From: Betaproteobacteria bacterium HGW-Betaproteobacteria-18
GTDB lineage: Bacteria > Pseudomonadota > Gammaproteobacteria > Burkholderiales > Burkholderiaceae_C
Direction of reading: 5' to 3'
Assembly: GCA_002842265.1 (NCBI GenBank)
Contig: PHCO01000004.1
Location: 1 to 43,779 of the forward strand
Length of the DNA: 43,779 nt
The notes beneath the pieces were generated by a model that was not told the DNA's origin, did not search any database, and saw nothing but the letters and a program-made list of their open reading frames with translations. A program made the position numbers and the translations under genes. Below, in pieces: positions 1 through 43,779 of the stretch (position 1 is its first letter; each line of letters begins with the position of its first letter).

Positions 1-1236
1 ATCACCATTGCCACCAACATGGCGGGCCGTGGTACCGACATCGTGCTGGGCGGCAACATCAGCAAGCTCATCGAGGCGATCGAGGCCGACGAGTCGCTCG
101 ATGCCGTCCAAAAACAGCAGCAGCTCGATGCCGTGAACGCCCAATGGGCCAAAGACCATGAGCAGGTGACGGAGCTGGGTGGCCTGCGCATCATTGCCAC
201 CGAGCGCCATGAATCGCGCCGCATCGACAACCAGTTGCGCGGCCGCTCGGGCCGCCAGGGCGACCCGGGCTCATCGCGTTTTTACCTGAGCCTGGACGAC
301 GCGTTGATGCGCATTTTTGCTGGCGAGCGCGTCAAGGCCATCATGGACAAGCTCAAGATGCCTGAAGGCGAGGCCATTGAAGCGGGCATGGTGACGCGCA
401 GCATCGAGAGCGCCCAGCGCAAGGTGGAAGCGCGCAACTTCGACATGCGCAAGCAATTGCTGGAATACGACGACGTGGCCAACGACCAGCGCAAGGTGAT
501 CTACCAGCAACGCAACGAGATTCTGGACGCGACTGACCTGTCGGCCCAAATCCAGTCGCTGCGCGAGGGTTGCTTTGAGGACATCGTGCGCCAGTATGTG
601 CCCTTCGAATCGGTTGAAGAGCAGTGGGATTTGCCGGCGCTGGAGCGGGTGTTGTCCGATGAGTGGCAGATGACCTTGCCGCTACAGCACCAGGTGAACG
701 CTGCCAGTGCCATCACCGATCACGACATTCTGGACACTGTGCGCCATCATGCCAACACTGTGTTTGATGAAAAAGTGGCATTGGTGGGGGCCGAGAACTT
801 TACCCAGTTCGAGCGCATGGTGCTGCTGCAAAGCATCGACAGCAACTGGCGTGATCACCTGAGTTCATTGGACTATTTGCGCCAGGGCATTCACCTCCGC
901 GGTTATGCCCAGAAGCAACCCAAGCAGGAATACAAGCGTGAAGCCTTCGAGCTCTTTGGCCAGATGCTCGATGCCGTCAAAAATGAAGTGACCAAATTGC
1001 TGATGACGGTGCGCATCCAGTCCAACGAAGAAGCGGCTGCCGCAGCCGTCGAGATGGAAAGCCGCGCCGAGCGCATCAGCAACGTCACCTACAGTGCACC
1101 CACCGAGACCGGTGAAGTGCAAACCCTGGTCGATGAAGCCACGGTACCCGTTGAAGTGCCACGCGTCGGCCGCAACGAGCCCTGCCCCTGCGGCAGTGGC
1201 AAAAAGTACAAGCAATGCCACGGCAAGCTGGCCTGA
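1..1236 (+). CDS. secA: Protein translocase subunit SecA, C-terminal part (5' end outside window)
   Basis: SecA is the ATPase motor that pushes unfolded preproteins through SecYEG. The reading frame is open from base 1 (Ile-Thr-Ile-Ala-Thr-Asn, then MAGRGTDI), so the Met at base 19 is internal and the gene starts before the window. Visible parts are the end of the second nucleotide-binding fold with the helicase motif VI stretch [15 protein letters not shown], the helical scaffold and wing regions (for example [15 protein letters not shown]), and a C-terminal SEC-C zinc tail, [14 protein letters not shown], which binds SecB and phospholipid in characterised SecAs. About 411 residues are present of an expected 900 or so. 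A strong terminator follows 15 bases after the stop, so secA is transcriptionally separate from argJ. Identification is secure. Confidence 0.97.
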
Positions 1237-1251
1237 TTTTTTCAAAGCAGC

Positions 1252-1279
1252 AAAATCGGGCCAGGTGCCCGATTTTTTT
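1252..1279 (+). terminator. Rho-independent terminator of secA
   Basis: A perfect 10-bp stem (AAAATCGGGC at 1252-1261 and GCCCGATTTT at 1267-1276) with a 5-base loop runs into a T tract ending at 1279. It sits 15 bases after the secA stop and 43 bases before argJ. Confidence 0.9.
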
Positions 1280-1322
1280 CGATCAAAATTTGCCCTTATT
1301 CCTCGTTCCCTGAAAGCAACCC

Positions 1323-2552
1323 ATGTCCGTCCATCTGTCTGCCCCCAATCCCGCTGAATTGTTCCCCATTGCCGGTGTGCGCATCGGTGTCACCGAGGCG
1401 GGGATTCGCAAGGCCAATCGCAAAGACCTGACCGTGGTGCTGATCGATGACGGCGCCTCGGTGGCCGGTGTGTTCACGCAGAACCGTTTTTGCGCGGCGC
1501 CGGTGCAGATTTGCCGTGAACATTTGGCAACTGGCGAGGGTATTCGCGCCATGCTGATCAACACCGGTAACGCCAACGCCGGTACCGGTGAAGACGGCCG
1601 CACGCGTGCGTTAAGCACCTGCCAGGCACTGGCCGGGCGTTTGGGCTTGACCAAGCAGCAAGTGCTGCCGTTTTCAACCGGCGTCATCATGGAAACCCTG
1701 CCCATCGAGCGTATTGAAGTCGGGCTGGATGCGGCTTTGGCTGATGCCAAAGCCGACCACTGGCTGCGCGCGGCTGAAGCCATCATGACCACCGACACTG
1801 TCCCCAAAGCCTTTGGTACGCAGGTGATGCTTGACGGCGCGCTGGTGAGCATCACCGGCATCAGCAAGGGCGCCGGCATGATCCGCCCCAACATGGCTAC
1901 CATGCTCGGCTTCATGGCCACCGATGCCTGCGTCAGCCAAGGCCTGATGAAGCAACTGGCCACCGAGCTGGCCGAGGGCTCGTTCAACCGCGTCACGGTC
2001 GATGGCGACACTTCGACCAACGACTCGTTTGTGGTGATTGCCAGCAACAAGGCGGCCCATGCCCCGATCACCTCGCTGGACAGCCAGGCTGGGCAAGCGC
2101 TCAAAGCCGCCATGCTGGGCGTGGCAAGAAAACTGGCGCAAGCCATTGTGCGCGATGGCGAAGGTGCCACCAAGTTCATCACCATCCGGGTCGAAGGCGG
2201 CAAGACGCAAGCCGAGTGCCGCCAGGTGGCCTATGCCATTGCGCATTCGCCCTTGGTCAAAACCGCATTTTTTGCCAGCGACCCCAACCTGGGCCGCATC
2301 CTGGCCGCAGTCGGTTATGCGGGCATTGCCGACCTGGACCAGACCGGCATCGATTTGTACCTGGATGACGTGCTCGTGGCCGTCAAGGGCGGGCGCAACC
2401 TGGCTTACCTGGAAGAAGACGGCCAGCGTGTCATGAAGCAGGCAGAAATCACGGTACGGGTGGTGCTGGGCCGGGGCGACGCGGCAGATACAGTCTGGAC
2501 CTGTGACTTGAGTCACGACTATGTGTCGATCAATGCCGATTACCGCTCATGA
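1323..2552 (+). CDS. argJ: Bifunctional glutamate N-acetyltransferase / ornithine acetyltransferase ArgJ
   Basis: ArgJ transfers the acetyl group from N-acetylornithine to glutamate, giving the cyclic arginine pathway; bifunctional forms also make N-acetylglutamate from acetyl-CoA. The 409-residue length fits the family. The core motif [21 protein letters not shown] is present; family members self-cleave between the Ala and Thr of this motif (here Ala192/Thr193, inferred from family knowledge) into alpha and beta chains, and the Thr becomes the nucleophile. The substrate-binding stretch NTGNANAGTG and the C-terminal [10 protein letters not shown] are also typical. The start ATG lies 43 bases after the secA terminator. 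The stop overlaps the next gene by ATGA, so argJ heads a translationally coupled trio with an ATPase and a NUDIX gene. Whether it is bifunctional or only an ornithine acetyltransferase cannot be read from the sequence. Confidence 0.97.
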
Positions 2553-3427
2553 ACGCCAGTTTTGAACACTTGTTACAGCGCGCCGAGCAGCTCATTAGCC
2601 GCATCGAGGCGGTGCTGCCGCAAGCGCCCAGCCAGCCCGACTGGTTGGCATCCAGCGCCTTTCGCTACCGCAAGCGCAGTTCTGGCCGGGCCACGCTGGA
2701 GCCGGTGCGTCACGTCGGCGCCATGGCCTTGACCGATCTGAAAGAAATTGAGCCTCAAAAAGAAAAAATTCATCGCAACACGCGCCAGTTTGTCAACGGC
2801 CAGCCTGCCAACAACGTGCTGCTGACCGGTGCCCGCGGCACCGGCAAGTCGTCTTTGATTCGCGCCTGCCTCAACGAATTTGCAGCGCAGGGTCTGCGCC
2901 TGATTGAAGTGGACAAGGCAGACTTGACCGACCTGCCGGACATCGTCGATCTGGTGTCCGAACAACCCCACAAGTTCATCGTGTTTTGCGACGACCTGAG
3001 CTTTGATGAGGGGGAGTCCGGCTACAAGGCGCTCAAATCCATTCTGGACGGTTCGGTGGCTGCCACCACCGCCAATGTGCTGATTTATGCCACCAGCAAC
3101 CGGCGCCACCTGTTGCCCGAATACATGAAGGAAAACCTCACTTACACCCATACCGACGACGGCGAAGTGCATCCGGGTGAGGGCGTGGAAGAAAAAATCT
3201 CATTGTCTGAGCGCTTTGGCCTGTGGGTGAGTTTTTACCCGTTCTCGCAAGACGAATACCTGACCATCGTGGCGCAGTGGCTGGCTTCCTTCGGCGTGCC
3301 TGCTGCGGCCATCGAGGCCGCGCGGGCGCAAGCGCTGGTCTGGGCGCTGGAGCGGGGCTCGCGCAGTGGCCGCGTGGCCTACCAGTTTGCCCGTGACTAC
3401 GCCGGCCAGCACGCAGTGGCCGCATGA
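2549..3427 (+). CDS. AAA-type ATP-binding protein, DUF815 family
   Basis: This 292-residue P-loop protein of the DUF815 family has no well-defined function. Walker A is GARGTGKS (residues 94-101) and Walker B is FIVFCDDL (about 143-150). A sensor-like [11 protein letters not shown] stretch follows, then a Glu-rich loop and the [12 protein letters not shown] segment typical of this family. The N-terminal 60 residues are helical and basic ([12 protein letters not shown]). There is no signal peptide or membrane segment, so it is cytoplasmic. It starts on the ATGA that ends argJ and finishes on the ATGA that starts the NUDIX gene, so the three are probably made together. The family assignment is firm; the partner or substrate is unknown. 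DUF815 proteins resemble DnaA/DnaC-like loader ATPases only in the ATPase core. Confidence 0.9.
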
Positions 3428-3891
3428 CCCGGGCGCCCAACCCATCAGCCCCGCTGGTGGCCGATGCCGCCCTGCCGCGTGCAGGCGGCGCAGATCGCCC
3501 TGTGGTCGATGTGGCCGTGGGTGTGCTGATCCGGCCTGACGGAGATTTCTTGCTCACGTCGCGCCCGGTCGGCAAGGTGTACGCTGGTTACTGGGAGTTT
3601 CCCGGTGGCAAGTTTGAGCCGGGTGAGACGGTGCAACAGGCGCTGCAGCGTGAGCTGTTGGAGGAACTGGGCATTCACATTGATCGGATCGAACCCTGGC
3701 GGCAAGAGCTGGTGGACTACCCGCATGCCTTGGTGCGCCTGCATTTTTGCAAGGTATGGTTTTGGTCGGGTGAACTTCAAATGCGCGAGGCCCAGTCGTT
3801 TGCCTGGCAGCGCTTGCCGGTGACTGTCAGCCCGGTGTTGCCCGGCACGGTGCCGGTGTTGCAATGGCTGGCCGAGGAACGCGGCGTTTAG
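3424..3891 (+). CDS. mutT: NUDIX hydrolase, MutT / 8-oxo-dGTP diphosphatase type
   Basis: A 155-residue NUDIX protein. The NUDIX box is complete at residues 62-84 (G62, E68, R76, E77, E80, E81, G83), so metal binding and pyrophosphohydrolysis should be intact. The [14 protein letters not shown] context and the motif [10 protein letters not shown] near residue 28 match MutT-type enzymes, which remove oxidised guanine nucleotides from the pool. The N-terminal 25 residues (Pro/Ala-rich) look non-conserved, so a start inside the ORF is possible, but the ATGA overlap with the upstream ATPase favours this one. Its last four bases overlap the end of the convergent yacG. Substrate preference is inferred from family only. 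Confidence 0.88.
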
Positions 3892-4097
3892 TCAGGTAGC
3901 AGGTCTTCAGGGGGCGCTACGGCAGGCACGGCAAACTGCTCGCTGGCCCAGGCACCCAGGTCAATTTGCTTGCAGCGCTCCGAGCAGAACGGGCGATAGG
4001 GGTTGCTTGCGGCATAGACACTGGCGCCGCCACAGTTCGGACATTTGACGATTTTTGTGGGGATGTCGGGTTCTGTGACCGGGCTGCTCATGCGCAT
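3888..4097 (-). CDS. yacG: DNA gyrase inhibitor YacG
   Basis: A small zinc protein (69 residues, normal for the family). Four cysteines form the C4 zinc site: CPNC and then CSERCKQ after the SNPYRPF linker, followed by the conserved [14 protein letters not shown] tail. E. coli YacG binds GyrB and inhibits gyrase. It is the last gene of the ftsY-to-yacG minus-strand run. Two starts are possible: the ATG at 4097, or the ATG at 4091, which overlaps the zapD stop as ATGA and removes only two residues; translational coupling makes the second attractive. Its 3' end overlaps the 3' end of the NUDIX gene. Confidence 0.93.
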
Positions 4098-4855
4098 AAG
4101 GCCAGTTCCAGGCTGGCGTCTTCGTTGATGGCTTGCAGACGATTGTCTTCACCCTGGCGCATCAGCCGCACCGACACCATCAGCCGGTTGCCGCTGATTT
4201 CAGGCACCAGTTCCAGGGTTTCGTCGAGTGCCAGCCGCAGCAATAAAAAGGTGCGTCCTTGCGGCAGGCTTTGTTGAAATTGTCCGCCGTTGACGATGAC
4301 TTTTTGCGGTGCGCCGGAGTCGCGCAACAATTTGAGCAACAAGTGCACCGTATCGGCCATGGGTTTCAGGGTCAGGTTCCATTGCTGCAACTGCGCTTGC
4401 CGAACTGAACTGGGTTTGTGCTGCCAGGCGTGGTACGAGGGCAGGTCAAAGCCACAGGTGCCACCCGGAATGACAATGCGGCTGCGAATGGCCATGAGCC
4501 ATTCGTTTTCGATCAAGGTCTGGCCAATTTTGCCAGGCAGGCTGTTCAGGGCTTCAAAACACTGGTCGAGTTGACCGATCACGTCATCGAGCACTGACTC
4601 GGCAATAGCCGGGTTGCCACGGTAGCTGTCGAGTGCGTGTTTTTGCTTGTCGAGGTCCTTGAGCAGATCGGATTTGAGGTCGGAACGCGTACTCACTTCG
4701 AGGATTTCGAACAAGGTTGCCAGCGCAAAGTGGTGATCCATGGCATCCACGCGCGGCAACAACTGTTGTAGGTGGATGAAAAGATGCTCCAGCCGCAAAT
4801 AAGTGCGAATGCGTTCTTGTAAAGGGAATTCGTAAAGGATCACGCTAAGTTTCAA
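4088..4855 (-). CDS. zapD: Cell division protein ZapD (FtsZ-associated)
   Basis: ZapD (YacF, DUF1342) cross-links FtsZ protofilaments at the division ring. The 255-residue length and the opening [22 protein letters not shown] are typical, as are the later segments [17 protein letters not shown] and [12 protein letters not shown]. No signal or membrane segments are seen. It lies between coaE (4-base gap) and yacG (overlapping), the zapD-coaE-yacG neighbourhood common in proteobacteria. Identification is confident. Confidence 0.95.
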
Positions 4856-4859
4856 TCGA

Positions 4860-5486
4860 TCAGGTTTCAGGATGCAATGATAGCTGCAAGCGCGGCGCCA
4901 AAGCTGCCACTTCCAGGCTTAAGTCGTGAAGCGTCAAGCCGTCGTTGAAGATCACGCTGTCGGCTGCCTTCAATCGGCTTTGACGGCTGCTTTGGTGGGC
5001 CATGATGGCCTCGACCGCTGCAGGCTCCAGGGTATTGCGTGCCATGACACGAACAATTTGGGTTTCCGGCAGGCAATCCACCACCAGCACGTGGTCAACT
5101 TTTTGACGCCAGGTGGCTGACTCCACCAGCAACGGAACATCAAACACCAGACAGGGATGACCGGCAACCTGGGCTGCACTTGCCTGGTGCCAGGTTTCTT
5201 CAGCCACCAGCGGGTGAATGATGGCCTCCAGTTGTTGCTTGGCACTGCGGTCGGTGTAGGCCAGGGCGCGCATGCGGTCGCGATCCAGTGCCCCCTCGGC
5301 AGTGATGAAGTCGGCGCCAAAACACTGGACGATGGCCGCCATGGCCGCTCCACCAGGGGCGGTGAGCTGGCGGGCGATGGCATCGGCATCAATGACGAAG
5401 GCACCGTGTTGGGCCAGCAGGGCGGCCACGGTACTTTTACCGCTGCCAATACCGCCGGTCAGCCCGACATAAAACGGTGCCTGCAC
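4860..5486 (-). CDS. coaE: Dephospho-CoA kinase CoaE
   Basis: CoaE phosphorylates the ribose 3'-hydroxyl of dephospho-CoA, the last step of CoA synthesis. The P-loop GGIGSGKS is at residues 11-18, the DADAIARQLTAPGG acceptor-site motif follows, and the HPLVAEETW and DVPLLVES motifs are in place. The 208-residue length is normal. It is 3 bases downstream of pilD and 4 bases upstream of zapD, so it is surely co-transcribed. CoaD, the preceding enzyme in the pathway, lies at 13 kb on the other strand, and panC/panB at the end of the window feed the same pathway. Confidence 0.97.
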   Translation of the reverse strand: MQAPFYVGLTGGIGSGKSTVAALLAQHGAFVIDADAIARQLTAPGGAAMAAIVQCFGADFITAEGALDRDRMRALAYTDRSAKQQLEAIIHPLVAEETWHQASAAQVAGHPCLVFDVPLLVESATWRQKVDHVLVVDCLPETQIVRVMARNTLEPAAVEAIMAHQSSRQSRLKAADSVIFNDGLTLHDLSLEVAALAPRLQLSLHPET

Positions 5487-5489
5487 GTT

Positions 5490-6332
5490 TTATAACCCGA
5501 TGGCCTTGAGAATGGCGTCGGGGCCAATCACCATGGCCGTCAGACCGGCCATGGACAAAAAGGGACCAAACGGCACATAGCCGCCTTCCCGCAGATTTTT
5601 TGAGAACTTCATGGCGATGCCCACCATGGCACCAATCACGGAAGCCATCAGGATGATGGGGATGAGGGCTTGCCAGCCAAACCAGGCGCCCAGGGCAGCA
5701 AAGAGCTTGAAGTCGCCATAACCCATGCCCTCCTTGCCGGTGACGAGTTTGAAGCCCCAGTACACCAGCCAGAGCGACACATAGCCGCCGACAGCGCCCC
5801 AGAAAGCGTCGTTCAGGCCGACGTTGCCCAGTTTCAGGGCAGCCAGCATCAAGCCACCCCACAACAGGGGCAGCGTCAGGTCATCTGGCAACAGCGTGGT
5901 GTCCCAGTCAATCAGGGTCAGTGTCAGCAAAGTCGCGCAAAAGGCACACCAGGTCAGCCCGGTTGCGTTGGCGCCCCACTGCCAGCCACACCAGAAAAAC
6001 AAAAGACCGGTGGCCAGTTCAACCAAAGGATAGCGCAGGCTGATGCCTGCCTGGCAATGGCCACAGCGCCCGCGCAGTACCAGGTAGCTCAGGACGGGGA
6101 TGTTTTCAAACCAACTGAGCTGATGGCCACAACTTTGACAGCGCGAGCGCGGTACGACCAGATTGAAGGGCGCACTCTCGGGCAGGGCGTGGCCATGCAG
6201 GTCGGCACATTCGGCTTTCCATTGGGCTTCGAGCATGACCGGCAAGCGGTAAATGACCACGTTGAGAAAGCTGCCGATCAGCAAACCAAAAATGCCCAGC
6301 AGACTGGCATCCATGCCTGGTGAACCACTCAT
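5490..6332 (-). CDS. pilD: Type IV prepilin peptidase / N-methyltransferase PilD
   Basis: PilD is the inner-membrane aspartic protease that cuts the leader from type IV prepilins and type II secretion pseudopilins and then methylates the new N-terminal residue. Visible features are the N-terminal hydrophobic segment with GSFLNVVIYRLP, two cytoplasmic CXXC pairs (Cys65/68 and Cys90/93, the zinc domain found in bifunctional enzymes), and two catalytic aspartate motifs: LIDWDTTLLPDD (about residue 142) and GMGYGDFKL (Asp207). Multiple membrane segments follow. The start ATG shares one base with the pilC stop (TGATG), so the pair is coupled. At 280 residues it is full length. Confidence 0.96.
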   Translation of the reverse strand: MSGSPGMDASLLGIFGLLIGSFLNVVIYRLPVMLEAQWKAECADLHGHALPESAPFNLVVPRSRCQSCGHQLSWFENIPVLSYLVLRGRCGHCQAGISLRYPLVELATGLLFFWCGWQWGANATGLTWCAFCATLLTLTLIDWDTTLLPDDLTLPLLWGGLMLAALKLGNVGLNDAFWGAVGGYVSLWLVYWGFKLVTGKEGMGYGDFKLFAALGAWFGWQALIPIILMASVIGAMVGIAMKFSKNLREGGYVPFGPFLSMAGLTAMVIGPDAILKAIGL

Positions 6333-7546
6333 CAGACCACCTGTCCGAGTTTGAAAATGGGCAGGTACATGGCCACCACAATGCCGCCAATGACGGTGCC
6401 CAGAATCACAATGATGATGGGTTCCATCAGACTCGATATGCCCGCCACCATGTCGTCCACTTCAGATTCATAGAAATCGGCTGACTTGCCCAGCATGTGG
6501 TCAATGGAGCCGGATTCTTCGCCGATGGCGCACATTTGCAGCACCATCGTAGGAAACAGGTTGGCGTTGGTCATGGCCTGCGTGAGTGCCGTGCCGGTGG
6601 AGACTTCCTGCTGGATTTTGACCGTGGCCAATTCGAACACCGAGTTACCTGATGCGCCCCCCACCGAATCCAGTGCTTCGACCAGCGGCACGCCGGCTGC
6701 AAACATGGTGGACAGGGTACGTGTCCAGCGGGCAATGCACGATTTTTCCACCAGGGTTCCAAAAATGGGTAATTTCAGCATGATGCGGTCCATCAGGTGT
6801 TGCATGGGTTTGCTGCGTCGCCAGGCTTGCATGAAAAAATAAAAACCACCCCCGATGCCACCAAAAATCAACCACCAGTACTGCACGAATATCTCGCTGA
6901 TGGCAATCACCACCAGGGTCGGTGCCGGCAGGTCGGCGCCGAAGTTGGAAAACACTTCCTTGAACGCCGGTACCACAAAAATCATGATCACCGCGGTGAC
7001 CACAAAAGCCACGACCAGCACCGAGATCGGGTACATCAGGGCCGATTTGATCTTGGATTTCATGGCCTCGGTTTTTTCCATGTAAACCGCCAGCCGATCC
7101 AGCAACTGGTCCAGAATGCCGGCCGCCTCACCGGCCTCGACCAGGTTGCAGTACAGGTTGTCAAAGTACAGCGGGTACTTGCGAAATGCCACACTGAGTG
7201 AGGTTCCGGTTTCGACATCGTTGCGAATGTCATTGAGCAGTCGTGTCACGCTGGGATTGGGGTTGCCTCGTCCGACAATGTCAAAAGCCTGCAGCAACGG
7301 CACACCAGCCTTCATCATGGTGGCGAGCTGGCGTGTAAAGATGGCCATGTCCTTGGGCTTGATGGACCTGCCCGCACTCATGCGCCTCTTCTTGATCTTG
7401 GTGGGCCTGATGCCCTGGCGGCGCAAGGCGGCCTGCACCTGGTTTTCGCCTCCCGCGCGGGTTTCGCCGCGAACCTGCTTGCCATTGCGGTCTTTGCCCT
7501 CCCACTCAAAGACAAGTTCCTTGACGGATTTTTTTTCTGTTGCCAT
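6332..7546 (-). CDS. pilC: Type IV pilus inner-membrane platform protein PilC
   Basis: PilC is the polytopic platform that couples the PilB/PilT motors to the growing pilus. The 404-residue length fits, with two GspF-type repeats: the first begins near MAIFTRQLATMMKAGVPLLQAFDIV, the second near IARWTRTLSTMFAAGVPLVEALDSVGG. Membrane helices lie around LMYPISVLVVAFVVTAVIMI, the following YWWLIFGGIGGG segment and the C-terminal PIIIVILGTVIGGIVVAMYLP. The N-terminus carries the usual FEWEGKDRNGKQVRGE motif. Unusually, pilB is not directly upstream: after a 128-base gap that holds no convincing gene, terminator or repeat, the next gene is an esterase. Confidence 0.95.
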   Translation of the reverse strand: MATEKKSVKELVFEWEGKDRNGKQVRGETRAGGENQVQAALRRQGIRPTKIKKRRMSAGRSIKPKDMAIFTRQLATMMKAGVPLLQAFDIVGRGNPNPSVTRLLNDIRNDVETGTSLSVAFRKYPLYFDNLYCNLVEAGEAAGILDQLLDRLAVYMEKTEAMKSKIKSALMYPISVLVVAFVVTAVIMIFVVPAFKEVFSNFGADLPAPTLVVIAISEIFVQYWWLIFGGIGGGFYFFMQAWRRSKPMQHLMDRIMLKLPIFGTLVEKSCIARWTRTLSTMFAAGVPLVEALDSVGGASGNSVFELATVKIQQEVSTGTALTQAMTNANLFPTMVLQMCAIGEESGSIDHMLGKSADFYESEVDDMVAGISSLMEPIIIVILGTVIGGIVVAMYLPIFKLGQVV

Positions 7547-7674
7547 AAAGATGTTGAAAGGTTAAGTTAATCGTTGCTGACAGCACGCACTTCTTTCAGC
7601 GAAGCAAGCCCTATTTTCACTTTTTTCAAGACAAATTTGTGCAACCTGCTCAAACCAGCGGGAGGGGGTTGCTT

Positions 7675-8355
7675 TCAGACCACTTTTGGGGCCAGCACCT
7701 GGGTCAAAAAGGTGGCGATATCCGCCACTTCATGCGGGTGCACGCTGTGTGGCATGGGGTAACTGTGCCATTGCACCTTGTAACCCAAAGCAGCCAGCAG
7801 GTCGCGGCTGGCTGCACCGCGGGCCGGGTCCACCACCGGGTCCTGGCTGCCGTGGGCCATAAAGATCGGCGTGTCAGCGTTGGCACTTGAGCGCTCAGCG
7901 GGAAAAAGGTCCGCCAGCGGCAGGTAGCCAGACAAGGCCATGATGCCGGCCAGTGCTGGCGCAAAGCGCAGCCCGGTGTGCAAGGCCATGGCGCTGCCCT
8001 GGGAAAAACCCGCCAATACGATGTGTTTGGCCGGGATGCCACGTGCAATTTCGCGCTCAATCAGAGCCGTAATGGCTTTTTCTGAGGCGCGAATGCCTGC
8101 CTCGTCCTGGCGACTGACCAGATCAGTGCCACGAATGTCATACCAGGCGGGCATCACGTAGCCGCCATTGATCGTGACGGGCATCGTGGGAGCATGCGGA
8201 AAAATGAAACGGATACCGGGGCAGCCGGAGAGGTCGAGCTCGGGCACCAGTCCGGCAAAGTCATTGCCGTCAGCACCCAGGCCATGCAGCCAGATCACGG
8301 CAGCGCTGGGGTTGGGGGCGGTTTCGATCTGGATATGGGGAAGCAGTGCGGTCAT
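7675..8355 (-). CDS. Carboxylesterase / phospholipase-type alpha/beta hydrolase
   Basis: A 226-residue serine hydrolase of the carboxylesterase/acyl-protein-thioesterase-like family. The oxyanion motif is WLHGLGADGNDF (residues 22-33). The nucleophile elbow is GFSQG with Ser118, the acid is Asp172 in GSQDPVVD, and the base is His203 in MPHSVHPHE. There is no signal peptide, so it is cytoplasmic. It lies 35 bases downstream of ftsY in the same direction and may be co-transcribed with it. The catalytic triad is complete, but the natural ester substrate cannot be told. Confidence 0.92.
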   Translation of the reverse strand: MTALLPHIQIETAPNPSAAVIWLHGLGADGNDFAGLVPELDLSGCPGIRFIFPHAPTMPVTINGGYVMPAWYDIRGTDLVSRQDEAGIRASEKAITALIEREIARGIPAKHIVLAGFSQGSAMALHTGLRFAPALAGIMALSGYLPLADLFPAERSSANADTPIFMAHGSQDPVVDPARGAASRDLLAALGYKVQWHSYPMPHSVHPHEVADIATFLTQVLAPKVV

Positions 8356-8390
8356 GTCGGTCAGGGTGTGGTTTGTTGTGGAAGATAAAG

Positions 8391-9464
8391 CTACGAGAGC
8401 AGGGCCTGGGCGAATTCGCGGGCGTTGAAAGTTTCCAGGTCTTCCAGCTTTTCGCCCACACCAATGAAATACACGGGAATCGGCCGCTCGCGCGCTATCG
8501 CCGCCAGCACGCCGCCCTTGGCGGTGCCGTCGAGTTTGGTCACGATCAGGCCAGTCAAACCCAGTGCGTCATCAAAAGCCTTGACTTGCGTCAGCGCGTT
8601 TTGGCCCGTGTTGCCGTCAATCACCAGCAGCACCTCGTGCGGTGGCGTGGCGAACTTGGCGGCTTCTTTGTCATCGGCGGCGGGTTGACCCAAGCTGTCC
8701 TGGGCCGGCCCGGCCTTTTGAATCACCCGTTTGATTTTTCTCAGCTCTTCCATCAGGTGCAACTGGGTCGGCAGGCGACCGGCGGTGTCAACCAGCACCA
8801 CATCGCGGCCGCGTGCCTTGCCTGCGCTCACGGCATCGAAGGCCACCGCAGCCGGGTCACCGCCGTCCTGGCTGATGATGTCAACGGCGGTGCGGTCGGC
8901 CCATACCATCAGTTGTTCGCGTGCCGCCGCCCGAAAGGTGTCGGCTGCGGCCAGCAGCACACTGGTGTGGCTGGCCGCCAAATGCCGGGTGAGTTTGCCA
9001 ATGGAGGTGGTTTTGCCTGCGCCATTGACCCCGGCGACCATGATCACGGTGGGCTTGAAGCGGCCAATCACCAGTGGCTTTTGCAAAGGCGCCAGCAGGT
9101 CGGTCAGCGACTCCACCAGCAAGCCTTTGACGGCAGCCGGCTCGGTGGTTTTGCTGTCTTTGACGCGGCGTTTCAGGTCTTGCAGCAAATGCTCGGTGGC
9201 TTTGACTCCGGTGTCGGCCATCAGCAGCGCGGTTTCCAGGTCTTCGTACAGCGCATCGTCGATTTGCGTGCCGGCGAAGACGGTGGCAATGCTGGCGCCG
9301 GTTTTGCGCAAACCTGTCTTGAGTTTGTCTATCCAGGAGCTGCGTACCGGTACAGGCGCAGTTGCAGGCGCTGGCATCAAAGCGGGCTGGGCCAGCGTCT
9401 CAGGGGTCGTGGTGACGACGGTCTGGGGTGGGGCAGGGGTCTTTTTTCTGAAAAAACTGAACAT
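8391..9464 (-). CDS. ftsY: Signal recognition particle receptor FtsY
   Basis: FtsY is the membrane-associated GTPase that docks SRP-ribosome complexes at SecYEG. I chose the ATG at 9464, giving MFSFFRKK, the usual FtsY opening, rather than an ATG 21 bases further up. From that start (357 residues), a Pro/Thr/Ala-rich N-terminal region of about 45 residues is followed by the N domain. The G domain carries GVNGAGKTT (145-153), DTAGR (226-230) and TKLDG (309-313). A roughly 20-residue loop rich in Asp/Ala/Gln (about 251-275) inside the G domain looks like a lineage-specific insertion. The divergent M16 peptidase gene starts only 29 bases away, so the two share a very small promoter region. Confidence 0.95.
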   Translation of the reverse strand: MFSFFRKKTPAPPQTVVTTTPETLAQPALMPAPATAPVPVRSSWIDKLKTGLRKTGASIATVFAGTQIDDALYEDLETALLMADTGVKATEHLLQDLKRRVKDSKTTEPAAVKGLLVESLTDLLAPLQKPLVIGRFKPTVIMVAGVNGAGKTTSIGKLTRHLAASHTSVLLAAADTFRAAAREQLMVWADRTAVDIISQDGGDPAAVAFDAVSAGKARGRDVVLVDTAGRLPTQLHLMEELRKIKRVIQKAGPAQDSLGQPAADDKEAAKFATPPHEVLLVIDGNTGQNALTQVKAFDDALGLTGLIVTKLDGTAKGGVLAAIARERPIPVYFIGVGEKLEDLETFNAREFAQALLS

Positions 9465-9493
9465 TTTGTGGGTTCGTGGTATCACTGCATTCT

Positions 9494-10933
9494 ATGAAAC
9501 ACAACGCACCTTCTTTTTTATCCCGTGACATGACCCGCTGGGGTGTTGCCGCCCTGATCTGGGCGACCCTGACAACGGCCAGTGCGCAAGCGCCCGGTGC
9601 GTCCGGGTCGCCGCCAGTCCAGGCCCGGCAGTTCACGCTGGCCAATGGCATGAGCCTGATCATCAAACCCGACCGGCGCGCGCCCACGGCCGTGCACATG
9701 CTGTGGCTGCGCGTGGGGTCGATGGATGAGGTGGATGGCAGCTCGGGAGTGGCGCATGTGCTGGAGCACATGTTGTTCAAAGGTACGCCTGCCGTGCCCG
9801 TGGGCGAGTTTTCGCGCCGTGTGGCTGCACTGGGTGGGCGCGACAACGCCTTTACCAGCCAAGACTACACCGGTTACTACCAACAAATCCCGTCCGCCAA
9901 ACTTGAAGATGTGATGCAGCTCGAAGCCGACCGGTTTGCCCATAACCAGTGGGCTGATGAAGAGTTCAATAAAGAGCTTGAAGTGGTCAAGGAAGAGCGC
10001 CGCATGCGCACCGAAGATAACCCGCGGGCGCTGCTGTATGAAGCACTCAATGCCACTGTATTTGTCGCGTCACCGTATCGCCGCCCGATCGTTGGCTGGA
10101 TGAGTGATATGGAAGCCCTGACGCCAGATGATGCCCGCGCTTTTTACCGGCGCTGGTATGTGCCGGCCAATGCTGCCGTGGTGGTGGCCGGTGATGTGGA
10201 TGTGGATGAGGTTCGCCGGCTTGCTGAAAAATACTACGGCAGTTTGCCGAGCCGGGCTGTTCCTGAGCGCAAGCCGCGCGTGGAACCTGCGCAAACGGGT
10301 CTCAAACGCATCGCTTTCAAAGCCCCGGCTGAACAAGCCATGGTGACGCTGGCTTTTAAAGTGCCGTCATTCCAGTCCTTCGAGGGCGGGCAGGACGAGA
10401 CCGATGCGCTGGCCCTGACCGTGCTGGCTGCGGTGCTGGACGGTTACAGCGGTGCCCGGCTGGAGCGCGCCCTGACCCAGGGGCCCAACCGGGTTGCCGA
10501 CAGCGCCGGGGCCGACAACGGCTTGTGGGGCCGTGGCCCGCAGTTGTTCACGTTGTCCGGTGTGCCAGCCCAGGGCAAAACGGCTGAACAGGTCGAGGCT
10601 GCGCTACGCGAGCAGGTGACGCGTGTTGCCATGGAGGGCGTGTCAGAGGCAGAACTCACCCGTGTCAAAACCCAGTGGGTGGCCAGCGCCGTTTACAAGC
10701 TCGACTCGGTGTTTAACCAGGCGCGTGAATTGGGCACCAGTTGGGTCCAGGGCCAGCCGCTTGATGCCAACGAGCGTTTGATCGAGCGCCTGCGCACCGT
10801 GACGGCAGATCAGGTCAGGGTGGTGGCTGGCAAATACTTTGGCGACGACCAGTTGACTGTGGCCCGGTTGATGCCCCAGCCCTTGAGCAAAGAACGCAAA
10901 CCGCGCACTGCCTCAGCCAGCGCCCGGCACTGA
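9494..10933 (+). CDS. M16 family zinc metallopeptidase (catalytic partner)
   Basis: A 479-residue insulinase-family (M16) peptidase with a predicted Sec signal peptide (hydrophobic stretch WGVAALIWATLTTASAQA), so probably periplasmic. The inverted zinc motif HVLEH is at residues 88-92 with the catalytic Glu91. The third zinc ligand is a Glu in VVKEERRMR (167 or 168), at the spacing expected for M16. The distal half carries the second M16 domain. Starts are uncertain: a GTG at 9476, this ATG, or an ATG at 9530 that would leave just the signal peptide. It is followed 21 bases later by a second M16 gene without the zinc motif, the usual two-subunit arrangement. Confidence 0.9.
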   Translation: MKHNAPSFLSRDMTRWGVAALIWATLTTASAQAPGASGSPPVQARQFTLANGMSLIIKPDRRAPTAVHMLWLRVGSMDEVDGSSGVAHVLEHMLFKGTPAVPVGEFSRRVAALGGRDNAFTSQDYTGYYQQIPSAKLEDVMQLEADRFAHNQWADEEFNKELEVVKEERRMRTEDNPRALLYEALNATVFVASPYRRPIVGWMSDMEALTPDDARAFYRRWYVPANAAVVVAGDVDVDEVRRLAEKYYGSLPSRAVPERKPRVEPAQTGLKRIAFKAPAEQAMVTLAFKVPSFQSFEGGQDETDALALTVLAAVLDGYSGARLERALTQGPNRVADSAGADNGLWGRGPQLFTLSGVPAQGKTAEQVEAALREQVTRVAMEGVSEAELTRVKTQWVASAVYKLDSVFNQARELGTSWVQGQPLDANERLIERLRTVTADQVRVVAGKYFGDDQLTVARLMPQPLSKERKPRTASASARH

Positions 10934-10954
10934 AACAGCCCTTGAATTAAATCC

Positions 10955-12340
10955 ATGATCACGCTAAAAAAAATAGTCAGTTACGTGCTGGCAACAGCCG
11001 CCACCAGTCTTTTTTACATGCATTCGTCAATGGCAGGCATTGCCATCGAGCACTGGACCCAGCCCAGTGGGGCCCAGGTGTTTCTGGCGCAAAGCCACGC
11101 CATTCCGATGGTCGATGTGCAGCTTGACTTTGATGCCGGCAGCCGCCGCGACCCCGCTAGCCAAGCCGGCCTGGCCAGCGTTACGGCCAGCATGAGCGGC
11201 ATGGGTGTGCTGGCCAATCCGGCGCGTGGCGAGCCGGCGCTGGATGAAAACGCGCTGGGCGAGGCCTGGGCTGACCTGGGCGCCAGCTTTGGCGGTCACG
11301 CCAGCAGCGACCGCATGAGCTTTGCCCTGCGCTCGCTCACCTATCCCGACTTGCTGGCCAGAGCGGTGCATTTGGCCGCGCGACAATTGGCCGCGCCAGC
11401 CTTCCCGGCCGACATCTGGCAGCGCGAGCGTGAAACCATGAGCGCTGCCATCAAGGAAGCCAACACGCGCCCGGCCACGCTGGCGCAGCGCGCTTTTGAC
11501 CAGGCTGTGTTTGGCTCGCACCCTTATGGCTATGACACCACCGAGGACAGCTTGAGGCGCATTGAGGTGACGCACATGGCTGCCCTTTACCGTCAGCTGA
11601 TTCAACCGTGCCGTGTCAAGGTGACCGTTGTCGGGGCGCTCACCCGTGCGCAAGCGGATGCGCTGGTGGCGCAACTGCTCTCCAGGCTGGCGGATTCGGC
11701 GACAACAGCACCCGCTGCGTTATCTCAATGCCTGGCGCTACCCGTGGTGGCGGAAGTGGCACCACTGACCCAGGCCAGCGAGCAGCACATCGCTTTTGAC
11801 TCGGCACAAGCGCATGTGCTGCTGGGCCAGCCTGGCTACAAACGCAATGACCCTGATTTTTTTGCCCTATTCGTCGGTAATTACATTTTGGGTGGCGGTG
11901 GTTTTGTGTCACGTCTGACCACGGAGGTGCGTGAAAAACGGGGCCTGAGCTACAGCGTCTATAGCTACTTTTCTCCCGGGCTGCATGCGGGTGCTTTCAC
12001 CATTGGCCTGCAAACCCGCCCGGATCAGGCCGATCAGGCGCTGCAAGTCTCGCGCGATGTGCTGGCCCGCTTTGTCACCGACGGCCCCGCCGAGGCTGAA
12101 CTCCAGGCCGCCAAGGACAACCTGATCGGTGGCTTTGCCTTGCGTCTGGACAGTAACCGCAAACTGCTCGACAACGTGGCCAATATCGCCTGGAATGAGC
12201 TGCCTTTGAACTACCTTGACGCCTGGACGCAGCGCGTGCAACAGATCACGGTGGCTGACATCAAGGCTGCATTCCAGCGCAAGCTTCAGCCCGGGAAGAT
12301 GGTGACTGTGGTGCTGGGTGGAACCGGGGCAACACGGTAG
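10955..12340 (+). CDS. M16 family peptidase-like protein, non-catalytic partner
   Basis: A 461-residue M16-fold protein with an N-terminal signal peptide (hydrophobic run up to about residue 27, MAGIAIEH). Where the first gene has HVLEH, this one reads ASVTASMSGMG, so the zinc ligands and catalytic Glu are missing. The C-terminal M16 motif REKRGLSYSVYSYF, which in two-chain M16 peptidases contributes the Arg/Tyr pair to the partner's active site, is kept. The pair therefore looks like an alpha/beta heterodimer resembling mitochondrial processing peptidase. Substrate unknown. It ends about 40 bases before rsmD and is probably in one transcript with it. Confidence 0.9.
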   Translation: MITLKKIVSYVLATAATSLFYMHSSMAGIAIEHWTQPSGAQVFLAQSHAIPMVDVQLDFDAGSRRDPASQAGLASVTASMSGMGVLANPARGEPALDENALGEAWADLGASFGGHASSDRMSFALRSLTYPDLLARAVHLAARQLAAPAFPADIWQRERETMSAAIKEANTRPATLAQRAFDQAVFGSHPYGYDTTEDSLRRIEVTHMAALYRQLIQPCRVKVTVVGALTRAQADALVAQLLSRLADSATTAPAALSQCLALPVVAEVAPLTQASEQHIAFDSAQAHVLLGQPGYKRNDPDFFALFVGNYILGGGGFVSRLTTEVREKRGLSYSVYSYFSPGLHAGAFTIGLQTRPDQADQALQVSRDVLARFVTDGPAEAELQAAKDNLIGGFALRLDSNRKLLDNVANIAWNELPLNYLDAWTQRVQQITVADIKAAFQRKLQPGKMVTVVLGGTGATR

Positions 12341-12380
12341 GAGATGCCCGGTCAGGGTTCCCGCGGGTAAGATGCGGCGC

Positions 12381-13016
12381 ATGAAGCGAACCCCAGCCCC
12401 AACCAAGCCCCGTCCACCGCGCCCACGGGCGGTGCAAAGCCATGAAGTGCGCATCATCGGTGGTCAGTACAAGCGCAGCAAACTGCAGGTGGCTGACAAA
12501 CCCGGTTTGCGCCCAACACCCGATCGGGTGCGCGAAACCCTGTTCAACTGGCTGGGGCAAGACCTGAGCGGCTGGCGCTGTCTGGATGCGTTTGCCGGAA
12601 CGGGTGCGCTGGGCTTTGAAGCGGCCTCACGCGGCGCAGCGCAAGTGTTGCTGGTCGAACATGATGCCGCGCTGGTCGCGCAACTCAAACGCGTGCAGGA
12701 GCAGCTCAAGGCGACCGCAGTGCAAGTGATCCGGGGCGATGCCGTCGCTGCATTGCGCCATGCACCCGCTGGCAGCCTGGAGCTGGTATTTCTGGATCCT
12801 CCGTTTGATTCAGCCCTGTTTGAGTCGGCTGTGCAGGCGGCTGTGCCAGTGCTGGCAGTCGCCGGTTTTCTGTATCTGGAAGCCCCAAAGCGCTGGTCTG
12901 ATGCCCAACTGCTGGCGTTGGGTTTGCAAGCGCATCGTTACCTCCGGGCGGGCTTGGTGCATGCGCATCTGCTCAGGCGCCTTGACCCAACTCCAGCGCC
13001 AGCGCCAGCGGGTTGA
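12381..13016 (+). CDS. rsmD: 16S rRNA (guanine966-N2)-methyltransferase RsmD
   Basis: RsmD methylates G966 of 16S rRNA during 30S assembly. The SAM-binding motif is DAFAGTGALGFEAASRGA, the catalytic NPPY-like motif is LDPPFD, and the RNA-binding opening VRIIGGQYKRSKLQV...RPTPDRVRETLFNWL is characteristic. The N-terminus is rich in Pro, Arg and Lys. ATGs at 12372 and 12381 are both possible; I list the second (211 residues). A GTG further up would run into the previous gene. rsmD next to coaD is a widespread gene pair. Confidence 0.94.
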   Translation: MKRTPAPTKPRPPRPRAVQSHEVRIIGGQYKRSKLQVADKPGLRPTPDRVRETLFNWLGQDLSGWRCLDAFAGTGALGFEAASRGAAQVLLVEHDAALVAQLKRVQEQLKATAVQVIRGDAVAALRHAPAGSLELVFLDPPFDSALFESAVQAAVPVLAVAGFLYLEAPKRWSDAQLLALGLQAHRYLRAGLVHAHLLRRLDPTPAPAPAG

Positions 13017-13052
13017 TAATACCCAGATGTCAACTGATACGCACTATTTGCC

Positions 13053-13559
13053 ATGGCCAATGATCTGATCGCCGTCTATCCGGGCACCTTTGATCCGATC
13101 ACGCTGGGCCATGAAGACGTGGTGCGTCGCGCGGCCCAGTTGTTTGGTCATATCATCGTGGCGGTGGCGGCCGGGCACCACAAAAAGGCCATGTTTTCAC
13201 TGGAGGAACGCATGGCCATGGCACGTGATGCGGTCAAGGCTTATCCCAATGTGCAAGTGGAAAGTTTTGACGGTTTGATGCGTGACTTTGTGGTCACACG
13301 CGGTGCCAAAGCGATGGTGCGCGGTTTGCGTGCCGTGACCGACTTTGATTACGAATTTCAATTGGCCGGCATGAACCGCAGCCTGATGCCCGATGTTGAA
13401 ACCGTGTTTTTGACCCCCGGCGACAAGTTTCAGTTTATTTCCAGCACCTTTGTGCGCGAAATTGCCACACTGGGCGGCGAAGTGGATAAATTTGTCTCGC
13501 CAGGCGTGAACCAGCGGCTGCTGGAAAAAGTGCGCAGTCTGGCTGGCACCAATCCCTGA
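13053..13559 (+). CDS. coaD: Phosphopantetheine adenylyltransferase CoaD
   Basis: CoaD adenylates 4'-phosphopantetheine, giving dephospho-CoA, the substrate of CoaE. The 168-residue length is standard. The nucleotidyltransferase motif GTFDPITLGH (residues 11-20, T-x-G-H) and the second motif ISSTFVREIA are intact, and RGLRAVTDFDYEFQLAGMNR, a run typical of bacterial PPAT, is present. It lies 36 bases after rsmD and 16 bases before the universal stress gene. Confidence 0.97.
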   Translation: MANDLIAVYPGTFDPITLGHEDVVRRAAQLFGHIIVAVAAGHHKKAMFSLEERMAMARDAVKAYPNVQVESFDGLMRDFVVTRGAKAMVRGLRAVTDFDYEFQLAGMNRSLMPDVETVFLTPGDKFQFISSTFVREIATLGGEVDKFVSPGVNQRLLEKVRSLAGTNP

Positions 13560-13575
13560 ATTTCTGGAGAAAAAA

Positions 13576-14031
13576 ATGAAGATACTTTTGCCTTTTGATG
13601 GTTCGGATGTGGCCCTGGAAGCCGTGCGTTTCGTCATGCGCATGGCGGCTGAGGGCCTGCAGACCAGCGTGGTGCTGGCCAATGTGCAGGAACCCGCCAG
13701 TCTGTATGAGTTGATGGTGGCGCATGACCCCCTGGTGATCGAGCAGGTCAGTGCTGCTGCGGGGGCCAATACTTTGCAGGCAGCGCAGGCGCTGCTGGAT
13801 GCAGCGGGTCTGGTTTACGAGGTAGAAGTGGCCTCAGGGGACCCGGCGCACACGCTGGTGGATATTCTGGAAAACTACGGTTGCGAACTGGTGGTGATGG
13901 GCGCCAGCGGCACCAGTGCCTTGCGTAGTGCCATGCTGGGCTCGGTCTCCAACGAGGTGCTGCATGCCGCCGGTGTGCCGGTGATGATTGTCAAGGGCGC
14001 AGAACAAGGCAATGCTGACATCACGGAATAA
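13576..14031 (+). CDS. Universal stress protein, UspA family
   Basis: A single-domain Usp of 151 residues. The ATP-binding signature G-2x-G-9x-G-S is present as GASG...LGSVS, so this is an ATP-binding type. The N-terminal KILLPFDGSDVALEAVRF is typical. A clear ribosome site (CTGGAGAAAAAA) precedes the ATG. It follows coaD by 16 bases and is likely in the same transcript. Role beyond stress or growth-arrest adaptation cannot be inferred. Confidence 0.93.
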   Translation: MKILLPFDGSDVALEAVRFVMRMAAEGLQTSVVLANVQEPASLYELMVAHDPLVIEQVSAAAGANTLQAAQALLDAAGLVYEVEVASGDPAHTLVDILENYGCELVVMGASGTSALRSAMLGSVSNEVLHAAGVPVMIVKGAEQGNADITE

Positions 14032-14079
14032 GCCGAACTTTTAAAATCAGGGTTTTCTTACTTTTGCCTGATTGCGCTT

Positions 14080-14349
14080 ATGGCCCTGTGGATCACTGAC
14101 GAATGCATCAACTGCGATGTTTGCGAGCCGGAGTGCCCCAATGAGGCCATTTACATGGGGCAGGAAATCTATGAGATTGACCCCCATAAATGCACTGAAT
14201 GTGTCGGCCATTTTGACGAGCCGCAATGCGTGCAGGTTTGCCCGGTGAACTGCATCCCGGTGAATCCGGATTTTGTCGAAGACCAGGAAACCCTGTGGCA
14301 GAAGTACCGGCGATTGCAAGCCCTGGGTACGCTTGTTCAAACGCCCTGA
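14080..14349 (+). CDS. YfhL-type 2[4Fe-4S] ferredoxin
   Basis: An 89-residue low-potential ferredoxin. Cluster I ligands are Cys9, 12, 15 and 54, and cluster II ligands Cys38, 41, 50 and 19. The spacing C-x2-C-x8-C-x3-C in the second half is the insertion typical of Allochromatium (Alvin)-type ferredoxins, and an extra Cys58 is present. It is an electron carrier in the cytoplasm. Placement next to coaD and the Usp gene is common in Burkholderiales. A 7-bp inverted repeat (14045-14051 with 14067-14073) lies just upstream without a T tract. It ends 7 bases from the convergent DUF4124 gene. Confidence 0.94.
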   Translation: MALWITDECINCDVCEPECPNEAIYMGQEIYEIDPHKCTECVGHFDEPQCVQVCPVNCIPVNPDFVEDQETLWQKYRRLQALGTLVQTP

Positions 14350-14356
14350 GTTTGGC

Positions 14357-14803
14357 TCAAGCTGGTTTTTTTGCTTTCTTCTTCGACTTCTTTTTGCGCA
14401 TCACCAACTTATCGCCGCCTGGGGTTGCGGCGATAAAGGTTTCTGGTTTTTTGTGCTTGGGCTGTGCCCGTTTGGGGGCCAGGGTGGTGAGACTGTTTGC
14501 GCCGGGTTCGGACTTGTCTGGGGCGCTTGAGGCGATGGGCCGGTTGCCTGCCAGCAGGCGTTGTTCTTCTGCCAGTCGTTCTTGCTCCATGGTTTTGGCG
14601 ATCAGGGCAACATTTTGGATGGCTGCATCCGTCTGTAATTTTTGCTCTGGTTGACGTGAATCATTCAGATTCATGGGCTGCGCACCCGGGCAGGGTACTT
14701 GATTGTAAGAATTGCCACATCGGTAAATGGTTTGGGCTTGCACCCTCCACGCCAAGGCGACACCAGCGATCAGGAATATGGTTTGCAGGCGAAGTTTTCG
14801 CAT
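14357..14803 (-). CDS. DUF4124-like secreted protein with lysine-rich tail
   Basis: The start is set at the ATG at 14803, where an AGGGGA ribosome site lies 5 bases upstream and an N-terminal signal peptide begins (MRKLRLQTIFLIAGVALAWR, then VQAQ). The mature part opens with TIYRCGNSYNQVPCPGAQ, the DUF4124 pattern with a cysteine pair. A charged, probably helical stretch follows (QTDAAIQNVALIAKTMEQER), and the protein ends in a very basic tail (MRKKKSKKKAKKPA). The 148-residue product is probably periplasmic. Function unknown. It is the last gene of the long TPR-lolB-...-pth run. Confidence 0.8.
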   Translation of the reverse strand: MRKLRLQTIFLIAGVALAWRVQAQTIYRCGNSYNQVPCPGAQPMNLNDSRQPEQKLQTDAAIQNVALIAKTMEQERLAEEQRLLAGNRPIASSAPDKSEPGANSLTTLAPKRAQPKHKKPETFIAATPGGDKLVMRKKKSKKKAKKPA

Positions 14804-14849
14804 CAGAGTCCCCTTTTGCTCCTGGCAGGGTGGAGCATGGTGAAGCGTA

Positions 14850-15488
14850 TCACGTGTCGCTGGGTATGCGCACCGAAGCTGCGGTAGCCGGTGGTTTTGG
14901 GTTGTTGGGTCGGGGCGGTTTGCTGGTGTGCACCAGGCGCGTCGCCTGCTCCATGTCGCCAGATAAAAACTGAGGCACGGCTTTGAGGGCGCGATCAACC
15001 GCCTGATCCATGGCGATGCGGTGTTCCAACGATGGTTTTTTAAGAACCCAGTGAACCACCTCTGCTTTGTTGCCAGGATGGCCAATACCCAGGCGAAGCC
15101 GCCAGTATTGGTCGCTGCCCAATTGTGCGTGAATGTCGCGCAGGCCGTTGTGACCGGCGTGGCTGCCGCCCAATTTGAGTTTGACTTCGCCTGGGGCAAT
15201 GTCCAGATCATCATGGGCAACCAGGATTTCCTGCGGTGTGATCTTGAAAAAATTGGCTAAGGCAGCCACTGACTTGCCGCTTAAATTCATGAAGGTTTGC
15301 GGTGCCAACAACCAGACAGACTGCCCATGGAAGCTGGTACGCGCGACCAAACCGTGGTAACTTTTATCAGGCATCAAAGTCACTTTGAGTTCGCGTGCCA
15401 ACGCCTCCAACCACCAAAAACCGGCGTTATGGCGGGTCTGTTCGTAATCCGGACCTGGATTACCGAGCCCTACAAAAAGTCTGATCAT
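14850..15488 (-). CDS. pth: Peptidyl-tRNA hydrolase Pth
   Basis: Pth frees tRNA from dropped-off peptidyl-tRNA. From the ATG at 15488 (212 residues) the protein starts [11 protein letters not shown], with Asn10 and the catalytic His20 in QTRHNAGF. The conserved [11 protein letters not shown] and [13 protein letters not shown] follow. An in-frame ATG 18 bases upstream would add MFNNAN, which the family lacks. The last 30 residues are Pro/Ser/Thr-rich and not conserved. A strong terminator lies between rplY and pth, so pth may depend on read-through or its own promoter. Confidence 0.96.
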
Positions 15489-15513
15489 GTTGGCATTATT
15501 GAACAATTACAGG

Positions 15514-15545
15514 CAAAAAAAGGGCTCACCGTGGGTGAGCCCTTT
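15514..15545 (-). terminator. Rho-independent terminator after rplY
   Basis: Read on the minus strand, a perfect 12-bp stem (AAAGGGCTCACC at 15534-15545 with its complement at 15519-15530, 3-base loop) is followed by a T run. It lies 20 bases after the rplY stop and 26 bases before pth. Confidence 0.9.
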
Positions 15546-15564
15546 GGGATAAGCGCTGAAAGGC

Positions 15565-16230
15565 TTATTTCTTGTTCGCTTTTTCTGCCGGTTTGGCGGC
15601 AGCCTTTGCGGCTGGCTTGGCAACAGCTTCAGCAGCCGGTTCGGCTGCTGCGGCGACTGGCTCGGCGCCAGCGACGGCGACCACAGAAACCACGACCGGG
15701 TTTTTGTCGCTGCCGTGCTTGACCACAGACACGCCTTTGGGCAAGCTAATTTCAGCCAGGTGCAGGGAAGAGCCCTTTTTCAGGCCGCTCAGGTCCACCT
15801 TGATGAATTCAGGCAGGTCGCCCGGCAGACACAGCACGTCAATTTCACTGATCACGTGGTTGGCAATGCAGCCCTCAGTCTTGATGGCAGGCGAGTTTTC
15901 ATCACCGAAAAAGTGCAATGGCACCTTCATGTGCAGCTTGGTGTTGGCATCGACACGTTGAAAGTCCACGTGCAAAATGAGCTGTTTGAATGGGTGAACC
16001 TGCACGTCGCGCAGCAAAACAGGGCTGCTGGCGTCACCAATTTCCATGGTCAATACGCTGGAGTGGAAGGCTTCTTTTTTCAGCGCATGCCACAGGGCGT
16101 TGTGATCGATTTCGATCACTTGGGGGGGCGTTGTGCCACCATAAACGATACCGGGCGTGCGACCGGTGATGCGCAGACGGCGGCTCGCACCCGTACCCTG
16201 CTTGGAACGCTCAAAAGCGGTAAATTTCAT
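15565..16230 (-). CDS. rplY: 50S ribosomal protein bL25, CTC (long) form
   Basis: bL25 binds 5S rRNA. The start at 16230 has a good ribosome site (CCAGGAGTTAGCA) and gives [20 protein letters not shown], the expected opening; a longer reading frame adds an unconserved 25 residues. At 221 residues it is the long CTC form with an N-terminal 5S-binding domain (to about residue 95) and a TL5-type beta domain ([21 protein letters not shown]). It ends in an Ala/Lys tail with [22 protein letters not shown]-type repeats. Order prs-rplY-pth is conserved in betaproteobacteria. Confidence 0.96.
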
Positions 16231-16276
16231 TGCTAACTCCTGGAAGGGCCCACCGCGACCAGCGGTACCCTGATTG

Positions 16277-16308
16277 AAAAAACCGGGCACCTTTGACGGC
16301 GGCACCGG
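16277..16308 (-). terminator. Possible weak terminator/attenuator between prs and rplY
   Basis: Read on the minus strand, an imperfect stem (CCGGTGCC with GGTGCCCGG, one bulge and two wobble pairs) runs into six Ts. It lies in the prs-rplY gap. Its strength is uncertain, so it could be an attenuator rather than a full stop. Confidence 0.45.
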
Positions 16309-16323
16309 CGACTTGAAATCCGA

Positions 16324-17301
16324 TCAGAAAAGGTTTTCCTGATCAGAAAAAAAACTCATCACCGACTTGCCCTTGGCAATGCGTTGAATGGTCTCGCCAA
16401 TGAGCGGCGCCACACTGAGCTGGCGGATCTTGGGGCAGGCCATGGCCGCGGCCGACAGCGGAATGGTGTTGGTAACGACCACTTCATCGAGTGCCGCACC
16501 GGTGGTGATGCGTTCAATGGCCGGACCTGAAAAAATGGGGTGGGTGCAATAGGCATACACCTTTTTGGCGCCGCGCTCTTTCAGTACTTCAGCGGCTTTG
16601 ACCAAAGTCCCGGCAGTGTCAATCATGTCGTCCATGATGACGCAGTTGCGGCCATCAATTTCGCCGATCACGTGCATCACTTCGCTGACATTGGCCTTGG
16701 GGCGGCGCTTGTCGATGATGGCCAGATCACAGTTCAGTTGCTTGGCCAGCGCCCTGGCACGCACCACGCCACCGACATCGGGTGACACCACAATCAGATC
16801 GTCGTAATTTTTTTGACGCAAGTCACCCAATAAAACGGGAGATGCGTAAATGTTGTCCACCGGAATATCAAAAAACCCCTGAATCTGGTCGGCATGCAGG
16901 TCCATGGTCAGGACCCGTGCCACGCCCACGGCTTGCAACATGTTGGCCACCACTTTGGCTGAAATTGGCACGCGACTGGAGCGCGGACGGCGATCTTGCC
17001 GCGCATAACCAAAGTAGGGGATGACAGCGCTGATGCGTTCAGCGGAAGCCCGTTTGAGAGCGTCCACCATGATCAGCAGTTCCATCAGGTTCTCGTTGGT
17101 GGGTGCGCAAGTGCTTTGCACCACAAAGACATCGCGGGCCCGCACGTTTTGCTTGATCTCAACGGTGACTTCGCCGTCCGAGAAACGGCCGACTTCTGCA
17201 TCACCCAGGCCAATGTGGAGGTAATGCGCAATGTCATTGGCCAGGACGGGATTGGCATTGCCTGTGAAAACCATGAAATCAGGGGTTTGTTCGGCGTGCA
17301 T
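16324..17301 (-). CDS. prs: Ribose-phosphate pyrophosphokinase Prs
   Basis: Prs makes PRPP from ribose 5-phosphate and ATP for nucleotide, His and Trp synthesis. The 325-residue length is close to the usual 315. Motifs are the flexible loop region [18 protein letters not shown], the signature [20 protein letters not shown] and the PRPP loop [18 protein letters not shown] ribosome site precedes the ATG at 17301; an internal ATG nine codons on (MVFTGNANP) is closer to the start in many homologues. tRNA-Gln lies directly upstream on the same strand. Confidence 0.96.
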
Positions 17302-17363
17302 GGAAATCCCAACTTATGAATCGCTGTGTCAGTTTCATGTCACATTTGGACATGTGTAAATTT

Positions 17364-17440
17364 TGGCAGGGGAGGAAGGATTCGAACCTTCGCATGCTGG
17401 AATCAAAATCCAGTGCCTTAACCAGCTTGGCGACTCCCCT
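17364..17440 (-). tRNA. tRNA-Gln (anticodon TTG)
   Basis: The minus strand folds as a complete tRNA: acceptor AGGGGAG with CTCCCCT, anticodon arm CTGGA-TTTTGAT-TCCAG with TTG at 17404-17406, T arm GAAGG-TTCGAAT-CCTTC, discriminator G and encoded CCA. It sits between ispE and prs, the conserved position in betaproteobacteria. Confidence 0.97.
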
Positions 17441-17479
17441 ACACGGGTTGAACATGAGACATGCTCAACCGATAACTCA

Positions 17480-18313
17480 CTATGCAGCCCAACCCTGAAG
17501 CGGATGAGCTGCCAAATTTTGGCATTGTTTGATCTGGAAACCGGCATCATTGCCAATTTCAAAATCTCCCACGATCCGTGCAAACACAGCGCTTCCTGAA
17601 CCTGTCATTCTGCCATTTAACCCGCGCTCACTGCACCAGGAAAGTGCCTGCGTCACAGAGGGGCAAAGTAACTGAGCAACAGCTTGCAAGTCGTTATGGC
17701 CAAAGCCAAATGCGTTTGCAGCGAAGTCCAAGATTGTAGCGGTTTTGGTGTCTTTTTTTAAAGCAGGATGTGAAAAAATTCGCTGGGTTTGCAGGCCATC
17801 CTGGGGTTTGACAACCACAAAACTGGCTTGTTCAAGTGTGATGGGCGTCATCTGTTCACCAATACCGCTCACCCAGGCGTTGTAGCCATTTAAAAAGAAG
17901 GGCACGTCGGCACCCAGTTGCAAGCCGATTTGCTTGAGCTGTGACAGGCTCAGGTTGAGTTGCCACAAACGGTTGAGAGCCAACAGGGTAGAGGCCGCAT
18001 CAGACGAACCGCCACCCAGCCCGGCCTGCTCCGGAATGGTTTTGGCAATGCCAATGTGAACGCCATGGGATGTGCCGCTGATGGTTTGCAAGGCTCTGGC
18101 GGCGCGAACGATCAGGTCATCAGCGGGCAGCGCAGTGGTCAGGTCTTCGCGGCTGATGGCACGGTCGGGGCGCAAGTCAAAGTGCAGCGTGTCGCACCAG
18201 TTGATCAGCATGAACACCGATTCCAGCAAATGGTAGCCGTCGGTCCGGCGGCCTACGATGTGCAAAAACAGGTTGAGTTTTGCCGGTGCCGGAATATCAA
18301 ACAAGGATTTCAT
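17480..18313 (-). CDS. ispE: 4-diphosphocytidyl-2-C-methyl-D-erythritol kinase IspE
   Basis: IspE phosphorylates CDP-methylerythritol in the MEP isoprenoid pathway. GHMP-kinase motifs are clear: PAPAKLNLFLHIVGRRTDGYH at the N-terminus and the ATP loop PEQAGLGGGSSDAAS. The C-terminal glycine motif MTGSGSAVFAR is present. The 277 residues are full length. It lies 41 bases after lolB and 39 bases before tRNA-Gln, so tRNA and kinase are probably on one transcript. Confidence 0.96.
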   Translation of the reverse strand: MKSLFDIPAPAKLNLFLHIVGRRTDGYHLLESVFMLINWCDTLHFDLRPDRAISREDLTTALPADDLIVRAARALQTISGTSHGVHIGIAKTIPEQAGLGGGSSDAASTLLALNRLWQLNLSLSQLKQIGLQLGADVPFFLNGYNAWVSGIGEQMTPITLEQASFVVVKPQDGLQTQRIFSHPALKKDTKTATILDFAANAFGFGHNDLQAVAQLLCPSVTQALSWCSERGLNGRMTGSGSAVFARIVGDFEIGNDAGFQIKQCQNLAAHPLQGWAA

Positions 18314-18354
18314 GAAAATTCTGTAGGCTCAGATCTGGCACCGGATGCAGTGGT

Positions 18355-18861
18355 TCAGGGTTCAAGGACGACGCGTATTTCCGCTTGAGGAGCGGGACTG
18401 ATGCGCCGTGCCGTAATTTTGCCATGGTCGAATTGCGACTGGTCCACTTGCCAGCCGTCCAGGCTTATCTGGTCGCCTGCAAGCCAGGCAAACAGCGCCG
18501 ATACCGGAACAGGTGTGCCCAGCACACGTTCGATCAACTCGGCGATGTTATTGAAGGTTTGGGTCTGGGTGCCCGATTGCAGGAGTGCCTGCACGGGAGT
18601 CCAGACAATGGCTGCAGCGGTGCTGCCCAGGGGGGTGTAAAAGTGCAATTGCCCTTGTTCTGGCTTGCCTTGCAGCTCAAAAGTTGACGAGAACGCCTGG
18701 GATGCGAGCGATTCAGTGGCTTCCACCCGCACCGATAGGCGGCCACTCCAGCTTGCGATTTGCGTGATGCTTTCACCAGGGAGCCGGGTGAGAGCAGCAC
18801 AGCCAACCAAAAAAAATAGCGTCAGCAGGCAAAGCAGCAATGATGCAAATCGCTTGTTCAC
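18355..18861 (-). CDS. lolB: Outer-membrane lipoprotein LolB
   Basis: LolB receives lipoproteins from LolA and inserts them into the outer membrane. The signal peptide ends in the lipobox LVGC, so the mature protein begins at Cys21. The following W-S-G-R-L-S-V-R segment and SSTFELQGKPEQGQLHFYTPLGSTAA are typical of LolB. At 168 residues it is slightly shorter than E. coli LolB. The start overlaps the TPR gene stop by ATGA, and ispE follows, the standard lolB-ispE order. Confidence 0.92.
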   Translation of the reverse strand: MNKRFASLLLCLLTLFFLVGCAALTRLPGESITQIASWSGRLSVRVEATESLASQAFSSTFELQGKPEQGQLHFYTPLGSTAAAIVWTPVQALLQSGTQTQTFNNIAELIERVLGTPVPVSALFAWLAGDQISLDGWQVDQSQFDHGKITARRISPAPQAEIRVVLEP

Positions 18862-20594
18862 AGTTCAACACGCAGGCGCTGCAGTGTGTCTTTCAATGTT
18901 TCGTTATCAGGGTTGACTTCCAGGCCTTCGCGCCAGATTTTCCTGGCCTCATCGGGCTGCGCAGTGCCCCACAACACCTCGCCCAGATGGGCAGCGATTT
19001 CAGCATCCGGTTTTTGACTGTAGGCACTACGCAGCAAACGCAGCGCTTCTTCGGTCTGCCCCATACGAAACGCCACCCAGGCCAGACTGTCCAGAATAAA
19101 GGGGTCGCCGGGCGCGAGTGCCAGCGCTTTTTCAATCAGTTGCCGGGCCTCGGGCAAGCGCAGGCCACGGTCTGCCAGCGAGTAACCCAAGGCGTTGTAA
19201 GCTTGCGGTTCATCCGGTTTGGCAGCAATCAGTTGGCGCAAGAGACGCTCCATCTCAGCCAGGTCGCCCATTTTTTCTGCCAGCATGGCCAGGTCATACA
19301 TCACATCGGTATCGCTCGGGTTGTCGGCCAGGGCAGCTTCGAGTAGTCCGCGGGCACGGGTAAACTGCTTTTGGTCGCGCAGAATCTGCACTTCGGTGGC
19401 GCGCTTGAGTTGCGCATCAGCGGCCGATTGCTCAGGTAGACTGTGGATCAGCGTCAGCGCTTCTTCAAATTGGCCTTGCTGGGCCATCAAACCGGCGCGC
19501 CTGAGCTGGGCCGACAACAGATCGTTCGGATGATCGACGCGTTGCAACCAGTCCAGGGCTTGCTGCAGGTTTTTGCGTTGCACTGCAATTTGTGCCAGCG
19601 AAAGGTAGGCTTGCGACAGGCCCCGGGGCGCTGGCGTGGCTGCATGCGTTGCAGCTGGCGCTTTCATCAACTCCAGGTAGTGTAAAAAATGGCTTTCTGC
19701 TGTGTCCCATTGGCGCATTTGCAGATTCACCGCACCTTGCAGCAACCATACTGGTGCAAAAGTGGGTTGCTGTTTGTTGATGTTTTGCAGTTCAGTCAGA
19801 GCTTCGATATGGCGTTTGGCCAGCATCAGTGTTTGCACGTAAGCCATACGAAACTCTGTGCTGGGGGTATTTGCCAAGTGGTTTTTGACCAGGTTTTCGG
19901 CCTTGGCCACATCGGCTCGCATCAGACTCAGGGCCAACCAGGCCGGGTGATCCTGGTGCACCAGAAAGTTTTGTCCTTTTTCAGCGGCATGCAAGGCCGT
20001 AACCAAGTCGCCGGCGTTGACCCACAGGCGCCCCAACGCGGCCCAGGCGGTGGCTCCCAGGCTGGGGTCGGTCAGCATGGGGGTCAAGGCTTTTTGCACC
20101 ACCGAGACCGCCAGTTGCTTGTCGCTGGCGTGTTCATAGAGGGTTGGGATGGCCCAGATCATGGCAACACGTTCTGTCTTGGGTGTCAGCGCCAGCAAGC
20201 GCTTGAGCGGCTCCAGGGTGTCAGCCAGACGATTCAGACTCAACAATATCTGCAGCACGTAGCGGTTGGCTTCCTGGGAGGCTGGAGCCGCTTCTTGCCA
20301 GGCTTTGGCCGCCTGTAGCGCCGAATCGCCCGAGCGAGCACGCAGTGCAATTTGCACCGTTCGCTTGAACAGGGCTTCATCGCCGGTTTTACGAGCGGCA
20401 TCAAGCAGCAAGGAAAAAGCGGCAGCAGGTTCTTGTGCCTGGGCGCTGAGCTCGCCGAGCAGCAGTTGGTAAAAAAGTGCACTGTCCATGGCAGAACTTT
20501 GGGCAGTTGTTTCTGTCGGGACGGATGTTTGGGCCTGGACGGTGGCATAGCAGGTCAGGAGCAGGGTGAACAGGAGGCGATAGGGTTGACGCAT
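18858..20594 (-). CDS. Exported tetratricopeptide-repeat protein
   Basis: A helical-repeat protein of about 578 residues with a signal peptide ([22 protein letters not shown]). From about residue 50 to the end there are tandem TPR units, the clearest near the C-terminus: [49 protein letters not shown] and the next unit. Such proteins upstream of lolB-ispE are common in betaproteobacteria and are thought to act as periplasmic or outer-membrane scaffolds. Two starts are possible (20612 and 20594); the second gives the cleaner signal peptide. It is divergent from mutM, with under 40 bases between. Confidence 0.88.
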
Positions 20595-20632
20595 GTGGTC
20601 ATAATAATTCATGTCCGTCAGAAATAAGTGCC

Positions 20633-21448
20633 ATGCCTGAATTACCCGAAGTCGAAGTCACCCGGCGCAGTTTTGCCCATGCCATTGAGAACGCGACCGT
20701 GCAGTCGGTTCGGCTTGGTAAACCTTTACGCTGGCCGCTGGGCTGCACGCCCGAGCAGTTGGTCGGGCGGTGTGTGGTGTCGGTGGGGCGGCGCGGCAAG
20801 TATTTGTTGATTGAACTCGACCACGGTGTGTTGCTGGTGCACCTGGGCATGTCGGGCAGTTTGCGCTTTGCCCCGGTCTTGCCTGCGGCGGACGTGCACG
20901 ACCATTTTGATCTGGTCACCTCGTTTGGCACTTTGCGTTTGCATGATCCGCGCCGCTTTGGCGCCGTGGTTTACGTTGACAGCCTGGCCGATCCGCGAGC
21001 GCTCAAGTTGTTGGGGCGTTTGGGGCCTGAGCCTTTGTCGGATACTTTTGATGTGGCACAGTTCCTGGGGCAGCTCAAACGCCGCCAGGCGGCCATCAAG
21101 TCGGTGTTGCTGGCGGGTGAAGCAGTGGTGGGTGTGGGCAATATTTATGCGTCCGAGGCGCTTTTTCTGGCGGGTATTCGGCCCACCGTGTCTGCCGCCC
21201 GGCTGAGCCGACCAAGGGTGAACCGTCTCCATGGAGCCATCGTGAATGTTTTGAGCTGTGCCGTGGAGCAGGGTGGCAGTACGCTGCGCGATTTCTCCAG
21301 CGCCAGTGGTCAAGCGGGCTATTTTCAGTTGCAGACCATGGTTTATGGCCGCGCCGGTTTGCCCTGTCATGTGTGTGCCAGCCCGGTGCGTCTCATCAAG
21401 CAGGGCCAGCGCTCCACCTTTTATTGCGCCACATGTCAAAAACCCTGA
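20633..21448 (+). CDS. mutM: Formamidopyrimidine-DNA glycosylase MutM (Fpg)
   Basis: MutM removes 8-oxoguanine and formamidopyrimidines opposite C and nicks the strand. The protein begins [11 protein letters not shown], with the catalytic Pro2 and Glu3. [14 protein letters not shown] forms part of the helix-two-turn-helix. The zinc finger near the C-terminus is C-HV-C...C-AT-C. It is 271 residues, normal length. mutY follows 24 bases later in the same direction, so both arms of the 8-oxoguanine repair system sit in one likely operon, and a MutT-type NUDIX gene lies at 3.4 kb. Confidence 0.97.
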
Positions 21449-21472
21449 CATGCTCGTTGTGAGATTTTTCTG

Positions 21473-22546
21473 ATGGACGGCTTTCTGGCATCGCAAGTGG
21501 TGCACTGGCAGGCGCAATCGGGTCGCCACGATTTGCCTTGGCAAAACACGCGTGACCCGTATCGCGTCTGGCTCTCGGAGATCATGTTGCAACAAACGCA
21601 AGTGGTCACGGTGCAAGCTTACTTCGCCCGCTTCCTGGTGCGCTTCCCGGATGTGCAGGCGCTGGCGCTTGCGTCGCTGGATGATGTGCTGCATTTGTGG
21701 GCAGGCTTGGGCTACTACAGCCGTGCCCGCAATCTGCACCGCTGTGCGCAGGATGTGGTGCGTTTGCATGGCGGGTTTTTTCCCATATCAGCACAGCAAC
21801 TGCAAACCCTGCCGGGCATCGGACGCTCCACCGCTGCGGCCATTGCCACCCTGTGTTTTGGCGAGCGGGTGGCCATTCTGGATGGCAATGTCAAAAGGGT
21901 GTTGACCCGTTACTTGGGTTTTGCGGAGGATCTGGCACAGGCCGCGCATGAGCGACGCTTGTGGGCGCTAGCCACACAACTATTACCCGCCGACCAACTG
22001 TCGGAAAACATGGCGCGCTATACCCAGGGCATGATGGACTTGGGGGCGACGCTGTGCATCTCCAAAAATCCGTCTTGCCCGTCTTGCCCGTTGGCCACGC
22101 GCTGTGTCGCCCACGCTTTGGGTTCACCTGAAAAATTTCCGGTCAAAACCCGCAAACTCAAACGCAGTTCCCAGACCCTCTGGTTGTTATGGGTGGTGGC
22201 TGATGATGGTGCCGTGTGGATGAGCCAACGGCCCACACCCGGCGTTTGGGCGGGTTTGTATTGCATGGCTTTGTTTGAAGACCGGTTGACACTTCAGGCC
22301 GTATCGGGGCAAAAAGGCGCATCCTTGCTGCAGGATTTGCCCTCGTTCAAGCATGTGCTGACGCACAAAGACCTGTATTTGCATCCGGTGTTACTCAAAT
22401 TAGTGGGGCGCCCGCCGCTGCCGCTGGCGGGGCAATGGTTTGATGCAGCACAACTGGCACAACTCGGCTTGCCAGCGCCCATCAAAAAATTGCTGCAAGT
22501 TGGAAAAGCTTGCGGGTCAGACCACTCGCGTAGCGACGTGCTCTGA
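21473..22546 (+). CDS. mutY: Adenine DNA glycosylase MutY
   Basis: MutY removes adenine mispaired with 8-oxoguanine. Catalytic Glu36 (SEIMLQQTQV) and Asp137 (AILDGNVKRV) are present, with the helix-hairpin-helix LPGIGRSTAAA between them. The [4Fe-4S] ligands are Cys195, 202, 205 and 211. The C-terminal NUDIX-like 8-oxoG recognition domain runs from about residue 230. The last 11 residues (347-357, CGSDHSRSDVL) and the stop codon are encoded by a copy of a REP-like repeat, so the native C-terminus has been replaced or extended; the catalytic parts are unaffected. Confidence 0.96.
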   Translation: MDGFLASQVVHWQAQSGRHDLPWQNTRDPYRVWLSEIMLQQTQVVTVQAYFARFLVRFPDVQALALASLDDVLHLWAGLGYYSRARNLHRCAQDVVRLHGGFFPISAQQLQTLPGIGRSTAAAIATLCFGERVAILDGNVKRVLTRYLGFAEDLAQAAHERRLWALATQLLPADQLSENMARYTQGMMDLGATLCISKNPSCPSCPLATRCVAHALGSPEKFPVKTRKLKRSSQTLWLLWVVADDGAVWMSQRPTPGVWAGLYCMALFEDRLTLQAVSGQKGASLLQDLPSFKHVLTHKDLYLHPVLLKLVGRPPLPLAGQWFDAAQLAQLGLPAPIKKLLQVGKACGSDHSRSDVL

Positions 22547-22558
22547 CCTCAACTAATT
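22511..22558. repeat. REP-like palindromic repeat, copy 1 (overlaps mutY 3' end)
   Basis: A 48-base unit with outer arms GGTCAGA (22515-22521) and TCTGACC (22542-22548) and an inner stem CACTCGC/GCGA-GTG. It ends CTCAACTAATT. It is repeated almost exactly at 22567 and has a diverged relative at 42970. Confidence 0.85.
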
Positions 22559-22566
22559 TGATGCTT

Positions 22567-22614
22567 TGCGGGTCAGACCACTCGCGTAGCGACGTGCTCT
22601 GACCCCAACTGATT
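22567..22614. repeat. REP-like palindromic repeat, copy 2 (touches rapZ stop)
   Basis: Same 48-base unit as copy 1, in the same orientation and differing at only two positions (CTCAACTAATT against CCCAACTGATT). Its last two bases fall inside the rapZ stop codon (22613-22615, minus strand). Confidence 0.85.
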
Positions 22615-23500
22615 AGGATGCTATTTCTCGGTGCCGCTTGAGCGTGCTCCAGCGCTGCTCGAAGCGGGCATTCAACTGTTCCACCAGATAGACCGAACGA
22701 TGCTGGCCGCCAGTGCAGCCAATGGCCACAGTCACATAACTGCGGTGGTTGTGCACCATCGCCTCCAGCCAATGATCCAAAAAGGCGTGGATCTGGTCCA
22801 GCATGGCTTGCACATCGGCTTGTTGTTGCAAAAATTTGATGACGGGGCCGTCGCGACCGGTGAGCTCACGCAAGCCCGGTTCGTAGTGCGGGTTGGGCAG
22901 CATGCGCACGTCAAAGACAAAGTCGGCATCATTGGGAACGCCGCGTTTGAACGCAAACGACTCAAAAACCAGGGTCAGTTGATCTCCTGGGGCGTCAATG
23001 AAGGACTTGACGTAACTTTGCAATTGGGTGGGGCGGATGATGCTGGAGTCGATCACGTGGGCCTGGGTACGCAATTCACTCAGCAGTTCACGTTCAAGTT
23101 CAATGGCTTCAGCCAGCGCGCGGTGCTGGTCTCGGCTGTGATCCGGGGTGTCGGTTTTGGACAGGGGATGGCGCCGCCGTGTTTCTGAAAACCGGCGCAT
23201 CAGCGTGTCGGTGCTGGCATCCAGAAAAATGGAGTCCACCTGCAAACCCTGGGTTTTGAGCTGAGTCAGTTGTTTGGGAACCAGTGGCAAGGATCCGGCA
23301 CTGCGCACATCCATGGCAATGGCCAACTGGCCGGCATGATTGGCCCGCTCCAGCTTGACCAGTGGCAGCAAGAGTTCAGGGGGCAAATTGTCAACACAGT
23401 AAAAACCCAGATCTTCGAGCGCATTGAGCGCCACCGACTTGCCCGAGCCAGACATGCCCGTGATCAAAACCAGATGCATTTGCTTGAGTGGCAGCGTCAT
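22613..23500 (-). CDS. rapZ: RNase adapter protein RapZ
   Basis: RapZ is a P-loop protein that in enterobacteria presents the sRNA GlmZ to RNase E and senses glucosamine-6-phosphate; the role outside enterobacteria is less clear. Walker A is GMSGSGKS (residues 15-22), followed by the DNLPPELL motif. The C-terminal domain carries [21 protein letters not shown]. The 295 residues are full length. The ATG at 23500 overlaps the recN stop as ATGA; an inner ATG at 23479 (MHLVLITG) also exists. In many betaproteobacteria rapZ lies by PTS/hprK genes; here it follows recN. Confidence 0.93.
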
Positions 23501-25158
23501 GTTGATTTAGTTTCCTTGACTTGCAGCATTTCCCGCGCGTGGGCCAACGTGCTGTTCAACAGGCGCTCGCCACCGAGCATCCGGGCCAGCTCGGCCACGC
23601 GCACCTCATTTTCTACGCTGTTCACCGAACTCAGCGTAACGCCGTCCTGAAGCTGTTTGCGCACCACCAGATGGTGATCGGCGCAAGCCGCCACCTGCGG
23701 CAGATGGGTGACAGCCAGTACCTGGCGGTCCTGGCCCAGTTGTTTCATGAGCAAGCCCACGGTTTCGGCCACTGCCCCGCCCACACCGGCATCCACTTCG
23801 TCAAAAATCAGGGTTTGGGCGGTACCCAACTGGCTGGTGGTAACCGCAATGGCCAGCGCAATACGTGACAATTCGCCTCCGGAGGCCACTTTGTTGATCG
23901 CACGCGGCGTGCTGCCCGCATGGCCTGCCACCAAAAACGTTACCTCTTCGAGGCCGCTTTGCAGCGCTTGCCCGGCGGCTTGCAATTGCACTTCAAATTG
24001 CCCACCTTGCATGCCCAAACCCTGCATGGCGCGGGTGATGGCCTGCGCCAATTTGGGTGCGCTCTGGGTGCGTACCCGGGTCAATATACTGGCTTCTTGC
24101 ACATAGGTTTGCCACGCGGTGGCCGAGGCGTTTTCCAGCGCTTGTACATCGGCTGCGGCATCGAGTTGCACCAATTCCTGTTGCCAACTGGCCAGCAGTT
24201 CAGGTAATTCGTGCGGGCTGCGTTTGTAGCGCCGCGCCAGCGAGAGCCACAGCCCCATGCGTTCATCGAGCTCGGCGAGCCGGTCCGGGTCGAGTTCGGT
24301 CTTGCGCAAATAGGTGCGCAGCGCGTGCGCGCTGTCTTGCACTTGCGCCAGGCTTGATGCCAAAATCTCGGTCAGATTCTTGAAATAAGGTTCCAGGTGT
24401 TCCTGTTGCTGCAGCAAGTGGCAGGCATGGCTCAGGCGTTCCAGTGCGTTGCCATCCTCTTCGTCCAGGGTCAAGACAGCGGCTTGGGCGGCATCGAGCA
24501 AGGCTTGTGCATTGGCCAGACGGGTGTGCTCGGTATTGAGCGTGGACCATTCTTCAGGTGCGGGGGCCAGTTTGTCCAACTCGCCAATTTGCCAGCTCAG
24601 GCGTTCCCGCTCGCGCAGCAGCGAATCTTGCAATGCACGTGCCTGTTCCAATTTATTTTGCGCCGCGCGCCATTGGTGCCATTTTTCTGCCACTTCGGTG
24701 CTTGAGACCTGGGCATAAGCATCGAGCAAGCTGCGCACTGCCTCCGTGCGGGTCAGGCTTTGCCAGGCGTGCTGGCCATGAATGTCGAGCAACTGCTCGC
24801 CCAGGTTGCGCAGTTGCGTGGCGGTGGCTGGACTGCCATTGATCCAGGCCCGGCTTTTGCCCTGGGCGTCGAGCGTGCGGCGCAGCAGCAGGGCCATATC
24901 CGATTCAAAACCGGCTTCTTCCAGCCATTGCGTCACGCCGGGCGTGCTGTCAAATTCGGCGCTGACCTCACAACGGCTGGCCCCTTCACGGATCAGATTC
25001 ACGTCGGCCCGGCCACCAGTAGCCAGTTGCAGGGCATCGATCAGAATCGATTTTCCGGCACCGGTTTCACCCGTCAACACGGTGAATTGGTTGCCAAATT
25101 CAAGATCAAGTTCGCTGACGATGACAAAGTCGCGCAGCACCATGCGTTTCAGGCTCAC
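23497..25158 (-). CDS. recN: DNA repair protein RecN
   Basis: RecN is an SMC-like ATPase recruited to double-strand breaks. Walker A is GETGAGKS (residues 30-37), and the C-terminal half carries [11 protein letters not shown] (ABC signature) and [13 protein letters not shown] (Walker B). Long charged helices between them form the coiled coil. I set the start at the GTG at 25158: it overlaps the nadK stop as GTGA and gives (V)[13 protein letters not shown], the usual N-terminus (553 residues). A reading from an upstream ATG adds eight unconserved residues, and one from an inner ATG removes five. Confidence 0.94.
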
Positions 25159-26057
25159 GTTGCAGCCACTCCTTCGTTCCAATGCAATTTTTCGCGCAGC
25201 GTGTCAAAGTAAGACCAACCCTGCGGGTGCAAAAAGCGCACATGGTGCTTGGAGCGCGTCACTTCAATGCGGTCGCCGTGCATCAGCGAGGCCAGTGACT
25301 GCGTGTCGAAGCTGGCGCTGGCATCGCGTCCCGAGACGATCTCAATCGCAATTTTTGAGCTGTTGGCCAGCACGATGGGTCGATTGGACAGGGTATGCGG
25401 CGCGATCGGCACCATCACCCAGCCCGGAATCGACGGGTGGATCAGCGGCCCACCCGAAGACAGCGCATAAGCGGTGGAGCCGGTGGGCGTGGCAATGATC
25501 AGGCCATCGGCGCGCTGGTTGGCCACAAAATGGCCGTCCACCTCCACCCGCAGTTCCACCATGCCCGACGCCGCCCCCCGGTTGACCACCACATCGTTCA
25601 TGGCCGTGGCCTGGTAAACGCAATGGCCGTCGCGCAGCACCTGGGCGCTTATCAGGCTGCGATGGTCTTCCACATAGGCGCCGCGCAACATTTGCGCCAA
25701 ACTGGTGGCAAAGCTGCCATAAGGCACATCGGTGATAAAGCCCAGGCGCCCCTGGTTGATGCCTATTAAAGGTACACCGTAGGGCGCCATCTGGCGGCCG
25801 ATGCCGAGCATGGTGCCGTCACCCCCGACCACCATCCCCAGATCGCATTGCTTGCCAATCTGTGCCACACTCAAAGCCGGGTAGTCGGTCAGGCCCATGT
25901 TGATCGCGGTGTCCTGTTCGAGCGACACATCACAGCCCAGGTCGTCCAGAAAATGGGCCACAGCCAACAACGCGGCGCGTGAGTTGGCGCCGCTGGTGCT
26001 GGACGTGGTGATCTGGTATTTGCCGATCAGGGCAACATGCTGGAATTTGGACTTCAT
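25155..26057 (-). CDS. nadK: NAD kinase
   Basis: NadK makes NADP from NAD. The GGDGT motif is at residues 78-82 in [15 protein letters not shown]. The second conserved stretch, [14 protein letters not shown], and the [10 protein letters not shown] motif are present. The ATG at 26057 (300 residues, [14 protein letters not shown]) is preferred over an upstream TTG. The stop is coupled to recN by GTGA. hrcA starts divergently only 28 bases away, so the two promoters must overlap. Confidence 0.96.
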
Positions 26058-26085
26058 TTGCAAATTACATCACTAAAATGAAATC

Positions 26086-27090
26086 ATGCTCGATGATCGT
26101 GCCAAGTTATTACTTAAAGCGCTGGTAGAACGCTACATTGCCGACGGCCAGCCCGTGGGTTCGCGCACCCTGTCGCGTGCCTCCGGCCTGGATTTGTCAC
26201 CCGCCACCATCCGCAACGTGATGTCGGACCTGGAGGAACTGGGCCTGATTGCCAGCCCGCACACCTCGGCCGGGCGTATTCCCACAGCGCGCGGCTACCG
26301 GCTCTTTGTGGACACCATGCTGACGGTGCAGCGCAACCAGATCGGCACGCCCAGTCTGGCGCACGACCAGCCGCAAAAAGTGATCTCCAACGCGGCCAAT
26401 CTGCTGTCGAGCCTGTCGCAGTTTGTCGGCGTGGTGATTGCGCCACGGCGCACTTCGGTATTCAGGCACATCGAGTTCCTGCGGCTGTCGGAGCGGCGCC
26501 TGTTGGTGATCATCGTGTCGCCCGAAGGCGACGTGCAAAACCGTGTCATTTTTACCGAGGTGGACTACACGCAGTCGCAGTTGGTGGAGGCGGCCAACTA
26601 CCTCAACACCCATTACGTCGGCCTGGCTATTGAGCAAGTGCGCGAGCGGCTTAAAAATGAAGTGGATACCCTGCGCGTGGAAATCGCCAGCCTGATGAAC
26701 GCGGCCGTGGCAGCCAATTCAGAAGCCATGACCGAAGCGCAGGACGAAGTGATTATTTCGGGCGAAAGAAACCTGCTCTCGGTTAGCGATTTCTCCAACG
26801 ACATGAGTCATCTGCGTCGCGCCTTTGACCTGTTTGAACAAAAAGCCCAATTGATGCGCCTGCTCGACGTCACCGGCCAGGCTGAAGGCGTGCGTATTTT
26901 CATTGGCGGTGAAAGCCAGGTGGTGCCGTTTGAAGACCTGTCCATCGTCAGCGCCCCGTACGAAGTGGATGGCCAGATTGTGGGCACGCTGGGCGTGGTC
27001 GGCCCGACCCGCATGGCCTATGACCGCATGATCCAGATTGTTGATATCACTTCCAAATTGGTCAGCAACGCACTGAGCCACCACAAATAA
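26086..27090 (+). CDS. hrcA: Heat-inducible transcription repressor HrcA
   Basis: HrcA represses groESL/dnaK-type heat-shock genes by binding CIRCE operators and is thought to need GroEL for folding. The winged-helix N-terminus [34 protein letters not shown] is diagnostic, followed by the [18 protein letters not shown] linker. The C-terminal half ends [18 protein letters not shown]. The 334-residue length is normal. No CIRCE element (TTAGCACTC-N9-GAGTGCTAA) is visible in the short upstream gap, so autoregulation through CIRCE is not supported here. Confidence 0.96.
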
Positions 27091-27124
27091 CTACTTGCTG
27101 CCCCGTACAATCCGCAATTCGGTC

Positions 27125-27203
27125 GGGCCCCTAGCTCATGCTTGGTTAGAGCAGTGGACTCATAATCCATTGGTGCCGTGTTCGACTCACGGGGGGCCCA
27201 CCA
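27125..27203 (+). tRNA. tRNA with CAT anticodon, probably tRNA-Ile2 (lysidine type)
   Basis: Acceptor arms GGGCCCC and GGGGCCC pair fully; the D arm, anticodon arm GTGGA-CTCATAA-TCCAT (CAT at 27161-27163) and T arm CCGTG-TTCGACT-CACGG fold normally; CCA is encoded. C4-G69 and C5-G68, features recognised by TilS in known tRNA-Ile2, and the overall likeness to E. coli ileX favour Ile2 over elongator Met. Confidence 0.8.
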
Positions 27204-27209
27204 CTATTT

Positions 27210-27242
27210 GCCTCGGCTGTCATCGGCTGGGGCTTTTTTTTT
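27210..27242 (+). terminator. Terminator of the CAT-anticodon tRNA
   Basis: A 10-bp stem (GCCTCGGCTG at 27210-27219 with CGGCTGGGGC at 27224-27233, three wobble pairs, loop TCAT) is followed by nine Ts. Its stem overlaps the last codons of the convergent LysR gene. Confidence 0.85.
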
Positions 27243-28182
27243 GCCCTTGGTTTTCCATGAACAAATTGGCGCACACGCCGCGCAGCCAGCGGTTGGCGCC
27301 GTCGTGGTGGTAGCGGGCGTGCCAATACTGCTTGACAGCAAACCCGGGCACGGCAAATGGGCAGGGCAGGGTGCGCAGGCCAGCAGCGCGCGCCAGCGTT
27401 TCGCCAATGTGGCGCGGCAGTGTGGCAATCAGGTCGCTGTTGGACAGAATGGCGGACAAGCCCAGAAAGCCCGGCAACTCCAGCCGTATCTGCCGCGTGA
27501 TCTGCTGGGCGGCCACGGTGCTGTCGAGCAACTGGTAACTGGTGCCGGGCGTGATCCCGACGTGGGCCTCCATCTGGTACACCGCCAGGTTCCAGTGCCT
27601 GGGGCTGGCGTCGGGGATGCGCGGGTGGCGCGCATTGGCCAGGCAAATCCAGTCCTGCTGGTACAGGGTTTGCTGATAAAAGCCGGCATCCAGCCAGGGC
27701 AAAAATCCCAGCGCCAGGTCCGCCTCGCCGTTTGCCAAGGTCTGCGCCAGCGCGGCGTCGATACGGCTGGCCGTCAGCACCACGCCCGGCGCCAGCGCAC
27801 GCATGTGGGCCAGCAGATTGGGCAACAGAGTGATGTGGCTGGCATCGGTCATGCAGATGGCAAAACGCCGCTGCGCTGTGGCTGGGTCAAATTCGGCCTG
27901 CGACTCTGACAGGCGGCGCAGACCTTCCAGCACGTCGCGCGCAGGGCCAATCATCGCATCGGCCCGCGGCGTGGGTTGCATGCCGCCAGGTGTGCGTACA
28001 AACAGCGGATCATTCAATTGCGCACGCAATTTACCCAGCCAGATCGACACCGTGGGCTGGCTCTGTTCCAGCAACTCGGCGGCACGGGTCACGCTGCGGG
28101 TGCTGTAGAGCAGGTCCAGCAGGCGCAATAATTTGATGTCGAGCAGCGCTGTGTCACCGGTGTTGCGATCCATCATGGCCAT
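27220..28182 (-). CDS. LysR-family transcriptional regulator
   Basis: A 320-residue LysR regulator. The N-terminal winged helix-turn-helix reads LLRLLDLLYSTRSVTRAAELLEQSQPTVSIWLGKLRAQLNDPLFVR, and the effector domain ends with YWHARYHHDGANRWLRG, a pattern seen in PcpR/NodD-like LysRs of aromatic degradation. Starts at 28182, 28176 or 28173 are possible. It is divergent from the ketopantoate-reductase-like gene, with three ATTGCA-type boxes in the gap, so it probably controls that gene and itself. Its effector may be a substrate of the downstream cluster. The 3' end runs into the tRNA terminator hairpin. Confidence 0.92.
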   Translation of the reverse strand: MAMMDRNTGDTALLDIKLLRLLDLLYSTRSVTRAAELLEQSQPTVSIWLGKLRAQLNDPLFVRTPGGMQPTPRADAMIGPARDVLEGLRRLSESQAEFDPATAQRRFAICMTDASHITLLPNLLAHMRALAPGVVLTASRIDAALAQTLANGEADLALGFLPWLDAGFYQQTLYQQDWICLANARHPRIPDASPRHWNLAVYQMEAHVGITPGTSYQLLDSTVAAQQITRQIRLELPGFLGLSAILSNSDLIATLPRHIGETLARAAGLRTLPCPFAVPGFAVKQYWHARYHHDGANRWLRGVCANLFMENQGQKKSPSR

Positions 28183-28195
28183 GCCTGTATAAAAA

Positions 28196-28226
28196 ATTGC
28201 AATGCAGTGTATTGCAATCATTGCAT
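28196..28226. promoter_or_regulatory. Candidate LysR operator: three ATTGCA-type boxes
   Basis: The divergent gap holds the perfect palindrome ATTGCAAT at 28196-28203 and again at 28211-28218, then ATTGCAT at 28220-28226. The first two are 15 bases apart, with a possible TATAAA -10 box just before (28188-28193). Confidence 0.55.
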
Positions 28227-28233
28227 TTACACC

Positions 28234-29268
28234 ATGACGTCGTCAACCTACGATCCGCCTCCATTGGGCCGAACAAGCGCCTGTATCGAGGAAACCGTAC
28301 TGAAAATCTGTGTATTGGGCGCCGGTGCCCTGGGCTGCGCCATTGGCGGTGTGTTGACCGAAGCAGGCCATGAAGTCTGGCTGGTAAACCGTGGCCAGGC
28401 GCACGTGGATGCCATGCGCGAGCGGGGTTTGACCCTGCGTGACGTCGGCGTGGACCGGGTTGTGCAGGTGCGCGCCACCACCTTCTGTCAGGAAATTGCC
28501 GAAACCAGCGGTCCGATGGACCTGATTATCGTGCTGGTCAAGTCGTTTCATACCCGCGAAGTCATGGCCTCGGCCCTGTCCATCGTCGGTGACAACACGG
28601 TCGTCATGTCATTGCAAAACGGCCTGGGTCATGAGGAAGTGCTGGCCGACGTGGTGGGGCGTGACAAAGTGCTGGCCGGCAAAACCTATACCGGCGGCGT
28701 GATGCTGGCTCCGGGTCACATCATCGTCGGTACCCAAGGCAAGGAAACGCTGATCGGCGAGTTGGATGGCAGTTTGTCCGGGCGTGTGCAGCGCATTGCC
28801 GCCGTCTTCAACGAGGCGAGTCTGATCACCACGGTCAGCCAGAACATTCTGGGCACCATGTGGGACAAGTTGCTGATTAATGTGGCCACCGGGGCATTGA
28901 GCGGCATTACCCGCCTGCCTTACGGTGAGCTGTACCAGGTGCCGGAGGTGGAAGCCTGCGCCATTGCCGCCGTGGCCGAAACCATGGCGGTGGCGCGCGC
29001 CAGCGGCATCGAACTCCTGACCACCGACCCGCGCGCACCTTGGGTCAAAGCGGCGGCCGGGCTGCCATTCGAGTTCAAGGCGTCCATGTTGCAGAGCCTG
29101 GAAAAAGGCTCGGTGACCGAGATTGACTATGTCAATGGCGCGGTGGTGCGCCAGGGTGCCAAGTGCGGTGTGCCGACCCCCGTCAACCAGGCGCTGGTGG
29201 CCTGCATGAAAGGCATCGAGCGCGGACTTTTCGGTGGTGATGGCTTGCCACGCTGCAGCCTGTCCTGA
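28234..29268 (+). CDS. 2-dehydropantoate 2-reductase-family (ApbA/PanE-like) oxidoreductase
   Basis: An NADP-dependent 2-hydroxyacid/ketoacid reductase of the ketopantoate reductase family. The nucleotide motif GAGALG is at residues 29-34, the catalytic-Lys helix reads WDKLLINVATGALSGI, and the substrate-site motif SMLQSLEKGSVTEIDYVNG contains the conserved Glu and Asp. The start ATG at 28234 is chosen because the upstream candidate is a GTG inside the operator region. Residues 336-344 and the stop codon come from an inserted repeat. True panE is possible, but the catabolic neighbours suggest another branched 2-oxo acid. It is the first gene of the plus-strand cluster. Confidence 0.85.
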   Translation: MTSSTYDPPPLGRTSACIEETVLKICVLGAGALGCAIGGVLTEAGHEVWLVNRGQAHVDAMRERGLTLRDVGVDRVVQVRATTFCQEIAETSGPMDLIIVLVKSFHTREVMASALSIVGDNTVVMSLQNGLGHEEVLADVVGRDKVLAGKTYTGGVMLAPGHIIVGTQGKETLIGELDGSLSGRVQRIAAVFNEASLITTVSQNILGTMWDKLLINVATGALSGITRLPYGELYQVPEVEACAIAAVAETMAVARASGIELLTTDPRAPWVKAAAGLPFEFKASMLQSLEKGSVTEIDYVNGAVVRQGAKCGVPTPVNQALVACMKGIERGLFGGDGLPRCSLS

Positions 29269-29317
29269 GCTTGGCCTGTCCTGAGCTTGGCGAAGGGTCG
29301 AAGGGCTCGCAATGACG
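29239..29317. repeat. MITE-like repeat A (partial; forms 3' end of the upstream gene)
   Basis: Matches the right half of the full element at 36493-36607: a GATGGCTTGCC opening, two tandem copies of CCTGTCCTGAGCTTGG, GCGAAGGGTCGAAGG and the end CTCGCAATGACG. It supplies the final nine codons and the TGA of the ketopantoate-reductase-like gene. Confidence 0.85.
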
Positions 29318-29331
29318 AAAGAAATACAACA

Positions 29332-29727
29332 ATGACAAGCAATCAATCCTATGTCGAACATGTGGCGGTGCGAGTCAAGGACATCCACTGGCACATCCGG
29401 TTTTTCCGTGACGTGCTGGGCATGACCGTGCGCGAAATCGACGGCCCTGCTGACTCGCCCAACCAGTACTGGACGATTGGCGGCATGCAGCTCATGAGCG
29501 CCCCTGACTTCGAGGCAGCGCCCAGCGTTGATTCGGGTTGGCTGGCGCATCTGGGCATCATGGTGCAAGACCTGGAACTGGCCTTGCGCGAGGCGCAACC
29601 CTGGGGCGTCAAAGAACTGCCGCAAGGGCGCAACTGCTTGCAATTGCCCGACGGCCTGGCCATCGAGTTGATCCAGTCGCACGGTGACGGTGTCACACAA
29701 GCGCTGGCGGTCAAGTCGCGTGCGTAA
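29332..29727 (+). CDS. VOC-superfamily (glyoxalase/dioxygenase fold) protein
   Basis: A 131-residue vicinal-oxygen-chelate protein with two beta-alpha-beta-beta-beta modules. Likely metal ligands are His10 (VEHVAVRVKD), His73 (LAHLGIMV) and Glu112 (LAIELIQ), so a metal site is plausible. Members isomerise, epimerise or cleave small oxygenated acids; the exact reaction cannot be read. The start at 29332 follows directly after repeat A, which may have displaced the original leader, as the ribosome site is weak. It is in line with the MaoC and CoA-transferase genes. Confidence 0.82.
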   Translation: MTSNQSYVEHVAVRVKDIHWHIRFFRDVLGMTVREIDGPADSPNQYWTIGGMQLMSAPDFEAAPSVDSGWLAHLGIMVQDLELALREAQPWGVKELPQGRNCLQLPDGLAIELIQSHGDGVTQALAVKSRA

Positions 29728-29733
29728 ACCGGC

Positions 29734-29809
29734 TGTCATTGCGAGCCAGCCGTGTCCGACCCGATACCGCACTCGGATTGCCGCGTCACTAAGTTCCTCG
29801 CAATGACGG
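29734..29809. repeat. MITE-like repeat B1
   Basis: A 76-base element with terminal inverted repeats TGTCATTGCGAG and CTCGCAATGAC. Its interior (CCGTGTCCGACCCGATACCG) resembles part of repeat E at 37.7 kb. Confidence 0.8.
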
Positions 29810-29817
29810 TGTTATTT

Positions 29818-29940
29818 CCGTCACTGCGAGCCCTTCGACCCTTCGCCAAGCTCAGGACAGGCCAAGCTCAGGACAGGCTGCAGCGCGGCAGTCTATGCAG
29901 TCCGGAAGTCATGGATCGCCATGCTTCGCTCGCGATGACG
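29818..29940. repeat. MITE-like repeat B2 (inverted copy of the A/D type)
   Basis: Ends CCGTCACTGCGAGC and GCTCGCGATGACG enclose CCCTTCGACCCTTCGCCAAG and two tandem CTCAGGACAGGCC units, the reverse complement of the core seen in repeats A and D. About 123 bases. Confidence 0.8.
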
Positions 29941-29970
29941 TTTTCATCATTCATTTTTCAGAGAAACACC

Positions 29971-30444
29971 ATGCCCAAACCCAACATCCAATTCACCACG
30001 CCCGAGAAATACTGGGACGACGCCAAAGAGGGCGACGAGTGCACCAGCCCGACTTACACCGTGACGGCGGCGCGCATCGATGCCTATGCCGAACTGACTG
30101 GCGACTTCACCCCGGTGCATGTGGACGAGGAATACGCCCGCAAGAGCCACTTTGGCCAGCGTGTGGCGCACGGTCTGATGGGCCTGTCGGTGGCTGACGG
30201 CCTGAAAACCCAAAGCGAATACCGCTTTTTGCCCGGCATGTCGCTGGGCTGGACCTGGGATTTTGTGCGGCCCATTGCCATCAACGATGTGCTGCACATC
30301 ACTTTTCGCATTGGCGCCATGCGGCCTTCCAAGTCCAAGCCGGACTGGGGCATCGTGGTGATTCCCACCGAACTGATCAACCAGAAGGGCCAGGTGGTGC
30401 AAAAAGGCGAACACCGCCTGATGGTGCCGCGCCGGCCTGCTTGA
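29971..30444 (+). CDS. MaoC-family hydratase/dehydratase
   Basis: A 157-residue single hot-dog MaoC-like protein. The (R)-hydratase motif is present as D45-FTPV-H50-VD, with FGQRVAHGLM following, so Asp45/His50 should catalyse hydration or dehydration of an enoyl-CoA-type thioester. The reading frame extends far upstream through repeat DNA, but MPKPNIQFTTPEKYW is the natural start, with GAGA upstream of the ATG. The next gene is a CoA-transferase, which supports a thioester substrate. Confidence 0.9.
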   Translation: MPKPNIQFTTPEKYWDDAKEGDECTSPTYTVTAARIDAYAELTGDFTPVHVDEEYARKSHFGQRVAHGLMGLSVADGLKTQSEYRFLPGMSLGWTWDFVRPIAINDVLHITFRIGAMRPSKSKPDWGIVVIPTELINQKGQVVQKGEHRLMVPRRPA

Positions 30445-30461
30445 TGCCATGACACTTCCAA

Positions 30462-30526
30462 CCGTCTTGCGAGGCCGGAGGCCGTGGCAATCCATGAAGT
30501 CCTGGGTTGCCACGCTCCGCAATGAC
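30462..30526. repeat. MITE-like repeat C
   Basis: A degenerate short copy between the MaoC and CoA-transferase genes: CCGTCTTGCGAGGCC at the left, GGCAATCCATG and GGTTGCCACG inside, CCGCAATGAC at the right. Confidence 0.7.
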
Positions 30527-30564
30527 AACTTGAATGCTCTCCATTAACGCCAAAGGCGAACGCC

Positions 30565-31782
30565 ATGCACCCATCTACCCAAGCCCTGCCGCTCGCCGGT
30601 TTCCGCGTCATCGACTACAGCCACTTTCTGGCGGGCCCGTATTTGTCGCGCTGTCTGGCGGCACTTGGTGCCGAAGTGATCAAGGTCGAGCGCCCCACCG
30701 AGGGCGACGCGGGCCGTCACCACGCCTATTTCATTGGTGACTACAGCGGCTACTTTTTGCAGCAGAACATGGGAAAAAAAGGCCTGTGCATCAACCTGCG
30801 TGACCCGCGCGGTCTGGCGCTGATGCACAAGCTCACCGACACCGCCGATGTCTTTGTCGAGAACTACCGCCCCGGTGCGTTGAAGAAACTGGGGCTGGGC
30901 TACGACACGTTGTCCGAGCGCAACCCCGGCCTGGTTTATTGCTCGATTTCTGCCTACGGCCATACCGGGCCGGACGCGCACCGCGCCGGATTTGGCCTGA
31001 TCGCCGAGGCCAAGAGCGGCATCATGGCCATGGTGGGCAACCCCGGTGAAGCACCGCCGCTGCTGCGTGTCTCGCTGGGCGACATGTACACCGGCATCCA
31101 TGGCGTGGCCGCCATTTGTGCCGCGCTGCTGGGACGCGTCAAGTCGGGCAAGGGCCAGCACATTGATCTGTCGCTGTACGACTGTCTGGTATCGATGCAC
31201 GACTACGCGGTGCAGTGCTACACCCTCTCAGGTGGCAAGGACATTCCGGTGCAAACCGGCCACGACATGCCGCAAAGCACGCTCTACGGCGTGTTCACGG
31301 CCACCGACGGCTATCTGGTGATTGCCGCGCAAGTCGATGACGCCTGGAAGCGCTTTGCCAAGTTGGCCGATGGCGACGCGTTTGCGGCCGACACCCGCTT
31401 TCACACCTCTGCCGGCCGTAACGAAAACAGGCTGGAAATCCTGGCCGTGGCCAAAGCCTGGGTGGCTTCGCAGACCGTGGCGCAGTGCCTGGCCGCACTC
31501 GATGCCATCGACGTGCCCAGCGCCAAGGTGCAAAACATTGCCGAGGTGTTGGCCGACCCGCAGATCATTGCCCGCAACATGGTCATCGAACAGGACCACC
31601 CGGTGCTGGGCAAGATCAAATTGCCCAACCTGCCGTTCCGTTTCTCGGGCTGTGATACCTCGCCCACCAGCATCGCCCCTGACATGGGTCAGCACAACCG
31701 CGAGATTGCCGCGAGCCTGGGCTATGGCGCCGACGACATCGACGCGATGGTGCGTGATGGCGTGCTGTACAGCACCGTGTAA
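30565..31782 (+). CDS. CaiB/BaiF (family III) CoA-transferase
   Basis: A 405-residue family III CoA-transferase, which moves CoA between carboxylic acids. The N-terminal Rossmann-like part contains DYSHFLAGPYLSRCLAALGAEVIKVERP, and the catalytic Asp is Asp173 in RVSLGDMYTG. The later GKGQHIDLSLYD and C-terminal SLGYGADDIDAMVRDGVL are typical. It would activate the pathway acid using an acyl-CoA donor such as succinyl-CoA; the acid is unknown. Upstream is the MaoC hydratase, and downstream, after a REP-like element, a shikimate dehydrogenase paralogue. Confidence 0.94.
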   Translation: MHPSTQALPLAGFRVIDYSHFLAGPYLSRCLAALGAEVIKVERPTEGDAGRHHAYFIGDYSGYFLQQNMGKKGLCINLRDPRGLALMHKLTDTADVFVENYRPGALKKLGLGYDTLSERNPGLVYCSISAYGHTGPDAHRAGFGLIAEAKSGIMAMVGNPGEAPPLLRVSLGDMYTGIHGVAAICAALLGRVKSGKGQHIDLSLYDCLVSMHDYAVQCYTLSGGKDIPVQTGHDMPQSTLYGVFTATDGYLVIAAQVDDAWKRFAKLADGDAFAADTRFHTSAGRNENRLEILAVAKAWVASQTVAQCLAALDAIDVPSAKVQNIAEVLADPQIIARNMVIEQDHPVLGKIKLPNLPFRFSGCDTSPTSIAPDMGQHNREIAASLGYGADDIDAMVRDGVLYSTV

Positions 31783-31796
31783 CAACAAGGTAGATG

Positions 31797-31849
31797 TTTT
31801 GTAGGGTCGGCTTCAGCCGACCATGGCCGACTGAAGTCGGCCCCACAAA
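31797..31849. repeat. Double-hairpin BIME-like repeat
   Basis: Two mini-palindromes, GTCGGC-TTCA-GCCGAC and GCCGAC-TGAA-GTCGGC, face each other around CATG. They are bounded by TTTGTAGGG and CCCCACAAA, so the whole 53 bases also form one long imperfect hairpin. Unrelated in sequence to the other repeats here. Confidence 0.8.
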
Positions 31850-31866
31850 GGTAGAAAGGATCAAGC

Positions 31867-32688
31867 ATGTCAGACCATTACGCCGTCATCGGCAACCCGA
31901 TCGCCCAGAGCAAATCGCCCATGATCCATGGCATGTTCGCCCAAGCGAGCGGGCAGGACATGACCTACACCAGGATTGAAGCCCCCCTGGGCGGCTTCAA
32001 GGACGCCGTGGATGCGTTCAGAGCCGCAGGCGGCAAGGGCCTGAACATCACCGCGCCTTTCAAACTCGATGCCTGCGACTATGCCAGCGAACGCTCCAGG
32101 CGGGTGCAACTGGCGGGTGCCGCCAACGCCATGAAGTTCGTGGGCGAGCGCGTGCTGGCAGAAAACTTTGACGGTGTCGGCCTGGTGCGCGATGTGACGC
32201 ATAACCTGCAGTGCGCCCTCAAAGGCAAACGTGTGCTGCTGTTGGGCGCGGGCGGCGCGGCGCGAGGTGCCCTGCTGCCGTTTCTGGCGCAAGAGCCGCT
32301 TGAACTGGTGATTGCCAACCGTACCTTGCAAAAGGCGTTTGACCTGGCGAGCATCGGCGCGCAGTGGGGCAGGGTGCGATCCAGCAGTTACGCTGAACTG
32401 GCCGGGCACAGTTTTGACCTGGTCTTCAATGCCACCTCTGCCAGTTTGCGTGGTGAACTGCCCCCGGTGCCGGCCTCGGTGTTTACACACTGCAGCCTGG
32501 CCTATGAATTTGCCTACGGCAAGGGCTTGACGCCGTTTTTGCGGCTGGCGCGCAACTCGGGTGTCAATCCATTGGCCGATGGTGTTGGCATGCTGGCCGA
32601 GCAGGCCGCCGAAGCCTTTTTCTGGTGGCGCGGCGTGCGCCCCGAGACCCGTGCCGTGATCGACAAACTTACCGTGCCGCTGGTGTAG
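31867..32688 (+). CDS. aroE: Shikimate dehydrogenase paralogue (AroE family)
   Basis: A 273-residue AroE-type NADP oxidoreductase. The substrate serines Ser15 and Ser17 (GNPIAQSKSP), catalytic Lys66 (NITAPFK) and Asp102 (ENFDGVG) are all present, and the cofactor loop GAGGAARG is at 127-134. It departs from housekeeping AroE at positions usually constant: APFK for VPFK, GAANAM for GAVNT and ENFDG for DNTDG. With its place in a catabolic run (CoA-transferase before, TetR and TRAP after), I infer a shikimate- or quinate-like substrate rather than aromatic amino acid synthesis, though the biosynthetic role is not excluded. A good AAGGA ribosome site precedes the ATG. Confidence 0.85.
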   Translation: MSDHYAVIGNPIAQSKSPMIHGMFAQASGQDMTYTRIEAPLGGFKDAVDAFRAAGGKGLNITAPFKLDACDYASERSRRVQLAGAANAMKFVGERVLAENFDGVGLVRDVTHNLQCALKGKRVLLLGAGGAARGALLPFLAQEPLELVIANRTLQKAFDLASIGAQWGRVRSSSYAELAGHSFDLVFNATSASLRGELPPVPASVFTHCSLAYEFAYGKGLTPFLRLARNSGVNPLADGVGMLAEQAAEAFFWWRGVRPETRAVIDKLTVPLV

Positions 32689-32757
32689 CGCTCACTGAGC
32701 GCTTCAAACCACAGAACCGGACCACGCCCATGGCAAGCACTGTCCTATACTTTGCGG

Positions 32758-33459
32758 ATGAACCAAGCCGTACATTTACCGCTCAAGAAAGCGCGCACCA
32801 GCAAAGTCGTCAAAGCCAAGACGCCGCTGCGCGTCACCACACGCACCAACGACCCGGACCGCACCATGGCGGGGATTCTGGAAGTCGCCACTGTCGAATT
32901 TGGCGAGAAGGGTCTGGACGGCGCGCGCATCGACGAGATTGCGGCTGCGACCAAAACCAGCAAGCGCATGATTTACTACTACTTCACCAGCAAGGAAGGC
33001 TTGTACCGTGCCGTGCTGGAGGACATTTACCGGCGCATGCGGGCCATTGAATCGGGGTTGCACCTGAAAGACATGCCGCCAGTAGAAGCCTTGCAGCGCC
33101 TGGTGGAGTTCACTTTCGACCACCACCACAGCAACGAGAACTTCATTCGCCTGGTGATGTCGGAAAACATGCAGCGCGGCGCTTACCTGGCGCAGAGCCA
33201 AAGCATCCAGGACCTCAACGTGCCGGCCATTGCGGCCATCCGGGAGCTGTACGACCGGGGCGTGGCGGCCGGGGTGTTTCGTGCCGGGCTCGATCCGGTG
33301 GACATTCATGCGTCCATTTCTGCGTTGACCTTTTTCAATGTGTCCAACCGTCATACCTTTGGGCTGATTTTCAAGCAGGACCCCGCCTCAATCGACGCCG
33401 TTGCCGCCCGGCGCAACAGCATCATCGACATGGTGCTGCGCTACGTGCGCGCGCCTTAA
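32758..33459 (+). CDS. TetR/AcrR-family transcriptional regulator
   Basis: A 233-residue TetR-type repressor. The basic N-terminal extension (KKARTSKVVKAKT) precedes the helix-turn-helix ARIDEIAAATKTSKRMIYYYFTSKEGLYRAVLE. The C-terminal ligand domain (SENMQRGAYLAQSQ onward) resembles TetR_C domains of proteins that sense acyl-CoA or aromatic ligands. The start at 32758 is an ATG; a TTG lies two codons earlier. A perfect palindrome overlapping the promoter of the next (TRAP) genes is its likely operator. Downstream of aroE by 69 bases. Confidence 0.93.
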   Translation: MNQAVHLPLKKARTSKVVKAKTPLRVTTRTNDPDRTMAGILEVATVEFGEKGLDGARIDEIAAATKTSKRMIYYYFTSKEGLYRAVLEDIYRRMRAIESGLHLKDMPPVEALQRLVEFTFDHHHSNENFIRLVMSENMQRGAYLAQSQSIQDLNVPAIAAIRELYDRGVAAGVFRAGLDPVDIHASISALTFFNVSNRHTFGLIFKQDPASIDAVAARRNSIIDMVLRYVRAP

Positions 33460-33514
33460 CCACTTCCGGTTTTCTCCGCTGCCCTGGCATTTTTCCGAAC
33501 CTGTTCAAAATGAA

Positions 33515-33543
33515 TTTTCACGCTCAAGGGTTTTCCCTATAAA
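33515..33543 (+). promoter_or_regulatory. Predicted sigma-70 promoter of the TRAP operon
   Basis: TTTTCA (33515-33520) and TATAAA (33538-33543) are separated by 17 bases. The expected start point near 33550 lies inside the palindrome at 33548-33561. The dctQ ATG follows at 33587. Confidence 0.6.
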
Positions 33544-33547
33544 TAAA

Positions 33548-33561
33548 ACTAACAAGTTAGT
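33548..33561. promoter_or_regulatory. Candidate TetR operator
   Basis: ACTAAC-AA-GTTAGT is a perfect 6-bp inverted repeat with a 2-base centre, placed right after the -10 box and 89 bases from the end of tetR. Position and symmetry fit repression of the TRAP genes. Confidence 0.65.
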
Positions 33562-33586
33562 ACAAAATTTGGAAAAAGGATATTCC

Positions 33587-34072
33587 ATGCTTCACTTGCT
33601 CATTGACCGGTACTGCAAATTCATATCCGTCCTCATGGTGGCCGCCCTGGCCGTCATGGTGGTGATGGTGTTTGGCAACGTGGTGTTGCGCTACGCCTTC
33701 AACTCCGGCATTGCAGTGTCTGAAGAACTCTCGCGCTGGCTGTTTGTCTGGGTCATCTTTTTGGGCGGCACCGTGGCGGTGCGCGAGCATGGCCACATCA
33801 GCACCGATATGCTGGTCGAAAAACTGCCCGCACCGGCGCGCAAAGTCTGCCAGGTGCTTGGTCATGTGTTGATGTTGTGGGTCACCTGGTTGATGTTCTG
33901 GGGCAGTCTGGCGCAAACCCGCATCAATCTGGATGTCGAGGCCCCGGTGACCGGCCTGTCGATGGCCTGGCTGTATGGCGCCGGACTGCTGTTTGCCATC
34001 TTCACCGGTTTCTTTCTGTTGCTCGAGCTGTGGGAAATCCTGAGCAACAAAGCCCAACGGAGCGCCGCATGA
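33587..34072 (+). CDS. TRAP transporter small permease, DctQ type
   Basis: A 161-residue membrane protein with four predicted helices (near residues 15-35, 48-66, 88-108 and 127-150). The conserved SEELSRWLFVWVIFLGGTVAVREHGHI motif of DctQ is present. It partners the large permease in sodium-driven uptake of organic acids. An AAGGA ribosome site precedes the ATG; longer reading-frame starts overlap tetR and are not credible. It overlaps the next gene by ATGA. Confidence 0.93.
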   Translation: MLHLLIDRYCKFISVLMVAALAVMVVMVFGNVVLRYAFNSGIAVSEELSRWLFVWVIFLGGTVAVREHGHISTDMLVEKLPAPARKVCQVLGHVLMLWVTWLMFWGSLAQTRINLDVEAPVTGLSMAWLYGAGLLFAIFTGFFLLLELWEILSNKAQRSAA

Positions 34073-35349
34073 CCATCGTGATTTTTCTCGGCGCGCTGAT
34101 CGCGGCCATTGCCATTGGCATTCCGATTGCCTACGCGCTGCTGCTCTCGGGCATCGCCCTGATGGTGCATCTGAATAATTTTGATGCGCAGATCCTGGCG
34201 CAAAACATGCTGGAAGGGGCCAACAGCTTCCCCTTGCTGGCGGTGCCGTTCTTCATGCTGGCGGGTGAAATCATGAATGTGGGCGGCCTGTCCAAACGCA
34301 TTGTGAACCTGGCTTTGTCCTCGGTCGGTCACGTGCGTGGCGGCTTGGGTTTTGTGACCATTCTGGCAGCCGTGCTGATGGCCTCGCTGTCTGGTTCAGC
34401 GGTGGCCGACACCGCCGCGCTTGCGGCCTTGTTATTGCCGATGATGGTGGCCGCCGGGCACGACAAAAACCGCTCCGGCGGGCTGATTGCCTCGGCCGGC
34501 ATCATTGCGCCCATCATTCCGCCGTCCATCCCGTTCGTCATTTTTGGTGTTTCTACCAACCTGTCCATCGGCAAGCTGTTCATGGCCGGCATCGTGCCGG
34601 GTGTGTTGATGGGCGTGTCGATTGCCGCGGTCTGGTACTGGATCGCTCGCGGTGAAGGGGCCAAAACGCCGCCCAAAGCCAGCCGTGCCGAGCAGTTGCA
34701 AAAACTCAAGGAATCGGCCTGGGCCCTGTTTCTGCCCGTGATCGTGCTGGTGGGTCTGAAGATGGGTGTCTTCACGCCCACCGAGGCGGCGGTGGTGGCA
34801 GCGGTGTACGCGCTGTTTGTGGCCACGGTGATCTACCGCGAACTCAAGATACATCAGTTGTTCGAGGTGTTTGCCAGCGCCGCAAAAACCACTTCGGTGA
34901 TCATGTTTCTGGTGGCTGCTGCGTCAGTGAGCGCCTGGCTGATCACCATTGCCAACCTGCCGGCGCAGCTGATTGAGTTGCTGCAGCCCTTCATGGACCG
35001 GCCCACGCTGCTGCTGTGCCTGATCATGGTGCTGATCTTGCTGGTCGGCATGGCGATGGACCTGACACCCACCATCCTGATTCTGGCCCCGGTGCTGTTG
35101 CCGGTGGCGGTGGCCGCGGGCATCGACCCGATTTACTTTGGCGTGTTGTTCGTCATGAACGGCGCCATCGGCCTGACCACGCCGCCGGTGGGCACGGTGC
35201 TCAATGTGGTCGCCGGGGTCGGCAAGATGAAGATCGACCAGGTGGCGCGTGGCGTTTGGCCCTTCATGCTGGCGCAGATTGCCGTGTTGTTCCTGCTGGT
35301 GATGTTTCCGCAACTGGTGCTGGCTCCGCTGCGCTGGTTTTACAGCTAA
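34069..35349 (+). CDS. TRAP transporter large permease, DctM type
   Basis: A 426-residue, roughly 12-helix transport subunit that carries the ion-coupled translocation path. Typical sequences include FPLLAVPFFMLAGEIMN, the SGSAVADTAALAALLLP region, IIPPSIPFVIFGV and GAIGLTTPPVGTVLNVV. Its start is on the ATGA end of dctQ. The N-terminus IVIFLGALIAAIAIGIPIAYAL marks the real start; a longer frame that runs back into dctQ is an artefact. Confidence 0.95.
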   Translation: MTIVIFLGALIAAIAIGIPIAYALLLSGIALMVHLNNFDAQILAQNMLEGANSFPLLAVPFFMLAGEIMNVGGLSKRIVNLALSSVGHVRGGLGFVTILAAVLMASLSGSAVADTAALAALLLPMMVAAGHDKNRSGGLIASAGIIAPIIPPSIPFVIFGVSTNLSIGKLFMAGIVPGVLMGVSIAAVWYWIARGEGAKTPPKASRAEQLQKLKESAWALFLPVIVLVGLKMGVFTPTEAAVVAAVYALFVATVIYRELKIHQLFEVFASAAKTTSVIMFLVAAASVSAWLITIANLPAQLIELLQPFMDRPTLLLCLIMVLILLVGMAMDLTPTILILAPVLLPVAVAAGIDPIYFGVLFVMNGAIGLTTPPVGTVLNVVAGVGKMKIDQVARGVWPFMLAQIAVLFLLVMFPQLVLAPLRWFYS

Positions 35350-35437
35350 ACCACTTTTTTCCGGTTTTGCAGTGCCCTGGGTACGCCATTGCAAAGCCTT
35401 TTAACTTGCGTCCCGCCATAAATCCGGAGATCCATCA

Positions 35438-36433
35438 ATGAAACGTCTATTCATCAAAACCGTGCTGGCCACCGTCGCCATCGCTGCCGTTGGCATCGCC
35501 AGTGCGCAGGAAAAAACCATCAAGTTTGCCACCCAAAACCCCAAGGGTCACCCCATTGTGATGGGTGCTGACAAGTTTGCAGAATTGGTGGCAGCCAAGT
35601 CGGGCGGCAAGATCAAAGTCAACGTGTTCCCGGGTGGCGTGCTCGGCAGCGACCAGGCCAACGTGTCGGCGCTGCAAGGCGGCACGCTGGAAATGGTGTC
35701 CATGAACTCGGGCATTCTGGCCGGCCAAGTCAAGGACTTTGCGGTGTTCGACTTCCCCTTCATGTTCGCCAATGAAAAAGAAGCCGATGCCATCGTCGAT
35801 GGTGCCTTTGGTCACAAAATGCACGCCATGCTGGACGCCAAAGGCATTGTCGGTCTGGCGTATTACGAGCTGGGTTTCCGCAACCTGACCAACGCCAAAC
35901 GCGCCATCAACAAGGTCTCTGACATTGACGGCCTGAAACTGCGCGTGATCCCCAACCCGATCAACGTCGATTGGGTCAAGGCTCTGGGCGCCAACCCGAC
36001 ACCGCTGCCATGGCCCGAAGTCTATGCCGCGCTGGAACAAAAAGCGGTGGACGGCCAGGAAAACCCGGTCACCGTGATCAACGCCAACAAGCTCTATGAA
36101 GTGCAAAAATTTCTGGCGCTCACCAACCACCAGTACAACCCCCAGTCGGTCATGATCAGCAAGAAATTCTGGGACACACTGTCGGCCGCCGAGAAGAAAA
36201 TCGTTGGTGATGCAGCCATCGAGTCCGCCAAGTACCAGCGCGAGCAGGCCCGTGGCCAGGTTGCCGGCGCCATGGACAACCTGAAGAAAAACGGCATGAC
36301 CGTGACCACCTTGCCAGCTTCTGAAATGGCTATTTTGCAAGACAAGATGAAACCCGTGATTGCCAAACACGGCGAGCCCATCGCCGCTACCGTGGCTGAA
36401 CTGCAAGCTGAGCTGGCCAAACTGCGCAAGTAA
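35438..36433 (+). CDS. TRAP transporter substrate-binding protein, DctP type
   Basis: A 331-residue periplasmic binding protein with a signal peptide cleaved near ASA-QE (residue 23/24). The DctP fold is shown by FATQNPKGHPIVMGADKFAE and the LKLRVIPNPINVDWVKALGANPTPLPWPEVYAALEQKAVDGQENP segment. The Arg in LRV and Asn in QENP are the usual carboxylate and ligand contacts, so the ligand is probably an organic acid. A CCGGAG ribosome site precedes the ATG. A strong stem-loop directly follows the gene. The ligand is the key unknown of the whole cluster. Confidence 0.94.
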   Translation: MKRLFIKTVLATVAIAAVGIASAQEKTIKFATQNPKGHPIVMGADKFAELVAAKSGGKIKVNVFPGGVLGSDQANVSALQGGTLEMVSMNSGILAGQVKDFAVFDFPFMFANEKEADAIVDGAFGHKMHAMLDAKGIVGLAYYELGFRNLTNAKRAINKVSDIDGLKLRVIPNPINVDWVKALGANPTPLPWPEVYAALEQKAVDGQENPVTVINANKLYEVQKFLALTNHQYNPQSVMISKKFWDTLSAAEKKIVGDAAIESAKYQREQARGQVAGAMDNLKKNGMTVTTLPASEMAILQDKMKPVIAKHGEPIAATVAELQAELAKLRK

Positions 36434-36450
36434 AGCAAAGCAGGGCAAAT

Positions 36451-36494
36451 GGTCTTGTTTGACTGGTGGTGCGCCGAACCAGTCAAACAGGACC
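36451..36494 (+). promoter_or_regulatory. Long stem-loop after dctP (mRNA-stabilising candidate)
   Basis: A stem of 17 pairs, including one wobble (36451-36467 with 36478-36494), and a 10-base loop GGTGCGCCGA. There is no T tract, so it is not a standard intrinsic terminator; it may protect the abundant dctP message. The right arm abuts repeat D. Confidence 0.75.
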
Positions 36495-36607
36495 GTCATT
36501 GCGAGCGCAGCGCGGCAATCCAGAGGGCATGGATTGCTTCACTGCAGCCTGTCCTGAGCTTAGCCTGTCCTGAGCTTGGCGAAGGGTCGAAAGGTTCGCA
36601 ATGACGG
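36493..36607. repeat. MITE-like repeat D (most complete copy)
   Basis: 115 bases bounded by perfect 12-bp inverted ends CCGTCATTGCGA and TCGCAATGACGG. The interior holds a hairpin (GGCAATCCA...TGGATTGC) and tandem CCTGTCCTGAGCTTAG/TGG units, then GCGAAGGGTCGAAAGG. No coding capacity. Confidence 0.85.
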
Positions 36608-36657
36608 GGTCGGCTCACGCCGCACCATAACGCAAGATTGCTTAAAAAGTCCACACC

Positions 36658-37704
36658 ATGAACAAAACCCGCATCGCCATTGCTGGCGCTGGCTACATCG
36701 GCCTGGCGCACCTGGAAGTGGCGCAGAAAAGCACCACCTGCACGCTGTCCGCCATCGTGGATCCGTCGCCCGGCGCTGTGGCGATTGCCGCCAGGGCAGG
36801 TGTGCCGCGGTACACCTCCATTGACGAATTACTGGCCCAGGACCGCCCCGATGGCCTGATCCTGGCCACCCCCAACCAATTGCACGTGCCGCAGGCGCTG
36901 CAGTGCATCGCAGCGGGCATGCCCATCCTGCTCGAAAAACCCATCGCCACCACCGTCGCCGAGGCCGAAAAGCTGGTCAGTCAGGTGGACAAGACCGGTG
37001 CCAAAGTGCTCATCGGTCATCACCGCGCGCACAGCCCGATCATGGCCAAGGCCAGGGAAGTGGTCGATTCCGGCAAGCTGGGCCAACTGGTGGCGGTGAT
37101 GGGCAGCGCCACTTTTTTGAAGCCCGACCACTACTTCAACGATAACCCCTGGCGCAAGGACATTGGTGCCGGCCCGATCCTGACCAACATGATCCACGAG
37201 GTGCACAACCTGCGCATGCTGTGCGGCGACATCGTGGCCGTGCAGGCCTTTTCCAGCAACGCCACCCGTGGCTTTGTGATCGAAGACACGGTGGCCATCA
37301 CCCTGCGTTTTGCCAGCGGGGCTTTGGGCACCTTCATGCTGAGCGACACCGCCGCCTGCCCGCGCAGCTGGGAGCAAACCAGTCAGGAAAACAAGGCCTA
37401 CCCCACTTATGCCGACGAAGATTGCTACGTCATCACCGGCACCAACGGTGCCTTGTCGGTGCCCACCATGCGCCTGAAAACTTACCCGCGCCCGGAAGAC
37501 CGCTCGTGGTGGAAGGAATTTGAAGTGGGCGTGGTCGGCATGGTGCGCGACGACCCGCTCAAGCAGCAGATGGAACATTTTGGCGCGGTCGTGCGCGGCG
37601 AAGCCGAGCCGCTGGTCAGCGCCCGCGATGGCCTGCAAAACCTGCGCGTGACCGAAGCCATAGTCCAGGCTGCCCAGAGCGGGCAGGTGGTCAATTTGTC
37701 ATGA
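36658..37704 (+). CDS. Gfo/Idh/MocA-family oxidoreductase
   Basis: A 348-residue NAD(P)-dependent dehydrogenase of the glucose-fructose/inositol dehydrogenase family. The cofactor loop GAGYIG is at residues 10-15, and EKPIA (93-97) carries the catalytic-site Lys94. The C-terminal half contains GAGPILTNMIHEVHNLRML, where the family usually has an Asp before the Ile-His pair and this protein has Asn. Substrates in the family are cyclic polyols, sugars and related hydroxy acids, which suits the neighbouring shikimate-type enzymes. It starts 50 bases after repeat D. Confidence 0.92.
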   Translation: MNKTRIAIAGAGYIGLAHLEVAQKSTTCTLSAIVDPSPGAVAIAARAGVPRYTSIDELLAQDRPDGLILATPNQLHVPQALQCIAAGMPILLEKPIATTVAEAEKLVSQVDKTGAKVLIGHHRAHSPIMAKAREVVDSGKLGQLVAVMGSATFLKPDHYFNDNPWRKDIGAGPILTNMIHEVHNLRMLCGDIVAVQAFSSNATRGFVIEDTVAITLRFASGALGTFMLSDTAACPRSWEQTSQENKAYPTYADEDCYVITGTNGALSVPTMRLKTYPRPEDRSWWKEFEVGVVGMVRDDPLKQQMEHFGAVVRGEAEPLVSARDGLQNLRVTEAIVQAAQSGQVVNLS

Positions 37705-37711
37705 ACAAGCG

Positions 37712-37843
37712 CTGTCATTGTGAGCCCGCCGTATCCGGCTCGATCCCGCACACGGACCTTGAACCGTCATCGCGAGCGAAGCGTGGCGATCCATGCATTT
37801 TGCAGTCATGGATTGCCACGCCGTTGCACGGCTCGCAATGACG
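37712..37843. repeat. MITE-like repeat E (two abutting copies)
   Basis: Left copy 37712-37763 opens TGTCATTGTGAGC and has a B1-like interior. Right copy 37764-37843 runs from CCGTCATCGCGAGC to GCTCGCAATGACG with a central CGATCCATG...CATGGATTG hairpin. Confidence 0.8.
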
Positions 37844-37876
37844 CATCAGTTTCGTTTTCATCCTAAAGGAATCCCC

Positions 37877-38323
37877 ATGAAAGTTCTCATGCTGCACGGC
37901 GTCAACCACAACATGTTCGGCAAGCGCGACCCCAGGCAGTACGGCACCATCACGCTCGATCAGATCAACGCCTCCCTGACTGCACTGGGCAAGGAACTGG
38001 GCGTCGAGATCGAGGCCTACCAGACCAACTGCGAAGGCGACATGTGCGAGCGCATTCACCAGGCCTACAAAGATGGCGTGGACGCGGTGCTGATCAATGC
38101 CGGTGCCTGGACGCATTACAGCTATGGCATCCGTGATGCGCTGGCCATCCTGACCTGCCCGATTGTGGAGCTGCACATGTCCAACATTCACGCCCGCGAG
38201 GAATTCCGCCACCACTCGGTGTTCGGCGAAATTGTCATGGGCCAGATTTGCGGCTTTGGCGAGGACAGTTATTTGCTGGCTTTGCGCGCCGGCGTGTCGG
38301 CAGCCAAGGGGAAAAAAGCATGA
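37877..38323 (+). CDS. aroQ: Type II 3-dehydroquinate dehydratase paralogue
   Basis: A 148-residue AroQ-fold dehydratase. Catalytic Arg17 and Tyr22 (KRDPRQYG), Asn74 and His80 (INAGAWTHYS), His100 (VELHMSNIHAREEFR) and Arg111 are all kept, so it should be active. Differences from the biosynthetic type are the opening GVNHNMFGKRDP for GPNLNLLGxREP and NAGAWTHYS for NPGAYTHTS. It would interconvert 3-dehydroquinate or a close analogue and the dehydrated product. A good ribosome site (AAAGGA) precedes the ATG, and it overlaps the next gene by ATGA. A catabolic quinate pathway enzyme is one option. Confidence 0.9.
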   Translation: MKVLMLHGVNHNMFGKRDPRQYGTITLDQINASLTALGKELGVEIEAYQTNCEGDMCERIHQAYKDGVDAVLINAGAWTHYSYGIRDALAILTCPIVELHMSNIHAREEFRHHSVFGEIVMGQICGFGEDSYLLALRAGVSAAKGKKA

Positions 38324-39150
38324 CCATCGACGGCAACACCGAAATCATTGCGCACATTGGCTTTCCCACCTATGCCTTTCGGGCACCGCTGATTTACAAC
38401 CCCTGGTTTGCCAAGGTGGGCATCAACGCCATTGTGGTGCCGATGTCGTGCCAGGTTGAGCCCTATCCAAGGTTTTTGCGCTCGATCTTTCATCTGGGCA
38501 ATATTCGCGGCGCGTTGATCACCATGCCGCACAAGGTGTCCACGGTGGGCATGGTCGATGAGGTGCTGCCCACGGCTGCCATTGCGGGTTCGTGCAACGC
38601 CGTGCGTCGCCTGGCTGATGGCCGCTTGCAGGGCGAGATGTTCGATGGCGAGGGCTTTGTGCGCGGTCTCAAACGCAAGGGATTCGACCCCAAGGGTCGG
38701 CGCGCCCTGGTGGTGGGGGCGGGCGGTGTGGGGTGTGCCATTGCCGCCTCGCTGGCCGCCGCAGGGGTGCTGGACATGGACTTGTTCGATGTCAATGACG
38801 CCTCTGCCCAAGGCCTGGCCAACCGGCTGATGCAGCACTACCCCAGCATGACGATTCGCACCGGCTCCAATGATCCTGCCGGCTACGAACTGCTGGTCAA
38901 CGCCACCCCCATGGGCATGAAGGACGGCGACCCGTTGCCCGTTGACATGGCCAGGGTCGATGCCTCCACCTTTGTCGGTGAAGTGGTCATGAAGACCGAC
39001 ATGACCGCGTTTTTGAAGGCTGCGCAGGCGCGCGGCTGCCGCATCCAGATGGGCTCAGACATGCTGTACGAGATGATTCCCGCCTACCTGGAGTACTTTG
39101 GCTACCCGGTGCCGACACCTGATGAGTTGCGCGCCGCGGCTCAAGGCTGA
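38320..39150 (+). CDS. Divergent shikimate dehydrogenase-like protein
   Basis: A 276-residue protein with AroE fold. Catalytic-type Lys72 (LITMPHK) and Asp109 (MFDGEG) and the cofactor loop GAGGVG (133-138) are present. The two serines that hold the shikimate carboxylate in AroE are missing: the equivalent stretch reads GFPTYAFRAP. So it should reduce or oxidise a substrate different from shikimate, perhaps a larger or differently charged ring. It is coupled to the dehydroquinase gene by ATGA, so both very likely act in one pathway. The N-terminal candidate starts further upstream lie inside aroQ. Confidence 0.88.
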   Translation: MTIDGNTEIIAHIGFPTYAFRAPLIYNPWFAKVGINAIVVPMSCQVEPYPRFLRSIFHLGNIRGALITMPHKVSTVGMVDEVLPTAAIAGSCNAVRRLADGRLQGEMFDGEGFVRGLKRKGFDPKGRRALVVGAGGVGCAIAASLAAAGVLDMDLFDVNDASAQGLANRLMQHYPSMTIRTGSNDPAGYELLVNATPMGMKDGDPLPVDMARVDASTFVGEVVMKTDMTAFLKAAQARGCRIQMGSDMLYEMIPAYLEYFGYPVPTPDELRAAAQG

Positions 39151-39164
39151 TTGAAAGCAAAACC

Positions 39165-40097
39165 ATGACCCACCCAACAACGCCTGACGTCTTGATCTCT
39201 GAAGTGGGACCGCGCGACGGCCTGCAATCGGTCAAGGCCACCATGCCCACGGCAGACAAGTTCAAATGGATCGACGCGCTGGTGGCCGCCGGCCTGCGCG
39301 AGATCGAGGTGTGCTCCTTCGTGCCCGCCAAACTGCTGCCGCAAATGGCCGATGCTGCCCAGGTGGTGCAACACGCCTTGCAATACCAGGGCGTGACGGT
39401 GATGGCGCTGGTGCCCAATTTGCGCGGCGCCGAAGCGGCTTTGAGGTCCGGCGTGCACAAGCTCACCATTCCCTGTTCGGCCAGCGAAGCCCATTCCCTG
39501 GCCAACGTGCGCAAGAGCCGCAAAGACATGGTTGAAGAAGTGCGCGCCATCGTGCGCCTGCGCGACGAGATCACGCCAGGCGTCAAGATCGAAGCGGGCC
39601 TGTCCACCGCCTTTGGCTGCACCATCCAGGGCGAAGTCTCCGATGACGACGTGGTCTGGATGGCCGAGCAAGTGGTGGCGGCCGGGGTCGATGAAGCGGG
39701 CCTGTCCGACACCACCGGCATGGCCAACCCGGCGCAGGTACGCCGCCTCTTTACTAAGGTCCGCGCAGCCATTGGCGACAAGACCGGCGCTGCCCACATG
39801 CACAACACGCGCGGCCTGGGGCTGGCCAACTGCCTGGCCGCCTATGACGTGGGCGTGCGCACCTTTGACGCGTCTTTGGGTGGATTGGGCGGCTGCCCGT
39901 ATGCCCCCGGCGCCTCGGGCAACGTGGTCACCGAAGACCTGGTCTTCATGTTCGAGGCCATGGGCATCAGGACGGGCATCGACATTGAAAAACTCATCGC
40001 CGCACGCGCCCCCCTGATGGCCGGACTGCCAGGTGAGCCGGTCTATGGCATGACCCCGCTGGCAGGATTGCCCAAGAACTGGAAAATGGCGGCTTGA
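39165..40097 (+). CDS. HMG-CoA lyase-family acyl-CoA lyase
   Basis: A 310-residue TIM-barrel lyase of the hydroxymethylglutaryl-CoA lyase family. Arg17/Asp18 (GPRDGLQ), the metal ligands His211/His213 (AHMHNTRG) and catalytic Cys244 in GGLGGCPYAPGASGNV are all present, so retro-Claisen/aldol cleavage of a 3-hydroxyacyl-CoA is expected. HMG-CoA from leucine is one substrate, but no leucine-pathway neighbours are seen; a product of the CoA-transferase/MaoC steps is more likely. It follows the SDH-like gene by 14 bases. Confidence 0.92.
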   Translation: MTHPTTPDVLISEVGPRDGLQSVKATMPTADKFKWIDALVAAGLREIEVCSFVPAKLLPQMADAAQVVQHALQYQGVTVMALVPNLRGAEAALRSGVHKLTIPCSASEAHSLANVRKSRKDMVEEVRAIVRLRDEITPGVKIEAGLSTAFGCTIQGEVSDDDVVWMAEQVVAAGVDEAGLSDTTGMANPAQVRRLFTKVRAAIGDKTGAAHMHNTRGLGLANCLAAYDVGVRTFDASLGGLGGCPYAPGASGNVVTEDLVFMFEAMGIRTGIDIEKLIAARAPLMAGLPGEPVYGMTPLAGLPKNWKMAA

Positions 40098-40101
40098 TTT
40101 G

Positions 40102-40129
40102 CTGTGGGAGCGGCGCCCCCGCCGCGATG
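40102..40129. repeat. Short REP-like hairpin
   Basis: GTGGGAGCGGCG-CCCC-CGCCGCGATGG: a 6-bp GC stem (40110-40115 with 40120-40125) with a Pseudomonas-REP-like GTGGGAGCGGC opening. Lies between the lyase and carrier genes. Confidence 0.6.
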
Positions 40130-40148
40130 GCTTGAAGTGACATAGACC

Positions 40149-41021
40149 ATGTTTCTGCGCATCGTCAGCATCATTTTCCCGATCTTCATCATCGTGATGA
40201 TCGGCTTTGCCTACGGGCGCCAACGCCGACCTGACATGGCGGCGGCCAACACGCTCAACATCACGGTGTTTTTGCCGGCGCTGTTTTTCTCGGCGCTGGC
40301 GGGCAAGACCTTCAATCTGGCCGACAACGCGCAAATCGCGTTGGGCTGCGCCGTGGTGGTGCTGGGCTCGGGCCTGCTCACCTGGCCGCTGGCGCGGCTG
40401 CTCGGCATGGCGCCCAAAACCCTGGTGCCACCCTCCATGTTCAACAACGTCGGCAACATGGGCCTGCCCCTGATGCTGCTGACCTTTGGCGAGCAGGCGC
40501 TGGGTGCTGCCGTGGTGCTGATGCTGGTGGTCACCGTGTTGCAGTTCAGTGTGGGCATCTGGCTGCTCAGCGGCCGCTTTCAGGCGTCGATGCTCTGGCG
40601 CGAGCCTTTGCTGGCGGCCGCAGCGGCCGGGATATTTGTCAGCCTGAGCGGCTTGACCGTGTGGCCACCGCTGATGGTGGCGGTCAAGCTGCTCGGCGAT
40701 ATTTCGATTGGCCTGATGATTTTTTCGCTGGGCGTGCGCTTGTCCACGGCGCAGTTGGGCGCCTGGCGCATTGGCGCGGTGGGGGCCGTCGTGACGCCGG
40801 TCACGGGCATGCTGGTGGCCTGGGGCGTTGGTCTGCTGGCCAACCTGAGCCCGACCGAGCAAGCCATGCTGTTTGTGTTTGGCGCGCTGCCGCCAGCCGT
40901 GTCGTGTTTCATCTTTGCCGAACGCTACAGCCAAGAGCCTGCCAAAGTGGCCAGCATTGTCATCATCGGCAATACTGCAGCCTTGTTTTTTATTCCGCTG
41001 GCGCTCGCGCTGCGCCTGTAA
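40149..41021 (+). CDS. AEC-family transporter (auxin efflux carrier fold)
   Basis: A 290-residue membrane carrier with about ten helices. The N-terminal IVSIIFPIFIIVMIGFAYGRQRR, the crossover segment PPSMFNNVGNMGLPLMLLTFGEQAL and the C-terminal FGALPPAVSCFIFAERYSQEP are typical of bacterial AEC proteins, several of which move malate, malonate or other carboxylates. Here it may export a by-product or give a second uptake route next to TRAP. It starts 51 bases after the lyase gene. Confidence 0.9.
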   Translation: MFLRIVSIIFPIFIIVMIGFAYGRQRRPDMAAANTLNITVFLPALFFSALAGKTFNLADNAQIALGCAVVVLGSGLLTWPLARLLGMAPKTLVPPSMFNNVGNMGLPLMLLTFGEQALGAAVVLMLVVTVLQFSVGIWLLSGRFQASMLWREPLLAAAAAGIFVSLSGLTVWPPLMVAVKLLGDISIGLMIFSLGVRLSTAQLGAWRIGAVGAVVTPVTGMLVAWGVGLLANLSPTEQAMLFVFGALPPAVSCFIFAERYSQEPAKVASIVIIGNTAALFFIPLALALRL

Positions 41022-41036
41022 CCGGAGCCACTGCCC

Positions 41037-41306
41037 ATGGATTTGCCAATTCACCAACTGTCGATGACGGTGCTGATGACCCCCGACACCGCCAATTTTT
41101 CCGGCAACGTGCACGGCGGCACCATTCTGAAATTTCTGGATCAGGTGGCCTTTGCCTGCGCCAGCCGCTATGCCGGGTGCTACGTGGTCACGCTCAGTGT
41201 CGATCAGGTCATGTTCAGGCAGTCGATCCATGCCGCCGCTGAACTGCGCAAGCAGATGCGCCGCGAAATGGAGCAGTGTTTTGCGGCCACACGGACCAGC
41301 CCATGA
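41037..41306 (+). pseudogene. Acyl-CoA thioesterase (hot-dog) with internal deletion
   Basis: The reading frame is open (89 residues), but the protein is too short. Residues 1-66 match the N-terminal half of YciA-type acyl-CoA thioesterases (MTVLMTPDTANFSGNVHGGTILKFLDQVAFACASRYA...VMFRQSIH), including the Asn-His-Gly-Gly site region. After QSIH the sequence jumps to RKQMRREMEQCFA, which resembles the very C-terminal helix of those proteins. From family knowledge roughly 70 residues are missing in between, in frame, so the hot-dog fold cannot be complete. The next gene overlaps by ATGA. Possibly still expressed; activity is doubtful. Confidence 0.75.
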
Positions 41307-41950
41307 TCGACTGCCACGTCCACGTCTTTGACCCGGCCCGCTTTCCCTATGCGGCAGACGCCTGGTATCGCCCCTCGGGTGGCGAGACCGGCACGGCGGC
41401 GCAGCTCGGCCAGGTGCTCGATGCCCATGGCGTGCAGCATGCGCTGATCGTCGGTCCCAATTCCGGCTATGGGCTGGACAACCGCTGCCTGCTGGACGCG
41501 CTGGCGCGATCTGGACCTGTGGGCGCAGGTGCAAGTGCAGGCCGACGAGTTGGTCGCCTTGAAACCGATGTTGCAGGACAGCGGTGCCAAGCTGTTATTC
41601 GATCACTGCGGCCGACCCGACCCGGCGGCTGGCGTGGGGCAAGCCGGTTTTGCGGCCCTGCTGTCGCTGGCTGAAACGGGCCGGGCCTGCGTCAAGCTGT
41701 CCAGCCTGGTGAAGTGTTCAAACCAGCCGTACCCTTACCCCGATGCCTGGCTTTTTGTGCAGGCGCTGCTGCAAGCTTACACGCCGCAAGCTCTGGTATG
41801 GGGGGCTCGGACTGGCCGTTTTTGCGTGCGCCTGAGCGCATTGACTACGGCCCGTTGCGGACGCTGTTTGAGCAACTGGTGCCCGATGCGGCTGACCGTC
41901 AGGCCATTGGGTGGGATGCACCACGCAGGCTGTTGGGGTTTGGCGGGTAG
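41303..41950 (+). pseudogene. Amidohydrolase-2 family metal hydrolase, frameshifted
   Basis: Three pieces of one TIM-barrel amidohydrolase (PDC-lactonase/AMDHD2-like) lie in two frames. The first (41303 to about 41505) is MIDCHVHVFDPARFPYAADAWYRP up to CLLDALA. The frame then changes, with loss of about 45-50 family residues, to DLDLWAQVQVQADELVALKPML...LFDHCGRPD...KLSSLVKCS (to about 41800). A second shift at a six-G run (41800-41805) returns to SDWPFLRAPERIDYGPLRTLFEQLV...RRLLGFGG. The metal-binding HxH and HCGRPD motifs are in different frames, so no active enzyme can be made without frame changes. It is coupled by ATGA to the thioesterase remnant. Confidence 0.85.
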
Positions 41951-42111
41951 TCTTCGGCCGCGATAACGATGAGTTTGAATGGTGGGGGTTATGTCGCCAT
42001 TGCAGCGCAATGTAGAGAGGTACTTTGCGCGGCAAGGCGTGTACACAACATGCCACATCAACAGCCAGAAAGCGAACCCCTACAGGTGTTGTTCGTTTTC
42101 CGGCAAGGCTT

Positions 42112-42960
42112 TCAAATTTCCAGGTTATCGATCAGCCGTGTGTTGCCCAGTTTGGCGGCGCCAAGCACCACCAGGCCAGCGTGTTGGGCCAGGGGGGTGA
42201 CTTGGTCGGGGGCAGGTGTTTGCAGGTTGCTGCGGCAGCGCACTGTCAGGTAGTCGGGCTGCCAGCCGCGCTGGGCCAGGGCGGCCATGGCTTGCTGCTC
42301 CAGGCCGGGCAGGTCAGTGGCGCCGGCGCGCACGGCTTCGGCCATGGCGCGCAGGGCTTGTGACAGTTGCACCGCTTCCAGGCGCTGGTCTGGGCTGAGG
42401 TAGTTGTTGCGCGAGGACAGTGCCAACCCATCCTGCGCGCGCAGGGTCTGGCCGCCGATCACTTCAATGGGCAGGGCAAACTGCTGCACCATGCGCCGGA
42501 TCACCATGAGCTGCTGGTAATCTTTTTTCCCAAACAGCGCGAACCGCGGCTGCACGCAGGCAAACAGCTTCATCACCACGGTGCAGACGCCGACAAAAAA
42601 CCCCGGCCTGAAATGACCTTCCAGAATGTTGGCGAATTCCGATGGCGGCTGGATGGTGAAGCCCTGGGGTTGCGGGTACAGCTCTTTCTCGCTGGGCGCG
42701 AACACCACATCGCAACCCGCTGCTTCGAGCGCCTGGCAATCGGCCTCCCAGGTGCGCGGGTAGGTGTCAAAGTCTTCGTGCGGCAAAAACTGCAGCCGGT
42801 TGACAAAAATGCTGACCACCACCACATCGCCGAGTGGCTTGGCCTGGCGCACCAGCGCCAGGTGGCCATCGTGCAGGTTGCCCATGGTAGGTACAAATGC
42901 CGGGTGTTTGAAGTTGGCCAAGTGCTCGCGCAATTCGGCGATGGTTCGAATGATGATCAT
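42112..42960 (-). CDS. panC: Pantothenate synthetase PanC
   Basis: PanC joins pantoate and beta-alanine with ATP. The 282 residues carry [18 protein letters not shown] (HxGH site), the [12 protein letters not shown] stretch and [16 protein letters not shown] near residue 180. The start ATG at 42960 gives [14 protein letters not shown], as in homologues. It shares the pathway with panB just upstream, but an 83-base gap filled by a REP-like repeat separates them. CoaD and CoaE, later steps, lie at 13 and 5 kb. Confidence 0.96.
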
Positions 42961-42969
42961 GATATTTTG

Positions 42970-43029
42970 TGGGACAGACCAACTTCGCTGAGCGTAGCGA
43001 AGATCAGTTGCTCTGTCCTCAACTGATTA
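42970..43029. repeat. REP-like palindromic repeat, diverged copy
   Basis: Outer arms GGACAGA (42972-42978) and TCTGTCC (43012-43018), inner stem TTCGCT/AGCGAA, and the tail TCAACTGATTA. The architecture and tail match the two copies at 22.5 kb, while the arm bases changed in compensating fashion (GGTCAGA/TCTGACC there). Confidence 0.8.
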
Positions 43030-43043
43030 CTGGATGTCCCAAC

Positions 43044-43779
43044 CTACCAGGCGTGTAGCACGTTGTCCGGAAAGCTGCCATTTTTGACCGCTTGTACATA
43101 CGCCTGCATGGCTTCCTTGATGCCGTGCTGGCCTTGCACGCCAGGCAGGTCGGCCATGAAGTTGCGTACAAACCTGGGCATCTTGCCCAGGTTCAGCCCC
43201 AGCATGTCATGCAATACCAGCACCTGGCCCGCCGTGCCGCTACCGGCCCCAATGCCAATGGTGGGGCAGTGGGCTAGCTCGGTGGTGAGCTCAGCCGACA
43301 AGGCGGCGGGCACCATTTCAAGCACCAGCAGGGAGGCACCGGCCTCTTGCAGTTCATGCGCGTGGCGCTTCATGATGGCGGCCGACTCAACCGTTTTACC
43401 CTGTACCCGGTAGCCGCCCAGGGCGTGCACGGTTTGTGGCGTTAGTCCCAGATGGGCACAGACCGGGATGCCGCGTTCCACCAGAAAACGCACGGTCTCG
43501 GTGGTCCAGCCTCCGCCCTCCAACTTGACCATGTGGGCACCGGCCTGCATCAGCACGGCGGCGCTGCGCAGCGCTTGTTCTTTCGATTCCTGGTAGGTGC
43601 CATAGGGCAGGTCGCCAACGATCCAGGCCGTGCCTTGCACCCGGCGCACACCACGCGTCACACTTTCGACGTGGTAGCGCATGGTCTCCAACGACACGCC
43701 CACGGTGCTGCTCAAACCCTGGCACACCATGCCCAGTGAATCGCCGATCAGAATGCAATCCACGCCAGCGGCATCGGCC
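43044..43779 (-). CDS. panB: 3-methyl-2-oxobutanoate hydroxymethyltransferase PanB (5' end outside window)
   Basis: PanB adds a hydroxymethyl group from methylene-THF to 2-oxoisovalerate to make ketopantoate. The frame is open to the window end ([21 protein letters not shown]), so the N-terminal 30 or so residues are missing. Visible motifs are GDSLGMV (metal-binding Asp), [15 protein letters not shown] and the [20 protein letters not shown] stretch; family members usually have C or P where this one has S-G. The C-terminal FPDNVLHAW is near the usual end. panB precedes panC in transcription. Confidence 0.95.

Follow-up and report, generated by a model that had tools for sequence, protein, structure and literature searches.

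A predicted quinate/shikimate-type catabolic cluster with a conserved set of CoA enzymes in Betaproteobacteria bacterium HGW-Betaproteobacteria-18

Results

Overview and gene organization

The gene cluster at positions 28234–41021 probably catabolises quinate/shikimate-type (hydroaromatic) acids and most likely has a CoA-thioester side arm. The window, the whole stretch analysed, comprised 43,779 nucleotides (positions 1–43,779 of the forward strand of contig PHCO01000004.1). The quinate/shikimate reading, with its predicted substrate, is well supported, because the neighbourhood is conserved and two loci, L109 and L122, repeat the gene order together with a dehydroshikimate dehydratase (DSD). 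The predicted product is most probably 3-dehydroshikimate and then protocatechuate. The CoA enzymes most likely form an extra set beside the import and degradation of quinate/shikimate-like plant acids.

All genes named in the original prediction were open, their order, strand and end at 41021 were correct, and Pfam agreed with their families. A LysR-type regulator (27220..28221, reverse strand; HTH_1, LysR_substrate) was divergent from the operon; it had been overlooked, as had decayed genes beyond the AEC carrier. The forward strand carried a PanE/ApbA-like NAD(P) oxidoreductase (28297..29268; ApbA/PanE, ApbA_C), whose start was inferred and whose ORF may open at 28207, a single-domain VOC protein (29332..29727; Glyoxalase), a MaoC-type hydratase/dehydratase (29971..30444; MaoC_dehydratas), a CaiB/BaiF family III CoA-transferase (30565..31782; CoA_transf_3), AroE1 of the shikimate dehydrogenase (SDH) family (31867..32688; Shikimate_dh_N), and a TetR-type regulator (32752..33459; TetR_N, TetR_C_29). 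These were followed by a TRAP importer, consisting of the small and large membrane subunits DctQ (33587..34072; Pfam DctQ) and DctM (34069..35349; Pfam DctM), both with inferred starts, and the solute-binding protein DctP (35438..36433; Pfam DctP; best PDB match 4p47). The remaining forward genes encoded a Gfo/Idh/MocA dehydrogenase (36658..37704; GFO_IDH_MocA), the type II 3-dehydroquinate dehydratase AroQ (37877..38323; DHquinase_II), a second SDH-family protein, AroE2 (38320..39150; Shikimate_dh_N), an accessory HMG-CoA-lyase-like enzyme (39165..40097; HMGL-like), and an AEC-family carrier (40149..41021; Mem_trans/AEC).

The decayed genes were also on the forward strand. A hotdog-fold thioesterase fragment of 67 aa (41037..41237), not a working gene, was 92.5% identical to a 163-aa protein of locus L010 that matches Pfam 4HBT. 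A frame-broken Amidohydro_2 gene (41306..41966) was present as two overlapping ORFs with partial Pfam matches, of which one fell short of the curated cut-off; its relatives adjoin AroE2 in L015 and L029. The AEC carrier is likewise found downstream in L008 and L010.

Quinate/shikimate enzymes

A TRAP-imported quinate/shikimate-like acid had been expected to be handled by the Gfo/Idh dehydrogenase, AroQ and the two AroE-like proteins. This gained support from L109 and L122, where the same order includes DSD, and from Rhizobium relatives of Gfo, AroQ and AroE2 lying beside DSD and pca genes, which are more distant (46, 38 and 59% identity, respectively). AroE2 relatives also had DSD or pca genes as neighbours in Rhizobium, Klebsiella and Comamonadaceae plasmids.

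AroQ scored above the NCBIfam aroQ cut-off and was the sole type II enzyme found in a search of this genome (a single match). Its best PDB match was 6cv6 (E 9e-75), and its alignment with type II enzymes of solved structure covered almost the full length; it is the predicted 3-dehydroquinate dehydratase that a quinate/shikimate cluster calls for. AroE1 passed the shikimate dehydrogenase models (above the NCBIfam cut-offs NF001310 and TIGR00507), and AroE2 and Gfo matched at the family level only in Pfam/NCBIfam, with AroE2 below every NCBIfam cut-off. The best PDB match of AroE1 was 3pwz (E 9e-104), both proteins contain ENFDG, and F101, D102 and G103 were invariant in 23 aligned rows (two duplicates). 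Given this close match and the Phe in the N-x-D-G motif, which we take to be the class marker, AroE1 is predicted to belong with the Ael1 class of P. putida, which it presumably resembles. The closest solved relative of AroE2 was 4k28 (E 7e-46), which points to the RifI2 class of the family, as we assume from the resemblance. Here, members of both predicted classes share a catabolic cluster with AroQ, an importer and CoA enzymes. Data on AroE-like and related SDH classes are limited according to passages of a review (PMC7144000).

In the proposed route, DctQMP, and perhaps the AEC carrier too, would import the hydroaromatic acid, and Gfo and AroE2 would oxidise its ring hydroxyls. AroQ would convert 3-dehydroquinate to 3-dehydroshikimate, which AroE1 would interconvert with shikimate. 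Protocatechuate, which feeds the beta-ketoadipate pathway, would then be formed by a DSD-like enzyme whose gene lies next to a pcaB-like gene on a different contig. This part, from import to protocatechuate, is proposed because of the gene families and their conserved context.

That other contig (C362) carried in a row the DSD-like TIM barrel, the pcaB-like gene, which scored below the NCBIfam cut-offs, an acyl-CoA dehydrogenase and a Mem_trans carrier. The DSD-like half was about 30% identical to the queries and therefore could be another isomerase. All 13 genomes searched contained matches to the DSD half (29–57%), the weak ones possibly being other isomerases. A role of the CoA module as a replacement for DSD was rejected as a general rule, because these matches occur with or without the module.

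Conservation of the neighbourhood

The conserved neighbourhood was examined at 61 loci with CaiB orthologs in other genomes and plasmids, four of them found through AroE2 and many interrelated. The order PanE-VOC-MaoC-CaiB-AroE1 was kept in 50 of these loci, many related to each other, and the first four genes in the same order in 55. An AroE or AroQ homolog lay within 10 kb of CaiB in 59/61 loci, L107 and L111 having no AroE/AroQ match within that distance. AroQ was present in 45 of the 61, DSD within 11 kb in only seven, and LysR was matched in 30 of the 40 family and phylum loci. The original prediction had named a lack of clustering in relatives as evidence against it; the search for the gene set in other genomes found the clustering conserved.

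L109 and L122 share the order LysR, then divergently PanE-VOC-MaoC-CaiB-AroE1-TetR-DctQMP-Gfo-AroQ-DSD-AroE2, which is that of the window plus a fused DSD, and L123 has this order without DSD. AroQ-PanE-VOC-AroE2-MaoC-CaiB form a single run in L113, L115 and L117, and thus the two gene sets interleave. Massilia locus L061 combines the five genes with AroQ, another SDH, DSD and AEC. L108 reads dehydrogenase-HPPD-DSD-CaiB-AroE1-AroQ-AroE2, with PanE, VOC and MaoC matches absent. Four Burkholderia loci (L038, L060, L064 and L065) had no AroQ or DSD match within the stretch examined; in L038 and L064, tcuAB and an MFS transporter occupy that place. These loci, like the scarcity of DSD close to CaiB and the two loci lacking AroE/AroQ matches, count against the proposed reading. 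The conserved unit was also found on plasmids of Burkholderia, Paraburkholderia, Caballeronia, Massilia, Variovorax and Bradyrhizobium.

Some neighbours touched on other chemistry. The tcuAB genes, found in three loci (L038, L064 and L067, two being of the same species), hint at citrate or tricarballylate. A polyketide-type cluster of Janthinobacterium has a 63% identical CaiB adjoining SDH and isomerase genes, which suggests shikimate-type acids. PanE was also considered as a pantothenate gene belonging with panB/panC at the right end of the window; this was rejected because PanE accompanies VOC, MaoC and CaiB in 55/61 loci.

CoA enzymes and the acyl-CoA dehydrogenase

Several residues of the CoA module were at least 95% conserved: K191, N195 and E275 of PanE (20 sequences), H10, Q53, H73 and E112 of VOC (22 rows, two duplicates), D45 and H50 of MaoC (22 rows, two duplicates), and D173 of CaiB (23 rows, two duplicates). 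With a Pfam E-value of 2e-113 and D173, presumably the catalytic aspartate of the family, CaiB is predicted to be a family III CoA-transferase. Its best PDB match, 9br7, is succinate-hydroxymethylglutarate CoA-transferase, named for open-chain dicarboxylates. The four VOC residues, invariant in another 15-row alignment, form what we take to be the ligand pattern of methylmalonyl-CoA epimerase; VOC scored 20.4 bits against 115 for the epimerase equivalog TIGR03081. A PDB search with VOC gave no match at E 0.01, and its AlphaFold model (four rows) had a mean pLDDT of 60. CaiB, MaoC and the acyl-CoA dehydrogenase were all far below the NCBIfam cut-offs for named reactions, which, like the best PDB match of CaiB, counts against the proposed reading.

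Among 399 sampled genomes of the window's family, CaiB was found in at least 40 and the acyl-CoA dehydrogenase in at least 29; they occurred together in at least 19, against about 3 expected (Fisher p 1e-14; genus level p 4e-13; relatedness ignored). These counts are lower bounds because the best 4–6 candidates per genome were scored, and both scans were taken as covering the same 399 genomes. CaiB was not detected in 10 of the 29 dehydrogenase genomes, nor the dehydrogenase in 21 of the 40 CaiB genomes, which again counts against the proposed reading. A dehydrogenase gene of at least 67% identity lay inside 6/40 CaiB loci. In Azoarcus KH32C, a 68% relative accompanies ETF genes, another CoA-transferase and an AP_endonuc_2 isomerase.

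What stood of the earlier proposal that CaiB and MaoC carry the ring acids onward as CoA esters is that CaiB, MaoC, PanE and VOC belong with the cluster, as their order in the 61 loci indicates; gene order speaks to association only. CaiB, MaoC, VOC and PanE, with the acyl-CoA dehydrogenase near DSD, most likely make up a CoA-thioester side arm. In such an arm, CaiB would place CoA on a shikimate relative that has no double bond in its ring; that bond would be created by the acyl-CoA dehydrogenase or by MaoC, while VOC and PanE would alter the stereochemistry or the oxidation state around C1/C2. A shikimate-like acid would then be released as CaiB transfers the CoA to the substrate that follows. 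Tentatively, saturated or modified shikimate relatives could be activated by CaiB and their CoA esters desaturated or dehydrated before joining the dehydroshikimate route. An equally tentative formulation is that reduced or modified hydroaromatic acids enter the protocatechuate pathway through CoA recycling: CaiB might exchange CoA between substrate and product, an acyl-CoA dehydrogenase or MaoC might introduce the ring double bond, and the Ael1-like enzyme might oxidise the shikimate set free. Candidate substrates include, for example, dihydroshikimate and 3,4-dihydroxycyclohexanecarboxylate.

Discussion

Alternative explanations

An ordinary quinate/shikimate-to-protocatechuate cluster could instead be combined with a CoA module for a separate, co-regulated plant acid (for instance 3-hydroxy-3-methylglutarate or another branched dicarboxylate), esterified by CaiB and cleaved by the lyase. 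We regard this as unlikely, though the best PDB match of CaiB fits it, the lyase exceeds the cut-off of the HMG-CoA lyase subfamily PRK05692 (297 bits against 246; substrate predicted), and in L041 and L043 relatives of the lyase are paired with a different CaiB and an amidohydrolase. That lyase-paired CaiB is of another kind, its 75% relative in L015 being only 30% identical to the window CaiB, and PanE, VOC, MaoC and AroE1 are left unexplained. The lyase itself, which had been expected to split the product of the CoA route, was found in just one of the 61 CaiB loci, and only close relatives (L007, L008, L009, L010 and L036) carry it next to AroE2. Its absence from the other 60 means that the conserved unit must work without it, and a role as a core step was rejected. 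The same absence makes the original route, in which ring acids proceed as CoA esters to an HMG-CoA-lyase-type cleavage, very improbable, even though the genes all share a strand in the window, as they do in L010, where a different TRAP importer and another Gfo-family gene are present.

It is similarly improbable that CaiB and its partners serve the lower steps of protocatechuate degradation, for instance by transferring CoA to 3-oxoadipate in place of PcaIJ. The nearest named CaiB relatives, succinyl-CoA:dicarboxylate CoA-transferases, are in its favour, but Rhizobium pcaB, pcaG, pcaH, pcaC and pcaD queries gave only two weak pcaH matches (31 and 36%) in the 40 family and phylum loci, and we know of no step for PanE, VOC or MaoC in that pathway.

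Comparison with known systems

The predicted quinate/shikimate cluster with its proposed CoA side arm resembles the qui (Acinetobacter) and qsu (Corynebacterium) systems in having an importer, putative quinate/shikimate dehydrogenases, a predicted 3-dehydroquinate dehydratase and a probable DSD/protocatechuate link. To our knowledge, the described qsu set has no CoA module. The window differs in carrying type II AroQ, Gfo and AroE-like enzymes instead of periplasmic QuiA/QuiB, and in that the DSD-like gene lies elsewhere. As far as the qui clusters are described in the relevant part of one account (PMC4213383), they include periplasmic QuiA/QuiB, and a CoA module is not part of them. Rhizobium plasmid locus L044 (DSD-ABC-AroQ-Gfo-AroE2-pca) shares adjacent Gfo, type II AroQ and AroE2 families, whereas it has an ABC importer, its AroQ and Gfo are 38 and 46% identical, and no CoA module was seen in the stretch examined.

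The carnitine cai operon follows a CoA-recycling logic like the one proposed here, and here too a CaiB-family CoA-transferase co-occurs with an acyl-CoA dehydrogenase and, in some loci, with a crotonase. In contrast, the hydratase here is MaoC and the context shikimate-like, and scores stayed below the NCBIfam cai equivalogs (CaiB 132 against 413 bits, dehydrogenase 180 against 540, L105 crotonase 204 against 500). Alicyclic acid chemistry is shared with CoA-dependent cyclohexanecarboxylate degradation (ali/bad) and aromatisation (chc). The acyl-CoA dehydrogenase gave sub-threshold matches to cyclohexanecarboxylate-pathway models, as did a flavoprotein close to the L129 cluster; scores against the cyclohexanecarboxyl-CoA dehydrogenase equivalogs were 231 of 650 and 150 of 575 bits.

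Significance

Plants contain the acids quinate and shikimate in abundance, and we know of no CoA step before protocatechuate in their known aerobic route. In agreement with the original prediction, a literature search with narrow sets of terms found no described pathway with this exact gene set, although such an absence is weak evidence. The cluster provides a concrete context for two SDH classes whose role is poorly known. The conserved coupling of CoA chemistry to the quinate/shikimate route suggests that a class of alicyclic substrates has gone unrecognised. If the CoA-recycling reading is true, it would give a function to Ael1 and to the PanE-VOC-MaoC-CaiB module.

Conservation of the cluster and its CoA module

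The cluster is most likely a variant of the known quinate/shikimate cluster that carries in addition a conserved CoA module (PanE, VOC, MaoC and CaiB) of putative role. The predicted plus-strand genes at 28234-41021 (the CoA module, AroE1, TetR, DctQMP, Gfo/Idh/MocA dehydrogenase (Gfo), AroQ, AroE2, an HMG-CoA-lyase-like gene and an AEC carrier) were borne out by ORF and Pfam/NCBIfam scans. The divergent LysR gene (27220-28221) was counted as part of the cluster.

CaiB orthologs (E <= 1e-130) were found in 3 of 300 order genomes, 4 of 398 phylum genomes and 40 of 399 family genomes; these samples overlap, each counts the host genome, and absences are soft because few candidates were scored per genome. 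A plasmid collection contained 19 records with orthologs. Of the 61 loci compared, the family and phylum scans gave 40 (2 of them not belonging to the family), the order scan gave 2 and the plasmid collection 15 of its 19 records; the other 4 were reached via AroE2. PanE-VOC-MaoC-CaiB-AroE1 occurred in that order in 50 of the 61, and the first four genes in 55. Within 10 kb, AroQ was present in 45 loci and any AroE or AroQ homolog in 59; dehydroshikimate dehydratase (DSD) lay within 11 kb in seven. The original prediction of a quinate/shikimate-type cluster was thus supported by conserved context, and its terminal cleavage by the lyase was not, this gene occurring in 1 of 61 loci.

The exceptions took several forms. 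L011 was scored as one because its contig begins within CaiB. Three loci (L113, L115, L117) read AroQ-PanE-VOC-AroE2-MaoC-CaiB, with AroE1 absent. CaiB occurred without PanE, VOC and MaoC in L112 and L119, and alone in L040 (Janthinobacterium). L108 carried acyl-CoA dehydrogenase, HPPD-like, DSD, CaiB, AroE1, AroQ and AroE2 genes, with PanE, VOC and MaoC matches absent. L131 carried HPPD-like, DSD, acyl-CoA dehydrogenase, PanE, VOC, MaoC, CaiB, TetR, TRAP, Gfo, AroQ and AroE2 genes. Neither AroE nor AroQ was found within 10 kb in L107 and L111. The importer also differed by locus: TRAP of the window type, another TRAP in L010, or an amino-acid-type ABC importer (L105, L039, L138).

Several neighbors were noted besides. 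In Rhodoferax sp. U2-2l (L009, 4174-6744), PanE and AroE1 precede TetR-TRAP-AroE2-lyase, and VOC, MaoC and CaiB matches were absent from the stretch examined. On Burkholderia multivorans and Paraburkholderia phymatum plasmids, tcuA/tcuB adjoin the five genes from PanE to AroE1 (L038 1976-4586, L064 1477-4087, L067 899-3506). In L011, an acyl-CoA thioesterase (4HBT_3; 2309-3112) lies on the opposite strand between AroE1 and TetR.

Downstream of the AEC carrier, within 41037-41966, are a decayed thioesterase fragment and a decayed, frame-broken amidohydrolase; panC and panB follow both, by our interpretation of the ORFs. Relatives of the amidohydrolase adjoin AroE2 in L015 and L029, lie near CaiB in L119, and adjoin PanE on the opposite strand in L099-L102; our guess is that they could be quinate-lactone hydrolases. 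A dispersed repeat occupies operon gaps in both orientations (29240-29317, 29809-29906, 36519-36607, 37762-37795); its copies are 87-94% alike, and one overlaps the 3' end of PanE.

Probable route to 3-dehydroshikimate

In two loci (L109, L122) the window's LysR-to-AroE2 order recurred, interrupted by one additional gene, a DSD-HPPD fusion. In Rhizobium, DSD occurred together with relatives of AroQ (38%), Gfo (46%) and AroE2 (59%) and pcaBGHCD, and in Massilia the five genes occurred with AroQ, another shikimate dehydrogenase homolog, DSD and AEC. AroQ matched solved type II enzymes, best 6cv6; 18 AroQ rows from the loci were 75-91% identical to it (rows below 70% excluded), and homologs in L039, L055, L129 and L138 reached just 39-44%. 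The DSD half had 29-57% matches in 13 of 13 genomes searched. From these contexts and matches, we regard the route as far as 3-dehydroshikimate as settled with fair confidence; the imported acid itself stays putative. Counting against this reading, the five genes stand in some Burkholderia loci whose examined stretch yielded neither an AroQ nor a DSD match. PMC4213383 was the source for the qui pathway of Acinetobacter, and PMC7144000 describes data on the AroE-like class of shikimate dehydrogenases and its relatives as limited.

A catechol-type intradiol dioxygenase was seen near AroQ or AroE1 in L136 (9458-11206), accompanied by an FAA_hydrolase-family protein, and in L018 (8475-9434) and L116 (12766-13647).

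Related genes in the host genome

The host assembly (3.58 Mb, 521 contigs, the window being C462) contains four shikimate dehydrogenase homologs, two within this cluster. The cluster AroQ was the only type II dehydroquinase found, and one type I enzyme lies on C176. AroE2 had its closest matches (87-93%) in assemblies of Rhodoferax and of other Burkholderiales or Comamonadaceae.

Contig C176 (L047) carries a second quinate-like cluster at 544-14081. Its genes encode a shikimate dehydrogenase homolog, an IclR regulator, a TctA-type transporter, an HPPD-like protein, type I AroD, a TIM-barrel isomerase-like protein, and an acetolactate-synthase-like TPP enzyme and SauS-like aldehyde dehydrogenase, both below the cut-offs of their models. 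The quinate-like reading does not account for the TPP enzyme or the acylating aldehyde dehydrogenase, both of which adjoin AroD; a 71% homolog of the TPP enzyme accompanies the CoA module in L019. Contig C362 carries a DSD-like TIM barrel of weak similarity (~30%), truncated where the contig stops, along with genes for a pcaB-like protein, an acyl-CoA dehydrogenase and a Mem_trans carrier. In L008, HPPD-like, DSD-like and pcaB-like genes stand in succession a few kb from TRAP-AroE2-lyase genes, so the window, C176 and C362 may belong to a single region of the host genome.

Acyl-CoA dehydrogenase and a proposed CoA arm

Acyl-CoA dehydrogenase is a newly found link to the CoA module. It was detected in 29 of 399 family genomes, and 19 of these, in 18 genera, belong to the 40 CaiB genomes; 21 CaiB genomes lacked a detected dehydrogenase of this type and 10 dehydrogenase genomes a detected CaiB, with few candidates scored per genome. 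The gene was present in 6 of 40 loci examined, immediately upstream of CaiB in L119, and in the host its neighbors are the DSD-like gene and the pcaB-like gene. Azoarcus KH32C has a relative at 68%, with ETF genes and another CoA-transferase after it; an IclR gene and an isomerase of the AP_endonuc_2 family lie alongside. Crotonase genes (at least 67% to that of L105) occurred in L104, L105, L107 and L111.

Conserved residues in VOC (H10/Q53/H73/E112), MaoC (D45/H50), CaiB (D173), PanE (K191/N195/E275) and AroE1 (K66/N87/D102), with roles known for their families, suggest that these enzymes are functional. None of CaiB, MaoC and VOC passed a curated equivalog model.

Since the CoA-transferase and acyl-CoA dehydrogenase pair adjoins shikimate dehydrogenase and DSD, saturated or otherwise modified hydroaromatic acids might be desaturated as CoA esters. 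CoA exchange would release a shikimate-like acid, which AroE1 would oxidise to 3-dehydroshikimate, and VOC and PanE might adjust the stereochemistry or the oxidation state around C1/C2. The best solved relative of CaiB is named for dicarboxylic acids, which counts against this ring-acid arm, as do the weak similarity of the host DSD-like gene and, softly, the genomes in which CaiB or the dehydrogenase was detected singly. The dehydrogenase had sub-threshold matches to cyclohexane-1-carbonyl-CoA and crotonobetainyl-CoA dehydrogenases, both outscored by acryloyl-CoA reductase and a FadE model, likewise below cut-off. A flavoprotein near the L129 cluster scored above cut-off against a general model for FAD-dependent oxidoreductases and below threshold against 4-oxocyclohexenecarboxylate dehydrogenase. 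On a Janthinobacterium lividum plasmid (L072, 19998-25568), a 63% CaiB homolog adjoins a shikimate dehydrogenase homolog and a sugar phosphate isomerase inside a polyketide/condensation-type cluster whose starter could be an acid of the shikimate type.

Lactobacilli convert quinate and shikimate to dihydroshikimate and 3,4-dihydroxycyclohexanecarboxylate. These two acids would be natural substrates of the proposed CoA arm.
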